A stretch of DNA of 53,636 nucleotides from Saprospiraceae bacterium. GTDB taxonomy: Bacteria; Bacteroidota; Bacteroidia; Chitinophagales; Saprospiraceae. The position numbers and the translations under genes were made by a program. Below the pieces are notes generated by a model. The model did not search any database. It saw only the letters and a program-made list of their open reading frames with translations, and was not told the origin of the DNA. The number at the start of each line of letters is the position of its first letter. Position 1 is the first letter of the stretch. Of this stretch, positions 1 to 53,636 are shown one piece after another. The stretch is from the NCBI GenBank assembly GCA_020846655.1, contig JADLDL010000036.1, positions 1 to 53,636 on the forward strand, given 5' to 3'.

Positions 1-131
1 CCTACACCGGCAACGGCGGCATCACCTGGCTGCACCGCTGGGCGATCACCCGCAAAGTGGACAAGTCGTTTTTTGCCGGCGAGCCGGCCTGCCCGGAGTT
101 TGTGATGGAGTTGGCGGGCATGCGGGAATAA
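1..131 (+). CDS. 3' end of an unrecognised protein-coding gene
   Basis: An open frame enters from the left edge (first full codon at base 3) and stops with TAA at 129-131, giving 42 residues that begin YTGNGGITWLHRW and end ELAGMRE. The codon choice (GC-rich third positions) matches the neighbouring real genes and no competing frame is open across the same stretch with a start. Too little is present to name a family. It lies 45 bp before the carbonic anhydrase start on the same strand, so the two may be co-transcribed. Confidence 0.55.
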   Translation, partial: YTGNGGITWLHRWAITRKVDKSFFAGEPACPEFVMELAGMRE

Positions 132-176
132 AATAGTTTGCTATTTTCGAGGCTTAAAAACAAACACCCGCTTGTC

Positions 177-806
177 ATGAATTCTATCGACAAAATCTTC
201 GCCAACAACGAAAAATGGATCGCCGGCAAACTGTCGCTCGACCCCCACTACTTTGAAAACCTCAGCAAGGGCCAAAGCCCTGAGTTTTTGTACATCGGTT
301 GTTCCGACAGCCGCGTGACCGCCGAAGACCTCATGGGCGTGCAGCCCGGCGAGGTGTTTATCCACCGCAACATCGCCAACATGGTCGTCAGCATCGACCT
401 CAACATGATGAGCGTAATCAACTACGCCGTCCGACACCTGAAGGTCAAACACATCGTCTTGTGCGGCCACTATTCCTGCGGCGGCATCAAAGCGGCCATG
501 CAACCCGCCGATATGGGCATCCTCAACCCCTGGCTCCGCAACATCCGCGACGTGTACCGCCTGCACAAGGACGAACTCAACGCCATTTCCGAAGAACAGG
601 CCCGATACGACCGGCTGGTCGAACTGAACGTGCAGGAACAATGCATCAACCTGATTAAAACAGCCGCCGTGCAACAGGCCCACCGCGAACGCGGCCTGCT
701 GGTACACGGCTGGGTATTTGATATCCATTCCGGCCGGCTTATCGATTTGAAAATTGATTTTCCTGAAATACTCAAGCATATCATGGAGATTTACCGGCTC
801 GATTGA
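177..806 (+). CDS. Beta-class carbonic anhydrase
   Basis: Interconverts CO2 and bicarbonate with a zinc ion; expected in the cytoplasm because no signal peptide is seen. The 209-residue protein has the complete zinc/catalytic set of the beta class: Cys42, Asp44 and Arg46 in the motif GCSDSRV, and His98 and Cys101 in GHYSCGG. Length is normal for the prokaryotic family. The open frame extends upstream to a TTG at 138, but the ATG at 177 gives the usual beta-CA N-terminus (MNSIDKIFANNEKW). No SulP-type bicarbonate transporter gene is adjacent, although these two are often neighbours in other bacteria. The family assignment is firm; the physiological role (anaplerotic bicarbonate supply, pH) is inference. 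Confidence 0.95.
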   Translation: MNSIDKIFANNEKWIAGKLSLDPHYFENLSKGQSPEFLYIGCSDSRVTAEDLMGVQPGEVFIHRNIANMVVSIDLNMMSVINYAVRHLKVKHIVLCGHYSCGGIKAAMQPADMGILNPWLRNIRDVYRLHKDELNAISEEQARYDRLVELNVQEQCINLIKTAAVQQAHRERGLLVHGWVFDIHSGRLIDLKIDFPEILKHIMEIYRLD

Positions 807-903
807 GGCGTCCCGGGCGGCAGCTTGTTGCCCCCCTGAACGTTGAGGCTGCTGTTGGCCGAAAATGTCCGTTTTATGTCCTGTATAGTTGGCCGGATCG
901 CGC

Positions 904-911
904 CACCTTTG
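904..911 (+). promoter_or_regulatory. Candidate -7 element (CACCTTTG) of the GlxA-type regulator
   Basis: CACCTTTG matches the second half of the Bacteroidota -7 consensus TAnnTTTG and lies 23 bp before the GTG start at 935. No convincing -33 element is found at the usual distance; TTGG at 889-892 is too close. This is a weak call based on position and motif only. Confidence 0.35.
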
Positions 912-934
912 CAGCACACAACACATTTAGGCTC

Positions 935-1855
935 GTGACCAACATCGTTTTTCTGGTATTGCCCAACGTACACCTGCTCGACCTGGCCGGCGCCGACCAG
1001 GTGTTTTTAGAAGCCATCGACTACGGCGCCGAACTCCGGGTACACTATTGCTCCACAGTGGCAGCACCCGCTACGTCTTCGGGCCTGCCCATGGGCAACT
1101 TGCTCCATTTCAGGGAAATACAAGTGCAAGCCGGCGATTTTATCCTGATTCCCGGCGCCGATTTGCACTACCTCATGTCCACCAGCGTCGGGGCCGAACG
1201 CGAGTTGTTTGACTGGCTCCGGCAGGCACACCGCAACCGGGTCCGGCTGGCTTCCATCTGTACCGGCGCTTTTTTGCTGGGCCGGGCAGGTCTGCTCGAC
1301 CACAAAAAGTGCACCACGCACTGGAAACGAACCGCCGAACTGAAAGCCCATTTTCCCAAAGCCAAAGTGGCCGAAAATATCCTGTACGCCGAAGACGAGG
1401 GCATCTACACCAGCGCCGGCGTGGCTGCGGGCATCGACCTGGCCCTCCACATCCTCAGCACACTGAAAGACGAATTTTTTGCCTATCAAATCGCCCGCGA
1501 ACTGGTGGTGTACACCCGCCGGGCCGGCACCGACGCCCAGGAAAGTATTTTCCTGAGCTACCGAAACCACCTCCACACGGGCATTCACAAGGTGCAGGAC
1601 TGGCTCCAGGATAACCTCCACCAAAAAGCCACCCTCGACGACCTGGCCGATGTGGCTTGCATGACGACCCGCACCCTCACGCGCGTGTTCCGCAAGGAAA
1701 CCGGCATCACCGTCAACGACTACATCACGCTGCTGCGCCAGGAAAAAATCAGGGCCCTCCGGAAAAACCCGGACCTGTCAAAAGCCCAGATTGCCCGGCA
1801 CTGCGGCCTGGTCAGCGAACGCCAAATCAGTCGGCTGATGAAAGCGGGCCTTTAA
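935..1855 (+). CDS. GlxA-family transcriptional regulator (DJ-1/PfpI domain plus AraC HTH)
   Basis: A DNA-binding regulator with an N-terminal class-I amidotransferase-like (DJ-1/PfpI) domain, residues about 1-190, and a C-terminal AraC-type double helix-turn-helix, about 210-306. The elbow Cys109 sits in SICTGAFLLGRAG, the usual GlxA position. The open frame begins further upstream at 803, overlapping the carbonic anhydrase, but the family's N-terminus (TNIVFLVLPNVHLLDLAG) starts right at a GTG at 935, so that start is chosen. The protein ends directly after the second HTH (SERQISRLMKAGL), lacking the short tail most AraC proteins carry, though I see no frameshift. The ligand and targets are unknown. 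The next gene (DinB-like) is 97 bp downstream on the same strand. Confidence 0.88.
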   Translation: MTNIVFLVLPNVHLLDLAGADQVFLEAIDYGAELRVHYCSTVAAPATSSGLPMGNLLHFREIQVQAGDFILIPGADLHYLMSTSVGAERELFDWLRQAHRNRVRLASICTGAFLLGRAGLLDHKKCTTHWKRTAELKAHFPKAKVAENILYAEDEGIYTSAGVAAGIDLALHILSTLKDEFFAYQIARELVVYTRRAGTDAQESIFLSYRNHLHTGIHKVQDWLQDNLHQKATLDDLADVACMTTRTLTRVFRKETGITVNDYITLLRQEKIRALRKNPDLSKAQIARHCGLVSERQISRLMKAGL

Positions 1856-1952
1856 TTTTTTCAACCCATGACCCTTCGCAACACGTACCAAACCCGGCCG
1901 GTGCGCTTCCTCACACGGCCAACACCATTCACTCAACATAAAATCCATACGC

Positions 1953-2471
1953 ATGAAACGAAGCGATATTCACCCGATGCCCGAGTACTTCGACCGCTAC
2001 ATCAACCAGGTGGACGACATCGAGCTGGCCGATGCTCTGCAGCAAAGCATCCTGGAAATTGAACAATTCCCCCTCGACCGCTGGCGGGCCCTGGGCGACA
2101 CCGTCTACGCCCCCGGTAAGTGGACCGTCAGAGACATTCTCCAACACCTGATCGATACCGAACGGGTATTTGCCTATCGGGCCCTGAGTTTTGCCCGTGG
2201 CGAAACGGCCCGCCTGCCCAGCTACGACGAAGATACGTTTGCGCAATCAGCCCTGGCCAATCGGCGGGAACTGGAAGATCTGGTCGCCGAATTGCTGCTG
2301 TCGCGCCGCTCCTTCGAGGCCATGTACCGGTCTTTTGACCCTGAGATGCTGCAACGGACCGGCCTCTCGTTCAAAGGCACGTACTCGGTGCTGTCGATCG
2401 GTTTTGTCATTCCCGGTCACCAGCGCCACCACCTGAACATACTGGAAGAGCGGTACTATCCGCTGCTGTAA
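1953..2471 (+). CDS. DinB-like (DinB/YfiT superfamily) protein
   Basis: A 172-residue putative metal-binding four-helix-bundle protein. Characteristic features are the WTVRDILQHLIDTE segment, which supplies the first histidine, and the C-terminal HQRHHLNIL segment with the remaining candidate ligands; the overall pattern (start of helix 1, APGKWTVRDILQHL, then a late H-x-x-H) is that of the DinB/YfiT superfamily. Some members use bacillithiol or mycothiol as thiol cofactor, but no activity can be assigned here. It is the first of three DinB-like genes in the window (also at 24042 and 24622), and they are not close duplicates. A strong terminator follows at 2554-2607. Confidence 0.85.
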   Translation: MKRSDIHPMPEYFDRYINQVDDIELADALQQSILEIEQFPLDRWRALGDTVYAPGKWTVRDILQHLIDTERVFAYRALSFARGETARLPSYDEDTFAQSALANRRELEDLVAELLLSRRSFEAMYRSFDPEMLQRTGLSFKGTYSVLSIGFVIPGHQRHHLNILEERYYPLL

Positions 2472-2553
2472 GGCGCGCCAGTGCCTGCGGTTTGTCTGCA
2501 CTGCGACAGCCGCGTCGCTTATCGACACCTGCCGGCACGTTCTGCCGGTTTAG

Positions 2554-2607
2554 CCTGCACCTTTGCAACCCGCGTTCGCCGGGTATGCCGGGGTGCAGGT
2601 TTTTTTA
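2554..2607 (+). terminator. Rho-independent terminator after the DinB-like gene
   Basis: Nested hairpin: outer arms CCTGCACC (2554-2561) and GGTGCAGG (2592-2599), inner arms ACCCG (2568-2572) and CGGGT (2580-2584), followed immediately by seven T residues. This is the clearest intrinsic terminator in the first 5 kb and separates the DinB-like gene from the redox module. Confidence 0.85.
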
Positions 2608-2679
2608 TGATAGCTCCGCAAAACCAGGTTACTTCGCCAATGCGTAGATATGTTCCGACGCAAAACAACAGAACCAACT

Positions 2680-4029
2680 ATGAAAATCGTCATCATCGGC
2701 AATGGTATCGCAGGCACCAACGCCGCCCGGTTTATCCGCAAACGCAGCGAACACGAGATTGTCCTGATCTCGGACGAGAGCTGGCAGCCGTTTTCCCGGA
2801 CGGCCCTTATGTATATCTACATGGGCCATCTCAAGACCGAACACACCTACTTGTATGAAGATTGGTTTTGGGCAAAAAACCGCATTGAGCGGGTGTTCGG
2901 CCGGGTAAACCGCCTGGATGTGCAGGCCCGGCGCCTGTGGCTGAACGACGGCGCGGAACTCTCGTACGACAAACTGATTATCGCCACCGGCTCGCTACCC
3001 AACAAATTGGGCTGGCCGGGCCAGGACCTGGCGGGGGTGCAAGGCCTGTACCACTTGCAAGACCTGGCCGGCATGGAACGCCACAGCCCGGGTTTGCAGC
3101 GCGCCGTGGTGGTGGGCGGCGGTCTGATCGGCATTGAAATGGCCGAAATGTTTCACGCCCGCCACATCCCGGTGACGCTGTTGGTCCGGGAAAAAAGTTT
3201 TTGGGGTAATGTGTTGCCGGCCGAAGAAAGCGAAATGATCAACCGCCACCTGCGCGAACACGGTATCGACCTGCGTCTTGGCGCCGAATTGCAGTCCATT
3301 GTCGACAATGGCAGGGGGGGGGCAGGCGCCGTGCTGACCAAGGAGGGCGAGCGCATCGACTGCGGATTTGTGGGTCTGACCGTAGGCGTCAGCCCCAACG
3401 TCGGGTTTTTGCGCGACAGCGGCATCGAACTCGGGCGCGGCGTGCTGGTCGACGCTTATTTGTGTACGTCCGACCCGCACGTGTTTGCCATCGGCGATTG
3501 TGCCGAACTCCGCCAGCCGGCCGCCGGCCGCCGGCCCATCGAAGCCATCTGGTACACCGGCCGTATGATGGGCCAAACCGTGGCGGCGACGATTTGTGGT
3601 GAAAAAACGGCCTACCAGCCCCGGTTGTGGTTCAACTCCGCCAAGTTTTTCGATATCGAATACCAGGTCTACGGCGATGTTCCCGCCCGCCTGCCGGCCA
3701 CGGTGAGCAGTTTGTACTGGGAGCACCCGGCGGGCAAAAAAGCCGTGCGAATCAATTTTGATACGGCAACAAAAGCCGTTACTGGGTTCAACCTGATGGG
3801 CATCCGATACCGGCACGAGGTCTGTGAAAAATGGATCCTCGACGGCGCACCCATCGAGACCGTGTTGCAACAGCTGTCGCTGGCCAATTTTGATCCGGAG
3901 TTTTTTTCAGAACAGGAAAAACAAATCGTCGGGCAGTACAATGCCCGGCAGGGCACCCATCTTCAACTTCAATCCGCCCGAAAACTCGACCTGGTCCGGC
4001 GTTTTTTGATTTCTAAATCCTCCATTTGA
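2680..4029 (+). CDS. FAD-dependent pyridine-nucleotide oxidoreductase
   Basis: A 449-residue flavoprotein of the pyridine nucleotide-disulphide oxidoreductase superfamily, resembling rubredoxin reductases and the FAD part of nitrite reductase. An N-terminal Rossmann motif (IIGNGIAGTNAARF, from residue 4) should bind FAD, a second (VVVGGGLIGIEMAEMF, near 143) NAD(P)H, and FAIGDCAE (near 268) is the C-terminal FAD motif. I see no redox-active CxxxxC pair, so it probably passes electrons to a partner protein rather than reducing a disulphide. The ATG at 2680 is preferred over the in-frame one at 2650 because the dinucleotide fold begins directly after it. The next gene, a membrane 4Fe-4S protein, starts 5 bp after the stop, so the two are surely co-transcribed and probably work together. 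Confidence 0.9.
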   Translation: MKIVIIGNGIAGTNAARFIRKRSEHEIVLISDESWQPFSRTALMYIYMGHLKTEHTYLYEDWFWAKNRIERVFGRVNRLDVQARRLWLNDGAELSYDKLIIATGSLPNKLGWPGQDLAGVQGLYHLQDLAGMERHSPGLQRAVVVGGGLIGIEMAEMFHARHIPVTLLVREKSFWGNVLPAEESEMINRHLREHGIDLRLGAELQSIVDNGRGGAGAVLTKEGERIDCGFVGLTVGVSPNVGFLRDSGIELGRGVLVDAYLCTSDPHVFAIGDCAELRQPAAGRRPIEAIWYTGRMMGQTVAATICGEKTAYQPRLWFNSAKFFDIEYQVYGDVPARLPATVSSLYWEHPAGKKAVRINFDTATKAVTGFNLMGIRYRHEVCEKWILDGAPIETVLQQLSLANFDPEFFSEQEKQIVGQYNARQGTHLQLQSARKLDLVRRFLISKSSI

Positions 4030-4034
4030 ACACG

Positions 4035-5369
4035 ATGAATACGCAAACCGTACCTAGCCTGTCGCTGGCCAATCCGCACCCGCCGGGCGCAACACTCCAA
4101 CAAAAAATCGCCCTGGCTTTGGTGGGCATCGGCTTGCTGATCCTGCTGCTGAGTTGGGCGGGGCAGGCGAGCTGGCAGCCTTTGCTGTCCTTTGTTTTGT
4201 CTTTTTCCCTGATCACTGCGGGTGGCCTTTGGTATGCCCGCGACATCTACCGGGGCCTGCCCGAAGGGATCAAAAACAACGGCGTGATGTTTCGGAGCCT
4301 CAGCAACCGGGGTATCGCCGGTTGGATCACCGGCGTGATGATCACCGGGTTTTACACCTGCCTGTATTGGTATCCCGAGTGGTTGCGCGGACTGATCCAG
4401 CTATTCGACCCCTTTAGTCGGGCGCTGCGGGGCCTGGCTGCCGACCAATGGTTTGTGTACGGCAGTTTTTACACCTTTGCCGTGCTGCTGATGGGGCTGA
4501 AATTTATGCTCAAATACCGGCACAACCGCTACCAGATCATCCGCACAGTGTCGGTGATGTTTTTTCAGTTGATCTTTAGTTTTCTGCTGCCGGCCTGGAT
4601 GCAGCTCCTGCACCAGCCTGATTTTTATTTTTCCTACTTCTGGCCGCTCAAAGCGGAATACTTGTTTCCGGATAAAATCGCTTACCTCACCGGCAATTAT
4701 GCCCACCTGGGCGTGTTTCTGGTATTTTGGGGCGCGGTGATGAGTTTTGTGGCCGTGCCCGTGCTGACGTATTTTTATGGCAAACGCTGGTATTGCTCCT
4801 GGGTATGTGGTTGTGGCGCCCTGGCCGAAACGGCCGGCGATCCGTTTCGCACGCTTTCCGACAAATCGCTGCGTGCCTGGAAAATCGAGCGTTGGCTGAT
4901 CCACAGTGTTCTGGTGTTTATCGTCCTCACGACCGTTTTACTCTGGCTCAATTCCTGGAAACAAGGCGCGGTGCTGGGGCAGTTTTCCCAGGCCTTTTCC
5001 AAAACCTACGGGTTTTTGATCGGCTCCATGTTTGCTGGCGTGGTAGGCACGGGCTTCTACCCGATCCTGGGCAACCGGGGCTGGTGCCGCTTCGGCTGCC
5101 CGCAGGCGGCTATTTTAGGCTTGTTTCAAAAATATTTTTCGCGGTTTCGCATCACGACCAACGGCGGGCAGTGTATTTCCTGCGGCAACTGCTCGACCTA
5201 TTGCGAAATGGGGATCGATGTTAAAGCCTATGCGCAACGCGGGCAGGACATCGTGCGGGCCAGTTGTGTGGGCTGTGGCATTTTTTCGGCCGTGTGTCCG
5301 CGCGGGGTGCTGCGCCTGGAAAACGGCTCGATCGATATTTCGGAGCGGGGTGCTGAGCTACGACTGTAG
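4035..5369 (+). CDS. Polytopic membrane 4Fe-4S protein (NapH/CcoG-like)
   Basis: A 444-residue inner-membrane electron-transfer protein. Hydrophobic segments are visible from about residue 19 onward, interleaved with two cysteine-containing membrane-edge motifs (WYCSWVCGCGALAE near 250 and GWCRFGCPQAA near 348), the pattern of NapH, NosR and related proteins. The C-terminus has a ferredoxin-type domain: CISCGNCSTYCEMG is a complete CxxCxxCxxxC set near 379, but the second motif reads CVGCGIFSAVCP, with Phe417 where the third cysteine should be. The protein follows the flavoprotein gene by 5 bp; together they could move electrons from NAD(P)H through FAD and FeS centres to a quinone or a periplasmic acceptor. 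That route is inference; the domain reading is direct. The stop codon lies inside the first palindrome of the repeat cluster. Confidence 0.85.
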   Translation: MNTQTVPSLSLANPHPPGATLQQKIALALVGIGLLILLLSWAGQASWQPLLSFVLSFSLITAGGLWYARDIYRGLPEGIKNNGVMFRSLSNRGIAGWITGVMITGFYTCLYWYPEWLRGLIQLFDPFSRALRGLAADQWFVYGSFYTFAVLLMGLKFMLKYRHNRYQIIRTVSVMFFQLIFSFLLPAWMQLLHQPDFYFSYFWPLKAEYLFPDKIAYLTGNYAHLGVFLVFWGAVMSFVAVPVLTYFYGKRWYCSWVCGCGALAETAGDPFRTLSDKSLRAWKIERWLIHSVLVFIVLTTVLLWLNSWKQGAVLGQFSQAFSKTYGFLIGSMFAGVVGTGFYPILGNRGWCRFGCPQAAILGLFQKYFSRFRITTNGGQCISCGNCSTYCEMGIDVKAYAQRGQDIVRASCVGCGIFSAVCPRGVLRLENGSIDISERGAELRL

Positions 5370-5467
5370 GGCGAATTTTCAATTCGCCTGCTCTACGAAT
5401 TGTAAAGCGAATTTTCAATTCGCCCACTCTACGCGCGTAGAATGGGCGAATTGAAAATTCGCCCTAC
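5366..5467. repeat. Cluster of three REP-like palindromes between convergent genes
   Basis: Three copies of one palindrome lie head to head: 5369-5388 and 5407-5425 in one orientation, and 5444-5464 inverted. Each copy is itself a hairpin, arms GGGCGAATT and AATTCGCCC around a 3-nt loop (TTC or GAA). The outer copies are flanked by GTA/TAC, and CTACGCGCGTAG (5429-5440) is a further small palindrome. The cluster sits exactly between the stop codons of the convergent 4Fe-4S and GH16 genes, so it may act as a bidirectional terminator or mRNA end stabiliser, and it looks like a member of a dispersed REP-like family. Confidence 0.8.
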
Positions 5468-5468
5468 A

Positions 5469-6662
5469 TTATTGAAATACGCGGACGTAGTCCACGATCA
5501 TGCGTTGCGGAAAGTTGGTAGACCCATCCGGGCTGCCGGGCCAGTTGCCACCCACGGCCACATTGAAAATAAAGAAGAAATCCTGGTTGAACGGATATGT
5601 TGCAGGAGCAATGGAAGCGGCGGTGACTTCGTAAAACTGCACATCATCGACCAGCCATTGGATTTTATCCTGCGCCCAAACAATGGAAAACACGTGGAAC
5701 GCGTCGCTGAACTTGGCTGTGCCGGAAAGCGCCGTATTGCTTCCTTTTTGCTGATGCTGTCCGGACGACGGGCCGTAGTGTACCGTGCCGTGCACGCGGT
5801 TGGGCTGATGCCCGACCAGTTCCATGATGTCAATTTCGCCACAGGCGGGCCAACCGGCCGTGCTGATGTTGCCGCCCAGCATCCAAAGTGCCGGCCAGAT
5901 GCCCTGGCCTTCGGGCAGCGCCGCCCGAATATCGATGCGTCCGAATTTGAATTCCTTTTTGCCTTTCGTAATCAGGCGGGACGAGGTGTAGGCTGCCGAC
6001 GAGAAGTTTTCCTTCCGGGCTTCGATGATGAGTTTGCCTTCGGCAAAAAAGGTGTTTTCCGGCCGGTAGTACTGGAGTTCGTTGTTGCCCCAGCCGCCGG
6101 CGCCGGTTTCGAAGGTCCACGCGGCGGGGTCCAGGGTGTTGTTTTCAAATTCGTCGCGCCACACGAGCGTTTTGCCGGCATAGGTTTCGGGGGTGCTGTA
6201 GCCGGTCGCCGGGATGTTGAACGGGTTGTCGGCATCGTCGTTTTGGAGCGTGCCGGTAGCGCGGTCGCGGGCCAGGGTGGCGTTCACGGGGTTGAGCAGC
6301 AAGACCTGAAAGGTTTCGTCGGGCTCTTTCACGTCGTCGGCCGAGATAGGCACGACGATGGTTTTGGCAGTTTCTCCGGCGCTAAACACCAGGGCGCCAT
6401 CGGTTTTGCCGGTAAAGTCCGAGCCCGATTTGGCCGTGCCGTCGAGGGTCGCGTAATTGACCAGCACGTTGGTAGCCGAAGCGGCAGACAGCGTTACGTT
6501 GAAAGAAATAGCCGTTTGGCTTTCCGAAACCGTCGCATCGGTGATCGACAGGGTGGGGGCCGGACTTGGCTCTGGCTCAGGGTCTTTTCCACAAGCAAAA
6601 AGGGCTAGCGAAAGCGTGAGCAGGGCAGCACTATGTTTGGCAAGCATCATGTGTTTTTGCAT
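5469..6662 (-). CDS. Calx-beta/GH16 lipoprotein, probable endo-1,3-beta-glucanase
   Basis: Hydrolyses internal beta-1,3 (or mixed 1,3/1,4) glucan bonds, probably at the cell surface. The 397-residue protein has a lipoprotein signal peptide (LALFAC, Cys24), an acidic/proline linker, a Calx-beta domain (about 37-140) and a GH16 catalytic domain (about 155-397). The catalytic motif GEIDIME is intact with Glu276, Asp278 and Glu281; the GWGNNELQYY and VDYVRVF segments are typical laminarinase signatures. It is the last gene of the glucan locus and starts 1 bp after the stop of the second GH16 gene, indicating translational coupling. Two further in-frame Met codons at residues 5 and 6 could be the true start. 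The exact linkage specificity cannot be read from sequence. Confidence 0.92.
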   Translation of the reverse strand: MQKHMMLAKHSAALLTLSLALFACGKDPEPEPSPAPTLSITDATVSESQTAISFNVTLSAASATNVLVNYATLDGTAKSGSDFTGKTDGALVFSAGETAKTIVVPISADDVKEPDETFQVLLLNPVNATLARDRATGTLQNDDADNPFNIPATGYSTPETYAGKTLVWRDEFENNTLDPAAWTFETGAGGWGNNELQYYRPENTFFAEGKLIIEARKENFSSAAYTSSRLITKGKKEFKFGRIDIRAALPEGQGIWPALWMLGGNISTAGWPACGEIDIMELVGHQPNRVHGTVHYGPSSGQHQQKGSNTALSGTAKFSDAFHVFSIVWAQDKIQWLVDDVQFYEVTAASIAPATYPFNQDFFFIFNVAVGGNWPGSPDGSTNFPQRMIVDYVRVFQ

Positions 6663-6663
6663 T

Positions 6664-7488
6664 TTAAAATGAATAAACCCGTACGTAATCTACTTCCATA
6701 CGTTTGGGCCAGATGGTTTCATCGACGCCTTTCATGCCGCCCCAGTTGCCGCCTACGGCGAAATTCAGGATCACATGAAAACGCTGATCGAAGGGCCATT
6801 CGTTGGCGGATTGCTGTCGGTTCAAAAAACTGTGGTATTTCACATCGTCCACAAAATAATCAATCCGGTCCGGATGCCACTCCACAGCGTACACGTGAAA
6901 TTTGTTTTCCGCATCGGGCAGGTAAAAGCCACGGGTGCTTTGCGTGCGCTTGATGTGGTTGAAGGTCTCGGTATGTGCCGAGCCATACACGGAATCGGGC
7001 ACTACGCCGATGTGCTCCAGGATGTCAATTTCGCCGCTGCGGGGCCAATGGCCGTAGGCCCAGTCGGTGGGCAGCATCCAAAAAGCCGGCCAAGTGCCGC
7101 GGCCGCTGGGGCATTTCAGCCGGGCTTCGATGCGGCCGTAGGTCCAATCGCCCTTGTGCCTGGACACCAGGCGGGCCGAGGTGTAGGCGGAGCCCTGCCA
7201 GGGCTCGCGCCGGGCCTCAATCAGGAGTACGCCGTTTTCGATGCGGGCATTTTCGGCCCGGCGGTTGGTGTAAAATTGGAGCTCGTTGTTGCCCCAGCCA
7301 CACACATCCGGGCAGCCGGTGCCCTGGTCGTAGCCCCACTTGAGGCTATCGGGCAGTCCGGCGGTGTTGAATTCGTCGCTCCACACCAGTTTTCGCTCCG
7401 GCGCGGCAGCCGTCTTTTCCGGCAAGGCACATTTCTGCGCCAGGCCGGAAAGCGAAAAAAAGAAGAGTACTTTTATCACCAACTGCAT
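6664..7488 (-). CDS. Secreted GH16 endo-beta-glucanase, single domain
   Basis: A 274-residue GH16 hydrolase with an N-terminal hydrophobic signal sequence (MQLVIKVLFFFSLSGLAQ) and no accessory domain. The catalytic motif GEIDILE is intact (Glu153, Asp155, Glu158). The ATG at 7488 lies 2 bp after the stop of the upstream lipoprotein gene; an in-frame TTG at 7494 is less likely. Compared with the neighbouring Calx-beta/GH16 protein it lacks a clear lipobox and carries an insertion with two cysteines (GCPDVCGWGNNELQFY), so it may be periplasmic, taking the oligosaccharides that the surface enzyme releases. That division of labour is inference from the locus layout. Family assignment is firm. Confidence 0.92.
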   Translation of the reverse strand: MQLVIKVLFFFSLSGLAQKCALPEKTAAAPERKLVWSDEFNTAGLPDSLKWGYDQGTGCPDVCGWGNNELQFYTNRRAENARIENGVLLIEARREPWQGSAYTSARLVSRHKGDWTYGRIEARLKCPSGRGTWPAFWMLPTDWAYGHWPRSGEIDILEHIGVVPDSVYGSAHTETFNHIKRTQSTRGFYLPDAENKFHVYAVEWHPDRIDYFVDDVKYHSFLNRQQSANEWPFDQRFHVILNFAVGGNWGGMKGVDETIWPKRMEVDYVRVYSF

Positions 7489-7490
7489 AC

Positions 7491-8306
7491 TCAATTTTTT
7501 ACCAGGGTAAATTCAAACCAGCCCGTGCCGTTCAGGATTTTGCTTCGGAGCACGAGCTCGGTGTCGCTCAGTTTGGCGATATCGTACACCGGCCCCGAAT
7601 CCCAGGTGCCGATAAATGCGCCGGTGGGCAGCACAATCTGATCCACACCCATATCGCCGGTACCTTTGGAAACAAACCACGTCAGATCGGTCGGTGGCGT
7701 AAACGGGACGGCAGCGTAACCGTTCCAGGGGTCGATAGTCTGGCCGTTGTTTTCATACTGGAAATGCGAGCCGTCGAAGTAAAAACAAAAGCGATCGTCG
7801 TACTGCGCATCCTGCAAGCCGTTGACCGGCGACTTGTACCACTCCGAAGAGCCTGGCACCGGTCCGACCACGATAGCGTTGGCAGCGCGGGTAAAGGTCC
7901 AGCATTTGCCCGAAGGGCCGCAATCGCCGGTCAGCAAGCCCAGTTGCGGGTCGCATTGCGCAGTGGCATCCTGCTCGATTTTGACAACCTTGGTACTTTG
8001 CGAAACCCCGCCGCCGCCCTGGCCGGCAGCAAACAAGCTGAGGGTATAGTCGCCGGCTTTGGGGTAAAAAATGGTGTCTGTGGCGCGTTTGGATTTGGCA
8101 GGGATGCCGCCGGGAAAATCCCAGGTCCGGTCAAAAAAGCCGCTAGACAGGTCTGTGACCACTACGCGGTTGGGGTCCGAGGCCAGTATTTCCATGGAAA
8201 ACACGGGTGCGGCCGGTTGCCCCGGCAGGTCGATATCATTTTCCTCATACGGCGTGCAGGCCAGGTAGGCCGACAGCACCAGCAGGAACGGAAGTATTTT
8301 TTTCAT
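7491..8306 (-). CDS. PKD-like surface lipoprotein of the glucan locus (candidate glycan-binding protein)
   Basis: A 271-residue lipoprotein: signal peptide with lipobox ending at Cys17 (LSAYLAC), then an acidic stretch typical of surface-exposed lipoproteins (EENDID), a PKD-like immunoglobulin fold (about 33-110, with the TWDFPGG core resembling the PKD WDFGDG motif), and a C-terminal domain rich in aromatic residues. Its place straight after SusD and before two GH16 genes is where surface glycan-binding proteins are usually encoded in such loci. I therefore infer that it binds the beta-glucan and hands it to the SusCD complex. It has no recognisable catalytic motif. The start ATG is 24 bp after the susD-like stop. 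Confidence 0.8.
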   Translation of the reverse strand: MKKILPFLLVLSAYLACTPYEENDIDLPGQPAAPVFSMEILASDPNRVVVTDLSSGFFDRTWDFPGGIPAKSKRATDTIFYPKAGDYTLSLFAAGQGGGGVSQSTKVVKIEQDATAQCDPQLGLLTGDCGPSGKCWTFTRAANAIVVGPVPGSSEWYKSPVNGLQDAQYDDRFCFYFDGSHFQYENNGQTIDPWNGYAAVPFTPPTDLTWFVSKGTGDMGVDQIVLPTGAFIGTWDSGPVYDIAKLSDTELVLRSKILNGTGWFEFTLVKN

Positions 8307-8330
8307 CCTGAAAGGTATTGTGTAGTTGAA

Positions 8331-9845
8331 TTAATAACCGGGATTTTGGGTGATGGCGCCGTTGGTCGCCTGAATTTGCGATTGCGGGACCGGGAAAACG
8401 CGGTGCGTTGCATCCGAGTACCCCAGCGGGCCCAGCACACTTTGTGCCCGGCCGGTGCGCACCAGGTCGAAAAAGCGGTGCCCTTCGAGCCCCAGTTCGA
8501 GGCGGCGTTCGCGGTAAATGGCTTCCAGCAAGGCCGGCCCGCTGGCGCTGATGTTGGGCAGGATATTGCTGTTGGTGCCGCGGGCCCGGGCGCGCACCTT
8601 GTTGAGGGAGCTACGGGCGGCGGCCTCATTGTTGTTTTGCGCAGCGGCTTCGGCGTGCATCAGCAACACATCGGCAAAACGAATCACCCGGTCGTTGGAA
8701 CCGCCGTTGGGGTTCGGGTCGCCGAAGGGCGCTTCCTCACTTTTGTTGTTGAAATTTTTCTTCGGGTAATACGGCTGCTGGAAGCCGCCCGTGGCATCGA
8801 GTGTGAAAATGCCGCGGTCGCCCATGGCGTCGCCTACCCGGAAAACCGTGCTTTTAAGCCGGGGGTCTTCTACGCCTTCCTTGAAAAATTCTTGCACGAA
8901 ATCTTCGGTGGGCAGGTTGAAACCATAACCTTCAAACTGGCCGCGGGCACGCTGGAAGACGTTGGTAAAGGTGCCTTCGTTGGCGTTGTTTTTGCCCCAG
9001 TTGCCGCCCGAGGCGTTCATGTACTGGATTTCAAACACCGACTCGGCGTTGTTCTCGCCGGCCAGGGTAAAAATGCTGCCGTAGTCGTTCACCAACTGGT
9101 ATTCGTTGGATTGAATAATTTCATCTGCCAGGCTTTCGGCCTCGGCCCAGCGCTGTTGCCAGAGATAACTTTTCACCAGCAAGGCCTGTGCAGCGCCCCG
9201 GGTGATGCGGCCGAGGTCGGCGGCGGCATATCCGCTGCGCAGGGGCAGATCGGGAGCGGCGGCTTTCAGGTCGTTTTCAATGAAGGCCCATACCTGGGAG
9301 GCCTCGGCCCGCGGCAGGTTGTATTCGCTGGGCGCCAACACGCGATCGGCCAGCGGCACGCCGCCAAACATCGTCACCAGGTTGTAATAAAACCAGGCGC
9401 GGATGAAGCGGGCTTCGCCGAGGAGCCGGCTTTTCAGGGCTGCATCCATCTCGATGCCGGGCACTTTTTGGAGCACCACGTTGGCCCGGTAAATGCCTTC
9501 GTAGTCGGCCGCCCATTCGCTTTCCAGGTTGTCGGTGTTGGCCGGGCCGCGGAAGGTTTCGAGTTGGAGCAGTTCATTGGCATCGTTGTCGCCGGAGCCG
9601 CCTTTTGTGGCGTCGTCCGACATGATGTCGCCCCAGATCCAGCGGAAATGCCCGCCGGGCGACAACTCAAATTGCAGGGGGGCATACGCAGCATTCACAG
9701 CGGCAATGGCATCTTCGGCCGTGCGGTAAAAGTTTTCTTCCGTCGTGCCCACCAGTGGTTTGCGCTCCAGAAAGTCTTTTTGGCAGGCGTTTGCGAGTAC
9801 GCCGGTACCAAAGAGTATGAGTAAGCAATATTTTTTCATGTTCAT
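8331..9845 (-). CDS. SusD/RagB-family nutrient-binding outer membrane lipoprotein
   Basis: The lid-like partner of the SusC porin: a surface lipoprotein that captures oligosaccharides. The 504-residue protein has a lipobox at Cys21 (GVLANAC), then the usual start of the SusD fold (QKDFLERKPLVGTTEENFYRT) and TPR-like helices; FADVLLMHAEAA and RERRLELGLEGHRFFDLVR are hallmark C-terminal SusD segments. The open frame runs upstream to 9914, overlapping the SusC gene, but the ATG at 9845 begins the lipoprotein signal, so the real gap to SusC is 38 bp. It is flanked by SusC upstream and the PKD-like lipoprotein downstream. Substrate (beta-1,3-glucan) is inferred from the GH16 neighbours. Confidence 0.95.
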   Translation of the reverse strand: MNMKKYCLLILFGTGVLANACQKDFLERKPLVGTTEENFYRTAEDAIAAVNAAYAPLQFELSPGGHFRWIWGDIMSDDATKGGSGDNDANELLQLETFRGPANTDNLESEWAADYEGIYRANVVLQKVPGIEMDAALKSRLLGEARFIRAWFYYNLVTMFGGVPLADRVLAPSEYNLPRAEASQVWAFIENDLKAAAPDLPLRSGYAAADLGRITRGAAQALLVKSYLWQQRWAEAESLADEIIQSNEYQLVNDYGSIFTLAGENNAESVFEIQYMNASGGNWGKNNANEGTFTNVFQRARGQFEGYGFNLPTEDFVQEFFKEGVEDPRLKSTVFRVGDAMGDRGIFTLDATGGFQQPYYPKKNFNNKSEEAPFGDPNPNGGSNDRVIRFADVLLMHAEAAAQNNNEAAARSSLNKVRARARGTNSNILPNISASGPALLEAIYRERRLELGLEGHRFFDLVRTGRAQSVLGPLGYSDATHRVFPVPQSQIQATNGAITQNPGY

Positions 9846-9883
9846 TGATTTACAATAAATTAGAGCAGACAGCCTGGTTTTTT

Positions 9884-12800
9884 TTAAAAAATCACGTTTA
9901 CACCGCCCAGCCAAACGCGTGCTTGTGGGTAAAAACCGCGGTCGATACCGGCATTTAGCGCACCGCCATAGGCCCCGATTTCGGGGTCCATGCCCGAATA
10001 TTGGGTGAAGGTGAACAGGTTCTGCGCCGAGACGTACAGGCGGAATTTTTCAAATTTAATTTTTTGCAACAAAGATTTGGGGAGGGAATAGCCCAGTTGC
10101 ACGTTTTTGAGCCGGATGTAGGAGCCGTCTTCCACAAAACGGTCGCTTACGCGGGCGTTTTGGTTGGGGTCGAGCAGGTTGACGCGGGGCTCGAAATCGG
10201 AGCTGCCTTCGCCGGTCCAGCGGTTCAGCACCGATACCGGGCGGTTGACGTAACTAAAATCATAGCGCACGGTAGCGTTGTAAATGTCATTGCCCTGGCT
10301 GCCTTGCAGGAAAAGGCCCAGGTCGAAGCCCTTGAATTCCAGGTCCAGTGTAGCGCCGTAGGTAAATTTGGGAGCAGGGTTGCCGATGTACGTTTGGTCC
10401 TCGGCGGTGATCTGGCCGTCGCGGTTCAGGTCTTTGAAACGGATATCGCCCGGCGCCGTGTTTTCATTTTGAAAAGCAGCGGCTTCTACTTCCTGCTGGT
10501 TTTGGAAAATACCATCGGTTACGTAGCCGAAAAACGAACCAATTGGCTGGCCAACTTCTGTTTTGGTCACGTCGGAGTTGCCCGACTGCACCCGGCCGGC
10601 GTACACCGGCTCACCGCCTTCGCCCAGGCTGGTGACTTTGTTTTTCACAAAAGCGATGTTCCCGCCCAGGCTGTACTTGAGGGCCCGGTCGCGGTTGCGG
10701 TAGTTCAGGGCAAGTTCCAAGCCTCGGTTTTCGACACTGGCTACGTTGCGCACGGGTGCCGCCGTACCGGCTGTGAGTGGCACCGGCGCGGCATACAGCA
10801 TGCCGGAGGTGTTTTTTTGGTAGACATCGCCGGTGAAGCCGAGGCGGCCGTTGAAGAGCTCGGCGTCGATACCCAGGTCGGTTTGGGTGATGGTTTCCCA
10901 GCGCAGGTCGGGGTTGGCGGCGGTGAGGGCCACGCTGCCGTTGGTGATTACCTGCCCGGGACCGAAAGTGTAGTTCTGACCGGAGTAGACGACGGTAGTG
11001 AAGTCGTAGTTGCCGAATTTATCGTTGCCGTTTTGTCCCCAGGAGGCGCGGATTTTCAGGAAATTCACCAGGTTGGAGCGCCAGAAATCCTCGTGGCTCA
11101 GGATCCAGCCAGCCGACACGGAGGGAAAATACCCGTAGCGGTTGTTGGCGCCGAAGCGCGAGGAGCCGTCGGCGCGGAAGGCTGCGCTGAACAAATATTT
11201 GTCGGCAAAAGCATAATTGGCTTTGCCAAAAAACGACTGCAAGGCCGATTCTTCGGCGCCACCATAGGCGCTTTGCGAGGCGATGGGGTCGATGGTGTTG
11301 GAAATAAAGGCGTCTTTGGGGTCGTTGGACGGCAGGTTGGTGTTGGCGCCGCCGTTGTACTCGTGGTAGTTTTCGAGCACCGAAGTGCCGGCCACCAGCG
11401 TCAGGTCGTGTTGATCGCCATAGTTGCGGTGCCAGCTCAGCACATTTTCCCACTGCCAGTTTTTCCAGGTGTTGTTGTTGACCACCACCGAGTTGACGAG
11501 CCGTTTCTCGCCACCGGGGGCGTCGCTCAGCACGGGGTCGTTGCTCAGGTCGAAGCGCGGGAAAAAGATGTTTTGGTGCGCAAAGGTCGCGTCGATGCTG
11601 TAGGAAGAGCGGAAGGTAAGGTTGTTCGAGAATTGGAGCTCGGCAAACACATTGCCCACCACGCGGTCCGAATGCCAGCGGTCATGGGTTTGCTCGATGG
11701 CATTGAGCGGGTTGGTGATGTCGGTGTCGGCGTAGCGCGAGTAGGCATAGGTGCCATTGGCTTTGCGGAGCGGCGTGACGGGGTCCATGTTGAGGGCCCG
11801 GACGAGCGGCGTGACGAACTCGTTGTTTTCGGGCAGGCCGTTGCGCGTAAGCGAGGTAAAGCCGAGGTTGGTGCCGAGAGTCAGCCATTTTTTTACTTCC
11901 TGCGTGCCGTTGGCCCGCACGGTGTAACGCCGGAAACCGGATTTTTCGCCGCCTACGATGCCGTTTTGGTCAAATACATTGCCCGACAGCGTATAGGTGC
12001 TTTTTTCGGAACCGCCGGTAAAACTGAGTTGGTGGTTCGACATGGGTGCGTCCTGGAAAATAGCGCCCAACCAGTCGGTGCCTGCACCGAGGGCGTCGGG
12101 GTTGGCAAATTCGGGCAAGGGCGTTTGGCCGGCAGCCACATGTGCCTCGTTGGACAGGATGGCATACTCGCGGGCCGAAAGCAGGTTGGCTGTTTTCCAG
12201 GTGTTTTGCACCCCGAAGTAGGCATCATAGCCGATTTTGCCGACCTGGTTTTTTTTGCCGGTTTTGGTGGTGATGAGCACCACACCGTTGGCGCCCCGGG
12301 CGCCGTAAATGGCTGCCGAAGCAGCGTCTTTCAGCACGTTCAGGCTTTCGATGTCGTTGGGGTTGAGAAAGTCCAGCCCGTCGACGGGCACCCCGTCAAC
12401 GATGTACAGCGGGTCGGAGTTGTTGATCGTGCCGGTACCGCGCACGCGCACGGTGAGGGTGCTGCCCGGCGAGCCGCTGTTCTGCGTCACGGTAACGCCC
12501 GCCGTACGCCCCTGAAGGGCTTGTTCGGTGCGCAGGATAGGCAGTTCAGCAATGTCATCGCTGGTGATGGTCGATACCGAGCCGCTGATGCTGCTTCGTT
12601 TTTGTGAGCCATAGCCCACCACGACCACTTCGTCCAGCACGGCATCGCTTTCCGCCAGGCTGATATTGATCTCGCGTTGTTGGCCAACGGTAACTTCCTG
12701 GGCGGTATAGCCGGTGTAGGAAATTGCCAGCACCGATGTTTCACTCGGTACTGATAGCCGGAACCGGCCATCCAGGTCGGTCATGGCGCCTTGGGTGGTG

Positions 12801-12931
12801 CCTTTTACGGCCACAGTGGCGCCGATAAGTGCCTGCCCGTCGGCAGCGCCCGTGATGCGGCCGCTCAGGCTGATCTGGGCACTGGCGCTCAGGCTGAGCA
12901 GCAGAAAAAGAAATGCGTTAAAAATTCTCAT
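9884..12931 (-). CDS. SusC/RagA-family TonB-linked outer membrane transporter
   Basis: A 1015-residue outer membrane channel importing oligosaccharides under TonB energy. From the N-terminus: signal peptide (to about SASAQ), a carboxypeptidase-regulatory-like domain (about 23-105), the SusC signature DAVLDEVVVVGYGSQKR, the plug (about 115-225, including YIVDGVPVDGLDFLNPNDIE and GARGANGVVLITTK) and a 22-strand barrel ending in a C-terminal aromatic strand (GGVNVIF). No STN domain is present, so it is not itself a FecR-type signal transducer; regulation is more likely by the propeller/LuxR protein encoded upstream. It lies between the T9SS-tailed secreted protein and SusD. A strong hairpin at 12953-12984 sits in its leader. 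Confidence 0.96.
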   Translation of the reverse strand: MRIFNAFLFLLLSLSASAQISLSGRITGAADGQALIGATVAVKGTTQGAMTDLDGRFRLSVPSETSVLAISYTGYTAQEVTVGQQREINISLAESDAVLDEVVVVGYGSQKRSSISGSVSTITSDDIAELPILRTEQALQGRTAGVTVTQNSGSPGSTLTVRVRGTGTINNSDPLYIVDGVPVDGLDFLNPNDIESLNVLKDAASAAIYGARGANGVVLITTKTGKKNQVGKIGYDAYFGVQNTWKTANLLSAREYAILSNEAHVAAGQTPLPEFANPDALGAGTDWLGAIFQDAPMSNHQLSFTGGSEKSTYTLSGNVFDQNGIVGGEKSGFRRYTVRANGTQEVKKWLTLGTNLGFTSLTRNGLPENNEFVTPLVRALNMDPVTPLRKANGTYAYSRYADTDITNPLNAIEQTHDRWHSDRVVGNVFAELQFSNNLTFRSSYSIDATFAHQNIFFPRFDLSNDPVLSDAPGGEKRLVNSVVVNNNTWKNWQWENVLSWHRNYGDQHDLTLVAGTSVLENYHEYNGGANTNLPSNDPKDAFISNTIDPIASQSAYGGAEESALQSFFGKANYAFADKYLFSAAFRADGSSRFGANNRYGYFPSVSAGWILSHEDFWRSNLVNFLKIRASWGQNGNDKFGNYDFTTVVYSGQNYTFGPGQVITNGSVALTAANPDLRWETITQTDLGIDAELFNGRLGFTGDVYQKNTSGMLYAAPVPLTAGTAAPVRNVASVENRGLELALNYRNRDRALKYSLGGNIAFVKNKVTSLGEGGEPVYAGRVQSGNSDVTKTEVGQPIGSFFGYVTDGIFQNQQEVEAAAFQNENTAPGDIRFKDLNRDGQITAEDQTYIGNPAPKFTYGATLDLEFKGFDLGLFLQGSQGNDIYNATVRYDFSYVNRPVSVLNRWTGEGSSDFEPRVNLLDPNQNARVSDRFVEDGSYIRLKNVQLGYSLPKSLLQKIKFEKFRLYVSAQNLFTFTQYSGMDPEIGAYGGALNAGIDRGFYPQARVWLGGVNVIF

Positions 12932-12952
12932 GGTGTTGCTTAGTTAATGGAG

Positions 12953-12984
12953 GTACGGGTGCTGCCGGTTGGCGGCACCCGTAC
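12953..12984 (-). terminator. Strong intercistronic hairpin ahead of the susC-like gene
   Basis: Arms GTACGGGTGCTGCC (12953-12966) and GGCGGCACCCGTAC (12971-12984) pair over 14 bp with one G-T wobble and a 4-nt loop. It lies between the stop of the upstream secreted-protein gene (12997) and the SusC start (12931). On the transcribed (minus) strand there is no T-run after it, so it is more likely a partial terminator, processing site or 3'-end stabiliser than a full stop. It could set unequal amounts of the two products. Confidence 0.7.
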
Positions 12985-12996
12985 GCAAGGGTCTCC

Positions 12997-15051
12997 TTAA
13001 TTTTGTTTCACAAATCGCGCACTGGCAGCCTTGTCGGTGCTGCTCACCAGCATCACGTACAAACCGGCTTGAAGCCCGCTCACAGACAGTTCGTGCCGAT
13101 CCGTCAGGTCGCTGCGGGTTTCGGTGTACACTATTTTGCCGGCGGCATCAAAAATCCGGATAGATACGGCGCCTTTTACGGCTGTGGCAAAGCCGAGTTG
13201 GAGGGCATCGGTGGTGACGGTGGGTTGCAGCGTCAGCCAGCCGCTGCTGAGCGGCAGGTTGTTGGTGCCGAGGGTACAATCGGTGTTGGTGGCGCAGGAT
13301 GCGAAGCAAGTGTTGATGACAGTATCCTGTTGTACGGCAGAAAGCCAGCGGTCGTTGTAGTTGGTCGGTACGGCACAGGGCTGGCCTTCGATATTTTCCT
13401 TGCAGGAGTAGTCGGGGCAGGCGCCGTTGGCAAAATCGTAGAAGGTGGAGTAGCCGCGTTGGCGTTCGATCTGGATGCTGAATACGCCGTCGCCGTCGGG
13501 GTCGGTCATTTTAAAACGCCCGCCGGGAGGGCCAAAATCGCCGCCGCCAGCCAGGTAAACACCGCCGGGGTCGGGTGTGAGGCCGTTCATGCCGAGGTTG
13601 ACGGCAATTTGCACGGCATCGCCGCAGGCGTAGCAGGAATTGAAACAAACCGGACCGACGGTCGAATTGCCGGAGAGTACCAGTTTTCGGTTGGTAAACA
13701 CGTTGGCGCCATCGACAGTGGTGTTGGTACAGGTAGAGGTGGCGGCCAACTCTTCTTGCTTCGCCCAATTGTCGAGCGTGAATTTGTACTCGTACAAACC
13801 GACGGGGAGTTTCAGGGTGGCTTCATAAATTTTATCACCATCGGCATCGAGCAGTTCGTTGCCATCGCCCGACCAGTTGTTGAAGGAGCCGCTGACGTAG
13901 GCCTTGGTGAAGGTGCCGGCGAACTTGCTCATGTCCAGTTTGAAGCTCACGTCGGCCGTCGGAATGGCGCCGCTGGTGCAGACCTGGATGTCGTCGATGT
14001 AATACACCTGTTCGATACTCGGGCTGGTGCCGAAATCGGCAAACAATACGACCCGCTTGTATACGTGTCCGGCGGCGGGCTTATTGGGCAGTTCGATACT
14101 GGGCAAAGCGGGGTCGAAACTCAGTTCCACCCATTGGTTGACCACGGTGTTGGGCACCGTGACAACCCAATTGTCGCCGCCGTCGGGCGAGTCTTCGAGT
14201 TTGAGGGTGAGGTTGCCCGGGTGGTCGGTGTGAAATTTCACCTTGATTTGGCTACCGGCGCTCAACACTACGTTGGTGACGGGGTTGGGATCGGTATAGG
14301 CGCCGGCCCAGGTTTGGGAGCCGGCGGGTTTTTTAAACTGCAGCACATTGGCGCTGGTATTGATGCCCGAGGGGTTGGGGTTGGCGATGCTGGTAGTGAA
14401 TTGCCCTTCGAGGGTGCTGCCAAAATAACTCAGGGGCGTGCTGGTGGCCTGCGATTCGTAGTCCAGAATGGTGGTGCAGGTAATGACCTGTTCCACTTTG
14501 ATGTTGTCGATATAGTATACCTGAGCGGCAGTCGGGCTGGTACCGAAGTCCGTAAACAAGGTCACGGTGTTGTAAATATGCCCGGCGGCGGGTTTGTTGG
14601 GCAGTTCTATGCTGGGGATTGTGACGTCGAAGGTGAGCACTTCCCACTCGTTGACTTTGGTGTTGGCCACGGTTTGTACCCAGTTGTCGCCGCCATCGGC
14701 CGAGTTTTCCAGTTTCAGAGCGAGGTTGCCGATGTGGTCAAAGTGAACAGCCACGCTGATCTTGGTGCTGGACACCACGTTGACCGGGGTAGAGGGGTTG
14801 GGGTTAGAAAAAGCACCGGCCCAGGTCTGAGCGCCGGCGGGTTTTTTGAATTCCAGCACGTTGGCGCTGGTGTTGGCGCCGCTGGCATTCGGGTTGGCGA
14901 TGACGCTGGTCAACTGGCCTTCGAGCGAGGAGCCAAAGTATTGAAAATTGGTGCTGGTGCCCGCAGCCTCAAAGTCGAGGATGGTTTGGGCGGAAGTGGA
15001 AAAAGCGCCTATACCCAGCAGGATAAAGAGCAGGAGTAGTGATCGAGTCAT
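12997..15051 (-). CDS. Secreted T9SS protein with duplicated beta-sandwich module, first gene of the glucan locus
   Basis: A 684-residue exported protein. After the signal peptide (cleavage near TSAQ) come two tandem modules of about 165 residues (roughly 22-190 and 193-362) that are about two-thirds identical by eye, both starting TILD(F/Y)E and ending YYID(N/D)I(K/Q)V. A third beta-sandwich follows (about 365-470, with VSGSFNNWSGDG, like the carbohydrate-binding E-set/CBM48 fold), then a Cys-rich segment, and finally a T9SS type A sorting domain (about the last 75 residues, ending GLYVMLVSSTDKAASARFVKQN). No catalytic motif is seen. I infer a surface-anchored glycan-binding scaffold for the GH16/SusCD locus. 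It is unusual as the promoter-proximal gene, ahead of SusC. Confidence 0.85.
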   Translation of the reverse strand: MTRSLLLLFILLGIGAFSTSAQTILDFEAAGTSTNFQYFGSSLEGQLTSVIANPNASGANTSANVLEFKKPAGAQTWAGAFSNPNPSTPVNVVSSTKISVAVHFDHIGNLALKLENSADGGDNWVQTVANTKVNEWEVLTFDVTIPSIELPNKPAAGHIYNTVTLFTDFGTSPTAAQVYYIDNIKVEQVITCTTILDYESQATSTPLSYFGSTLEGQFTTSIANPNPSGINTSANVLQFKKPAGSQTWAGAYTDPNPVTNVVLSAGSQIKVKFHTDHPGNLTLKLEDSPDGGDNWVVTVPNTVVNQWVELSFDPALPSIELPNKPAAGHVYKRVVLFADFGTSPSIEQVYYIDDIQVCTSGAIPTADVSFKLDMSKFAGTFTKAYVSGSFNNWSGDGNELLDADGDKIYEATLKLPVGLYEYKFTLDNWAKQEELAATSTCTNTTVDGANVFTNRKLVLSGNSTVGPVCFNSCYACGDAVQIAVNLGMNGLTPDPGGVYLAGGGDFGPPGGRFKMTDPDGDGVFSIQIERQRGYSTFYDFANGACPDYSCKENIEGQPCAVPTNYNDRWLSAVQQDTVINTCFASCATNTDCTLGTNNLPLSSGWLTLQPTVTTDALQLGFATAVKGAVSIRIFDAAGKIVYTETRSDLTDRHELSVSGLQAGLYVMLVSSTDKAASARFVKQN

Positions 15052-15110
15052 ATCGAGCAGTAGATTTTAGAAAATGAAATTTTATTTGGCGAGTTTGATT
15101 GCCAATGCAG

Positions 15111-15118
15111 CAAAGTTG
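15111..15118 (-). promoter_or_regulatory. Candidate -7 element of the glucan-locus promoter
   Basis: On the minus strand this reads CAACTTTG, close to TAnnTTTG, 60 bp before the start of the first gene of the locus. A second TTTG (minus-strand reading of 15121-15124) overlaps just upstream. No TTG/TTTG is found about 19 bp further out, which would fit a promoter that depends on an activator; the phased repeats at 15152-15195 would lie at about -47 to -90. Confidence 0.4.
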
Positions 15119-15151
15119 GGCAAAGGCCTCGGCTTGGGAATCATTTTACGG

Positions 15152-15195
15152 TACAACACCAATACGCAGGGGGTACGACATGACTACGACATGGC
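15152..15195. promoter_or_regulatory. Four direct repeats with exact 11-bp spacing, candidate operator
   Basis: Units start at 15152, 15163, 15174 and 15185: TACAACACCAA, TACGCAGGGGG, TACGACATGAC, TACGACATGGC. The core TAC(A/G)ACA is kept in units 1, 3 and 4 and decays in unit 2. One repeat per helical turn puts all sites on one face of the DNA. They lie in the intergenic region between the glucan locus and its divergent LuxR-HTH regulator, making them the best candidate for that regulator's binding site. Confidence 0.6.
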
Positions 15196-15223
15196 CTTTT
15201 TTGGTAAAAAAAATCCAAAGGCC
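15193..15223. repeat. Imperfect dyad beside the phased repeats
   Basis: GGCCTTTTTTGG (15193-15204) and CCAAAGGCC (15215-15223) can pair with a three-base bulge around an A-rich 10-nt loop. It overlaps the last phased repeat. Function unknown; it could be a second regulatory site or lie in the 5' region of the regulator transcript. Confidence 0.35.
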
Positions 15224-15293
15224 GCTTATTGCTGTTTCCCTGGCTGACACTGTCTGGCAAAACCAGTATTTTCACGACCTTTCGCCGATTATT

Positions 15294-18164
15294 TTGAAAA
15301 AACTACTTTACTTTTTCTGCGTTTTGGCGGGCCATTGTGTAGCCCAAACCGGCAACCTGGGGCTGCCGCCGGTTACAAATTTTCCCAAAACGAGCTACCG
15401 GGCCGGCACACAAAACTGGGACATTGCGCAAGACGCCCAGGGGCGAATGTTGTTTGCCAACAATGAAGGCCTGCTCCTGTTTGACGGTACCCGCTGGCAG
15501 CGTTTCCCGATCGGAAACGGCACCTGCGTGCGCTCCGTGGCCGTGGGCCCCGGTGGAAAAATCTACGTCGGAGGGCAGGGAGAGATCGGTTTCTTCAGTC
15601 CGGATGCCCGGGGCCGGCTGCAGTACCAATCGCTAAACCAGCTGGTGCCGGCAGAAAACCGGCAATTTACCGACGTCTGGGACATTGCGGTGTCGCCGGA
15701 GGGCGCCGTGTGTTTTCGGAGTGCCGAATGGCTCTTGCAATATAAAAATGAAAAAATACGCGCCTTTTCCAGCGGCGGTAACCTTTGGTTCCTGGGCAAA
15801 ACCAGCGGCGGAAAACTACTGATCCAGGATTCGAACAACGGCCTGATGTGGTTTGACGGCGATCATTTTTCGCTCCTCACGCCCGGCGCCAAACCTGCGA
15901 GCCTCGTGACGGCCTTGCTGCCGCTGGGCCCCGACAGCACCTTGGTCACCACCCTGAAAAACGGTATTTTTTTATTGGCCAAGGATCAGTTTTTGCCCTG
16001 GACGACGCCGATTGACCCGTATTTGAAAGAAAAACGAATCTACCACGCGGCCCGTACGCCCGGCGGCGACCTGGCCCTCGGCACCTCGCTCGGTGGCCTG
16101 GTGGTGCTCGGGACCGACCGACGCCCCTTGCAGTGGCTTCAAAAAAGTGAAGGCCTGCTCACGGCCAACGTGCTGTCGGTTTTTTGCGACCGGGCCCGCA
16201 ACCTCTGGCTGGGCTTGGACAACGGCATCTCGGAGGTGGAAATCAACTCGCCGTTTTACCGTATTTTCCCCGACGGCAGCCTCGAGGGTACGGGCTATGC
16301 CGCACGGGTGTTTCAACAAAAATTATACCTGGGTACTTCCAACGGCTTGTTTTACAAACCCTTTGGCGCCTATGCCAACCCTTTTCAACACGAAAATTTT
16401 AACCTCGTACAAGGCACGACGGGGCAGGTTTGGAGTTTGGACGAAGTCGGGGGGCAATTGTTGCCCGGGCACCACGAAGGCCCGCTCCGCGTCGACAAGG
16501 ACCGGGCCAACCCATTGGTCAATATTCCGGGCGCCTGGCGTTTTGTGCCGATCAACGATACCGCCATGGTGGCCGGCCAGTACGATGGGCTTACGTTGTT
16601 CACCCGACCGCCCGGCGGCGCCTGGCAATTCCGGCGGCGCCTGGCGGGTTTGAACGAGTCGTGCCGGGTGATGGTGCGCGAAAAGGACGGCACGCTGTGG
16701 GTCTCGCACCCGTACCGGGGTGTTTTCCGGGTGCGGATCCGGGACAACTTCCGCGACCTGGAGGTGCGCTTGCTGGGCGAGCAGGACGGGCTGCCATCTA
16801 ATTTGAACAACTACGTTTTCGAGATCGACGGCACCATGCTGGTGGCTGCCGAGCGCGGCATTTTTCGTTTCGATGCGCCCAGCGGGCGCTTTGTAGCCCA
16901 TCCGGGTTTCGACGGGCGGATGGGCGGCAGCGGCCGCACCCGTTTTTTGGGCCAGGACCAGCGCGGCAATGTTTGGTTTTGCAAAGGCGAAGACACCGGC
17001 GTGCTCTGGATCGAGGACGGCACCCTGGAGAAAAAAATCAGGCGGCAAGTGTTTCCACAACTGGCCGGCCAACTGGTCGGCGGCTTCGAGCATATTTCGC
17101 CGGTGGATGCGCACAACGTTTTTTTTGGCGCCGAAAAGGGCTTTTTGCACCTCGATCCCGAACGCCTCCGGCAGCTCGATACCAGCCTGAACGTGCTGAT
17201 CAGCAATGTTTTTTTGACCAACAGCGGCGATAGTTTGCTGGCGGCCGGCTATTCGGACATCGAGCAGCTCGGGTTGCCATACCGCCTGAACAGCCTCCGA
17301 TTTGCTTTTTCGGCGCCGGTGTACGGCGCGGCGCGGCGGGTGCAGTACAGCTGCCGGCTCGAAGGCCTGGAGAAAAACTGGTCGGCCTGGAGCGAAAAAA
17401 CCGAGCGGGAATTTCCGCACCTGGGCGCCGGCGACTATGTATTTTGGGTAAAAGCCCGCAATGAATTTGGGGTGGAAAGCGCCGCGCAGCGCTTTGTTTT
17501 CGTTGTGCATCCGCCCTGGTACGCCAGCACCTGGGCCTGGCTGCTCTACGCCGCACTGCTGGCCTTGGGGCTCCGGGCGCTATTTCGGCGGCAAAAACGG
17601 CGTTTTGAAACCGAAAAAGCCAGCCTTACCACCGAGCATCGCCTCCAAACCGAGGCCCAGCAACGCCTGGTGGAACAAACCGAGCAGGAACTGGTGCGGC
17701 TGCAAAATGAAAAACTCGCCTCGGAAGTGGCGCACAAAAACCAGGAACTGGCCCTCGCCACCCTGCACCTGGTGCAAAAAGGCGAAATCCTGAGTAGCAT
17801 CCAGGAAGAGCTCACGCGCGCCCTGGAGAGCAAAAGCGATCCCAAAGCCCTGCGAGCCGACCTGAGCCGGATGGTACGGGCTTTGCAAATGGACGAACAA
17901 ACGGACGCCGATTGGGAACAATTTGCCATTCATTTTGACCAGGTGCACGGCGATTTTTTGAAGCGCCTCCGCGAAAAATACCCCCAACTCACGCCGCACG
18001 ACCACCGCTTGTGCGCCTACCTGCGCATGAACCTGAGTACCAAGGAAATTGCCAATCTGCTCAATATTTCTGTGCGGGGCGTGGAAGGCAGCCGCTACCG
18101 CCTCCGCAAAAAAATGGACCTGCCGGGCGATGCCAACTTGCCGGAAGTGATGTTGCAAGTGTAA
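15294..18164 (+). CDS. Membrane-spanning one-component regulator: beta-propeller, triple-Y, LuxR-type HTH
   Basis: A 956-residue sensor-regulator. After a signal peptide (KKLLYFFCVLAGHCVAQ) comes a long periplasmic beta-propeller (about 20-640, repeated blades such as WDIAQDAQGRMLFANNEGLL), a triple-tyrosine (Y_Y_Y) domain (about 650-740), one transmembrane helix (near 740-765), a coiled coil (about 770-850) and a cytoplasmic helix-turn-helix (about 895-945, NLSTKEIANLLNISVRGVEGSRYRLRKKM). There is no kinase domain, so ligand binding outside must be relayed to the HTH through the membrane. I chose the TTG at 15294 because it places the signal peptide at the N-terminus; the open frame runs upstream to 15099 with an ATG at 15180 that would add a hydrophilic leader. 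It is divergent from the GH16/SusCD locus and probably its activator. Confidence 0.85.
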   Translation: MKKLLYFFCVLAGHCVAQTGNLGLPPVTNFPKTSYRAGTQNWDIAQDAQGRMLFANNEGLLLFDGTRWQRFPIGNGTCVRSVAVGPGGKIYVGGQGEIGFFSPDARGRLQYQSLNQLVPAENRQFTDVWDIAVSPEGAVCFRSAEWLLQYKNEKIRAFSSGGNLWFLGKTSGGKLLIQDSNNGLMWFDGDHFSLLTPGAKPASLVTALLPLGPDSTLVTTLKNGIFLLAKDQFLPWTTPIDPYLKEKRIYHAARTPGGDLALGTSLGGLVVLGTDRRPLQWLQKSEGLLTANVLSVFCDRARNLWLGLDNGISEVEINSPFYRIFPDGSLEGTGYAARVFQQKLYLGTSNGLFYKPFGAYANPFQHENFNLVQGTTGQVWSLDEVGGQLLPGHHEGPLRVDKDRANPLVNIPGAWRFVPINDTAMVAGQYDGLTLFTRPPGGAWQFRRRLAGLNESCRVMVREKDGTLWVSHPYRGVFRVRIRDNFRDLEVRLLGEQDGLPSNLNNYVFEIDGTMLVAAERGIFRFDAPSGRFVAHPGFDGRMGGSGRTRFLGQDQRGNVWFCKGEDTGVLWIEDGTLEKKIRRQVFPQLAGQLVGGFEHISPVDAHNVFFGAEKGFLHLDPERLRQLDTSLNVLISNVFLTNSGDSLLAAGYSDIEQLGLPYRLNSLRFAFSAPVYGAARRVQYSCRLEGLEKNWSAWSEKTEREFPHLGAGDYVFWVKARNEFGVESAAQRFVFVVHPPWYASTWAWLLYAALLALGLRALFRRQKRRFETEKASLTTEHRLQTEAQQRLVEQTEQELVRLQNEKLASEVAHKNQELALATLHLVQKGEILSSIQEELTRALESKSDPKALRADLSRMVRALQMDEQTDADWEQFAIHFDQVHGDFLKRLREKYPQLTPHDHRLCAYLRMNLSTKEIANLLNISVRGVEGSRYRLRKKMDLPGDANLPEVMLQV

Positions 18165-18229
18165 GTGCGCGGGGCTTGTAACATTTTCGCAGCGGCCCAC
18201 GTCTTCCCGGGATTAAACAACCATTTGCT

Positions 18230-19003
18230 ATGAAACAATTTTGCTTGCTGCTTTCCGCACTTTTCCTGATGGCCTCCGCTGCCCAGGCCCAAACCGCCAC
18301 TTTTCACCGGTTTATTGAAAAACACAAAAAAGACAAGGCCTTCACCTATGCTTACCTGAGCAAGGACCTGTTTGAGGTGGTGAGCCGCACCGAGATTGGC
18401 GACAAAGACTGGAGAAAAGTACATCAGGTGGTCAAAAACGTGGGTAGCCTGAGCCTGTTGGCTGCCGACAGCATTCAAACCGGCCTGGCATTGTACAAAG
18501 AAGCACTTGCCCTGGTGCCGACGGCTGAATTTGACGAACTCCTGTCGGTGCAGGATGGCCAGGACAAAGTCCGCATTTGGGCCAAGGAAGCCGAGGGTGT
18601 CATCAGCGACCTGGTGTTGCTGGTGGGTTCGTCCAACAGCTTTGTGCTGATCTGTTTTTCGGGCAACCTGGAACTGGGGAATATCCTGTCCCTGGCCGAA
18701 CTGCTGGATGCCGATCAGGTGGAAAATCTGGTACAAACAACCGAGGCCGTCGCCCTTGATTTTAGCATCAGCCCCAATCCCAGCGCCGGCATTTTCACCC
18801 TGCAATACCTGGACGAGGCCGATTCTCCGGCCGTGCTGACGCTGACCGACCAAAACGGCCGTCAGGTGGCGCAACGCACGCTCTCTGGCGCAGGAAGCCA
18901 GCGGGTGGATGTAACGGAATTGCCAACGGGCCTGTATTGGGTACAATTGAAAACCCAAAACGGCAAAGTTGGGGTGAAGCAAGTCCAACTGGCGAAGCCC
19001 TGA
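18230..19003 (+). CDS. DUF4252-like secreted protein with T9SS sorting domain
   Basis: A 257-residue protein with a signal peptide (cleavage after AAQAQ), a DUF4252-like domain (about 22-160: FIEKHKKDKAFTYAYLSKDLFEVVSR at the start, LLVGSSNSFVLICFSGNLEL near the end), and a T9SS type A C-terminal sorting domain (about 178-257, starting DFSISPNPSAGIFTL and ending GLYWVQLKTQNGKVGVKQVQLAKP). DUF4252 proteins in this phylum are typically small lipoproteins of unknown function encoded near ECF sigma factor genes; carrying a T9SS tail instead is unusual. No ECF gene is adjacent here. It follows the LuxR-HTH regulator by 65 bp and is followed by a terminator hairpin. Confidence 0.8.
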   Translation: MKQFCLLLSALFLMASAAQAQTATFHRFIEKHKKDKAFTYAYLSKDLFEVVSRTEIGDKDWRKVHQVVKNVGSLSLLAADSIQTGLALYKEALALVPTAEFDELLSVQDGQDKVRIWAKEAEGVISDLVLLVGSSNSFVLICFSGNLELGNILSLAELLDADQVENLVQTTEAVALDFSISPNPSAGIFTLQYLDEADSPAVLTLTDQNGRQVAQRTLSGAGSQRVDVTELPTGLYWVQLKTQNGKVGVKQVQLAKP

Positions 19004-19039
19004 ACACCAGGCTGGGGCGCGGAAGCGGCCTGGCCAGCC

Positions 19040-19096
19040 AATGGCACATTGGGTATTGTAATTTTTTAAGGTGCAATGCCCAATGTGCCATTTTTT
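19040..19096 (+). terminator. Hairpin with T-run after the DUF4252-like gene
   Basis: Arms 19040-19058 and 19074-19092 pair over 19 bp with one mismatch (core AATGGCACATTGGG / CCCAATGTGCCATT), followed by T6. Works as an intrinsic terminator by structure. The CATTG-rich arms resemble those of the dyad at 29183-29273, so it may belong to a dispersed intergenic repeat family. Confidence 0.75.
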
Positions 19097-19117
19097 AATA
19101 AGCCAGTTGGCATGCCG

Positions 19118-19125
19118 TATCTTCG
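19118..19125 (+). promoter_or_regulatory. Candidate -7 element TATCTTCG of the Crp/Fnr gene
   Basis: TATCTTCG differs from TAnnTTTG at one position and sits 19 bp before the ATG at 19145. The T-run of the preceding terminator (19091-19096) is about 21 bp upstream and could serve as the -33 region. Confidence 0.4.
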
Positions 19126-19144
19126 CCAGCATACTGCTGGAAGC

Positions 19145-19729
19145 ATGCCGTACCACCTGATCGTCCAAAATATTTCAAAGTACATCCGGCTCAGCCCGGA
19201 GGAAGAGGCCCATTTTGTGTCTTTGCTGGGCCGGCAGCACCTGAAAAAAAAGCAGTTTTTGTTGCAGGAAGGCGAGGTATGCCGGCATTCAGCCTTCGTC
19301 ACACGGGGTTGCCTGCGTGGCTATACGCTGGACAGCAACGGCCTGGAGCACATCCTGCAATTTGCGCCGCCCGATTGGTGGATTGCCGATATGTACAGCC
19401 TGCTGTCGCAGCAGCCCGGCACGCTGAATATCGATGCCCTGGAAGACTCAGAAGTCCTGTTGTTGTCGAAGAAAGATCAGGAACAACTATACCTCGACAT
19501 CCCAAAATTTGAGCGCTTCTTTCGGATCATCACCGAAAACTCCCTGCTCAGCAGCCGCCAACGCCTGCTCGATAGCCTGAGTCTCAACGCGCAGCAACGC
19601 TACGAGGCGTTTTGCCAGCGCTACCCTTCCCTGATTCATTGTTTGCCACAGAAACAAATTGCCGCCTACATCGGCGTGACGCCTGAGTTTTTGAGCAAAA
19701 TGCGCGCGGAATTGCTGCGCAAAAAATAG
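19145..19729 (+). CDS. Crp/Fnr-family transcriptional regulator
   Basis: A 194-residue regulator with an N-terminal cyclic-nucleotide-binding-like beta-roll (about 25-115, including LLQEGEVCRHSAFVTRGCLRGY) and a C-terminal helical DNA-binding domain (about 145-194, LPQKQIAAYIGVTPEFLSKMR). The Arg and Glu that bind cAMP in true CRP are not evident, so cAMP sensing is doubtful. The open frame starts at 19076 inside the terminator hairpin; the ATG at 19145 gives the family-typical N-terminus. It is 70 bp upstream of a pirin gene; Crp/Fnr-like genes of this short type are often followed by the gene they control in Bacteroidota, so control of the pirin is a reasonable inference. Confidence 0.88.
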   Translation: MPYHLIVQNISKYIRLSPEEEAHFVSLLGRQHLKKKQFLLQEGEVCRHSAFVTRGCLRGYTLDSNGLEHILQFAPPDWWIADMYSLLSQQPGTLNIDALEDSEVLLLSKKDQEQLYLDIPKFERFFRIITENSLLSSRQRLLDSLSLNAQQRYEAFCQRYPSLIHCLPQKQIAAYIGVTPEFLSKMRAELLRKK

Positions 19730-19736
19730 ATTTCTT

Positions 19737-19778
19737 AATCTAGATTATTGGCGCCAGCCTGCCGGCGCCGCACCTTTG
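19737..19778 (+). promoter_or_regulatory. Promoter and operator-like palindrome of the pirin gene
   Basis: TTGG (19748-19751), 19 bp, CACCTTTG (19771-19778) reproduces the Bacteroidota promoter layout 22 bp before the ATG at 19800. Directly upstream of the -33 element lies the 10-bp palindrome AATCTAGATT (19737-19746), a possible site for the Crp/Fnr protein encoded just before. The spacer itself contains GGCGCC twice. Confidence 0.6.
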
Positions 19779-19799
19779 TGTTGTCAAAACGATTGAACG

Positions 19800-20672
19800 A
19801 TGGACAGAAAAAAATTTCTCAAAACAAGTCTGCTCGGTACCGGCGTGCTAGCCGTCAGCGGTGCCCTGGGCAGCGTGATCCACAACAACATCGACGAACT
19901 CCGACCCATAGATGTGGTGGGGTTCAATCATCTTCCCAACACAAAGTCAAGTATCATGGCCAACACTATTTTGCATAAAGCAGACACCCGGGGCAACGCC
20001 AACCACGGCTGGCTCAATAGTTACCATACTTTTTCCTTTGCCAATTATTACAACCCCGAACGGATGCATTTCGGTGTGTTGCGGGTACTCAACGACGATA
20101 CAGTGCAGGCTGGCCGGGGCTTCGGCACCCATCCGCACGACAATATGGAAATTATTTCCATTCCGCTCGAAGGCGATCTGGAGCACAAGGATAGCATGGG
20201 CAACGTGGCCACCATTCGCAACGGCGACATTCAGGTGATGAGTGCCGGCACGGGCATTCAGCACAGTGAATACAACAAAAACAAAGACAGCCTGGTCAAA
20301 TTCCTCCAAATCTGGGTGTTTCCCAACCAACGCAATGTGACGCCCCGCTACGACCAGATCAGCCTCAATTTGGCTGACCGCAAAAATAAACTGCAACAAA
20401 TCCTGTCGCCCAACCCCATCGACGAAGGGGTTTGGATTCACCAGAACGCCTGGTTTCACCTGGGCGACCTGGAAAAAGGCTTCCAAACGCAGTACAAAAT
20501 CAAAGGGCAGGGAAATGGCGTGTATGCCTTCGTGCTGAGCGGCGCCGTTACCATCAACGGCGAAGCCCTCAGCGCCCGCGATGGCTATGGCATCTGGAAT
20601 GTGGAGCAATTCGACATCCGGGCCGACAGCCAATCCGAACTGTTGCTTATGGAAGTGCCTATGACCATTTAA
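19800..20672 (+). CDS. Pirin-family protein with an N-terminal export-like leader
   Basis: A 290-residue bicupin. The pirin body begins at Met53 (MANTILHKADTRGNANHGWL) and contains the full metal-ligand set His111, His113 (THPHDNME), His155 and Glu157 (GIQHSEYN). Pirins bind Fe or similar metal; some show quercetin 2,3-dioxygenase activity, others are redox sensors, and the activity here is open. Ahead of the body is a 52-residue extension with a basic start and hydrophobic core (MDRKKFLKTSLLGTGVLAVSG) that looks like a Tat-type or Sec signal although it has only one Arg followed by two Lys. An ATG at 19956 would give a normal cytoplasmic pirin, but the promoter and spacing fit the start at 19800. 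It is probably controlled by the upstream Crp/Fnr regulator. Confidence 0.88.
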   Translation: MDRKKFLKTSLLGTGVLAVSGALGSVIHNNIDELRPIDVVGFNHLPNTKSSIMANTILHKADTRGNANHGWLNSYHTFSFANYYNPERMHFGVLRVLNDDTVQAGRGFGTHPHDNMEIISIPLEGDLEHKDSMGNVATIRNGDIQVMSAGTGIQHSEYNKNKDSLVKFLQIWVFPNQRNVTPRYDQISLNLADRKNKLQQILSPNPIDEGVWIHQNAWFHLGDLEKGFQTQYKIKGQGNGVYAFVLSGAVTINGEALSARDGYGIWNVEQFDIRADSQSELLLMEVPMTI

Positions 20673-20701
20673 AAACAGGCGCGCAGATCTTTATATCGGC
20701 T

Positions 20702-20755
20702 GAAGCCCGAGCAGTCCGGAATCTTGACCGGATTGCGCGGGCTTCGCTATTTTTG
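20702..20755 (+). terminator. Terminator whose T-run doubles as the next gene's -7 box
   Basis: Nested hairpin: GAAGCCCG (20702-20709) with CGGGCTTC (20738-20745), and TCCGG (20715-20719) with CCGGA (20728-20732), followed by CTATTTTTGC. The T-run forms TATTTTTG (20748-20755), a perfect TAnnTTTG, and TTGA at 20724-20727 lies at the -33 distance. The element therefore seems to end the pirin transcript and start the WYL-regulator transcript. Confidence 0.65.
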
Positions 20756-20772
20756 CTGCAAATCAAACAGCA

Positions 20773-21471
20773 ATGAACCGGATTGACCGCCTCATGGGCA
20801 TCGTGAGCACCTTGCAGTCGAAAAAATACATGACCGTCGAGCAGATGGCCGAACACTTCGGGATCAGTGTGCGCACGGCGTTTCGCGACCTGCGGGCTAT
20901 GGGCGAAATCGGGGTGCCTATCGGTTTCGAAACCGGCAAGGGGTATTTTATCCAGCAAGGATACTTTTTGCCGCCGGTGTCGCTCACGGCCGAAGAAGCC
21001 AATGCGCTGGCCTTGATCGAGCCGCTGGTGGTCCGTTTTGCCGATACATCGATTCGTCAGCACTTTGAAACGGCCTTGTCCAAGATCAAAATGGTGCTGG
21101 GGCAGCGGCAGCGGCAAAATTTTGAATTAATCCAGACCCAAACGGCGCACTTCATTCCGGACGCCTACGCCCATTTGCTGCCCAGTACCAACTACTTGAC
21201 GACGATCCAAAACTCGATCATTGAAAAAAACATCCTGCGCATTGAGTACCAAAATTTCAGCGGCGAAACCAGCATCCGCGAGGTGGAACCCATTGGCCTG
21301 ACGTTTTACTCGCTCAACTGGCACCTCATCGCCTGGTGCCACCTGCGCCACGATTACCGGGATTTTCGCACCAGCCGTATCCAGTACTTGAACGCCACCA
21401 TCCAGCCCTTCCGCAAAACCGACCATATCGAACTGAACGAATACCTGAAAACCATACAGGAACTGCGCTAG
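20773..21471 (+). CDS. YafY-type HTH/WYL-domain transcriptional regulator
   Basis: A 232-residue regulator with an N-terminal winged helix-turn-helix of the HTH_11 type (about 1-60, MTVEQMAEHFGISVRTAFRDL) and a C-terminal WYL domain (about 140-205, REVEPIGLTFYSLNWHLIAWC followed by RDFRTSRI). WYL domains bind nucleic-acid or nucleotide ligands in several characterised regulators; the ligand here is unknown. Its promoter overlaps the terminator of the pirin gene, and the transcript start should lie only about 10 bp before the ATG. The DoxX gene downstream has its own candidate promoter and an operator-like dyad and is the likeliest target. Confidence 0.9.
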   Translation: MNRIDRLMGIVSTLQSKKYMTVEQMAEHFGISVRTAFRDLRAMGEIGVPIGFETGKGYFIQQGYFLPPVSLTAEEANALALIEPLVVRFADTSIRQHFETALSKIKMVLGQRQRQNFELIQTQTAHFIPDAYAHLLPSTNYLTTIQNSIIEKNILRIEYQNFSGETSIREVEPIGLTFYSLNWHLIAWCHLRHDYRDFRTSRIQYLNATIQPFRKTDHIELNEYLKTIQELR

Positions 21472-21476
21472 GAAGT

Positions 21477-21497
21477 GATTTGCGGAGGTGCCAAATC
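21477..21497 (+). promoter_or_regulatory. Dyad GATTTG-N9-CAAATC upstream of the DoxX gene
   Basis: Perfect 6-bp arms at 21477-21482 and 21492-21497, starting 5 bp after the WYL-regulator stop and about 95 bp before the DoxX ATG. A GACTTTTG at 21553-21560 is a possible -7 element of the DoxX operon. Candidate operator; no function shown. Confidence 0.35.
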
Positions 21498-21590
21498 ATC
21501 ATTTGAGCCGTCCCAAATCCTGATCTGGAGCACGCAGGGGCAAGACCCCGGCGACTTTTGCGTCATGCTTTCACAAAAACATTTTTCATC

Positions 21591-22778
21591 ATGAACATGA
21601 CATTCAAGTCGCTGCTTTTTGGTCCTGCTGCTTCCGGCAGCCTTTCTTTTCAACTGGTGTACGCACTGTTTCGCTTCTACTGCGGCATTTCGATGGCCAT
21701 TGGGGCCGGTATTTCCAAGGTTTTCCACAAAATTGACGAACAAGGCGGTACCGAGTGGGCCAACCTGGCCTTCGGGGTGCCGGAATGGTTTGTCAAACAG
21801 GTGGGTGAGATCGGTTTCACTATCATCTCCCCGACGTTTTGGGCATATATGGCGGTGTACGGCGAATGTATCGGCGGCTTACTGGTAGCGTTGGGCCTGC
21901 TGACCCGGATTTCCGCCCTGCAAATGGCCTTTCAGTTTTTTGTGGTATCGTTTATCTGGTACGATGCGCCCATGCCGTTTGCCATGTATTACCAGCAACT
22001 CATTTTCTGGGCCTTCGTCCTGATATCGGCAACCGGCGGCGGGCGTTTTTCGCTCGACCAGTGGCTGACAGGGCGCTCGCGGCCAGCGATGGCAACAACC
22101 AAAGTGGCGCTGAGTAGTTTGTTCCTGTTGTTGGCTACCAGCGGTGGTTTTGCTCAAACGGGTACGGCGCCGGTGCGGGTGAGTTTTACCGTTTCCAATC
22201 CCTCTTTGAAAAACCGGGCTATCGACATCCGGCATTTCGATGCCCGGCGCCAAACGGCCAGTGGATATGGCTACGACCTGAATGCCCTGGCTTCGCACCC
22301 GGTCAACATGCCGGCCGGCACGCGGGTGTACGAAAAGCGCAAGGGCGAATGGGTGCTGGTGCTGGTACTCAGCGCCGACGACAACGGCAGGCGTTTCGAC
22401 CTGAGTCAAACGTACGAAATCCATCCGGAGCAGCGCAAGCAGGCGGCTGCCGATGAGCAGGCTGAAAAAATAGTCCGCCAGCAGCAAGACGCCGAAGAGG
22501 CCGGGGGGCGGCAGCATCTGGAAATGGTTACGGTTCGGGTGGCTGGAAAATTGCCCTGGAACCGCCAGGTGTATGTGCGGGCAGAATTGCCGGGTGATCC
22601 CGGGCGCTCGAGCCAGGGATTTTGCCAAAAAATCAGTTGGTTCAATACTCACCTTGTCCGGTATCCGGTGGGCACGAAAATATACCTTTGCGAAGGCGCT
22701 TTCTGGGAAGGTCCGGTGCCGGAAGCGTACGTGTTGACCCTGGACGTGTCAAGCGCCAACGATACCCTACGGCTGTAA
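21591..22778 (+). CDS. DoxX-family membrane protein fused to a secreted domain
   Basis: A 395-residue protein in two parts. Residues about 1-160 form a DoxX-like four-helix membrane domain (FRFYCGISMAIGAGISKVFH, YGECIGGLLVALGLLTRISALQM). Then, beginning at an in-frame Met codon (22089), comes what looks like a complete signal peptide (MATTKVALSSLFLLLATSGG ending FAQ) and a roughly 205-residue exported domain of no family I recognise, with a Glu/Gln-rich helix in the middle. No stop separates the parts, so as read it is one chain with a fifth membrane segment placing the C-terminal part outside; an internal start at 22089 making a separate secreted protein is the alternative. The 7TM AraC regulator gene follows by 10 bp. 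Confidence 0.8.
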   Translation: MNMTFKSLLFGPAASGSLSFQLVYALFRFYCGISMAIGAGISKVFHKIDEQGGTEWANLAFGVPEWFVKQVGEIGFTIISPTFWAYMAVYGECIGGLLVALGLLTRISALQMAFQFFVVSFIWYDAPMPFAMYYQQLIFWAFVLISATGGGRFSLDQWLTGRSRPAMATTKVALSSLFLLLATSGGFAQTGTAPVRVSFTVSNPSLKNRAIDIRHFDARRQTASGYGYDLNALASHPVNMPAGTRVYEKRKGEWVLVLVLSADDNGRRFDLSQTYEIHPEQRKQAAADEQAEKIVRQQQDAEEAGGRQHLEMVTVRVAGKLPWNRQVYVRAELPGDPGRSSQGFCQKISWFNTHLVRYPVGTKIYLCEGAFWEGPVPEAYVLTLDVSSANDTLRL

Positions 22779-22788
22779 AAACGAATAC

Positions 22789-23931
22789 ATGGATTTCGAT
22801 TTTAACCTGTACTCCACCCCGCTGTTGTTCGGTTTTGTGCAAGGCTGGGTATACGCCCTGTTGTTTTGGGTGCGGGCCTGGCGGCAGGAACGCTTGTCGG
22901 ACGCCTTGTTTGGCTGTTTGCTGGCGGCCTGCACGTTTGAGATTTGGGAATACATGCTGGGGTTTGGCGGTGTTGAAATCCTGTGGCGGGAGTTGGAGTT
23001 TTTTCCGCGCAGTTTCAGTTTGCTGCTGCCTCCATTGGCCTATTTGTACCTGAAGAGTCAGTTTAATGCCGAGTTCCGGCTGCATCGGGCCGATCTGCGG
23101 CATGCTCTTCCTTTTTTGTTGTACGCCGGCTACCATTTGGCCGTGTTTGTGCAGGGAGCCGCTTTTGTAGCCTACTGGAAAGCGGCGGTGCACCAGCCCT
23201 TCGGTGTCGAGTATGCCGAACGCTTGTGTTCGGTGGGCGTGCAGGTGTTGTATTTTTATTGGGCGTACCGACTTTTCCGGGACTATCAGTCCTGGGCGCC
23301 TTCTCAGTTTTCGGACACGGAGGCGGTGAGTTTTACCTGGTTTCGCAATTTTTTGCTCGCCTTTTTATTGTCAAACCTGATCGGGTGGGGTATGACGCTG
23401 GTGGATATCTGGCTCGACCTGGATTTCTGGCACGACTGGTGGGATGAGCTCTTTAACGCCGGCCTGATATATTATCTGGGTATTGCGGGTTACGCCCAAT
23501 CGCAGCCCCGGCGCCTGCACTTTGAACCGGATCCAGATCCTGCAATGCCCGCCGCTGCCCGGCCGGAAAAACTCAGCGAAGCCGAATTGCTGCTGTGGAA
23601 AACCAAACTGGAAGAACTGATGACGGCGGAAAAAGTGTACCTCGAACCCGAACTCACGCTGGCCGATCTGGCGCAGCGCTTGCACACGAACGGCTCCGTG
23701 ATGTCCGCCGTGATCAATGGAGCCTTTGGGAAAAATTTTAATGATTTTGTCAATACCTACCGGGTGGAGGCCGTCAAACAGCTGCTGCGCGACCCGGCAG
23801 CTCAGCACCTGTCCTTTTTAGGGGTAGGGTTGGAATGTGGTTTCAATTCAAAATCGACCTTCAACCGGGCATTTAAAAAATTGACCGGCCTGTCGCCCGG
23901 AGAATTCCGGCAGCATCCAGGGCAGGAATAG
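22789..23931 (+). CDS. AraC-family regulator with an N-terminal multi-helix membrane domain
   Basis: A 380-residue protein: residues about 8-245 contain around seven hydrophobic helices (for example LLFGFVQGWVYALLFWVRAW and FLLAFLLSNLIGWGMTLVDI), and residues about 270-378 an AraC-type double HTH (LTLADLAQRLHTNGSVMSAV and the second helix GVGLECGFNSKSTFNRAFKK, ending LTGLSPGEFR). This 7TM-AraC arrangement is common in Bacteroidota and implies sensing of a membrane or external signal with DNA binding at the membrane. It lies 10 bp after the DoxX-fusion gene, so the two form an operon. Targets unknown. Confidence 0.9.
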   Translation: MDFDFNLYSTPLLFGFVQGWVYALLFWVRAWRQERLSDALFGCLLAACTFEIWEYMLGFGGVEILWRELEFFPRSFSLLLPPLAYLYLKSQFNAEFRLHRADLRHALPFLLYAGYHLAVFVQGAAFVAYWKAAVHQPFGVEYAERLCSVGVQVLYFYWAYRLFRDYQSWAPSQFSDTEAVSFTWFRNFLLAFLLSNLIGWGMTLVDIWLDLDFWHDWWDELFNAGLIYYLGIAGYAQSQPRRLHFEPDPDPAMPAAARPEKLSEAELLLWKTKLEELMTAEKVYLEPELTLADLAQRLHTNGSVMSAVINGAFGKNFNDFVNTYRVEAVKQLLRDPAAQHLSFLGVGLECGFNSKSTFNRAFKKLTGLSPGEFRQHPGQE

Positions 23932-23975
23932 GAACCTTGAATTTAATTTTAAAACAAAAAATTTAAATAAAATTT

Positions 23976-24013
23976 CACTGACATAAGGTTGTCAGTGAGC
24001 GATCCGTTCTTTG
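23976..24013 (+). promoter_or_regulatory. 8-bp dyad overlapping the promoter of the second DinB-like gene
   Basis: CACTGACA (23976-23983) and TGTCAGTG (23990-23997) form a perfect inverted repeat with a 6-nt spacer, followed by GTTCTTTG (24006-24013), a candidate -7 element 28 bp before the ATG at 24042. The flanks are unusually AT-rich. The dyad has the size and symmetry of a dimeric repressor site (TetR or MarR-like). Confidence 0.5.
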
Positions 24014-24041
24014 TGGCATTCAACCATCTAAAAATGAGTGC

Positions 24042-24539
24042 ATGACACAAATTGAATTGTTTATCAGAGAGTTAGAGCAAGAGGCCATCACTACCCGCAA
24101 AATGCTTTCGATTGTGCCCGATGACCAATACGACTGGAAGCCCCACCCCAAAAGCATGAGTATCCGCAGTCTGGCCACCCATATTGCGGAACTGCCAACT
24201 TGGGTGAGCCTCGCGTTCACGTCTGACGGACTCGACTTTGCAACCACGCCCTACGCACCGGTGCTCCTCCACAACACAGCCGAATTGCTGGCCTATTTTG
24301 AACAATGCCTGGCCGACGGCCGCACCCAACTCACCGAAGCCAATGCGCCTTTTCTGGATAAAACCTGGATCTTGCGCCACGGCGAAACGATTTTAAGCGA
24401 TTCCTCCAAACGGGATGTGGTCCGCATGACCTTTAGCCAAATCATACACCACCGGGCCCAGTTGGGTGTTTTTCTGCGCCTGCTGAACGTGCCGATCCCC
24501 GGCAGTTACGGCCCCAGCGCTGACGAACTGGGAAAATAA
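24042..24539 (+). CDS. DinB-like protein (second)
   Basis: A 165-residue DinB/YfiT-superfamily protein: MTQIELFIRELEQEAITTRKML as helix 1, PKSMSIRSLATHIAELPTWV with the first His, and IIHHRAQLGVFLRLLNVPIPG with the later His ligands and the typical V-P-x-x-Y/P-G-S-Y-G-P-S end. Putative metal-dependent, possibly thiol-dependent enzyme; substrate unknown. A symmetric operator-like dyad lies in its promoter, suggesting regulation, perhaps by a locally encoded regulator. A hairpin terminator separates it from the third DinB-like gene. Confidence 0.85.
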   Translation: MTQIELFIRELEQEAITTRKMLSIVPDDQYDWKPHPKSMSIRSLATHIAELPTWVSLAFTSDGLDFATTPYAPVLLHNTAELLAYFEQCLADGRTQLTEANAPFLDKTWILRHGETILSDSSKRDVVRMTFSQIIHHRAQLGVFLRLLNVPIPGSYGPSADELGK

Positions 24540-24550
24540 GGTTCAAGTAA

Positions 24551-24604
24551 GCAGCGCCCTGCACCTGCCCGAAACAGCGGGTAGGCGCAGGGGCTGTCAT
24601 TTTT
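24551..24604 (+). terminator. Imperfect hairpin with T-run between two DinB-like genes
   Basis: GC-rich arms (24552-24571 and 24577-24597) pair imperfectly through GCCCTGC, CCT and CCCG against CGGG, AGG and GCAGGGGC, followed by CATTTTTA. A probable intrinsic terminator of the upstream gene. Confidence 0.6.
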
Positions 24605-24621
24605 AGTAAAAAAATTCAGCT

Positions 24622-25089
24622 ATGAAAACCTATTTGTTCGACACCTTTCGGTTCAACGACCAGGCCAACCGGCAAATGCTGGCTAAAATCAAAACCCTGC
24701 CGGAACCGGAGGCCTGTGTGCGGTATTTCAGCCACCTGATCAATTCACAAAACAAATGGCTGGCCCGCATCGAACAACGTCCTGGCTATGCCGATATGAG
24801 TTGGTGGGAACCTGTCTATGCCTTAGCCGATTTGGAAGCGGAATGGGCGGCCAGCCTCGACGCCTGGCTGCATTTTCTGGACCCCTTGCCAGCCACGGCG
24901 CTCGACGCCTATGTGCCGTTTACGGGCTACGACGGGGCGGTTTGGGAAGCCCGGATCGTCGATATTGCCTTGCAACTCAACTACCACTCGATCCACCACC
25001 GGGCGCAAATGCAGCCCTTCATCCGCGCACAAGGCCTGGAACCCGATTTTATCGACTACATCGGCACCCGATACCGGCGGGTCGGCTGA
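24622..25089 (+). CDS. DinB-like protein (third)
   Basis: A 155-residue DinB/YfiT-superfamily protein with a different subfamily pattern: FNDQANRQMLAKI in helix 1, RYFSHLINSQNKWLARI with the first His, and LQLNYHSIHHRAQMQPFIR with the other ligands, then GLEPDFIDYI. These are the features of DinB-related proteins whose C-terminal end is acidic and aromatic. It starts 82 bp after the second DinB-like gene, but a hairpin lies between them and they share little sequence beyond the superfamily pattern, so recent tandem duplication is unlikely. No activity can be assigned. Confidence 0.82.
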   Translation: MKTYLFDTFRFNDQANRQMLAKIKTLPEPEACVRYFSHLINSQNKWLARIEQRPGYADMSWWEPVYALADLEAEWAASLDAWLHFLDPLPATALDAYVPFTGYDGAVWEARIVDIALQLNYHSIHHRAQMQPFIRAQGLEPDFIDYIGTRYRRVG

Positions 25090-25138
25090 GCCCCTTATCA
25101 GGCGGCGTCCCAGACGGTAACCAGGGTGTCGGCTTTGA

Positions 25139-25247
25139 AAAGCGTAGTGTTTTTGCACTGAGCCGCTTGAAAAAACCGATGCGCCGGTGCGCCATGCCGA
25201 CAGCGACACAACGGCTCAGTTGAAATTTACTACGCTTTATGTTTTTG
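25139..25247 (+). other. Long two-armed dyad leading into a promoter-like sequence
   Basis: Outer arms AAAGCGTAGT (25139-25148) and ACTACGCTTT (25229-25238) and inner arms ACTGAGCCG (25157-25165) and CGGCTCAGT (25212-25220) are all perfect and collinear, separated by symmetrical internal loops of about 8 nt, with a 46-nt terminal region. Right after it TGTTTTTG (25240-25247) looks like a -7 element, with TTG at 25220-25222 as -33. It fills the gap between the third DinB-like gene and the triple-Y kinase and could be a terminator, a structured RNA or a small non-coding element. Confidence 0.55.
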
Positions 25248-25330
25248 CAGGTAGCGCCGTTGATGGATATTGGATTTTTTGACAAATCTTACACACGCGA
25301 AGGGCAAATACCGGCCCTTGCCAATATCGG

Positions 25331-28300
25331 ATGTCGAAAAATGCTTTCCTGACCATACTCCGGTTCTGCTGCCTGCTGGGTGCCGGTCATTTGGCAGCGC
25401 AGCAGCCCGACATGGTGTTTCACAACCTGACCGAAAAAGAAGGCCTGAGTTATAACATCGTCAATGCTTTTCTCAAAGACCGCGATGGTTTCCTCTGGGT
25501 AGGCACGTACAGCGGCCTCAACCGCTTCGACGGCGCGCACTTTTTTGTGTTTAAACAAAACAACGACAGCACATCACTGGTGCACAACTCCGTACATGCC
25601 CTCTGCGAAGACCAGTCCGGCAATATCTGGGGGGGCACCGACGAGGGTATTTTCTGCTACCTGAAAAAGCAAAACCGCTTCATTCCGTATAAAAAAACGG
25701 CACAGGGCAAAATTGCCGGTGCACACAGCATCCTCTGCGACCGCAACGGCACCGTGTGGGCCAGCGGCCTCCCGGGCCTGCTGCGTTTCGATCCGGCTAA
25801 AAACACCTTCGAGGTATTGCACCATGTGCCTTCAGACTCGTTTTCAATTTCCAATAACCGCATCCATAAAAACGGGCTGCTCGAAGACCCGGCAGGGCGC
25901 GGCATCTGGATTGCCACCCAAGCGGGCCTTAATTTTTATGACCGGCAATCCCGGCGGTTTTATAATGCCCGCAACCAGACCGGAAACCCACTCTACAGCG
26001 CCAGCCCCCTGAGTGCCCTGGCCCCTTCGAGCGAGGGACACTTCTGGGCCATGGAAAATACGAGCAAAAGCATTCTCCGTATCGATGCCCGCCAGCAACG
26101 GATCGTACAGACCGTTCCCACGGCGCAGTTAGCCCCCAATGCCTATGGCGCCACCTTGTTTGAAGACAGCCGACATAGGCTATGGCTTTCGTCCTGGTCC
26201 TACGAAATCCTGGCGATCGACTACCAGCAGGGCAACCGGATACAAAAAATCAAACACAGCGATACGGATGAGTCGTCTATTGCCGGCGACTTTTTCTGGG
26301 CGGCCCGTGAAGACGAAGAAGGCACGATCTGGCTCGGTACGGTAGGCGGTATTTCGACCTACAACCCCGCGCATTCATTTTACAAAGTGCATCGCCTGGC
26401 TGAAAAAATCCCGGAGCTCCGCGCCAATTTTGCGATACGGGGCCTGATCGAAAACCCGCGAGACCATTCCTGGTGGATCATTGTGGTGAACAACAGAGTG
26501 TTGCATTATTTCCCACAGTCCGAAGAATATGAGCTGTTGGACCTGAAAACTGCCCGACCCAACGCCCGGGGCGAACGGCCTGCGCCATTGGTCAGTATCC
26601 AGTTTTTAGGCGACAAAACCTTGTTCAATACGGCTGCGGGCAGCTGGCAATGGTCGGCCAAAGAACCACAAATCAAAGCTTTTACCGGCTTGCCGGCCCC
26701 CTGGCAAGATTTTCGGATTCGGGCTTTGGGCTATGAAACTGATTCGATCTGCTGGCTGAATGGCCAAACGCAGGTGTTGCGTTGGAACCTCAATACACAG
26801 GCTATTGAATCCTTTGCTATGGGCAACGATACCGCCGGCATGGTATACCCCACCAACCTGTGGGGCCTGGTGGCCAAACCCGGCTTGGATGTTTGGATGC
26901 ATTCGATGCCCTATGCTATCGTCCGGGTTGATCGCCGGAACAAGCGCCTGGAACGGGTGCTGCTTGACAACCACGGCCGGACGAAAATGCTGGGTGGCTT
27001 TTCCGATATCGACGTTGACGCCCGAGGCCGCGTCTGGATGGCTTGCAAAGGCCAGGGCCTATACAGTTACGACCCCGGGCGCGACAGCACCACGGTTTGG
27101 CGCGAATCCGATGGCCTCGTGTTCGACCACATCATGGCCACTACGGTGGATCCACTGGGCCAGCTTTGGACGGCTGGCTACAACAAGATTGCGGTGTTTA
27201 ACCCCAAAACACAGAATTTTTACAATTTCACCCTGCCACTCAGCACGAGCAATTACGGGTACGTCAACTATTCCACCCTGCTGCACAGCGGCCATGTGAC
27301 CACCACGATTATGGGCGACGTAGTGGAGTTTTTTCCGGATAAAATCGCCACACCGCCCCTGACCCGGCAGCCGGTCATCAGCCTGTTGCGTATTTCCGGG
27401 CAAGACAAAATCCTGAACGGCGAAACCAGTGTCTTGCTGGAACCCGATGAAAATTTTATCACGATAAAGTTTGGCATGCTGACCGACCAGCAGGCTTTTC
27501 CCTGCGAATTTGACTACCGCCTGGACGGCGTCAACGACCAGTGGGTGTCGGCCGGCAATTCTACCGAAGCCGTGTACACCGACCTGGAGCCCGGCACTTA
27601 CGCCTTTCACCTGATCGCCAAATCGAAAAATAAATCCTGGACCACCCCTGAAAAAACGCTGACCATCGTGATCCGGGCGCCATTTTACAAAACCTGGTGG
27701 TTCCGCCTGCTGGCCTTGTCGAGCCTTGCTTTCGGCCTGTATGCCCTGTACCGGTACCGGTTCACGCAAAAAGAGCGGATGATGCAGTTGGAAAGTAAGG
27801 CCCAAGCCCTGGAAAAAGAAAAAGCCCTGGTGATGTACGAGCACCTCAAACAACACCTCAACCCGCATTTTCTGTTCAACTCGCTCACCTCGCTCGGCAG
27901 CCTGATCCGGATCGACCAGGCACAGGCCGGCGATTTTCTGGACAAAATGAGCAAGGTGTACCGCTACATCCTCAAAAACCGCGACAATGAGGCAGTGCCA
28001 CTCGGCGAGGAATTGAAATTTGTAAAACTTTACATCGGCCTCCAGCAAACGCGGTTCGAGCAAGGACTGGTGGTCAATATTTCAATCGATGATGAGTATT
28101 TCCACCGGAAGGTAGCGCCCGTGACGCTGCAAAACCTGGTGGAAAATGCCATCAAACACAACATTGCCGATGTGGACACGCCGCTGGTGATCGATCTTTT
28201 TATCGAAGACGACTACCTGACCGTGCGCAACAATTTGCACCGCAAAAACTTTGTCGAAACCAGCAACAAACAGGGCCTGGCCAACATGGCCTCCCTGTAC

Positions 28301-28375
28301 AGTTATCTCAGCGACCGGAAAATGATCGTCCGCGAGGACGAACACTTCTTCGTCGTCAAAATTCCGCTGATATGA
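25331..28375 (+). CDS. Triple-Y sensor histidine kinase of the LytS type
   Basis: A 1014-residue kinase with a signal peptide (to about HLAAQ), a periplasmic two-lobed beta-propeller (about 25-690, Reg_prop blades such as KDRDGFLWVGTYSGLNRFDG), a Y_Y_Y domain (about 715-780), one transmembrane helix (near 785-808), a short coiled coil, and a His_kinase/LytS domain with His846 in LNPHFLFNSLTSL and the ATPase N-box LVENAIKHNI. It should sense an external ligand, probably a glycan product or other small molecule, and phosphorylate the LytTR regulator encoded next. The response regulator start overlaps its stop by 4 bp. Its input half has the same plan as the LuxR-HTH regulator at 15294 but a different output. 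Confidence 0.93.
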   Translation: MSKNAFLTILRFCCLLGAGHLAAQQPDMVFHNLTEKEGLSYNIVNAFLKDRDGFLWVGTYSGLNRFDGAHFFVFKQNNDSTSLVHNSVHALCEDQSGNIWGGTDEGIFCYLKKQNRFIPYKKTAQGKIAGAHSILCDRNGTVWASGLPGLLRFDPAKNTFEVLHHVPSDSFSISNNRIHKNGLLEDPAGRGIWIATQAGLNFYDRQSRRFYNARNQTGNPLYSASPLSALAPSSEGHFWAMENTSKSILRIDARQQRIVQTVPTAQLAPNAYGATLFEDSRHRLWLSSWSYEILAIDYQQGNRIQKIKHSDTDESSIAGDFFWAAREDEEGTIWLGTVGGISTYNPAHSFYKVHRLAEKIPELRANFAIRGLIENPRDHSWWIIVVNNRVLHYFPQSEEYELLDLKTARPNARGERPAPLVSIQFLGDKTLFNTAAGSWQWSAKEPQIKAFTGLPAPWQDFRIRALGYETDSICWLNGQTQVLRWNLNTQAIESFAMGNDTAGMVYPTNLWGLVAKPGLDVWMHSMPYAIVRVDRRNKRLERVLLDNHGRTKMLGGFSDIDVDARGRVWMACKGQGLYSYDPGRDSTTVWRESDGLVFDHIMATTVDPLGQLWTAGYNKIAVFNPKTQNFYNFTLPLSTSNYGYVNYSTLLHSGHVTTTIMGDVVEFFPDKIATPPLTRQPVISLLRISGQDKILNGETSVLLEPDENFITIKFGMLTDQQAFPCEFDYRLDGVNDQWVSAGNSTEAVYTDLEPGTYAFHLIAKSKNKSWTTPEKTLTIVIRAPFYKTWWFRLLALSSLAFGLYALYRYRFTQKERMMQLESKAQALEKEKALVMYEHLKQHLNPHFLFNSLTSLGSLIRIDQAQAGDFLDKMSKVYRYILKNRDNEAVPLGEELKFVKLYIGLQQTRFEQGLVVNISIDDEYFHRKVAPVTLQNLVENAIKHNIADVDTPLVIDLFIEDDYLTVRNNLHRKNFVETSNKQGLANMASLYSYLSDRKMIVREDEHFFVVKIPLI

Positions 28376-29142
28376 ACGCCCTGATCATTGAAGACGAGAC
28401 CCTCATCGCCCGCGAATTGCAACACAAAATCGCGCAGGTAGCCCCCGATGTGAAAGTCGTCGCTGTACTGCCCAGCGTCAAAACCTGCAACAAATGGTTC
28501 CTCGAAAATGCCGAGCCAGACCTGGTATTTGCCGATATCCAACTCAGCGACGGGATTAGTTTTGAGGTTTTCGAGCGCTACGAACTCAAATGCCCGGTTA
28601 TTTTCACCACCGCCTACGACGAGTATGCCATCAAGGCCTTCAAAGTTAACGGGGTCGACTACCTGCTCAAACCCATCGATACCGATGAATTGAAAAGCGC
28701 CATCGACAAGTGCCGGACCATCGTGGAAAGCAAGGCGCAGTATCCCAAAGACATTCAGCAGTTGTTGAAAATGATCGGCGGCGCGCCCGCCAATGCACCA
28801 GCCTACAAGGAGAAATTCGTGGTGAACCACCGGCACCAGTGGCTGCCCGTCTCCACCAAAGACATTGCTTTGTTTTACCGCGACAACCTCAACTACCTGT
28901 ACACCTTTGCCGGCGAAAAATACATGCTCGATTTCACCACACTCGATGAGATCGAGGAGCTGATCGATCCCAACCTCTACTGCCGGGCCAACCGCCAAAG
29001 CATCGTTCACATCGACGCTATCCAAAGCATCAAGCCCCTGGAGAATCAAAAACTCGTACTCACCCTCAAAACTCCGTTGAAAATGGAGGTCGACATCAGC
29101 CGCGAAAAAGCGCCGGGCTTCAAACGCTGGTTTGAACGCTAG
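28372..29142 (+). CDS. LytTR-family response regulator
   Basis: A 256-residue regulator: receiver domain about 1-120 with acidic pair Glu7/Asp8, phospho-acceptor Asp55 (VFADIQLSDG) and the conserved Lys in YLLKPID, followed by a LytTR DNA-binding domain (about 150-254, VSTKDIALFYRDNLNYLYT and FCRANRQ-like YCRANRQSIVHID). It overlaps the kinase gene by 4 bp (ATGA), so the two are translationally coupled and are a cognate pair. LytTR proteins bind direct repeats upstream of target genes. I could not single out a target in the window. A long AT-rich repeat region follows. Confidence 0.95.
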   Translation: MNALIIEDETLIARELQHKIAQVAPDVKVVAVLPSVKTCNKWFLENAEPDLVFADIQLSDGISFEVFERYELKCPVIFTTAYDEYAIKAFKVNGVDYLLKPIDTDELKSAIDKCRTIVESKAQYPKDIQQLLKMIGGAPANAPAYKEKFVVNHRHQWLPVSTKDIALFYRDNLNYLYTFAGEKYMLDFTTLDEIEELIDPNLYCRANRQSIVHIDAIQSIKPLENQKLVLTLKTPLKMEVDISREKAPGFKRWFER

Positions 29143-29182
29143 GGTTGAGGGGAAGCAAAGCCTATGAGTCTTGAAAATTGGG

Positions 29183-29273
29183 CATTGAACATTGCATATT
29201 GAACATTTTAATTTTATAAATTATTGAATTTTAAATTTTTAAAAAATTAATGATCAATGAACAATATTCAATG
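29183..29273. repeat. AT-rich CATTG-type inverted repeat
   Basis: Arms of 25 bp at 29183-29207 and 29249-29273 match at about 20 positions; both are built from repeats of CATTGAAC/CAATATTC units, and the loop is nearly pure A+T (ATTTTATAAATTATTG and similar). Composition is sharply different from the GC-rich genes around it. It ends the kinase/regulator operon region and may belong to the same repeat family as 19040-19096. Confidence 0.6.
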
Positions 29274-29350
29274 TACTATGATTGATTTATGAGACACCCC
29301 TTTTTAGGGTAATGGCATCTTGCGCGCCGAGGCCTCAACAATAGCCGGAC

Positions 29351-29386
29351 AAAAAAAGAAGGGCACTGCGAAAGCCGCAGTGCCCT
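29351..29386 (-). terminator. Rho-independent terminator of the outer-membrane protein gene
   Basis: Perfect arms GGGCACTGCG (29361-29370) and CGCAGTGCCC (29376-29385) with a 5-nt loop. On the minus strand the hairpin is followed by TTCTTTTTTT (complement of 29351-29360). It lies 29 bp after the stop of the gene at 29415. Confidence 0.85.
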
Positions 29387-29414
29387 GTGTTTTCAGTTGA
29401 TTTTCGGTTATTCC

Positions 29415-29984
29415 TTATAGTTTCATACGCACACCGGCTTGCAGGTAGGCAATACCATAGCCCAACTCTGCAAAAGCACCGAATTTTTCACTGAACTGGT
29501 AGCGGCCACCGGCGTAAAACGACCAGGTAAACCCACCGGCCGCAGGGGCGTCATACAGATCTTCGTTGATCAAAGGATCGTCGGATTGGAACTTGGCGCG
29601 GGCGATGTTGAAACCCAGCATGATGCCGCCGTAGGTGTCCAATTTCGGGTTTTTGAAGAAATGGTCGGCAAAGTGGTAGGCCGCCCGGGCGCCCAGAATG
29701 GTGTAGGAGTAGCGCCAGGAGTAGTCGTATCCGGCATAGTCGTAGCGGCTGCTGGCATAGGCCAGGTATCCGCCGACACCAATCTTGTCTTTGATGCCTT
29801 TTTCATAGGAAACACTGATGGGCGGTATCACGCCGTGGTAGCCACTGCCATAGAGGGTGCTGCCAAGACCGATGCCGAGGTGCAAATCTTGCTGGCCTTT
29901 GGAGTACGAATTTTGGGCAGCAGCCGGGAGGGTGAACAGGGAAACCAGCAGGACTGCGCTCAAGAACTTTTGCATTGCTTTCAT
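29415..29984 (-). CDS. Outer-membrane beta-barrel protein
   Basis: A 189-residue protein with a signal peptide (MKAMQKFLSAVLLVSLFTLP, cleavage after AAAQ) and a mature part made of alternating aromatic/hydrophobic strands ending in the terminal strand YGIAYLQAGVRMKL, typical of small porin-like barrels. Segments such as GVGGYLAYASSRYDYAGYDY and GGRYQFSEKFGAFAELGYG support about eight strands. The open frame extends upstream to 30131, but the signal peptide begins at the ATG at 29984 (a second Met at 29975 is also possible) and the promoter lies at 30021-30051. Function unknown: envelope or transport role by family. It is a single-gene unit with its own promoter and terminator. Confidence 0.8.
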   Translation of the reverse strand: MKAMQKFLSAVLLVSLFTLPAAAQNSYSKGQQDLHLGIGLGSTLYGSGYHGVIPPISVSYEKGIKDKIGVGGYLAYASSRYDYAGYDYSWRYSYTILGARAAYHFADHFFKNPKLDTYGGIMLGFNIARAKFQSDDPLINEDLYDAPAAGGFTWSFYAGGRYQFSEKFGAFAELGYGIAYLQAGVRMKL

Positions 29985-30020
29985 TTTTTGTAATGGATTG
30001 TTGTTGTCAAAATGATAGCA

Positions 30021-30051
30021 CAAAAGTGAGGCGCCGACGCAAGCGGCCCAA
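30021..30051 (-). promoter_or_regulatory. Promoter of the outer-membrane barrel gene
   Basis: On the minus strand TTGG (30051-30048), 19 bp, then CACTTTTG (30028-30021). Element sequences and spacing are nearly identical to the pirin promoter (TTGG, 19 bp, CACCTTTG). The start ATG is 37 bp downstream at 29984. Confidence 0.6.
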
Positions 30052-30089
30052 AAATCCTCCAACGAGGCGGGGCGAATTTCAAATGAAGC

Positions 30090-30129
30090 GCAGCAAAGGC
30101 GCAACGAAGCCTCTGGAGCCCTTTGCTGC
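30090..30129 (-). terminator. Hairpin after the S41 protease gene
   Basis: Perfect 10-bp arms GCAGCAAAGG (30090-30099) and CCTTTGCTGC (30120-30129), 20-nt loop, 11 bp after the protease stop. No clear T-run follows on the minus strand, so it may stabilise the mRNA end rather than terminate fully. Confidence 0.5.
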
Positions 30130-30140
30130 ACATTCAGGGT

Positions 30141-31766
30141 TTAGCCTTTCAGCAAGGCCTGGTACTTCGCGGAGTCGTTCAGCAGTTTTACGGCTTCTTC
30201 CACTTCGGGGTCATTTTTCAGGCTTTTCCGCACTTTCCCGCGCTGGAAGTAGTAGCGGCCCACAATTTCCTGCTCGATTTCATGCAGGATACGGGCTTTG
30301 TTCCGGGCCATTTCTCCTTTTTTCTCGGCTTTGATTTTATTCTCCAGGACCTGGATATCGGCATCCAGCGGGTAGTTTTCGCTGGCGGAAGTACTGCGCA
30401 GTTCTTTCAGTTTTTGTTCGGAACCGCTGATGTATTCGAAGTTTTTGTTTTTCACAAACGCTGAAAAGCCGTCCCAGTCCGAAAAATTGAAAATCTCAAT
30501 CGAGTCGATGCTCTTGTGTTGCAGGGTCCACTGCGTGGCGTAGTCAAAAATCAGGTGCTGATCGAGCAGGGCTTTGACGATGCCGGTGGCAGTGTCGACC
30601 GGCATCAGGACATCCGGCTTAACGCCGCCGCCATCCAGCACGGTACGGCCGTTGAGTGTTTTGAAGGGGGCGCGTTCGGTATCCGGAATTTCCACCGGTT
30701 CGCCGTGTTTGTAGCGGGTCGACTGGATGCAGCGCCCCGAAGGAATATAATATTTGGCCGTCGTCAATTTGATTTTGGCGTTGTACCCAACGTCTTTGGT
30801 GTTTTGCACCAGCCCTTTGCCGTAGCTGCGCTGGCCAAGCAGTACGCCGCGGTCCAAATCCTGGATGGCGCCACTCACGATTTCGCTGGCCGAGGCACTC
30901 ATTTTATTGATGAGCACAACCACCGGAATGTCCTTGTCGATGGGGTTGTTCATGGTTTTGAAACTGCGGTCCCATTCGGGTACCTTGCCTTTGGTGCTGA
31001 CCACCAGTTCGTTGCGCGGCACAAAGACATTGACCACGTTCACGGCTTCGTTGAGCAGGCCGCCGCCGTTTTCGCGCAGGTCCAGGATGACGCCCTTGAG
31101 GTTGGGGTTTTTGGCTTTGAGGCTGGAGAGGGCGTTGGCCACATTTTCGCCGGCATCCCGGGTAAAGGTGCTGAGGTAAATGTACCCGATGCCGTCGGCT
31201 ACGATGCCCTGGTGGGGCACGTTTTGGGACTCGATTTCGCCGCGTTCGAGGCTGATCCGCTGGTCCTTGTCTTGCCCGGCCCGGCGCACCAGCAAGTCGA
31301 TTTTGGTGCCGGGTACGCCGCGTAGGAATGCCATCACATCGCTTTCGGTGCGGCCCTTGGCGTTTTGGCCATCCACGCTGATGATGGCGTCGCCCACTTT
31401 CAGGCCGGCCTTGTGTGCCGGGCTGTTTTCAAAAATTTCGGTCACCACCACCCAGTCGCCCATTTTCCGGGCTTCAGCGCCTACGCCGTTGTAGCGGCCT
31501 TCGGTGAGGTAGCGATACCCTTCGATATCGGTTTCAGAAATATAATTGGTGAACGGATCGAGCCCTTCGAGCATGGCATCCATCCCTTGGCGCATCAGTT
31601 TGCCGGGGTCCAGTTCGTCTACATAGGAATGGTTGATCTCTTTGTAGGCATTGGTGAAAATTTCGAGATTTTTGATGATCTCGAAGTACTTGTTGTCTTC
31701 AAAACCTTTGAAGGCAAACAGGCCGGAAGCGGCCAGGCAGATGAGCAGGACAATTTTTTTGTGCAT
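30141..31766 (-). CDS. S41-family C-terminal processing protease (Prc/CtpA-like)
   Basis: An exported serine protease that cleaves near the C-termini of envelope proteins. The 541-residue protein starts with a signal/anchor helix (KKIVLLICLAASGLFAFKG), then an N-terminal helical region with the family signature LMRQGMDAMLEGLDPFTNYI, a PDZ domain (about 90-170, GDWVVVTEIFENSPAHKAGL), the S41 core with the substrate-site segment DLRENGGGLL, the Ser-Lys dyad in SASASEIVSG and RSYGKGLVQ, and a long C-terminal helical tail rich in Lys/Glu. The open frame extends to 32111, overlapping the hydrolase gene, but the signal sequence fixes the start at the ATG at 31766. Cellular substrates are unknown; housekeeping envelope role expected. 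Confidence 0.93.
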   Translation of the reverse strand: MHKKIVLLICLAASGLFAFKGFEDNKYFEIIKNLEIFTNAYKEINHSYVDELDPGKLMRQGMDAMLEGLDPFTNYISETDIEGYRYLTEGRYNGVGAEARKMGDWVVVTEIFENSPAHKAGLKVGDAIISVDGQNAKGRTESDVMAFLRGVPGTKIDLLVRRAGQDKDQRISLERGEIESQNVPHQGIVADGIGYIYLSTFTRDAGENVANALSSLKAKNPNLKGVILDLRENGGGLLNEAVNVVNVFVPRNELVVSTKGKVPEWDRSFKTMNNPIDKDIPVVVLINKMSASASEIVSGAIQDLDRGVLLGQRSYGKGLVQNTKDVGYNAKIKLTTAKYYIPSGRCIQSTRYKHGEPVEIPDTERAPFKTLNGRTVLDGGGVKPDVLMPVDTATGIVKALLDQHLIFDYATQWTLQHKSIDSIEIFNFSDWDGFSAFVKNKNFEYISGSEQKLKELRSTSASENYPLDADIQVLENKIKAEKKGEMARNKARILHEIEQEIVGRYYFQRGKVRKSLKNDPEVEEAVKLLNDSAKYQALLKG

Positions 31767-31911
31767 AATTTGTACAGGTTGGTGGTTGTTGGCGGACACT
31801 TGGGGTATGTTGTTTGGTGTTGGAAAATTAGGCAAAACCGCCGTTGGGCGGGGTTTTTTCCGACAAAAGTGCCTTTTTTGAATCATCAACTGCCGGCCTT
31901 TCTGCAAATAG

Positions 31912-32667
31912 TCAGGTGATAAACTGGCGAAATACCCGCAGGAGTTCGGCTGGTTGGTCGGCATGTACCCAATGGCCGGCGCCTTCGATAGTGACCAGTT
32001 CGGCTTGTGGAAACAGGGATTTGATGAACGCAAAATCGGCGTCTTTGATATAGTCCGAACGGCTGCCGCGCACAAAAAGTGCAGGTTTGTCAAAGGGCGT
32101 TCCTCCGCCAACTGCGGCCAGAATCTGCGGATATTCCTTCCAGAGCACGGGCAGGTTCATTTTCCAGGCAAAAGACCCGTCGGCATGGCGGGTGATATTT
32201 TTGAGTAAAAACTGGCGCACGCCGACTTCGGGAATGCGGGCCGACAACAAGCCTTCGGCCTCTTGTCGGGTTTGCAAACGCCTGAGGTCGAGGCCCAGCA
32301 GGGCTTCGAAAATATCACTGTGCTTGTCCTCGGCTTGTCCGGGGGCGATGTCCACGACAATGAGCTGGCTCACCATATCGGGGTGCTCCAGGGCAAACTG
32401 CATCGCCACCTTGCCCCCCATGGAATGGCCGATCAGCACCGTCGAAAACACCCAGTGCTCTTCGAGAAAAAGGCGGAGGTCTTCGGCCATTTCGGGGTAA
32501 GAATGGGTGGGCAAATGCGGCGAACGCCCGTGGTTGCGGAGGTCGGGGGTGATGACCAGGTGTTGTTCGGCCAAGCCTTTGGCCAGGGTTTGCCAGTTGT
32601 CCGAAAACCCAAACAACCCGTGCAGGATAACCACCGGGTCGCCTTGCCCGAATTCGCGGTAGTACAT
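31912..32667 (-). CDS. Alpha/beta-fold hydrolase (YbfF/ABHD11-like)
   Basis: A 251-residue cytoplasmic esterase-like enzyme. The oxyanion-hole motif LHGLFG (15-20), the nucleophile elbow GHSMGG with Ser82, and the catalytic His in GAGHWVHADQP near 234 are all visible; the DLRNHGRSPH segment is typical of the YbfF/ABHD11 branch. The acid is probably the Asp in SDYIKDADF. Substrate is not predictable; acyl esters are likely. It is on the same strand as, and 145 bp upstream of, the S41 protease gene, and probably transcribed with it or from its own promoter in the divergent gap to the TPR lipoprotein. It has no signal peptide. Confidence 0.88.
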   Translation of the reverse strand: MYYREFGQGDPVVILHGLFGFSDNWQTLAKGLAEQHLVITPDLRNHGRSPHLPTHSYPEMAEDLRLFLEEHWVFSTVLIGHSMGGKVAMQFALEHPDMVSQLIVVDIAPGQAEDKHSDIFEALLGLDLRRLQTRQEAEGLLSARIPEVGVRQFLLKNITRHADGSFAWKMNLPVLWKEYPQILAAVGGGTPFDKPALFVRGSRSDYIKDADFAFIKSLFPQAELVTIEGAGHWVHADQPAELLRVFRQFIT

Positions 32668-32861
32668 GGTGTGAAAGCACTTCGTTGTGCCGGTAACATA
32701 ACGGAGGCGCTGGTTGAATGTTTATGGAAAAGAGCCGGCTTACTCATTGCGGAAAATTCGGCGCGCCCTTAGGTTGTTGGAAATCAGCAGTTTGTTTCCG
32801 AAAGGCTCGCCGAATTGATGCAGCCGCGAAATTAAGCCCTGCCTGGCATTTCAAAGGATGC

Positions 32862-32869
32862 TAATTTTG
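32862..32869 (+). promoter_or_regulatory. Consensus -7 element TAATTTTG of the TPR lipoprotein gene
   Basis: A perfect TAnnTTTG 39 bp before the ATG at 32909, in the 241-bp divergent gap between the hydrolase and TPR genes. No matching -33 TTG is seen at the usual spacing. Otherwise the gap (32668-32908) shows nothing recognisable. Confidence 0.5.
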
Positions 32870-32908
32870 CCGATCCTTTTGTTTTGACCAGACTACGCTT
32901 TTCTGCAC

Positions 32909-33931
32909 ATGATACGATCCGCTCTGTTTGCCCTCCTGGCCACCCTGTTGCTCGCCACCGCCGCCTGTACCAGCGACCCGAAACCAGCCCCTGTTGCCAG
33001 TGCAGGCCAACAAGATCCCGAGCTGGTACGCCTGAACCAATTGCTTGAAAAGGACCCGCAAAACGACTCCTTGCTTTTCAAACGAGCTCAACTCTTCCAC
33101 AACGCGCAGGGCTTTGACGAAGCACTGGTAGACCTGGCCAATGCCATCAACCGCGACTCGTTGCACCATCCCGAGTATTACCATTTGCTGGCCGACGTGC
33201 TGATCGACTATGCCCGGCCCAACGACTCCAAACGCGCTATCGAAGTGCTGCAATCTGCCGCCCGGATCTTCCCCAACCGGATACCTACCTTGCTCAAACT
33301 GAGTGAATTTCAACTCATTGTGCTGCACCACACCGACGCCTTGTCCACCCTCGACAAGGTGCTGCGCATCGATCCTCAAAACGCCGAAGGCTATTTCATG
33401 GCCGGCCGGGTAGCCCTCGATATGGGCGACACCACCCGAGCGATTAGCGTGTTGCAGAAATCTGTGCAACTAGACGCCGACAACAACGATGCCTGGCGTT
33501 TCCTGGGCCGCATTTTTGCCCAAAAAAACAACCCGGTAGCCGTCCAGTATTTTGACAACGCCCTGCGCATCGATTCCACCGACCTGGCTACCCGGGAGTT
33601 CAAAGCAGCCTTTTACAAACGCCGGGGCGAGTTTGACAAAGCCTTCGCTACCTACCGCGACATCATCATCCGAAACCCGGATTATTCCAATGCCTACTTT
33701 GACATCGGAACGATTTACCTCGAACTGGATTCCCTGCAAAAAGCCTACGACAACTACAGCTTGGCCATCACAACCGACCCGCTTTTTATAAAAGCCTACT
33801 ATTTCCGGGGCCAAAGCTCTGAATTGATGGGCAATATGGAGGCTGCACTGGCCGACTATACCCAAGCCAACAAAATGTCGCCCAACTACGAAGAACCCAA
33901 AGCCGCACTGGAACGACTGAAAAAGAAATGA
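32909..33931 (+). CDS. Tetratricopeptide-repeat lipoprotein
   Basis: A 340-residue envelope lipoprotein with lipobox LLATAAC (Cys20) followed by about eight TPR units from residue 40 to the C-terminus; repeated patterns include RAQLFHNAQGFDEALVDLANAI, GRVALDMGDTTRAISVLQKS and GTIYLELDSLQKAYDNYSLAI. TPR domains are protein-protein scaffolds; in Bacteroidota such lipoproteins often support gliding, secretion or cell-wall complexes, but nothing in the neighbourhood points to one of these. The next gene, a phosphatase, follows after a short stretch that contains tandem 18-bp repeats. Confidence 0.88.
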   Translation: MIRSALFALLATLLLATAACTSDPKPAPVASAGQQDPELVRLNQLLEKDPQNDSLLFKRAQLFHNAQGFDEALVDLANAINRDSLHHPEYYHLLADVLIDYARPNDSKRAIEVLQSAARIFPNRIPTLLKLSEFQLIVLHHTDALSTLDKVLRIDPQNAEGYFMAGRVALDMGDTTRAISVLQKSVQLDADNNDAWRFLGRIFAQKNNPVAVQYFDNALRIDSTDLATREFKAAFYKRRGEFDKAFATYRDIIIRNPDYSNAYFDIGTIYLELDSLQKAYDNYSLAITTDPLFIKAYYFRGQSSELMGNMEAALADYTQANKMSPNYEEPKAALERLKKK

Positions 33932-33942
33932 TGGATGAGGTT

Positions 33943-34014
33943 AATGTGGCCAATTGGAGGAATGTGGCCAATTGGAGGAATGTGGTCGATTTTATGAATG
34001 TGAGCAGTTCGGGA
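33943..34014. repeat. Tandem 18-bp repeats between the TPR and phosphatase genes
   Basis: Four units start at 33943, 33961, 33979 and 33997. Units 1 and 2 are identical (AATGTGGCCAATTGGAGG); units 3 and 4 keep the AATGTG start and diverge (AATGTGGTCGATTTTATG, AATGTGAGCAGTTCGGGA). The unit contains the palindrome CCAATTGG. The array fills nearly all of the 102-bp intergenic gap just before the phosphatase start at 34034. Confidence 0.8.
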
Positions 34015-34033
34015 AGTAGGAGAAGGTAATTTT

Positions 34034-34729
34034 ATGCAGCATACGTATGCTATCGGTGATATTCACGGCTGCCAACGCACGTTTTCAGCCCTGCTCGAAT
34101 ACCTGCAACTGCGGGAAGGCGACCGCTTGGTGTTGCTCGGCGATTACATTGACCGCGGCCCGGACTCGAGGGCAGTGATCGACACCATTTTTCAACGACA
34201 AGCCGAAGGCTGTGAGGTAATTTGCCTGCGCGGCAACCACGAACAAATGCTCTTGGATGCCATCGAGCACCCGACGGAGTCCTTGGAATTCTGGCTGCGC
34301 AACGGCGGCCGGCAAACACTGGCTAGTTTTGGAGCTGACCGCCTCCGGGATATACCGGAACGCTACATCGAGTTTTTCCGCAACACCTTGTTTTACTATG
34401 AAACAGAGGGGTATATCTGCTTGCACGGCGGCCCGAATTTTGCGCACCCTGATCCACTGGAACAACCCGCCGACCTGCTTTGGATGCGCCGCTGGTACGC
34501 CGATATCCGCTACGCCTGGCTGGACGACCGGATCATTTTGCATGGCCACACCCCCGTTGGCATGGACATCATCCGGCAGCAATACGCCGCTTTGGCACAA
34601 CAACAATACCTCAACCTCGACAACGGCTGCGTCTACGCGACCTTGGGCGGAAAAGGCGAAGATCTCGGCTGCCTGATGGCTTTTTGCCTGGAAACGAAAG
34701 CCTTGCGCTACCAGTCCAATGTGGAATGA
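34034..34729 (+). CDS. PPP-type serine/threonine phosphatase (bacterial calcineurin-like)
   Basis: A 231-residue metallophosphatase. All three PPP signature motifs are intact: GDIHG (8-12), GDYIDRG (36-42) and RGNHE (66-70), plus later histidines in CLHGG and LHGHTPVG that complete the two-metal site. Length and motif spacing match bacterial PrpA/PrpB and diadenosine-tetraphosphatase-like enzymes, so protein-phosphate or dinucleotide substrates are both possible. It has no signal peptide. It precedes mnmG, which has its own -7 element. The tandem repeat array directly upstream may affect its expression. Confidence 0.92.
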   Translation: MQHTYAIGDIHGCQRTFSALLEYLQLREGDRLVLLGDYIDRGPDSRAVIDTIFQRQAEGCEVICLRGNHEQMLLDAIEHPTESLEFWLRNGGRQTLASFGADRLRDIPERYIEFFRNTLFYYETEGYICLHGGPNFAHPDPLEQPADLLWMRRWYADIRYAWLDDRIILHGHTPVGMDIIRQQYAALAQQQYLNLDNGCVYATLGGKGEDLGCLMAFCLETKALRYQSNVE

Positions 34730-34735
34730 GCGCTG

Positions 34736-34743
34736 TATCTTTG
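34736..34743 (+). promoter_or_regulatory. Consensus -7 element TATCTTTG of mnmG
   Basis: A perfect TAnnTTTG, 55 bp before the ATG at 34799 and 6 bp after the phosphatase stop. No convincing -33 box at 19-21 bp upstream. Confidence 0.55.
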
Positions 34744-34798
34744 CAAACTTTTCCTTAAAAAAGCGGTTTTATCCAGCTACCAGCAGCTTGTCCCAACC

Positions 34799-36664
34799 AT
34801 GTTTCCAACATACGATGTCATAGTAGTAGGCGCCGGCCATGCCGGTTGCGAAGCGGCCGTAGCGGCAGCCAACCTGGGCTGCAAAGTGCTGCTCGCTACC
34901 ATGAATATGCAAACGATCGCCCAAATGAGTTGCAACCCCGCTATGGGGGGGGTGGCCAAAGGCCAGATCGTGCGCGAAGTGGATGCCCTGTGCGGCTACT
35001 CCGGGATCGTGACCGACCACACAATGGTGCAATTCCGGATGCTGAACAAATCCAAAGGGCCGGCCATGTGGAGCCCCCGGGCACAAAGCGACCGGATGCA
35101 GTTTGCCCTCAAATGGCGATATATGCTGGAAGCCCACCCCAACATCGACTTCTGGCAGGAAATGGTGAATGGCTTGCTCGTCAAAGACGGCCGGGTGCAG
35201 GGCGTACGCACCGGCATGGGCCTCGAAATCCCGGCACATGCCGTCGTGCTCACCAACGGCACGTTCCTGAACGGCATCATCCACATCGGTGAAAAACAGT
35301 TCGGCGGCGGCCGTGCCGGCGAAAGCGCCGCCCGGGGCATCACCGAACAACTCGTCGAACTGGGCTTTGAAGCCGGCCGTATGAAAACCGGTACCCCGCC
35401 CCGGGTAGATGGCCGCAGCCTCGATTTTTCCAAAATGGAAATCCAACCCGGCGATGACCCGGTGGCCAAGTTTTCCTACACCGATACTCCGGTGCTTCGC
35501 GAGCAAATGCCCTGCCACATCACCTATACCAACCAAAAGGTACACGATATCCTGCGCACGGGGTTCGGGCAATCGCCCATGTTCAACGGCCGGATACAGG
35601 GCCTGGGGCCGCGCTATTGCCCCAGCATCGAAGACAAAATCGACCGCTTCAGCGACAAAGACGCACACCAGCTCTTCATCGAACCCGAAGGCCGCGATAC
35701 CTGCGAAATTTACATCAACGGCTTCTCGTCCTCGCTCCCTGAAGACGTGCAGTTCAAAGCCCTGCGCGCCATACAGGGTCTGGAAAACGTGAAAATGTTC
35801 CGGCCGGGCTACGCCATCGAATACGACTATTTTCCGCCCACCCAACTGCAACTGACCCTGGAAACCAACCTGGTCAAAAATCTGTTTTTCGCCGGTCAGA
35901 TCAACGGCACCACCGGCTACGAAGAAGCCGCCTGCCAGGGCCTCATGGCCGGCCTCAACGCCGGCCTGGCCGTGAAAGAGCAGGCGCCGCTCGTGCTCAA
36001 ACGCTCGGAAGCCTACATCGGCGTGCTGATCGACGACCTGGTGAACAAAGGCACGCAGGAACCCTACCGGATGTTTACCAGCCGGGCCGAATACCGCATC
36101 TTGCTCCGCCAGGACAACGCCGACCTGCGCCTGACGCCCATCGCCCAGCGACTGGGCCTGCACGGCGCCGACACGCGCATGGACCGCGTGCGCAACAAAC
36201 AACAGACGGCTTCCGAAATCGAAACCTTTTTCCGCAATGCCTCCGTGAGCCCCGACGAGGTGAACGGCTACCTGGCTTCGGTGGAATCGGCCCCGGTGGT
36301 GCAAAAAGTAAAATTGTACAACATCCTCCTGCGCCCGCAGGTCAACATCGACAGCCTGGCACAAGCCCTGCCCGAACTCGCCCGCTTCCTCGCGCCTTTC
36401 GAAACGGAATTTGTGGAACTGGCGGAAATCAACATCAAATACGAGGGCTACATCCGCAAGGAGGAAGAAATGGTGCAAAAAATGAACCGGCTCGAAAACC
36501 TGCACCTCCACGAAGACTTCGACTACCGCGCTCTCTCCGCCCTGAGCGCCGAAGCCCGCGACAAACTCGCCCGCCACAAGCCCCGCACGATCGGGCAGGC
36601 CAGCCGGATTTCAGGCGTGAGCCCGGCCGATGTGAGCGTGTTGCTGATTCATTTGGGGCGGTAA
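34799..36664 (+). CDS. mnmG: tRNA uridine-5-carboxymethylaminomethyl modification enzyme MnmG (GidA)
   Basis: With MnmE it installs the 5-carboxymethylaminomethyl group on the wobble uridine (U34) of certain tRNAs, using FAD, NADH and methylene-THF. The 621-residue protein shows the FAD Rossmann motif VVGAGHAGCEAA (from residue 9), the family segments SCNPAMGGVAKGQIVREVDALCG and RMLNKSKGPAMWSPRAQSDR, the catalytic-site motif GTFLNGIIHIG, GRMKTGTPPR, the second dinucleotide region GQINGTTGYEEAACQGLMAG, FTSRAEYRILLRQDNADLRL, and the C-terminal helical MnmE/tRNA-binding domain ending SGVSPADVSVLLIHLGR. Length is standard. It is a housekeeping gene; no mnmE is visible nearby. Confidence 0.98.
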   Translation: MFPTYDVIVVGAGHAGCEAAVAAANLGCKVLLATMNMQTIAQMSCNPAMGGVAKGQIVREVDALCGYSGIVTDHTMVQFRMLNKSKGPAMWSPRAQSDRMQFALKWRYMLEAHPNIDFWQEMVNGLLVKDGRVQGVRTGMGLEIPAHAVVLTNGTFLNGIIHIGEKQFGGGRAGESAARGITEQLVELGFEAGRMKTGTPPRVDGRSLDFSKMEIQPGDDPVAKFSYTDTPVLREQMPCHITYTNQKVHDILRTGFGQSPMFNGRIQGLGPRYCPSIEDKIDRFSDKDAHQLFIEPEGRDTCEIYINGFSSSLPEDVQFKALRAIQGLENVKMFRPGYAIEYDYFPPTQLQLTLETNLVKNLFFAGQINGTTGYEEAACQGLMAGLNAGLAVKEQAPLVLKRSEAYIGVLIDDLVNKGTQEPYRMFTSRAEYRILLRQDNADLRLTPIAQRLGLHGADTRMDRVRNKQQTASEIETFFRNASVSPDEVNGYLASVESAPVVQKVKLYNILLRPQVNIDSLAQALPELARFLAPFETEFVELAEINIKYEGYIRKEEEMVQKMNRLENLHLHEDFDYRALSALSAEARDKLARHKPRTIGQASRISGVSPADVSVLLIHLGR

Positions 36665-36670
36665 ATACCC

Positions 36671-38455
36671 TTAAAACCGCACCCGCACCGCTGCCGTCCA
36701 GCCCCACCAAGCCGACAACCAACCATCCTCGTTCTCCTCCGGGCCGAGCAAGTCCCGGCCCACCACCCGGTTGCGCAAGCGGCCGGTGTCGCCCAACACC
36801 GGGTCGGCCACAAACAGGTTGGCGCTGGGGCCGCCCGCAATCGAGATATGCCGGCCCAGGTTTAGTTCGAGGGCCATGGCCAATTGGCCCCATTCCTGCA
36901 CTTCCGGCTGGAAATTTCCTTCGTTCAGGTGGCGGATAAGCAGGTCAACACTCAGCCCTGCCCAGGGTGTAAGCCGCGACCGGCTGCCAATACCGGCGCC
37001 GAAGGCCCAGAGCCGGCTGGTATCCGGGCTTTGAGGGTCGAGGCCGCCCGTAAGAATGGTGTACAAACCGGGTACCCCCGATTTAAAAGCTGCATTGGCC
37101 AACAGCACATCGTTGGCGCTGGCCTCCAGCGCTACGTAGCCGCCCCGCTTCGAGAGGTTGATCAGGCCGATTTGCACCCCGTCGATGTCCTGGGCAACGT
37201 TGATCAAGCCCACTTGTATGCCTTTGATATACCGGGCGCGGTTGAAGACGGCAGCCACCTGGCCCCCGTGCACCGTATCGGCTGTATTGATGACGCTGGC
37301 GATCTGGGCGCCCTGCACCTCGTGGGCGTAATTGGCGCCGCCCGATACCTGCAGGGTGATTTTGCCCCGGCCGGAAAAATTGAATACACCTGCCGATTGT
37401 ACCGAACCCGGATGCGTATAACTGGCTATGTTGGTGACGCCCGCCAGCTGTGCGCCGGCCAAACTGTCGCCCGCAAAATTGTACACGCCGGCCAGTTGTA
37501 CCCCACGGACATTGCCGATCAGGTTGTTGAATACCCCGGCGGCTTGCACACCGCTCAAGCGGCCTCCCACCACATTAAACGCGCCGCCCGCCTGAAACCC
37601 GCTGACATCTGCGCGCGTAATGTTGCCAATACCCGCCAGTTCGAGGATGCGGTTGCCCCGCGAATAGCCGGCCAGCAGGTTGGCCGACCAGTCGTTGATC
37701 ACCGAGCCACTGAGCCGGTGGTTGGTGCCTAACACCGGCAGAAAGGATACTTGCAGGTAGCGATGTAGCGAATCGCGGACATTACGCGCATTGAATTTTT
37801 GAGATGACCCTACAAAAAACTGCTCCAGCCGCATCGATACCCGACCCACTTCTTCGCGCAGCGAAGATTTGGAATAGTGCGGAAGGGTATCGGTGACCAG
37901 GTCCAATTTGAGCAGGCGCGGCGTTTGCGAACTGACCTGCAGCAGGGTGTCGCGGTAACTCAGTTTGGATACCACAATTTCCGAGCGGGCGCTCACCGGC
38001 AGCTCATAGTAGCCGTTCTGGTCGGTGGTGGTAGAGCGCAGCGTTTTCCGGTCATAGACGGTTACGTTGGCCATGCGCTGGCCGGTTCGTTGGTCCGAAA
38101 TATACCCGCTGAGGCGCTGCTGCGGTTTTTTCTGTTTTTTCAGAATGAGGTATTCGCCGCTTTGTTTGAACGTGTAGCCGCTGCCGAGGATGTACAGGAG
38201 GGTTTCCCGCACGGTCCAGCCCAGGGCGACCAGGGTAACTGTTCGTCCTTTTTCCAGGATATTGGCATTGTACGACCATTCGAAACCACCTTGCCGGGCA
38301 ATTTCCGCCAGGGCCTCTTTCAGCGGTGTTTGTTGAAACTGCACCTGAATCGTTCGTTCGAGCACATCTGTAGCGTGCAGGTTGCCAGCGGAGAGGAGGA
38401 GCCACACCGACAGGTAGAAACCTGAGCGGTATTGGTACTTGTTTTCGGCGCGCAT
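36671..38455 (-). CDS. STN-domain protein with G-x-Q-x-A-G-V-x-N surface repeats
   Basis: A 594-residue exported protein, third gene of the sigma/FecR operon. After a signal peptide (FYLSVWLLLSAGNLHA) comes an STN (secretin/TonB N-terminus) domain (about 30-105, IQVQFQQTPLKEALAEIARQ), a carboxypeptidase-regulatory-like domain (about 115-195, LSGYISDQRTGQRMANVTVY), and from about 283 to 440 nine or ten repeats of roughly 17-20 residues with cores such as GVQAAGVFN, GVQLAGVYN, GAQLAGVTN and GIQVGLIN, then a barrel-like end closing with WTAAVRVRF. The repeats resemble those of LA_2272-type surface-repeat proteins. There is no TonB plug or SusC-type barrel. The ATG at 38455 is used; the open frame upstream overlaps FecR. 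Because STN domains contact FecR-type anti-sigma factors, this may be the outer-membrane signal protein of the operon. Confidence 0.78.
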   Translation of the reverse strand: MRAENKYQYRSGFYLSVWLLLSAGNLHATDVLERTIQVQFQQTPLKEALAEIARQGGFEWSYNANILEKGRTVTLVALGWTVRETLLYILGSGYTFKQSGEYLILKKQKKPQQRLSGYISDQRTGQRMANVTVYDRKTLRSTTTDQNGYYELPVSARSEIVVSKLSYRDTLLQVSSQTPRLLKLDLVTDTLPHYSKSSLREEVGRVSMRLEQFFVGSSQKFNARNVRDSLHRYLQVSFLPVLGTNHRLSGSVINDWSANLLAGYSRGNRILELAGIGNITRADVSGFQAGGAFNVVGGRLSGVQAAGVFNNLIGNVRGVQLAGVYNFAGDSLAGAQLAGVTNIASYTHPGSVQSAGVFNFSGRGKITLQVSGGANYAHEVQGAQIASVINTADTVHGGQVAAVFNRARYIKGIQVGLINVAQDIDGVQIGLINLSKRGGYVALEASANDVLLANAAFKSGVPGLYTILTGGLDPQSPDTSRLWAFGAGIGSRSRLTPWAGLSVDLLIRHLNEGNFQPEVQEWGQLAMALELNLGRHISIAGGPSANLFVADPVLGDTGRLRNRVVGRDLLGPEENEDGWLSAWWGWTAAVRVRF

Positions 38456-38469
38456 ACCAAGGTGTTTTT

Positions 38470-39468
38470 TCAATTTGTATCGCAGCCTGGCCCATCCAGC
38501 ACATACCCATCGCCGGTTTTTTCCACCCGGATGGAAAAGGATTCGGCAATGAGTTCGAGCACCCGGTCGAGCGGCAGGTCGTTGTAGCGGGCGGTGAGCG
38601 GACAATTTTCCAGGTTTTTATTTTTAATAGAAATATGTGTGTCGTAGCGGGTATTGATCTGTTCGACCACGGCCAACAGCGGTGTGGATTCAAAATACAG
38701 CACCCGGTTTTTGCCCGAAGGAACGCCTTGTTCCGGAGCAATACGCTGAAGCCGGCCGCTGGGGATGTCGTATTCCGCGCCTTCGCCCGGCAGCAACAGC
38801 AACATTTGCCCGCGCGCCTGCACGCGCACCTTGCCTTCCGATACCCGTACGAAGACCGTGTTGGGGGCCGTACTGTTATCCACTGTAAAAGCCGTGCCTA
38901 CTACCTGTACCTCAAGCGCCTGCACCTCCACGACAAACGGTCGCGCGGTGTCGGGCGCCACCTGAAAAAAGGCTTCGCCCTGCAAGCGCAGCCGGCGTTC
39001 GCGGCGGTTGAATCCGGGGACAACCGTCAGGCCGGAGCGAGGCGCCAGGCGCACGACAGAGCCGTCGGTCAGGGTGTCAGACAGGGCGGTGTTGGCGGCT
39101 ACCAGTTGGAGTGGCGCTCGGCTGGCGCTGCGCTGAAACCAGAGTACGGCTGCTACCGCCAGCACCAAAACAGCCGCCGCTGCCCGCAGCCAGAAACTGC
39201 GTTGCCAACGCAGGGCAACCGTGGGGCTGTGGCCCTTGTTCAGGCTGTCTTTTACCCGGCGCAGTGCGGCTTCGGTATCCAGGGCCCTGGGCGAGGGCGT
39301 TTTGCCTTGGGGCGAGCGTTCCCAGAGCCACTGCAACTCGTCGAAATACCGGCGGTGCGTCGGCGACTCCTCCAGCCAGCGGGCCAGCGTGGCGTCTTCT
39401 TCGGGCGAGCTTTCACCGGCCAGGTGTTTGGCCAGGAGTTCGTCTGTTTTTTCGTCAAAAAAGTTCAT
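38470..39468 (-). CDS. FecR-family anti-sigma/sigma-regulator
   Basis: A 332-residue inner-membrane regulator of the adjacent ECF sigma factor. A cytoplasmic N-terminal region (about 1-88, LLAKHLAGESSPEEDATLARWL) precedes one transmembrane helix (about 91-110, FWLRAAAAVLVLAVAAVLWF), the periplasmic FecR domain (about 120-225, TLTDGSVVRLAPRSGLTV, RRLRLQGEAFFQVAPD, VVGTAFTVD) and a C-terminal DUF4974/STN-like domain (about 255-328, STPLLAVVEQINTRYDTHI). It overlaps the sigma gene by 14 bp, so the two are translationally coupled. On receiving a signal from an outer-membrane STN partner it would release or activate the sigma factor; the candidate partner is encoded 14 bp downstream. Confidence 0.94.
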   Translation of the reverse strand: MNFFDEKTDELLAKHLAGESSPEEDATLARWLEESPTHRRYFDELQWLWERSPQGKTPSPRALDTEAALRRVKDSLNKGHSPTVALRWQRSFWLRAAAAVLVLAVAAVLWFQRSASRAPLQLVAANTALSDTLTDGSVVRLAPRSGLTVVPGFNRRERRLRLQGEAFFQVAPDTARPFVVEVQALEVQVVGTAFTVDNSTAPNTVFVRVSEGKVRVQARGQMLLLLPGEGAEYDIPSGRLQRIAPEQGVPSGKNRVLYFESTPLLAVVEQINTRYDTHISIKNKNLENCPLTARYNDLPLDRVLELIAESFSIRVEKTGDGYVLDGPGCDTN

Positions 39469-40072
39469 CCAGGCGCAGGTTTAAAGATGACAGGAAGCCG
39501 GTGGCCATGGCGCACAGCCCAAAAAAGGTGACCAGGTAATCGGCCAGTTGTACGCGCATGACGCGCAAGGCTTTGCCCATTTGTGTTTCCACGGTTTTGA
39601 TGGAAATGCCGAGTTGTTCGGCAATTTCGCGGTATTTCAGGGCCTCAAAACGGCTCAATTCGAAAATATGGCGGCATTGAGGCGGTAGGGTGTCCATTGC
39701 CCGCTGGAAGCGTTCGGTCAGTTCGGGCGCCGTGTCCTCGGGTAGCGTGTGCATGGTATCGAGCTGTTGGGCATTAAACTCCAGGTATTTCGATTGTACG
39801 CTGCGCGAACGCAGGCGGTTCAGGCAGGCGTTGTGCACGGTTTTGTACAAATACGCCTTCAGCGAAAAGGATACCTGCAACTGACTGCGGTATTCCCACA
39901 ATTTTACAAAGGCTTGCTGAACCAGGTCTTCCGCCTCGTCCATATCGCCGTTGGCCAGCCGACAGGCGTACAAACAAAGCGGCTCATACCAGCGTCGGAA
40001 AACGGCGTCAAAAGCCGCCTCTTCTCCGCGCTGAAAAGCCTGGGTTAGATTATTTTCGTCTGGATACTTCAA
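39455..40072 (-). CDS. ECF RNA polymerase sigma factor
   Basis: A 205-residue sigma-70-family extracytoplasmic-function factor of the FecI-like Bacteroidota group. Region 2 (about 20-90) includes DEAEDLVQQAFVKLWEYR for core and -10 contact; region 4 (about 125-185) has LPPQCRHIFELSRFEALKYR followed by the HTH EIAEQLGISIKTVETQMGKAL. The C-terminus continues for about 20 unusually hydrophobic residues (LVTFFGLCAMATGFLSSLNL) that overlap the FecR start. It is first in the sigma/FecR/STN operon and divergent from a TonB-dependent receptor, the probable target. Confidence 0.95.
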   Translation of the reverse strand: MKYPDENNLTQAFQRGEEAAFDAVFRRWYEPLCLYACRLANGDMDEAEDLVQQAFVKLWEYRSQLQVSFSLKAYLYKTVHNACLNRLRSRSVQSKYLEFNAQQLDTMHTLPEDTAPELTERFQRAMDTLPPQCRHIFELSRFEALKYREIAEQLGISIKTVETQMGKALRVMRVQLADYLVTFFGLCAMATGFLSSLNLRLDELF

Positions 40073-40372
40073 CGTTTACAGGTTTTGCTGTGTCCAATGA
40101 CACGCTGCGGGTGGTTTTACCCTGATCGCAGGTGTGAAAAAATATTTTTTCGCTCAGACGTCAGGGTAAGCCAATAGGTTACGTGTCCTGGGATCGATAC
40201 TTCTGACTTTTTTACGGGTAACTCCGAATGCCCGGGGGAGCGCTGTTTTGACGGCGCTTTCCCCTGGCTTTGTATGCCGTTTGCCCGGCGAGCCTTAGGC
40301 TTTGGCGCTGGGTATTTTTTTTGAAAAATGAAATACAAAAACAAGCAAATCACTGACTAACAAACTATTGCC
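40073..40372. promoter_or_regulatory. 300-bp divergent regulatory region with several dyads
   Basis: No gene is seen. Inverted repeats present: ACCCTGA (40119-40125) with TCAGGGT (40161-40167); inside it the 16-bp palindrome of G-A6-TA-T6-C (40136-40151); and GGGGAGCGC (40235-40243) with GCGCT-TTCCCC (40254-40264). TTTG at 40301 and a TATTTTTTTTG run at 40313-40323 are possible promoter parts for the receptor gene. The region should carry both the sigma-operon promoter and the receptor promoter. Confidence 0.5.
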
Positions 40373-42724
40373 ATGTTCCAAAACAAAAAAATCTTCCTGC
40401 TTTTAATCTGTTTGCTTGCCCTTGGGTATGCTGCCGAGGCACAAAATTACACCCAAACCCTCAAAGGTACGGTACTCGACAAGGCCGTAAAATCGCCCCT
40501 GATCGGTGCCACGGTAGTATTGCTGGACGTGCAGCCACCGATGGGCGCCATGACCGACGCCGATGGCCGCTTCCGCCTGCCTGCGGTGCCGGTCGGCAAA
40601 CACACGGTCCGCGTGACCTACCTGGGCTACAAGGAAGCCGTTGCGGCCAATATCACCCTCAATTCGGGCAAAGAAACCGAGTTGACGATTGAACTGGAAG
40701 AAGACCTGCTGACTACCAAGGAGGTCGTCATCCGGGCTACGGTGGAGAAACAAAAAGCACGCAATGAATTGTCGACGGTGAGCACTCGGACCTTTTCGGT
40801 CGAAGAAACCCAGCGTTTCGCCGCGGCGGTCAACGACCCGGCGCGCATGGCCTCCTCGTATGCCGGGGTGGTGACGGCCAACGACGGCAACAACACGATC
40901 GTAATCCGCGGCAACGCCCCCAACGGCCTGCTCTGGCGGATGGAAGGCGTGGATATCCCCAACCCCAACCACTTTTCTTCGGTAGGCAGCTCCGGCGGTG
41001 GTATTTCGATTCTGAGTTCGCAGTTGTTGTCGAATTCTGATTTCCTGACCGGCGCTTTTGCCGCCGAATACGGCAACGCCTTGTCGGGGGTGTTTGACCT
41101 GAAACTGCGCAAAGGAAATTCCGAAAAACGCGAATTCACCTTTCAGGCCGGCGTACTGGGGCTGGATGCCGCTGTAGAGGGGCCGCTGCGCCTGGGCCGG
41201 CAAAGCGGTTCGTACCTGGTCAACTACCGGTATTCCACCCTGTCCTTGCTGAGCAAAATGGGCGTCAGTATCGGCGACGCCGAGACGAATTTTCAGGACT
41301 TGTCGTTCAATATTTGGATGCCTGCCGGCAAACTGGGGCAATTCACGCTCTTTGGCCTCGGCGGCCTGAGCCGGCAATCGTTTGAGGGGCAGCCCGATTC
41401 CGCGTTGTGGGCAGAGAACGGCGACGAACAATACCACTGGAATTTCCGGGCCAACACCGGCGTCACGGGCCTGACCCACAGCCTCGTTCTGGGCGACAAT
41501 ACGTACCTGAAAACCGTTGTGGCCGTTTCCGGCACCCGCAACGGCACCCAAAGCGACGAGTACCAGGAAAACTACAGCCTGCGACGCTTGTTCGACGGCG
41601 GCTACGACCAAACAAAGACCACCGTTTCAACCACGCTGACCCACAAGTTCAATGCCCGCCATTTGCTGCGCAGCGGCGCTTATGTCAATTTCATGACCTA
41701 TCGCTTTCAGCAAAAAGAATGGGACGACGATGCCGAAAACCTCGTCGAGCAACTCCGCCAAACGGGTTCGGCTACCTCGCTTGATGCCTTTGCCCAATGG
41801 CAATACCGGGCTACCGAGCGCCTGACCTTGAATGCCGGCGCGCATGCCCTGTTTTTTTTCCTCAACAACACCTACTCCGTAGAGCCGCGCGCGGCGCTGA
41901 AATATGCCTTCAGCGACAAGCAATCGCTGAGCCTGGGCTACGGCCTGCATGGCCAGTTGCAACCACTGGGCGTGTATTTTATCCGCGACCAAAACGGCGC
42001 TACACCCAACAGCGGGCTGGGTTTTACCAAGGCGCAGCATTTGGTGTTGTCGTACGACCAATCGTTGCCCGGCAACTGGCACCTGAAGCCGGAACTCTAC
42101 TACCAGGCGCTGTTCGATGCGCCCGTGCGCCGGGATGCGCAGGATGCGTTTTCGCTCCTGAACGTGTATGATGGTTTTGTCGGTGAAATCCTGGTCAACG
42201 GCGGCAAAGGCCGCAACTACGGTGTGGAATTGACGGCGGAAAAATTCCTGAGCAAAGGGTTTTACTTTTTGCTGTCGGCCTCCCTGTTTCAGTCCGAATA
42301 CCAGGGCTCCGACGGGGTGTGGCGCAACTCTCGCTTCAATTCCAAATTTGTCAACAGCCTCGTCACGGGCAAGGAGTGGAACCTGCGCAAGAACCGCAGT
42401 TTTGGCGTCAACCTGAAACTAACCTGGATGGGTGGCCACCGCGAAACGCCGATAGACCTGCCGGCCTCCATTGCCAAAGGCGAAACGGTGTACGACGAGA
42501 GCCGCGCGTTTACCGACCGGATGCCCAACTACTTCCGGCTCGATACGGGTTTCAAACTCAAGCGCAACTTCGAACGCCTGACCACCACGCTGGCCCTCGA
42601 TATTCAAAACACCAGCAACCGGGAGAATATTTTTGGCCGGTACTACGACGATAAGAGCAAAACCATCAAATATTGGTACCAGGCGCCTCTGATTCCGATC
42701 CTGAGCTACCGGGTGGAATTCTAA
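40373..42724 (+). CDS. TonB-dependent outer membrane receptor
   Basis: A 783-residue receptor: signal peptide (to about YAAEAQ), carboxypeptidase-regulatory-like domain (about 28-115, LKGTVLDKAVKSPLIGATVV), a plug (about 120-230, with VIRGNAPNGLLWRMEGVDIP and GNALSGVFDLKLRKGN) and a beta-barrel ending in a C-terminal aromatic strand (PILSYRVEF). The DIPNPNHFSSVGSSGGGISI segment and short plug resemble the non-SusC receptors with an N-terminal CarboxypepD_reg-like domain. It has no STN domain and no partner SusD. Divergent position next to ECF sigma/FecR suggests control by that sigma factor. Substrate unknown (siderophore, peptide or other). Its stop overlaps that of the convergent SWIM gene by 4 bp. 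Confidence 0.92.
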   Translation: MFQNKKIFLLLICLLALGYAAEAQNYTQTLKGTVLDKAVKSPLIGATVVLLDVQPPMGAMTDADGRFRLPAVPVGKHTVRVTYLGYKEAVAANITLNSGKETELTIELEEDLLTTKEVVIRATVEKQKARNELSTVSTRTFSVEETQRFAAAVNDPARMASSYAGVVTANDGNNTIVIRGNAPNGLLWRMEGVDIPNPNHFSSVGSSGGGISILSSQLLSNSDFLTGAFAAEYGNALSGVFDLKLRKGNSEKREFTFQAGVLGLDAAVEGPLRLGRQSGSYLVNYRYSTLSLLSKMGVSIGDAETNFQDLSFNIWMPAGKLGQFTLFGLGGLSRQSFEGQPDSALWAENGDEQYHWNFRANTGVTGLTHSLVLGDNTYLKTVVAVSGTRNGTQSDEYQENYSLRRLFDGGYDQTKTTVSTTLTHKFNARHLLRSGAYVNFMTYRFQQKEWDDDAENLVEQLRQTGSATSLDAFAQWQYRATERLTLNAGAHALFFFLNNTYSVEPRAALKYAFSDKQSLSLGYGLHGQLQPLGVYFIRDQNGATPNSGLGFTKAQHLVLSYDQSLPGNWHLKPELYYQALFDAPVRRDAQDAFSLLNVYDGFVGEILVNGGKGRNYGVELTAEKFLSKGFYFLLSASLFQSEYQGSDGVWRNSRFNSKFVNSLVTGKEWNLRKNRSFGVNLKLTWMGGHRETPIDLPASIAKGETVYDESRAFTDRMPNYFRLDTGFKLKRNFERLTTTLALDIQNTSNRENIFGRYYDDKSKTIKYWYQAPLIPILSYRVEF

Positions 42725-44466
42725 AGGATTTTGACCTTGGCCAGTTCTTCGATCATCGCTTTGCGCCGGGTGTACTGTGTCCGAAAAGCCGTCAACAGTT
42801 CACTGGTTTGAGCCGCAGCGTCCGGATATTGGGCCAAGTGCTCAAGCAAGTAGGCGACCTGGCTGTATTCGCTGCGGGTGTTCGAGCTGGCAGCCAGCGT
42901 TTTCAGCCAGGATATGTACAGGCGCTGTGTTTCTTCGGGGAAATGCTCCAGCAGAGCCGACTCGTATTGCAGCAGCAACTCGAATTCACCGGCCTGGCTG
43001 ATCTGGGCAAAAAGGGCGGGCCAGTCCTGCTCTTCCGCCAAGAGGGGAAGAAGTTGCGGTGTCATGTATTTTTGTTTGGCCAGTTCGGCGATGATGCCTT
43101 TGGCCACGGGGGGCCATTCTTCCGGTGTATAGGTGGATTTTATGGCCAGGTAATACTGCAATTGATACGAATGGCTTCGAAACAAATCCAGGCCCAGGCT
43201 CCGCACCTGGGCCTGGTCGTTTAGGTGCTGGGCCATTTGTAGCAAAAGCAATTTCCATTGCACGACAGTGCCGGAGTGTTGCTTTTGGCGGGCTACTTCG
43301 ATACCGGCTTCTATCAGGTGCCGGGCATCGGCCCAACGGTCCTCATCGATAGCAGCCTGCACCTTGAGCCGGCGAAACTCCGGCACCTCGATATGGGTAT
43401 CGATCAGGGCCTCTGCCTGGGGCAAACGCTGCAGCTGCTGGTAGAGGGCGAGTTTCCAGGACAACCAATACTTCGTCCGGAAATCATTCAATACTGCCTG
43501 GTTTCCGTTGGAGCGGAGCGCCAGGAGTTGCTCATCCAGCAGCAGGTGCAGCTGGTCTTCAGGGTCGCCGGCCGGCGCATACCGAACGAGGAGTTGCATC
43601 ATGACTTTGTGATAGACTTCGCCCTGTTCGGTGTATTTGGGCAGCGTACAATGCTGCCGCAGGTATTCCCAGAGATCGTTTTTGAGCGGCTGGGCGGCAT
43701 CGGCAGATTCGAAGATGCGTTCAAAAAGCCCAAGGCCTTCCCGGATCAGTCCGTTCAGAAAGCCGGTGTTGTCGTAGTATTTGGTGAGTTGTTCGCTGAT
43801 TTCCTCGACGAGTACCTGCACGAGTTGTATCACGCCGAGGTACTGTTTTTTATCCAGTTGGATTTCTGCCTGTCGGATCAATTGGTTCAGGGGTTTGGTG
43901 ATTTTCCGCAGCCCCTTTCCATCGAAATAGCCCCAGCGGCTGACGCCACTGCGCAGGATACTTTTTACCAGTTTGGTGTATTCTGCACTGCCTTGCGCCT
44001 CGTCGGGGGTAGAGAAGCGCGCCATAAACATATTGCGGAAATCGCGTTGCCGCCCGAAGGCTTCCTTGAGAAAAGCCTTCAGTTCTTCGTGGCCCACCCG
44101 TTGGAGGATGTCGTCGAAGGTTTCTTTCTTTTTTTTGGCCGGCTTTTTGGCGCCGGCAGCCTTGGATTTGCGGGCTTTAGCAACGCTTGGCCTTCCGGCC
44201 AAACGCTCGCGCAACACCAGCAACACAGCAGCGGCATGGGCGCAAGGCATCGTTTCGGCGCCGCAATCGCAGCTGCATTGGCTGATTGTATCGCCGGAAA
44301 TGTGCAGCTGCACATCAAAATCTTTTTCCGCCCGTACAAATGCAATCCAATGGCCGGGTGCGCTTTCCTCAAGTTCGTCCACCTTGTTTTTGTGGACGAA
44401 GGCGGCGGCATTTTTGAGCACCGCTGCCGGCACAGTTTGTTCCAATGATGTTAAATCAAGTTGCAT
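42721..44466 (-). CDS. SWIM zinc-finger domain protein
   Basis: A 581-residue protein with an N-terminal SWIM domain: ligands Cys64, Cys66, Cys75 and His77 in the CxC-x8-CxH pattern (SQCSCDCGAETMPCAHAAAVLL). A Lys/Ala-rich linker (about 92-115) is followed by a long alpha-helical region (about 120-581) with TPR-like spacing. SWIM domains bind DNA or proteins and occur next to SNF2 helicases or in MuDR-like proteins; here no helicase gene is adjacent. The open frame starts at 44502, but the ATG at 44466 gives a normal N-terminus (MQLDLTSLEQTVPAAVLKNA). It converges on the TonB receptor with overlapping stops and is divergent from the ThiF-like gene. Confidence 0.85.
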   Translation of the reverse strand: MQLDLTSLEQTVPAAVLKNAAAFVHKNKVDELEESAPGHWIAFVRAEKDFDVQLHISGDTISQCSCDCGAETMPCAHAAAVLLVLRERLAGRPSVAKARKSKAAGAKKPAKKKKETFDDILQRVGHEELKAFLKEAFGRQRDFRNMFMARFSTPDEAQGSAEYTKLVKSILRSGVSRWGYFDGKGLRKITKPLNQLIRQAEIQLDKKQYLGVIQLVQVLVEEISEQLTKYYDNTGFLNGLIREGLGLFERIFESADAAQPLKNDLWEYLRQHCTLPKYTEQGEVYHKVMMQLLVRYAPAGDPEDQLHLLLDEQLLALRSNGNQAVLNDFRTKYWLSWKLALYQQLQRLPQAEALIDTHIEVPEFRRLKVQAAIDEDRWADARHLIEAGIEVARQKQHSGTVVQWKLLLLQMAQHLNDQAQVRSLGLDLFRSHSYQLQYYLAIKSTYTPEEWPPVAKGIIAELAKQKYMTPQLLPLLAEEQDWPALFAQISQAGEFELLLQYESALLEHFPEETQRLYISWLKTLAASSNTRSEYSQVAYLLEHLAQYPDAAAQTSELLTAFRTQYTRRKAMIEELAKVKIL

Positions 44467-44524
44467 ACGCGGCTTGCGTTTTAAGATACAATCATGTTGC
44501 AAATGTTGTTTTTTTGCAGCGGAG

Positions 44525-44563
44525 CCTGAAATTTTTCAGGTAAATCTATCGCATCTAAATTTG
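44525..44563 (+). promoter_or_regulatory. Promoter of the ThiF-like gene with an overlapping 16-bp palindrome
   Basis: TAAATTTG (44556-44563) is a perfect TAnnTTTG; TTTT at 44533-44536 lies exactly 19 bp upstream. The palindrome CCTGAAA-TT-TTTCAGG (44525-44540) covers that -33 region, as an operator would. The ATG at 44575 is only 11 bp after the -7 element, so the transcript should be leaderless or nearly so. Confidence 0.55.
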
Positions 44564-44574
44564 ATCAGCCGCCT

Positions 44575-45309
44575 ATGGAAGCGCCACTCTCCTCCGACGA
44601 ATGGCAACGGTACCTGCGCCAAATGACACTGCCCGGCTGGAGCCTGGAGGGCCAATCCAAAATTGGGCGAAGTAAGGTACTGGTCATTGGTGCAGGCGGT
44701 ATCGGCTCCGGTTTGTTGCCCTACCTGGCCGGCGCCGGCATCGGGCAACTAGGCATCGTCGATGGCGACCGGGTGGAACTGACCAATCTCCACCGGCAAA
44801 CTTTGTACACAGCAGCCGATATCGGCGCCTTGAAAGCCGAATGTAGCGCCCGGCGCGTGCAAGCCGCTAACCCCAACCCCGATATCCGGGCCTACCCCGT
44901 ACGCCTCAGGGCTGAAAATGCAGCGGAGTTACTTGCCGACTACGATATCATCGCCGACGGATCGGACAATACTGAAACCCGATTTCTGGTCAACGATACC
45001 TGCCTCGCGCTCGGCAAGACCCTGGTGTGGGGCGCCGCCGCCGGTTTTCAGGGGCAGGTGACGGTGTTCAATTGGCAGGGCCCGGAAGGCCGGCGGGGCC
45101 CCAACCTGCGCCACCTGATGCCGGAACCACCCACCGATGCGCCCGATTGTGTGGATGCCGGGGTGCTGGGCCCCCTACCTGGTATGGTGGGCGCCCTGAT
45201 GGCTGGCGAAATCCTCAAACTGGCCGCAGGCATAGGAGAGCCTTTGTCGGGGCGGCTGGTGGTATTTGATGCCCGGTCCTTGTTGTTTACAACCTTGAAA
45301 TTTGGATAA
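44575..45309 (+). CDS. MoeB/ThiF/HesA-family adenylyltransferase lacking zinc cysteines
   Basis: A 244-residue E1-like enzyme expected to adenylate the C-terminus of a ubiquitin-like sulphur carrier (MoaD or ThiS type). The ATP site is complete: GAGGIGS (39-45), the Asp of VDGDRVELTNL, Arg74 in NLHRQTLY, and Asp in ADGSDN. It differs from typical MoeB: where the family has P-C-Y-R-C this protein reads P-N-L-R-H, and the second CxxC near the C-terminus is absent because the chain ends early (LLFTTLKFG). It lacks a rhodanese domain too. Zinc binding should thus be lost while adenylation may remain. No sulphur-carrier or molybdopterin/thiamine gene is adjacent. Confidence 0.88.
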   Translation: MEAPLSSDEWQRYLRQMTLPGWSLEGQSKIGRSKVLVIGAGGIGSGLLPYLAGAGIGQLGIVDGDRVELTNLHRQTLYTAADIGALKAECSARRVQAANPNPDIRAYPVRLRAENAAELLADYDIIADGSDNTETRFLVNDTCLALGKTLVWGAAAGFQGQVTVFNWQGPEGRRGPNLRHLMPEPPTDAPDCVDAGVLGPLPGMVGALMAGEILKLAAGIGEPLSGRLVVFDARSLLFTTLKFG

Positions 45310-45412
45310 ATTCCGTCGCGGACGCAAATGCGGGCTTTAAATCGCCCTTCCGCCAAAACCTTTTCCGCTGCCGCTCGTTTATTTCAGAGTTTTCAAAAAA
45401 AAATGAAAATTA

Positions 45413-45991
45413 ATGATCGCACTGCACTTGCCGGTTCCCAAACAAGTTGAACAATATTTAGAGGTCCAGGCACAATTGCCGCATTCCTACCAGCCGGTAG
45501 GCGCCACGGCCTGGCCTGGCCCTGTCAAGGGTTTTAACAACGATCGTCTCCGGGTAGAGTTGGGTCGAGGGGGGGGCGATTTTGAGCGGGCCAAAGCGGC
45601 GATTCGCCGCTGGCGGATGTTTCCGGACGGCTGGACGCAGATTCTGCCAGAGGCCGTACCCATCCGGAACAACGAAGTAGTGGCCATGTATGCGCGGTCA
45701 TTGGGGCTTTGGTGGCGCAATGCCTGCCGGATTGTGTATGTGGTAGACGAGCCGGGCCGCTTCGGGTTTGCGTATGGTACCTTGCCCGGGCACATTGAAC
45801 GCGGAGAGGAGTTGTTTCAGGTGTTGCTCGATGCCAATGACACGGTTTGGTACGAGATCCGGGCCTTTTCGCTGCCCCGGCATTGGTTGGCCTGGCTGGG
45901 ATACCCGCTGACGCGGTATTTGCAGGAAAAATTCAGGCAGGATTCGGCTGCACAAATGCAGGCTTTCGTCCGCAACCCTGAGGCGCTATGA
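45413..45991 (+). CDS. DUF1990-family protein
   Basis: A 192-residue protein matching the DUF1990 pattern: AWPGPVKGFNNDRLRVELG, then AAIRRWRMFPDGWTQILPEAVPI, VAMYARSLGLWWRNACRIVYVVDE and FGFAYGTLPGHIERGEELFQV. No signal peptide or membrane helix. Function unknown. It overlaps the YndJ-like membrane protein gene by 4 bp, so they are translationally coupled; DUF1990 and YndJ-like proteins are known to be neighbours or fused in other bacteria, which suggests a shared but uncharacterised pathway. Homopolymer GGGGGGGCG near 45570 lies within the coding region. Confidence 0.82.
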   Translation: MIALHLPVPKQVEQYLEVQAQLPHSYQPVGATAWPGPVKGFNNDRLRVELGRGGGDFERAKAAIRRWRMFPDGWTQILPEAVPIRNNEVVAMYARSLGLWWRNACRIVYVVDEPGRFGFAYGTLPGHIERGEELFQVLLDANDTVWYEIRAFSLPRHWLAWLGYPLTRYLQEKFRQDSAAQMQAFVRNPEAL

Positions 45992-46929
45992 GCCGGCGTG
46001 GATTGCTCTGGACGAGTTTCGGGGCAGCGGCACTTTGGGGCGCGCTGGTATGGCTTCTTCTCCTGGCGTGGCACCGACCCGAGCTGCAGCACGACCTTTG
46101 GGCCCGGCTGGCGCTCCAACTGGCGGTACTGGTCTGGCTGCCCCTGAGTCTTTCGATGTTGCCGCCGATAGCGCCGTGGCTGCGCTGGTTTGCTTTTCCA
46201 GCTGCGCTGGGGGTGGTGGTGGCCCTGCAATTGCCCGTAGGGCTGCCCGCTGTCCTTTGGTCCTTGCCCTGGCTGTTGCTCTGCGCCAGGGTATTTGTGT
46301 CGGGCGCTGAAGCGGTTTTTCTGACTGGTGGGCACGCTGGCCGCCGGGCAGTGGCCAGTGGCCAGGTTTTCCTGCTGATCGGTGGGCTGGCCTTAACGGC
46401 CGACCGGCTGGGGCTCCGGCCTTTGGGCTTTGATCCGGCCATTATACTGCTGACCGCAGTACATTTTCATTATGCCGGATTTATTTTCCCGATCCTGTTG
46501 GGCTGGGCAGCGGAGCGCTGGCCTTCGGCGTTGTTTCGGTATGCCGCCGGGTTGGCTGTGTTGGCGGTGCCGGTTACGGCCTTGGGGATCACCTACGCTC
46601 AGGTATACCGGTCGTTCGGGTTGGAGGCGCTGGCGGCCTCTTTGGTAGCCTTGGCCGGCTACTTGGGCGCCTGGGGGTATGTGCAGGTTATTTGGCGGGA
46701 GCGATTGCCGGTGACTGTTCGAATCAGTTGGGCAATTCTGGCGATTTGCCTGCTGTTCAGCATGACGCTGGGTTTGGGCTATGCGCTGCGCCCGTACTGG
46801 CCGCTGGAAGGCTTGACGATTCCATCGATGCGTGCCTTGCACGGCACCGCCAATGCCTTGGGGCTGGCCGGCGGCGGGTTGCTTGGCTGGTATTTTTTGA
46901 ACCGCAACGACAGGCAGACCAATCTTTGA
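45988..46929 (+). CDS. YndJ-like polytopic membrane protein
   Basis: A 313-residue inner-membrane protein with about nine hydrophobic helices (for example LWTSFGAAALWGALVWLLLL, ASLVALAGYLGAWGYVQVIW, ISWAILAICLLFSMTLGLGY). The signature LLTAVHFHYAGFIFPILLGW and the C-terminal PSMRALHGTANALGLAGGGL are features of the YndJ family. The histidine cluster HFHYAG in the membrane could bind metal or haem, but that is inference. It is translationally coupled to the upstream DUF1990 gene. No transport substrate can be given. Confidence 0.78.
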   Translation: MSRRGLLWTSFGAAALWGALVWLLLLAWHRPELQHDLWARLALQLAVLVWLPLSLSMLPPIAPWLRWFAFPAALGVVVALQLPVGLPAVLWSLPWLLLCARVFVSGAEAVFLTGGHAGRRAVASGQVFLLIGGLALTADRLGLRPLGFDPAIILLTAVHFHYAGFIFPILLGWAAERWPSALFRYAAGLAVLAVPVTALGITYAQVYRSFGLEALAASLVALAGYLGAWGYVQVIWRERLPVTVRISWAILAICLLFSMTLGLGYALRPYWPLEGLTIPSMRALHGTANALGLAGGGLLGWYFLNRNDRQTNL

Positions 46930-46973
46930 AAGTGAAATGTTAAATCTGTAAAATTTTATACGGATTTGTAAAA

Positions 46974-46987
46974 TAAGCGACCGCTTA
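46974..46987 (+). promoter_or_regulatory. Palindrome TAAGCG-AC-CGCTTA upstream of the 78-residue gene
   Basis: Two perfect 6-bp arms with a 2-nt spacer, in an AT-rich stretch between the YndJ-like gene and the small gene at 47047. A TAGTTTTA just downstream (46991-46998) resembles a -7 element. Candidate operator. Confidence 0.35.
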
Positions 46988-47046
46988 CTGTAGTTTTATA
47001 GCCGATTTTTTTCAAGAACAACCAAATCGATTTTTTTTAAAAGCCT

Positions 47047-47283
47047 ATGGAAGAAAGCTACACATATGATTCTCTGGTACAATTTGTGTACCGCGAAATG
47101 CCGGCCAACGAAGCAGTTGCCATGGCACAGCACATTGACGAAGATCCGGCGCTGCGTGCGTTGTTCGACGACATGATCCTGGCCAAAACGCAAATTCCGA
47201 AGGCTCGTTTCAACCCCTCTCCCGCTGTACTCAACAATATCCTACAATACAGCACAAAAACGGCTTTGGAGGCTCAACTCTAA
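47047..47283 (+). CDS. Small acidic protein of unknown function (78 residues)
   Basis: MEESYTYDSLVQFVYREMPA at the start and TKTALEAQL at the end. The helical pattern LVQFVYREMPANEAVAMAQH followed by IDEDPALRALFDD resembles the N-terminal part of bacterial anti-sigma factors, which carry a short helix pair ending in a zinc motif, but no Cys or zinc-binding His set is present and there is no membrane segment. Codon use matches neighbouring genes, it has an AT-rich upstream region with an operator-like palindrome, and a good terminator follows at 47315, so it appears to be a real independent gene. No partner sigma gene is adjacent. Confidence 0.65.
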   Translation: MEESYTYDSLVQFVYREMPANEAVAMAQHIDEDPALRALFDDMILAKTQIPKARFNPSPAVLNNILQYSTKTALEAQL

Positions 47284-47314
47284 CCAAATAAGGCCTCCGA
47301 ACCATGAAAAACCC

Positions 47315-47349
47315 AAGCCCTCGTCCCGATTCCGGGTCGGGGGCTTTTC
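47315..47349 (+). terminator. Rho-independent terminator after the 78-residue gene
   Basis: Arms AAGCCCTCGTCCCG (47315-47328) and CGGGTCGGGGGCTT (47333-47346) pair with one wobble and one mismatch over 14 bp around a 4-nt loop, followed by TTTT. Confidence 0.75.
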
Positions 47350-47399
47350 ATATCGGCCAGCTGTGTCCGTAAACCTGCTGCTTCCCCGTAGAAATACCC

Positions 47400-47407
47400 T
47401 ACTTTTG
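47400..47407 (+). promoter_or_regulatory. Consensus -7 element TACTTTTG of rlmD
   Basis: A perfect TAnnTTTG ending 8 bp before the ATG at 47416, implying an almost leaderless transcript. No clear -33 element. Confidence 0.5.
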
Positions 47408-47415
47408 CGCGTTCC

Positions 47416-48858
47416 ATGACACGCAAATCCAAATCGTTTATCGCTCCCGCCGTACCCATCCACGGCGTTGCCGACCGCGGCAAAGGTGTTGGGCGCACGC
47501 CCGAAGGCCTGGTTCTTTTTGTAGACGGCGCCGTACCCGGCGATGTAGTGGATGTTTTTGTGCAAAAGAAAAAAGGAGGCTTCGGCGAAGGCCGGGTCGA
47601 AACCCTCGTCCAAGCCTCGCCACAGCGGACCGAGCCGTTCTGCGCACACTTTAGCATTTGCGGCGGCTGCAAATGGCAACACCTGGACTATTCCGCCCAA
47701 CTGGAGCACAAAAACCAGGCGGTACTTGACGCCTTTCAGCGCATTGCCAAAGTACCCGTAGGCGAATATTTGCCCATACTTGGCGCCCCCCAAACCACCT
47801 ACTACCGAAACAAACTGGAGTACGCGTTTTCCAAAAAACGCTGGCTCTTGCCAGGCGAAATGCCGCCCCTGCCCGAAGTTTCGGCAGGCGAACCGCCGGC
47901 TGATTTGCCCACATTTCCCGGCCTGGGCTTTCACCGGGCCGGCGCCTTCGACAAGGTGGTTGATGTTCAGCACTGCTGGTTGCAAGCCGATCCTTCCAAC
48001 GCCATCCGGAATGCGGCCCGCGAAATTGCCCTGGAACAAGGGCTTGATTTTTACGATATGCGCCGGCACGAAGGACTGCTGCGCAACCTGATGATTCGCC
48101 TGACCACTACCGGCGAGTGTATGCTGCTGGTCAGTTTTGCCCGGCAGGAGCCCGAGGCCATCCGAGCGTTTTTGGACGCCCTGCTGGATCGGTTCGGCAC
48201 GCAAATCACGGCGCTGATCTACTGCATCAACTCCAAATTCAACGATACAGTGTTCGATCTCGACATGGTCACCTACCATGGCAAAAGTTATGTGGAGGAA
48301 CGGCTGGGCGACCTGCGTTTTAAAATTGGGCCGAAGTCCTTTTTTCAAACCAATTCAACGCAAGGCAAGGCGCTGTACGACGTGGTGGTCGACTTTGCAG
48401 GCCTCCAGGGCAGCGAAAATGTGTACGACCTCTACACCGGTACGGGCAGCATCGCTCTCTACGTAGCCCGGCATTGCCGGCAGGTGGTGGGCATCGAAGA
48501 AGTGCCCGAAGCCATTGCCGATGCCGAAGAAAACCGGACCCTGAATGGCATCGACAACGCGATTTTTTATGCCGGTGACGTCAAAAACGTACTCAGTCCG
48601 GAGTTTATCGAACGACATGGCCGACCCGATCTCGTTATTACCGACCCGCCCCGCGCCGGCATGCACGAAAAAGCCCTGCGGTTCCTGCTCGACCTGGCCG
48701 CGCCAATGATCGTGTACGTCAGTTGCAACCCGGCCACTCAAGCCCGTGACGTGCAACTGCTGGATGAGAAATACGAGGTGCTGAAAGTACAGCCGGTCGA
48801 TATGTTTCCCCACACCCACCATATTGAAAACGTAGCGTTGCTGAAGCGGCGGGACTAA
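47416..48858 (+). CDS. rlmD: 23S rRNA (uracil-C5)-methyltransferase RlmD-like
   Basis: Methylates C5 of a uridine in 23S rRNA (U1939 in E. coli numbering) with S-adenosylmethionine. The 480-residue protein has an N-terminal TRAM domain (about 5-67), an Fe-S cluster motif with Cys76, Cys82 and Cys85 (CAHFSICGGCKW) and a fourth Cys in VQHCWLQ, the SAM site DLYTGTGSIALYVAR, the DPPRAGMH motif and the catalytic Cys in YVSCNPATQARD. Compared with E. coli RlmD it carries an insertion around residues 140-170 (proline-rich PGEMPPLPEVSAGEPP). RumA/RlmCD and TrmA-type relatives are the alternatives, but the Fe-S plus TRAM layout favours RlmD. It is a monocistronic unit. Confidence 0.93.
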   Translation: MTRKSKSFIAPAVPIHGVADRGKGVGRTPEGLVLFVDGAVPGDVVDVFVQKKKGGFGEGRVETLVQASPQRTEPFCAHFSICGGCKWQHLDYSAQLEHKNQAVLDAFQRIAKVPVGEYLPILGAPQTTYYRNKLEYAFSKKRWLLPGEMPPLPEVSAGEPPADLPTFPGLGFHRAGAFDKVVDVQHCWLQADPSNAIRNAAREIALEQGLDFYDMRRHEGLLRNLMIRLTTTGECMLLVSFARQEPEAIRAFLDALLDRFGTQITALIYCINSKFNDTVFDLDMVTYHGKSYVEERLGDLRFKIGPKSFFQTNSTQGKALYDVVVDFAGLQGSENVYDLYTGTGSIALYVARHCRQVVGIEEVPEAIADAEENRTLNGIDNAIFYAGDVKNVLSPEFIERHGRPDLVITDPPRAGMHEKALRFLLDLAAPMIVYVSCNPATQARDVQLLDEKYEVLKVQPVDMFPHTHHIENVALLKRRD

Positions 48859-49023
48859 GGGTGCTGTGCTAAAAACCAATCTCTGCACCGCATTTGCCGG
48901 GTATATCGAAATTGAATTTACAAAAACCGGATAATTCCAGTTGAAAATTGCGCGCGTTCTCAGGCAAAGGCCTACATTTCGCCGCTTGAACATTCTTTTT
49001 CGAAATACAAAACCGGCTACGGC

Positions 49024-50391
49024 ATGAAACAAACCAATCCAACGAGTTCCCGGCGCAACTTTGTCAAAAAAATGGCGGCCGGCGCGGCGCTGCTTACCAC
49101 GGCGGGCCCTTCCGTGCTGAGTGCCCAAAACGAAATCCGTCAATATTGGCTCGCCCGGGACAAGCCTTACTCTGCCAACGACAACATCCAGATTGCCCTG
49201 ATCGGCGCAGGTGGCATGGGTACGGAAGACACCAAAACTGCCCTGCAAATCCCGGGCGTACGCCTGATCGCCGCCTGCGACCTGTACCAGGGCCGGCTCG
49301 ATGAGGCGAAAAACCGCTGGGGCGCCGACTTAATCACCACCCGCGATTATCGTGAAATCCTGAACCGGCCCGACATAGACGCCGTCATCATCGGCACACC
49401 CGATCATTGGCACAAGCAAATTTCGGTGGACGCCCTGCTGAAAGGCAAAAGCGCCTATTGTGAAAAACCGATGGTACACGACGTGTCGGAGGGGCCGGCA
49501 GTGATTGCTGCGCAGCAAAAAAGCGGGAAGACCTTTCAGGTGGGCAGCCAGGGCATGAGTTCGCTGGGCAACGAAAAAGCAAAAGAATTGTACGAAAGCG
49601 GTGCGATTGGGCAGTTGATTTATGCCGAGGGTTTCTGGGCACGCAACTCGCCCACCGGCGCCTGGCAATACGCCATCCCCAAAGATGCCTCGCCGGAAAC
49701 GGTAGATTGGGACCGCTACCTGTCCAACACCACCAAACGCGGCTTCGACCCCCTGCGCTTTTTCCGCTGGCGCAATTACCGCGACTACGGGACCGGTGTG
49801 TCGGGCGACCTCTTTGTACACCTGTTTTCCAGCCTGCACTTTATCACCAGCTCAATGGGCCCCAACAAAGTGATGGCCACCGGTGGCCTGCGCTATTGGA
49901 AAGACGGCCGCGAAGTGCCCGACGTGCTGCTGGGAATGTTCGACTATCCGGAGGCCAAAGCCCACCCGGCGTTCAACTTGTCCCTGCGTGTCAATTTCGT
50001 AGACGGCACCTCCGGCAACACCTACCTGCGCATGGTGGGCAGCGAAGGCGCCATGGATGTCACTTGGGACGATGTGTACCTCCGCAAAAACCTCACGACC
50101 GATCCGATGGATGCTTTCATGGCTGAAAAATCCAACGAACTGGACAAGGCGCTCTCCAGCCGCAAGCGGATGCTGCCGCCCGCCGAAGCGCATTTCAAAG
50201 TGGAGGACGGCTACAAAGGCGCCCACTACGATCACTTCGCCAATTTTTTCAACGGCGTTCGCAACGGCACCCAGGTAGCCGAAGATGCTGTATTCGGATA
50301 CCGCGCCGCAGCGCCCGCCCTGCTCTGCAACGACAGCTATTTCGAAGAAAAAACCGTGCGCTGGGACCCTGTGAACATGAAACGCCTCTGA
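49024..50391 (+). CDS. Tat-exported Gfo/Idh/MocA-family oxidoreductase
   Basis: A 455-residue NAD(P)-dependent sugar oxidoreductase. It starts with a twin-arginine signal (Arg10-Arg11 in SSRRNFVKKMAAGAALL), then the dinucleotide-binding fold (IQIALIGAGGMGTEDT near 57) and the family motif YCEKPMVHDV; the conserved substrate-pocket segment includes TGVSGDLFVHLF with Asp and His. Export to the periplasm fits substrate oxidation there with a tightly bound cofactor, as in glucose-fructose oxidoreductase. It precedes two DUF1080 lipoprotein genes in the same orientation, a combination described for 3-keto-glycoside formation and cleavage, so C3 oxidation of a glycoside is a reasonable inference. 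A TACATTTC at 48973-48980 is a weak -7 candidate. Confidence 0.9.
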   Translation: MKQTNPTSSRRNFVKKMAAGAALLTTAGPSVLSAQNEIRQYWLARDKPYSANDNIQIALIGAGGMGTEDTKTALQIPGVRLIAACDLYQGRLDEAKNRWGADLITTRDYREILNRPDIDAVIIGTPDHWHKQISVDALLKGKSAYCEKPMVHDVSEGPAVIAAQQKSGKTFQVGSQGMSSLGNEKAKELYESGAIGQLIYAEGFWARNSPTGAWQYAIPKDASPETVDWDRYLSNTTKRGFDPLRFFRWRNYRDYGTGVSGDLFVHLFSSLHFITSSMGPNKVMATGGLRYWKDGREVPDVLLGMFDYPEAKAHPAFNLSLRVNFVDGTSGNTYLRMVGSEGAMDVTWDDVYLRKNLTTDPMDAFMAEKSNELDKALSSRKRMLPPAEAHFKVEDGYKGAHYDHFANFFNGVRNGTQVAEDAVFGYRAAAPALLCNDSYFEEKTVRWDPVNMKRL

Positions 50392-50454
50392 TCCGGATCA
50401 ACCCCTGCCACCACAACATCCACTTTCTGCATCATCACCAACACACAAAATAGT

Positions 50455-51171
50455 ATGAAAATACACCTGATAGGACCGGCTGCCCTGGCCTTGGCCCTGC
50501 TGACCGGCGCTTGCAGCCCCAAATTTAATAGCCTCAGCAGTACCGAGAAAAAAGCCGGCTGGCAATTGTTGTTCGACGGCAAAACCACCAACGGCTGGCA
50601 TACCTACGGCCAGCCCAGCACCCGCGGCTGGGAGGTCAAAAATGGCGAACTGATCGCCCTCGGCACAGCCGGCCACGAAGGCACGGCCAACGACATTGTG
50701 ACCGAACGCGAGTTTGAAAACTTCGAACTTTCGCTCGATTGGAAAATTTCGGCGGGCGGCAACAGCGGCATCTTTTTCAATGTCGTGGAGGATACCAAAA
50801 AATACCAAACAGTGTACGCTACCGGCCCGGAGTACCAACTGGTCGACGATATCGGTTTTCCGGAAAAATTGGAAGATTGGCAAAAAAGTGCCGCCAACTA
50901 CGGCATGCACCCGCCCTCGCGCAGCATCCTCAAGCCCGTTGGCGAATACAACCACACCCGGATCGTCGTGAACAAAGGCCACGTGGAGCACTGGCTCAAT
51001 GGCGTCAAAACGGTGGAGTACCAACTGTGGACGCCGCAATGGGAAGGCCTTGTTAAAAACGGCAAATGGAAAGATTTTCCCGGATACGGGCGAGCCAAGC
51101 GCGGCCGCATCGCCCTGCAAGACCACGGCAATCAAATCTGGTTTAAAAACATAAAAATCCGGGAACTATGA
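50455..51171 (+). CDS. DUF1080 (3-keto-disaccharide hydrolase-like) lipoprotein, first copy
   Basis: A 238-residue lipoprotein (lipobox LALLTGAC, Cys20) with one DUF1080 jelly-roll domain (about 33-237): FDGKTTNGWHTYG, GWEVKNGELIALG, FELSLDWKISAGGNSGIFFNV, EYQLVDDIG, HTRIVVNKGHVEHWLNGVKTVEY and RIALQDHGNQIWFKNIKI. Members of the family cleave 3-keto-glycosides; the His and acidic residues in EYQLVDD and LQDHG line the presumed site. It follows the exported oxidoreductase by 63 bp and overlaps the second DUF1080 gene by 4 bp. Substrate identity is unknown. Confidence 0.9.
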   Translation: MKIHLIGPAALALALLTGACSPKFNSLSSTEKKAGWQLLFDGKTTNGWHTYGQPSTRGWEVKNGELIALGTAGHEGTANDIVTEREFENFELSLDWKISAGGNSGIFFNVVEDTKKYQTVYATGPEYQLVDDIGFPEKLEDWQKSAANYGMHPPSRSILKPVGEYNHTRIVVNKGHVEHWLNGVKTVEYQLWTPQWEGLVKNGKWKDFPGYGRAKRGRIALQDHGNQIWFKNIKIREL

Positions 51172-51785
51172 AGCCTTATCTGATGATCAGCCTGCTGGCA
51201 CTGGCCGCCCTCAGCGCTTGCTCGGGCAGCCAAAAGGCAGCCAAGGGCAGTATTTCGTTGTTCAACGGAAAAGACCTCAGCGGTTGGATACCGTACGGTA
51301 CCGAACGCTGGTATGTGGACAAAGGCGAACTCGTGTGCGAAAGTGGTCCCGACAAACAATACGGCTACCTGGGTACGCAGCAACAATACAAAAACTTCGA
51401 CCTCAGCCTGGAGTTCAAACAAGAAGCCAACGGCAACAGCGGTGTGTTTTTCCGCTCTTCGATCGAAGGCACCAAAATCACCGGCTGGCAAGCCGAAGTC
51501 GCGCCGGCAGGCCAGCACTCAGGCGGCATCTACGAATCGTATGGCCGCGGTTGGCTGATTCAACCGGGCGCCGAGCAGGAAAAAGCCCTCAAAACGGGAG
51601 AATGGAACACCATGCGCATTCGGGTGGTGGCCGATGAAGTGACCACCTGGCTGAACGGGGTACAAATGATTACCCTCAAGGATGCCAAAATTGGGGCTGC
51701 TACCGGGCAAATCGCCCTGCAAATCCACGATGGCGGCGGCATCAAGGTGCGCTGGCGCAACCTGAACCTGACGCCCGTCCGCTGA
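51168..51785 (+). CDS. DUF1080 lipoprotein, second copy
   Basis: A 205-residue lipoprotein (ALSAC, Cys18) with a DUF1080 domain (about 28-203): LFNGKDLSGWIPYG, WYVDKGELVCESG, FDLSLEFKQEANGNSGVFFRSS, WQAEVAPAGQHSGGIYES, NTMRIRVVADEVTTWLNGVQMI and IALQIHDGGGIKVRWRNLNL. It is clearly divergent from the first copy (about 30 percent alike by eye) with different inserts, so the pair probably has different substrates or binding roles rather than being a fresh duplication. Translational coupling (ATGA overlap) links the two. A strong terminator follows. Confidence 0.9.
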   Translation: MKPYLMISLLALAALSACSGSQKAAKGSISLFNGKDLSGWIPYGTERWYVDKGELVCESGPDKQYGYLGTQQQYKNFDLSLEFKQEANGNSGVFFRSSIEGTKITGWQAEVAPAGQHSGGIYESYGRGWLIQPGAEQEKALKTGEWNTMRIRVVADEVTTWLNGVQMITLKDAKIGAATGQIALQIHDGGGIKVRWRNLNLTPVR

Positions 51786-51817
51786 TTCGCCGTTTCGTTG
51801 GCAAAGCCTTTTTCAAT

Positions 51818-51882
51818 ACCCTCAGCAGATTACAAGCCTGGCCAACAGATAGCCAGGCTGCACATTTGCTGAGGGTTTTTTC
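51818..51882 (+). terminator. Rho-independent terminator of the DUF1080 operon
   Basis: Two stacked perfect stems: ACCCTCAGCA (51818-51827) with TGCTGAGGGT (51867-51876), and inside it AGCCTGGC (51835-51842) with GCCAGGCT (51852-51859), followed by TTTTTTC. It is the strongest terminator in the window. Confidence 0.92.
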
Positions 51883-51951
51883 TTTGAATAAAATATCAGC
51901 CCCCGCTTTTCCTAATCCTTCCGTAATTTGCCAACACATTTCCGATTCTAC

Positions 51952-53265
51952 ATGCACCGATTTTTTGCTTTTTGTTTGCTGTTGAGCCTGCTGGTGACCA
52001 CCCACCTGCCAGCACAACGCATTGCTGAATTGGAAGAAAGCCTGCGGCAAGCCTCAACGCCGGATGTTCAGGCAGACCTGCACCTCAAACTGGCCAAAAA
52101 CTGGCTCGTCGACAACCTGCTCAAAGCCGATACCCACGCCCAACACGCCGTAGCCCTGGCCGTCCAAATCAAAAACAAAAGCCTCGAGGCGGAAGCCACC
52201 CTCTGCTGGGCCGATATCGCCCACCGTCGCAACCAACCCCGCGAAGCCATCAGCCGCTATACCCAGGCTTGGGAAGCGGCCAGCGGCGCTGCTGCCCACG
52301 AACTGGCGCTGGAAGCCGTAGAACAATTGCAAACCCTGACGGAAAAACAAGGCGATTTCAAGGAAGCCTATCGCTGGAGCCGCGAACGCTCCACACTCCT
52401 GCAACTGCGATCGCGGATTTACCTGAACGAACAACTCCGCAAACACGAAACCATCCAGGCCGAACTGGCCGCCCAGAAAAAAAGAGAAACCCATATTTGG
52501 CTGGGCGTGTTGGCCGGCGCCATCCTCGTCATGAGCCTGTTCAATTATTTCAGGCAACGATCAATCCGCCGCACACGGGGCGAATTGGCCAATCGAAACG
52601 CCATGATTGAGGACAAACGCCGCCGCAGCGAACAACTCCTGCTCAACATCTTACCACCGGCTGTAGCCGCCGAACTTACCCTGCAAAACAAAGTAGCCGC
52701 CCGCCGCTACGAACGCAGCACGGTTATGTTTGTCGATTTTGTGCGCTTCACACACATCGCCGAACAACTGCAACCGGAAGAACTGGTGCAGGAACTGGAC
52801 TACTGTTTTTCCCATTTCGACAGCATCGTCGGCCGGCTTCGCCTCGAAAAAATCAAAACCGTCGGCGACGCCTACATTTGCGCCAGCGGCCTTTCCGACG
52901 GCAACGAACACCCCGGCAAAATGATCCGCGCCGCCCTGCAAATGCAGGAATTCCTGCACGAACTCAAAGCCCGGCGCAGCGCCGAAGGCCGCCCCCATTT
53001 CGAGGCGCGTATCGGTATTCACCTCGGCCCCGTGGTGGCCGGCGTGGTGGGTGTCAAAAAATTTGCCTACGACATCTGGGGCGATACCGTCAATACGGCC
53101 GCCCGGATCGAAGAAGCCTGCGAGCCAGGCCGCGTCAACGTAAGCCAGGCCGCGCAAACCCCGGCCCGGGAAGAATTTCAGTGGGAATACCGGGGCAAAG
53201 TCGCCACCAAAAACAAAGCGGAAATGGACATGTACTACGTGTCGCCGCTAGGGCCGAACGGGTAG
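51952..53265 (+). CDS. Class III adenylate cyclase with periplasmic helical sensor
   Basis: Makes cAMP from ATP. The 437-residue protein has a signal peptide or first anchor (FFAFCLLLSLLVTTHLPAQ), a periplasmic TPR-like helical region (about 25-175), a transmembrane helix (about 180-203, HIWLGVLAGAILVMSLFNYF), a coiled coil and a class III catalytic domain (about 235-437). Metal ligands Asp262 (VMFVDFVRFT) and Asp306 (TVGDAY) are present; the Lys of EKIKT and Asp of YDIWGDTVNTAAR favour ATP over GTP; the transition-state Asn and Arg in VNTAAR are intact. The ATG at 51952 is chosen over 51928 to place the signal peptide at the start. It converges on the GH20 gene and overlaps it by 18 bp. The local Crp/Fnr protein (19145) is not obviously a cAMP receptor. 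Confidence 0.92.
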   Translation: MHRFFAFCLLLSLLVTTHLPAQRIAELEESLRQASTPDVQADLHLKLAKNWLVDNLLKADTHAQHAVALAVQIKNKSLEAEATLCWADIAHRRNQPREAISRYTQAWEAASGAAAHELALEAVEQLQTLTEKQGDFKEAYRWSRERSTLLQLRSRIYLNEQLRKHETIQAELAAQKKRETHIWLGVLAGAILVMSLFNYFRQRSIRRTRGELANRNAMIEDKRRRSEQLLLNILPPAVAAELTLQNKVAARRYERSTVMFVDFVRFTHIAEQLQPEELVQELDYCFSHFDSIVGRLRLEKIKTVGDAYICASGLSDGNEHPGKMIRAALQMQEFLHELKARRSAEGRPHFEARIGIHLGPVVAGVVGVKKFAYDIWGDTVNTAARIEEACEPGRVNVSQAAQTPAREEFQWEYRGKVATKNKAEMDMYYVSPLGPNG

Positions 53266-53636
53266 ATCCATTACCCTGCCGCCCCGCCCCCGTGTATCAA
53301 AAGCCCGGATTTTTACCGTCCCGTTGGCCGCCACCGCCACCGGACCCGTATACAACACGCTGCTGGCTGTGGGCGCCGACCCGTCGGTAGTGTAGCGCAG
53401 GGCAAAGCCCGGCAATTGCTGGTTGACATACAATTTACCGCCGCGCACCACCGCACCAGGAGGCGGTATCCGGTATTGAAAACCACCGGCATAGGCATCC
53501 AGCCGGGGTAGCTCGCGCTTGCCCAACTGGTTGGCAAACTGCGACCAGGATTCGGCATATTGTTTCTGGAAAACGACTTTGTCCTGGGTCGTTTCCCACA
53601 CAGGGGCCGGGCCCCAGGCCCGTTCGGCAAGGCCCA
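53248..53636 (-). CDS. 3' end of a GH20 beta-N-acetylhexosaminidase
   Basis: The open frame enters from the right edge and runs to a stop at 53248. Reading from the edge, GLAERAWGPAPVWETTQDKV is the usual end of the GH20 catalytic barrel, followed by QYAESWSQFANQLGKRELPR and a chitobiase C-terminal domain (LRYTTDGSAPTASSVLYTGP, then VKIRAFDTRGRGG). The N-terminal domains lie outside the window. The enzyme would release terminal N-acetylglucosamine or N-acetylgalactosamine, as in chitin or glycoprotein breakdown. Its last 18 bp overlap the end of the cyclase gene on the other strand. Confidence 0.9.
   Translation of the reverse strand, partial: GLAERAWGPAPVWETTQDKVVFQKQYAESWSQFANQLGKRELPRLDAYAGGFQYRIPPPGAVVRGGKLYVNQQLPGFALRYTTDGSAPTASSVLYTGPVAVAANGTVKIRAFDTRGRGGRVMDLPVRP

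Follow-up and report, generated by a model that had tools for sequence, protein, structure and literature searches.

Four direct repeats spaced at 11 bp in the DNA of a Saprospiraceae bacterium very probably form an activator-type operator of the divergent CBM/SusC/SusD/GH16 operon, read by the neighboring, putatively membrane-anchored regulator. The operator is predicted to comprise direct half-sites of 11 bp in two pairs. The sequence itself shows the array, its conservation, how far it lies from the -7-like box, which strand it occupies, and that it goes with SusC operons; the binding protein, the number of its subunits, the inducer, and activation as such are what we infer. The interpretation given in a sequence-only reading of the window, i.e., of the whole 53,636-nucleotide stretch of DNA that was analyzed, proves essentially right, and binding by the helix-turn-helix (HTH) domain stands as its prediction.

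The Array and Its Flanking Genes

The features of the locus are as follows, with protein domains assigned by Pfam where indicated.

15152–15158, plus strand: half-site A, TACAACA, the repeat nearest the promoter of the divergent operon; its position is conserved in relatives
15163–15169, plus strand: half-site B, TACGCAG, a weak copy
15174–15180, plus strand: half-site C, TACGACA
15185–15191, plus strand: half-site D, TACGACA
15111–15118, minus strand: candidate -7 box of the divergent operon, CAACTTTG, matching TAnnTTTG in 5 of 6 positions and starting 33 bp from half-site A
12997–15051, minus strand: first operon gene, with Por_Secre_tail (T9SS sorting), AMPK1_CBM, and a sub-cut-off CBM65_1 match (Pfam)
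9884–12931, minus strand: SusC-like TonB-dependent transporter (Pfam)
8331–9914, minus strand: SusD-like protein (Pfam); open reading frame from a TTG, true start probably further in
7491–8306, minus strand: protein with a sub-cut-off PKD match (Pfam)
6664–7494, minus strand: GH16 protein (Pfam)
5469–6662, minus strand: GH16 protein with a Calx-beta domain (Pfam)
15294–18164, plus strand: regulator with Reg_prop and Y_Y_Y (Pfam) and a C-terminal HTH; presumed start at TTG 15294
17517–17585, plus strand: hydrophobic stretch, taken by eye as a transmembrane segment
18036–18116, plus strand: helix-turn-helix, STKEIANLL-NIS-VRGVEGSRYRLRKKM

The four heptamers noticed in the sequence-only reading were confirmed at start positions exactly 11 bp apart (15152, 15163, 15174, and 15185). 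TAC is common to all four, and the array comprises two strong copies (C and D) and two weak ones (A and B): the 11-mers C and D are identical in 10 of 11 bases, and the remaining five pairs of copies agree in 3 to 7 of 11. A series of four TACs at constant spacing occurs once in the window (spacings 4–20, both strands), and that occurrence is the array. The pattern TACNN[CT]A-N4-TACNN[CT]A likewise has its single match there, and no pair of TACNN[CT]A elements was found in the window at other start spacings from 7 to 18.

On the minus strand, Pfam recovered domains of the T9SS/SusCD/GH16 operon named in the sequence-only reading. The reading frame of the regulator is open upstream through the array (open reading frame from TTG 15099, with an in-frame ATG at 15180). 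Despite this, the array is taken as intergenic because a hydrophobic, signal-peptide-like stretch, judged by eye, begins at TTG 15294, and the divergent intergenic placement suggested earlier was accepted with the start of the regulator put at this codon. The sequence TAnnTTTG is the known -7 element of Bacteroidetes, and attempts to identify a -33 element failed in Flavobacterium johnsoniae (PMC7366714). The missing -33 box of the window, which had been remarked upon in the sequence-only reading, is thus weak evidence.

Conservation of the Array and Its Linkage to SusC Operons

When a fourfold pattern modeled on the array sequence was sought in the 6.4-Mb assembly, this array was the single match, which is little proof on its own; it is the relatives that give the array its weight. 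Homologs of the regulator were found in 37 of 60 genomes, own genome included (E up to 1e-50), and 29 of the 60 have a homolog of the gene that opens the operon (E up to 1e-20). Twenty-eight regulator loci (L002–L028 and L062) were examined, and 23 were kept after the near-duplicates L004, L008, L013, and L019 and the incomplete L028 had been left out. The 300-bp upstream regions of these 23 contain 46 TAC–TAC pairs at 11 bp vs. 2.4 expected from shuffles, with further distance peaks at 22 (31 pairs), 33 (35 pairs), and 44 bp (19 pairs), although the relatives are often closely related, so that the counts are not independent. In an unprompted scan of 60 trinucleotides at 44 lags, TAC at 11 bp ranked first in the 23 relatives; it also ranked first in 45 regions from named Bacteroidota (29 vs. 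3.6 in shuffles). The same scan of eight close paralogs placed TAC at 33 bp first and TAC at 11 bp second.

Orthologous regions that keep the genes and lose the repeats, the case that the sequence-only reading had named against itself, were examined; a TAC pair at 11 bp is present in 22 of the 23 relatives, the exception being L012, and the reading was not refuted. Hand assignment of four sites per relative gave spacings of 11-22-11 in 14 cases and of 11-21-11 in 5; the other 4, namely the window, L003, L062, and L006, have 11-11-11. The fourfold 11-bp spacing is the form of the closest relatives; in the window both pairs adjoin, without the spare turn that is found in most of the others. The 11-bp pair of the earlier four-site description is conserved; the uninterrupted series is the form of those 4 of 23. 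Arrays contain four TACs in 15 relatives, three in 6, and two in 2.

The gene divergent from the regulator is a homolog of the first operon gene of the window in 13 of the 23 relatives and SusC itself in L009; L027 gave a weak match (E about 1e-5), and the sequence of L016 ends too soon. In 7 of the 23 (L017, L018, and L022–L026) the divergent gene has no match to the first operon gene of the window. Its frame begins lipoprotein-like with PKD-like repeats, judged by eye, and these seven probably represent a sister locus.

Thirty-eight further regions comprised 22 distant controls, 8 close paralogs, and 8 that were left out of the counts (the near-duplicates L157, L169, and L172, the incomplete L178, and L179–L182). 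All eight close paralogous regulators have TAC pairs, and six of them (L151, L171, L174, L175, L176, and L177) have two pairs with a start-to-start distance of exactly 33 bp. L151 represents another, closely related regulator of the family encoded by the own genome, at the end of contig C257 of G000, with an array of its own, TACGGCATTACTACTGCA. The distant paralogous regulators had TAC at 11 bp upstream in none of 22 cases, a control of limited weight, since the array goes with the target operon and these regulators were scored without their targets. No TAC at 11 bp was present in L179–L182, more distant homologs of 30–31% identity; their upstream regions carry copies of CATCA 12 bp apart, with a third copy in L182, and these are perhaps another type of operator.

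The distance to the promoter is conserved along with the repeats. A TAnnTTTG-like box, perfect in 9 cases, starts 32–33 bp from half-site A in the direction of the divergent gene in 22 of the 23 relatives (shuffles, mean 0.78 and maximum 4), the fixed distance upstream of -7 that is looked for in activator operators, and it is less uniform in the named loci described below. The box of L011 matches in 4 of 6 positions only. Site registers were shifted after the first look in L007, L008, and L010 (by 3 bp) and twice in L015 (9–12 bp); without L007, L010, and L015 the fixed distance is found in 19 of 20, L008 being outside the 23. On the regulator side, no comparable fixed offset from array to box was found in the 23 relatives. 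By eye, a TTG lies 19 bp ahead of the -7 box in L007, L008, and L010. An A-rich block resembling TAAAAT, also judged by eye, directly follows half-site A in many relatives (15140–15151 in the window).

Fifty-two loci came from named Bacteroidota, of which 46 were read and 45 counted in the word-by-lag scan. A SusC match was present in 25, and 23 were usable after omission of L077 and L092, in which the match lies away from the regulator; 10 of these SusC operons are divergent from the regulator and 13 lie downstream of it in the same direction. A GTA pair at 11 bp in the direction of the operon precedes 20 of the 23 (8 of 10 divergent and 12 of 13 downstream; shuffles, mean 2.24 and maximum 7), the exceptions being L078, L090, and L107, and the corresponding TAC pair on the opposite strand precedes 0 of 23. 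With SusC downstream, TAC at 11 bp stands before the regulator itself in 1 of 13 loci and the array before SusC in 12 of 13. The array accompanies the SusC operon, also in loci where that operon comes after the regulator. After thinning by hand, in which five Parapedobacter and three near-identical Pedobacter loci were reduced to one each, the array was retained in 14 of 17 operons.

For the 20 array-bearing named operons, the distance from the proximal site to the best -7 box after it is 32 bp in 4 and 35–36 bp in 11; in the other 5 (L071, L072, L074, L084, and L087) the box is elsewhere or weak. In front of SusC, five Parapedobacter and three Pedobacter loci (L067–L070, L085, L076, L095, and L106) carry two GTA pairs of the 11-bp type separated by 53–54 bp, and the -7 box follows the second pair at 35–36 bp. 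GTA pairs at a lag of 6 are also common (17 of 23 named operons), because the common form GTAGGGGTATTGTA contains one. In L063 (8176–8235) and L073 (6403–6420), an extra TACATCA array lies ahead of a gene encoding a xylose-isomerase-like TIM barrel (AP_endonuc_2), again on the strand opposite to that gene, which is possibly a second target of the regulator.

Allowing up to one mismatch, TACGACA-N4-TACGACA has 23 matches in 36 genomes, own genome included, vs. 69 for the backwards pattern, so that such pairs are not enriched genome-wide. Five matches in the 36 genomes are exact, and four of these five lie beside a regulator of the present family. A looser pair, sought across the whole named loci, was found 26 times at spacing 11, 3 to 15 times at spacings 7–18, and 15 times in the reversed control, which means that the signal of the array lies in its position and not in overall number. 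Within the own genome, 9 matches to TACNNCA-N4-TACNNCA compare with 1 for the reversed control.

The Neighboring Regulator and Competing Explanations

The sensor domains of the regulator, Reg_prop and Y_Y_Y, are those of the propeller/triple-Y one-component PUL regulators, and the beta-propeller and triple-Y sensor named in the sequence-only reading was recovered by Pfam, which found no kinase, receiver, or AraC-type domain in the protein. Its signal-like stretch and its hydrophobic stretch were both judged by eye. The LuxR-type HTH fared less simply: GerE matched under its curated Pfam cut-off (19.2 vs. 23.5 bits), and support for this assignment came from a model of the last 89 residues (pLDDT 93.9, pTM 0.84), in which the C-terminal domain has a four-helix fold of the NarL type. 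Foldseek matched this domain 422 times with E of at most 10; the best E was 0.025 (probability 1.00), and no match fell under 0.001. The best 50 of the 422 are response-regulator and LuxR-type domains, e.g., StyR, FixJ, EL222, NarL, RcsB, and LiaR, and the NarL match 1je8 superimposes at 1.5 Å over 60 columns. The C-terminus is thus modeled as a NarL/LuxR-type fold of the DNA-binding type. A 195-residue model places a long helix ahead of it (pTM 0.44), which would suit a coiled coil.

The class of half-site and the recognition helix tend to covary. VEGS or VEAS occurs with TACGACA, mostly VEIS with TACATCA, and VEVS or VEIA-like helices with TACAATA; exceptions are L017, L018, and L022, in which VEAS accompanies mixed half-sites, and L079 and L092, which deviate. 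Both features track the tree, so that their covariation is little independent proof of which protein binds. Elsewhere in the window, a propeller/triple-Y histidine kinase (25331–29142; Reg_prop, Y_Y_Y, and His_kinase), followed directly by a LytTR response regulator, has the sensor type of the regulator with a different output module, and two DinB-family genes lie in succession at 24042–25089.

The array tracks the operon and not the regulator gene, so that its linkage to the regulator is indirect, and an unlinked transcription factor might read it as the operator of the SusC operon. Such a factor is unlikely in view of 18 other SusC genes from four related genomes, which have a GTA pair at 11 bp in 4 cases and TGNNGTA in both copies in none, although some of these control genes may not be first in their operons and, for at least two, a distant paralog of the regulator is encoded on the same contig. 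It also fits poorly with the own genome, in which two of the nine TACNNCA pairs lie beside members of the regulator family (contigs C36 and C257). Autoregulation, in which the array would mainly control the gene of the regulator itself, could draw on the location of the array upstream of the regulator in the window and on candidate -7 boxes on the regulator side in many relatives; it becomes very improbable given that no fixed distance is kept toward the regulator and that, with SusC downstream, the pair precedes 1 of 13 regulators against 12 of 13 SusC genes.

There is hardly any probability left for a chance repeat, a coding repeat, or an RNA element with no operator role. The open regulator frame, the weakness of two of the four copies, and the lack of genome-wide enrichment of TACGACA pairs would be in keeping with such an origin, yet conservation of both TAC at 11 bp and the -7 distance far exceeds that of shuffles, a period of 11 bp is not divisible by 3, and 14900–15450 has no Rfam match up to E=1, so that these possibilities are strongly disfavored. 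The autoregulatory, RNA, and coding readings were set aside on the missing regulator-side offset, the linkage of the array to SusC, and the missing Rfam match.

For an operator of the divergent operon read by the neighboring regulator, the following mechanism can be proposed. Binding of a glucan fragment in the periplasm would trigger the regulator; the inducer is taken to be a beta-glucan fragment because the operon contains two GH16 enzymes. The NarL/LuxR-type domains, joined via a cytoplasmic coiled coil, would then occupy the two pairs of 11-bp direct half-sites, with the TACGACA elements (TGTCGTA in the direction of the operon) facing one side of the DNA. About 33 bp separate the end of the promoter-proximal site from the -7 box downstream of it, a distance at which RNA polymerase would come within reach of the activator. 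Most likely, two dimers would bind, each head to tail on one 11-bp pair. Binding to direct repeats would require the symmetry of the dimer to be broken; in AraC proteins, independent domains on flexible linkers permit such binding (PMC9723621). If this mechanism holds, the array would offer a compact set for mutation, by which the use of direct repeats, not a dyad, by a membrane-bound protein with a NarL-type domain may be studied.

Known Operators and Wider Meaning

The regulator resembles NarL/FixJ/LuxR-type (GerE) proteins in the modeled fold of its last 89 residues and in its sub-cut-off GerE match. Operators of the NarL type are typically dyads, whereas the half-sites of the present array run head to tail. 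The maltose system of E. coli offers another comparison: MalT is a sugar-sensing activator with a LuxR-type domain that uses repeated asymmetric boxes near the promoter. It is, however, a cytoplasmic protein of STAND architecture, and its boxes differ from those of the present regulator in sequence and spacing.

The nearest published prediction is that of the SusR-like operators of Bacteroides, in which two direct-repeat sites are separated by 67 or 77 bp (Ravcheev et al., 2013, PMC3878776). As in the present array, the repeats lie ahead of SusC/SusD operons on a single face of the DNA, and they are assigned to a one-component PUL activator, membrane-bound there and putatively so here. The arrangement differs, the present array having 11-bp half-sites in two pairs; spacings of 67 or 77 bp were not found, the spacings being 11, 21, and 22 bp in the 23 relatives and 53–54 bp between pairs in eight named loci. 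AraC-type hybrid two-component PUL regulators (PMC3878776) are similar in their propeller-type periplasmic sensor, control of SusC/SusD, and direct-repeat motifs. They combine a kinase and a receiver with an AraC-type domain; Pfam found none of these in the present regulator. The accessible text of PMC6874557 covers SusR-like induction and gives no sites. No report of 11-bp operators for the present regulator family was found in the open-access literature, subscription papers being largely outside this scope.

A broader generalization is put forward tentatively, at somewhat less than an even chance: a phylum-wide class of operators in which membrane-tethered propeller/triple-Y regulators would act on paired 11-bp head-to-tail half-sites that keep a constant phase to the -7 box and fall into TACGACA, TACATCA, and TACAATA types, with residue x of the recognition helix VExSRYRL helping to set the half-site. 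It is put no higher because the named loci have two -7 distances and five exceptions. If such a class exists, a simple sequence rule would connect the sugar sensors of this family with the operons under their control across Bacteroidota, the target operons of many uncharacterized polysaccharide loci would become predictable from sequence, and the sensor to which each polysaccharide locus answers could be predicted.
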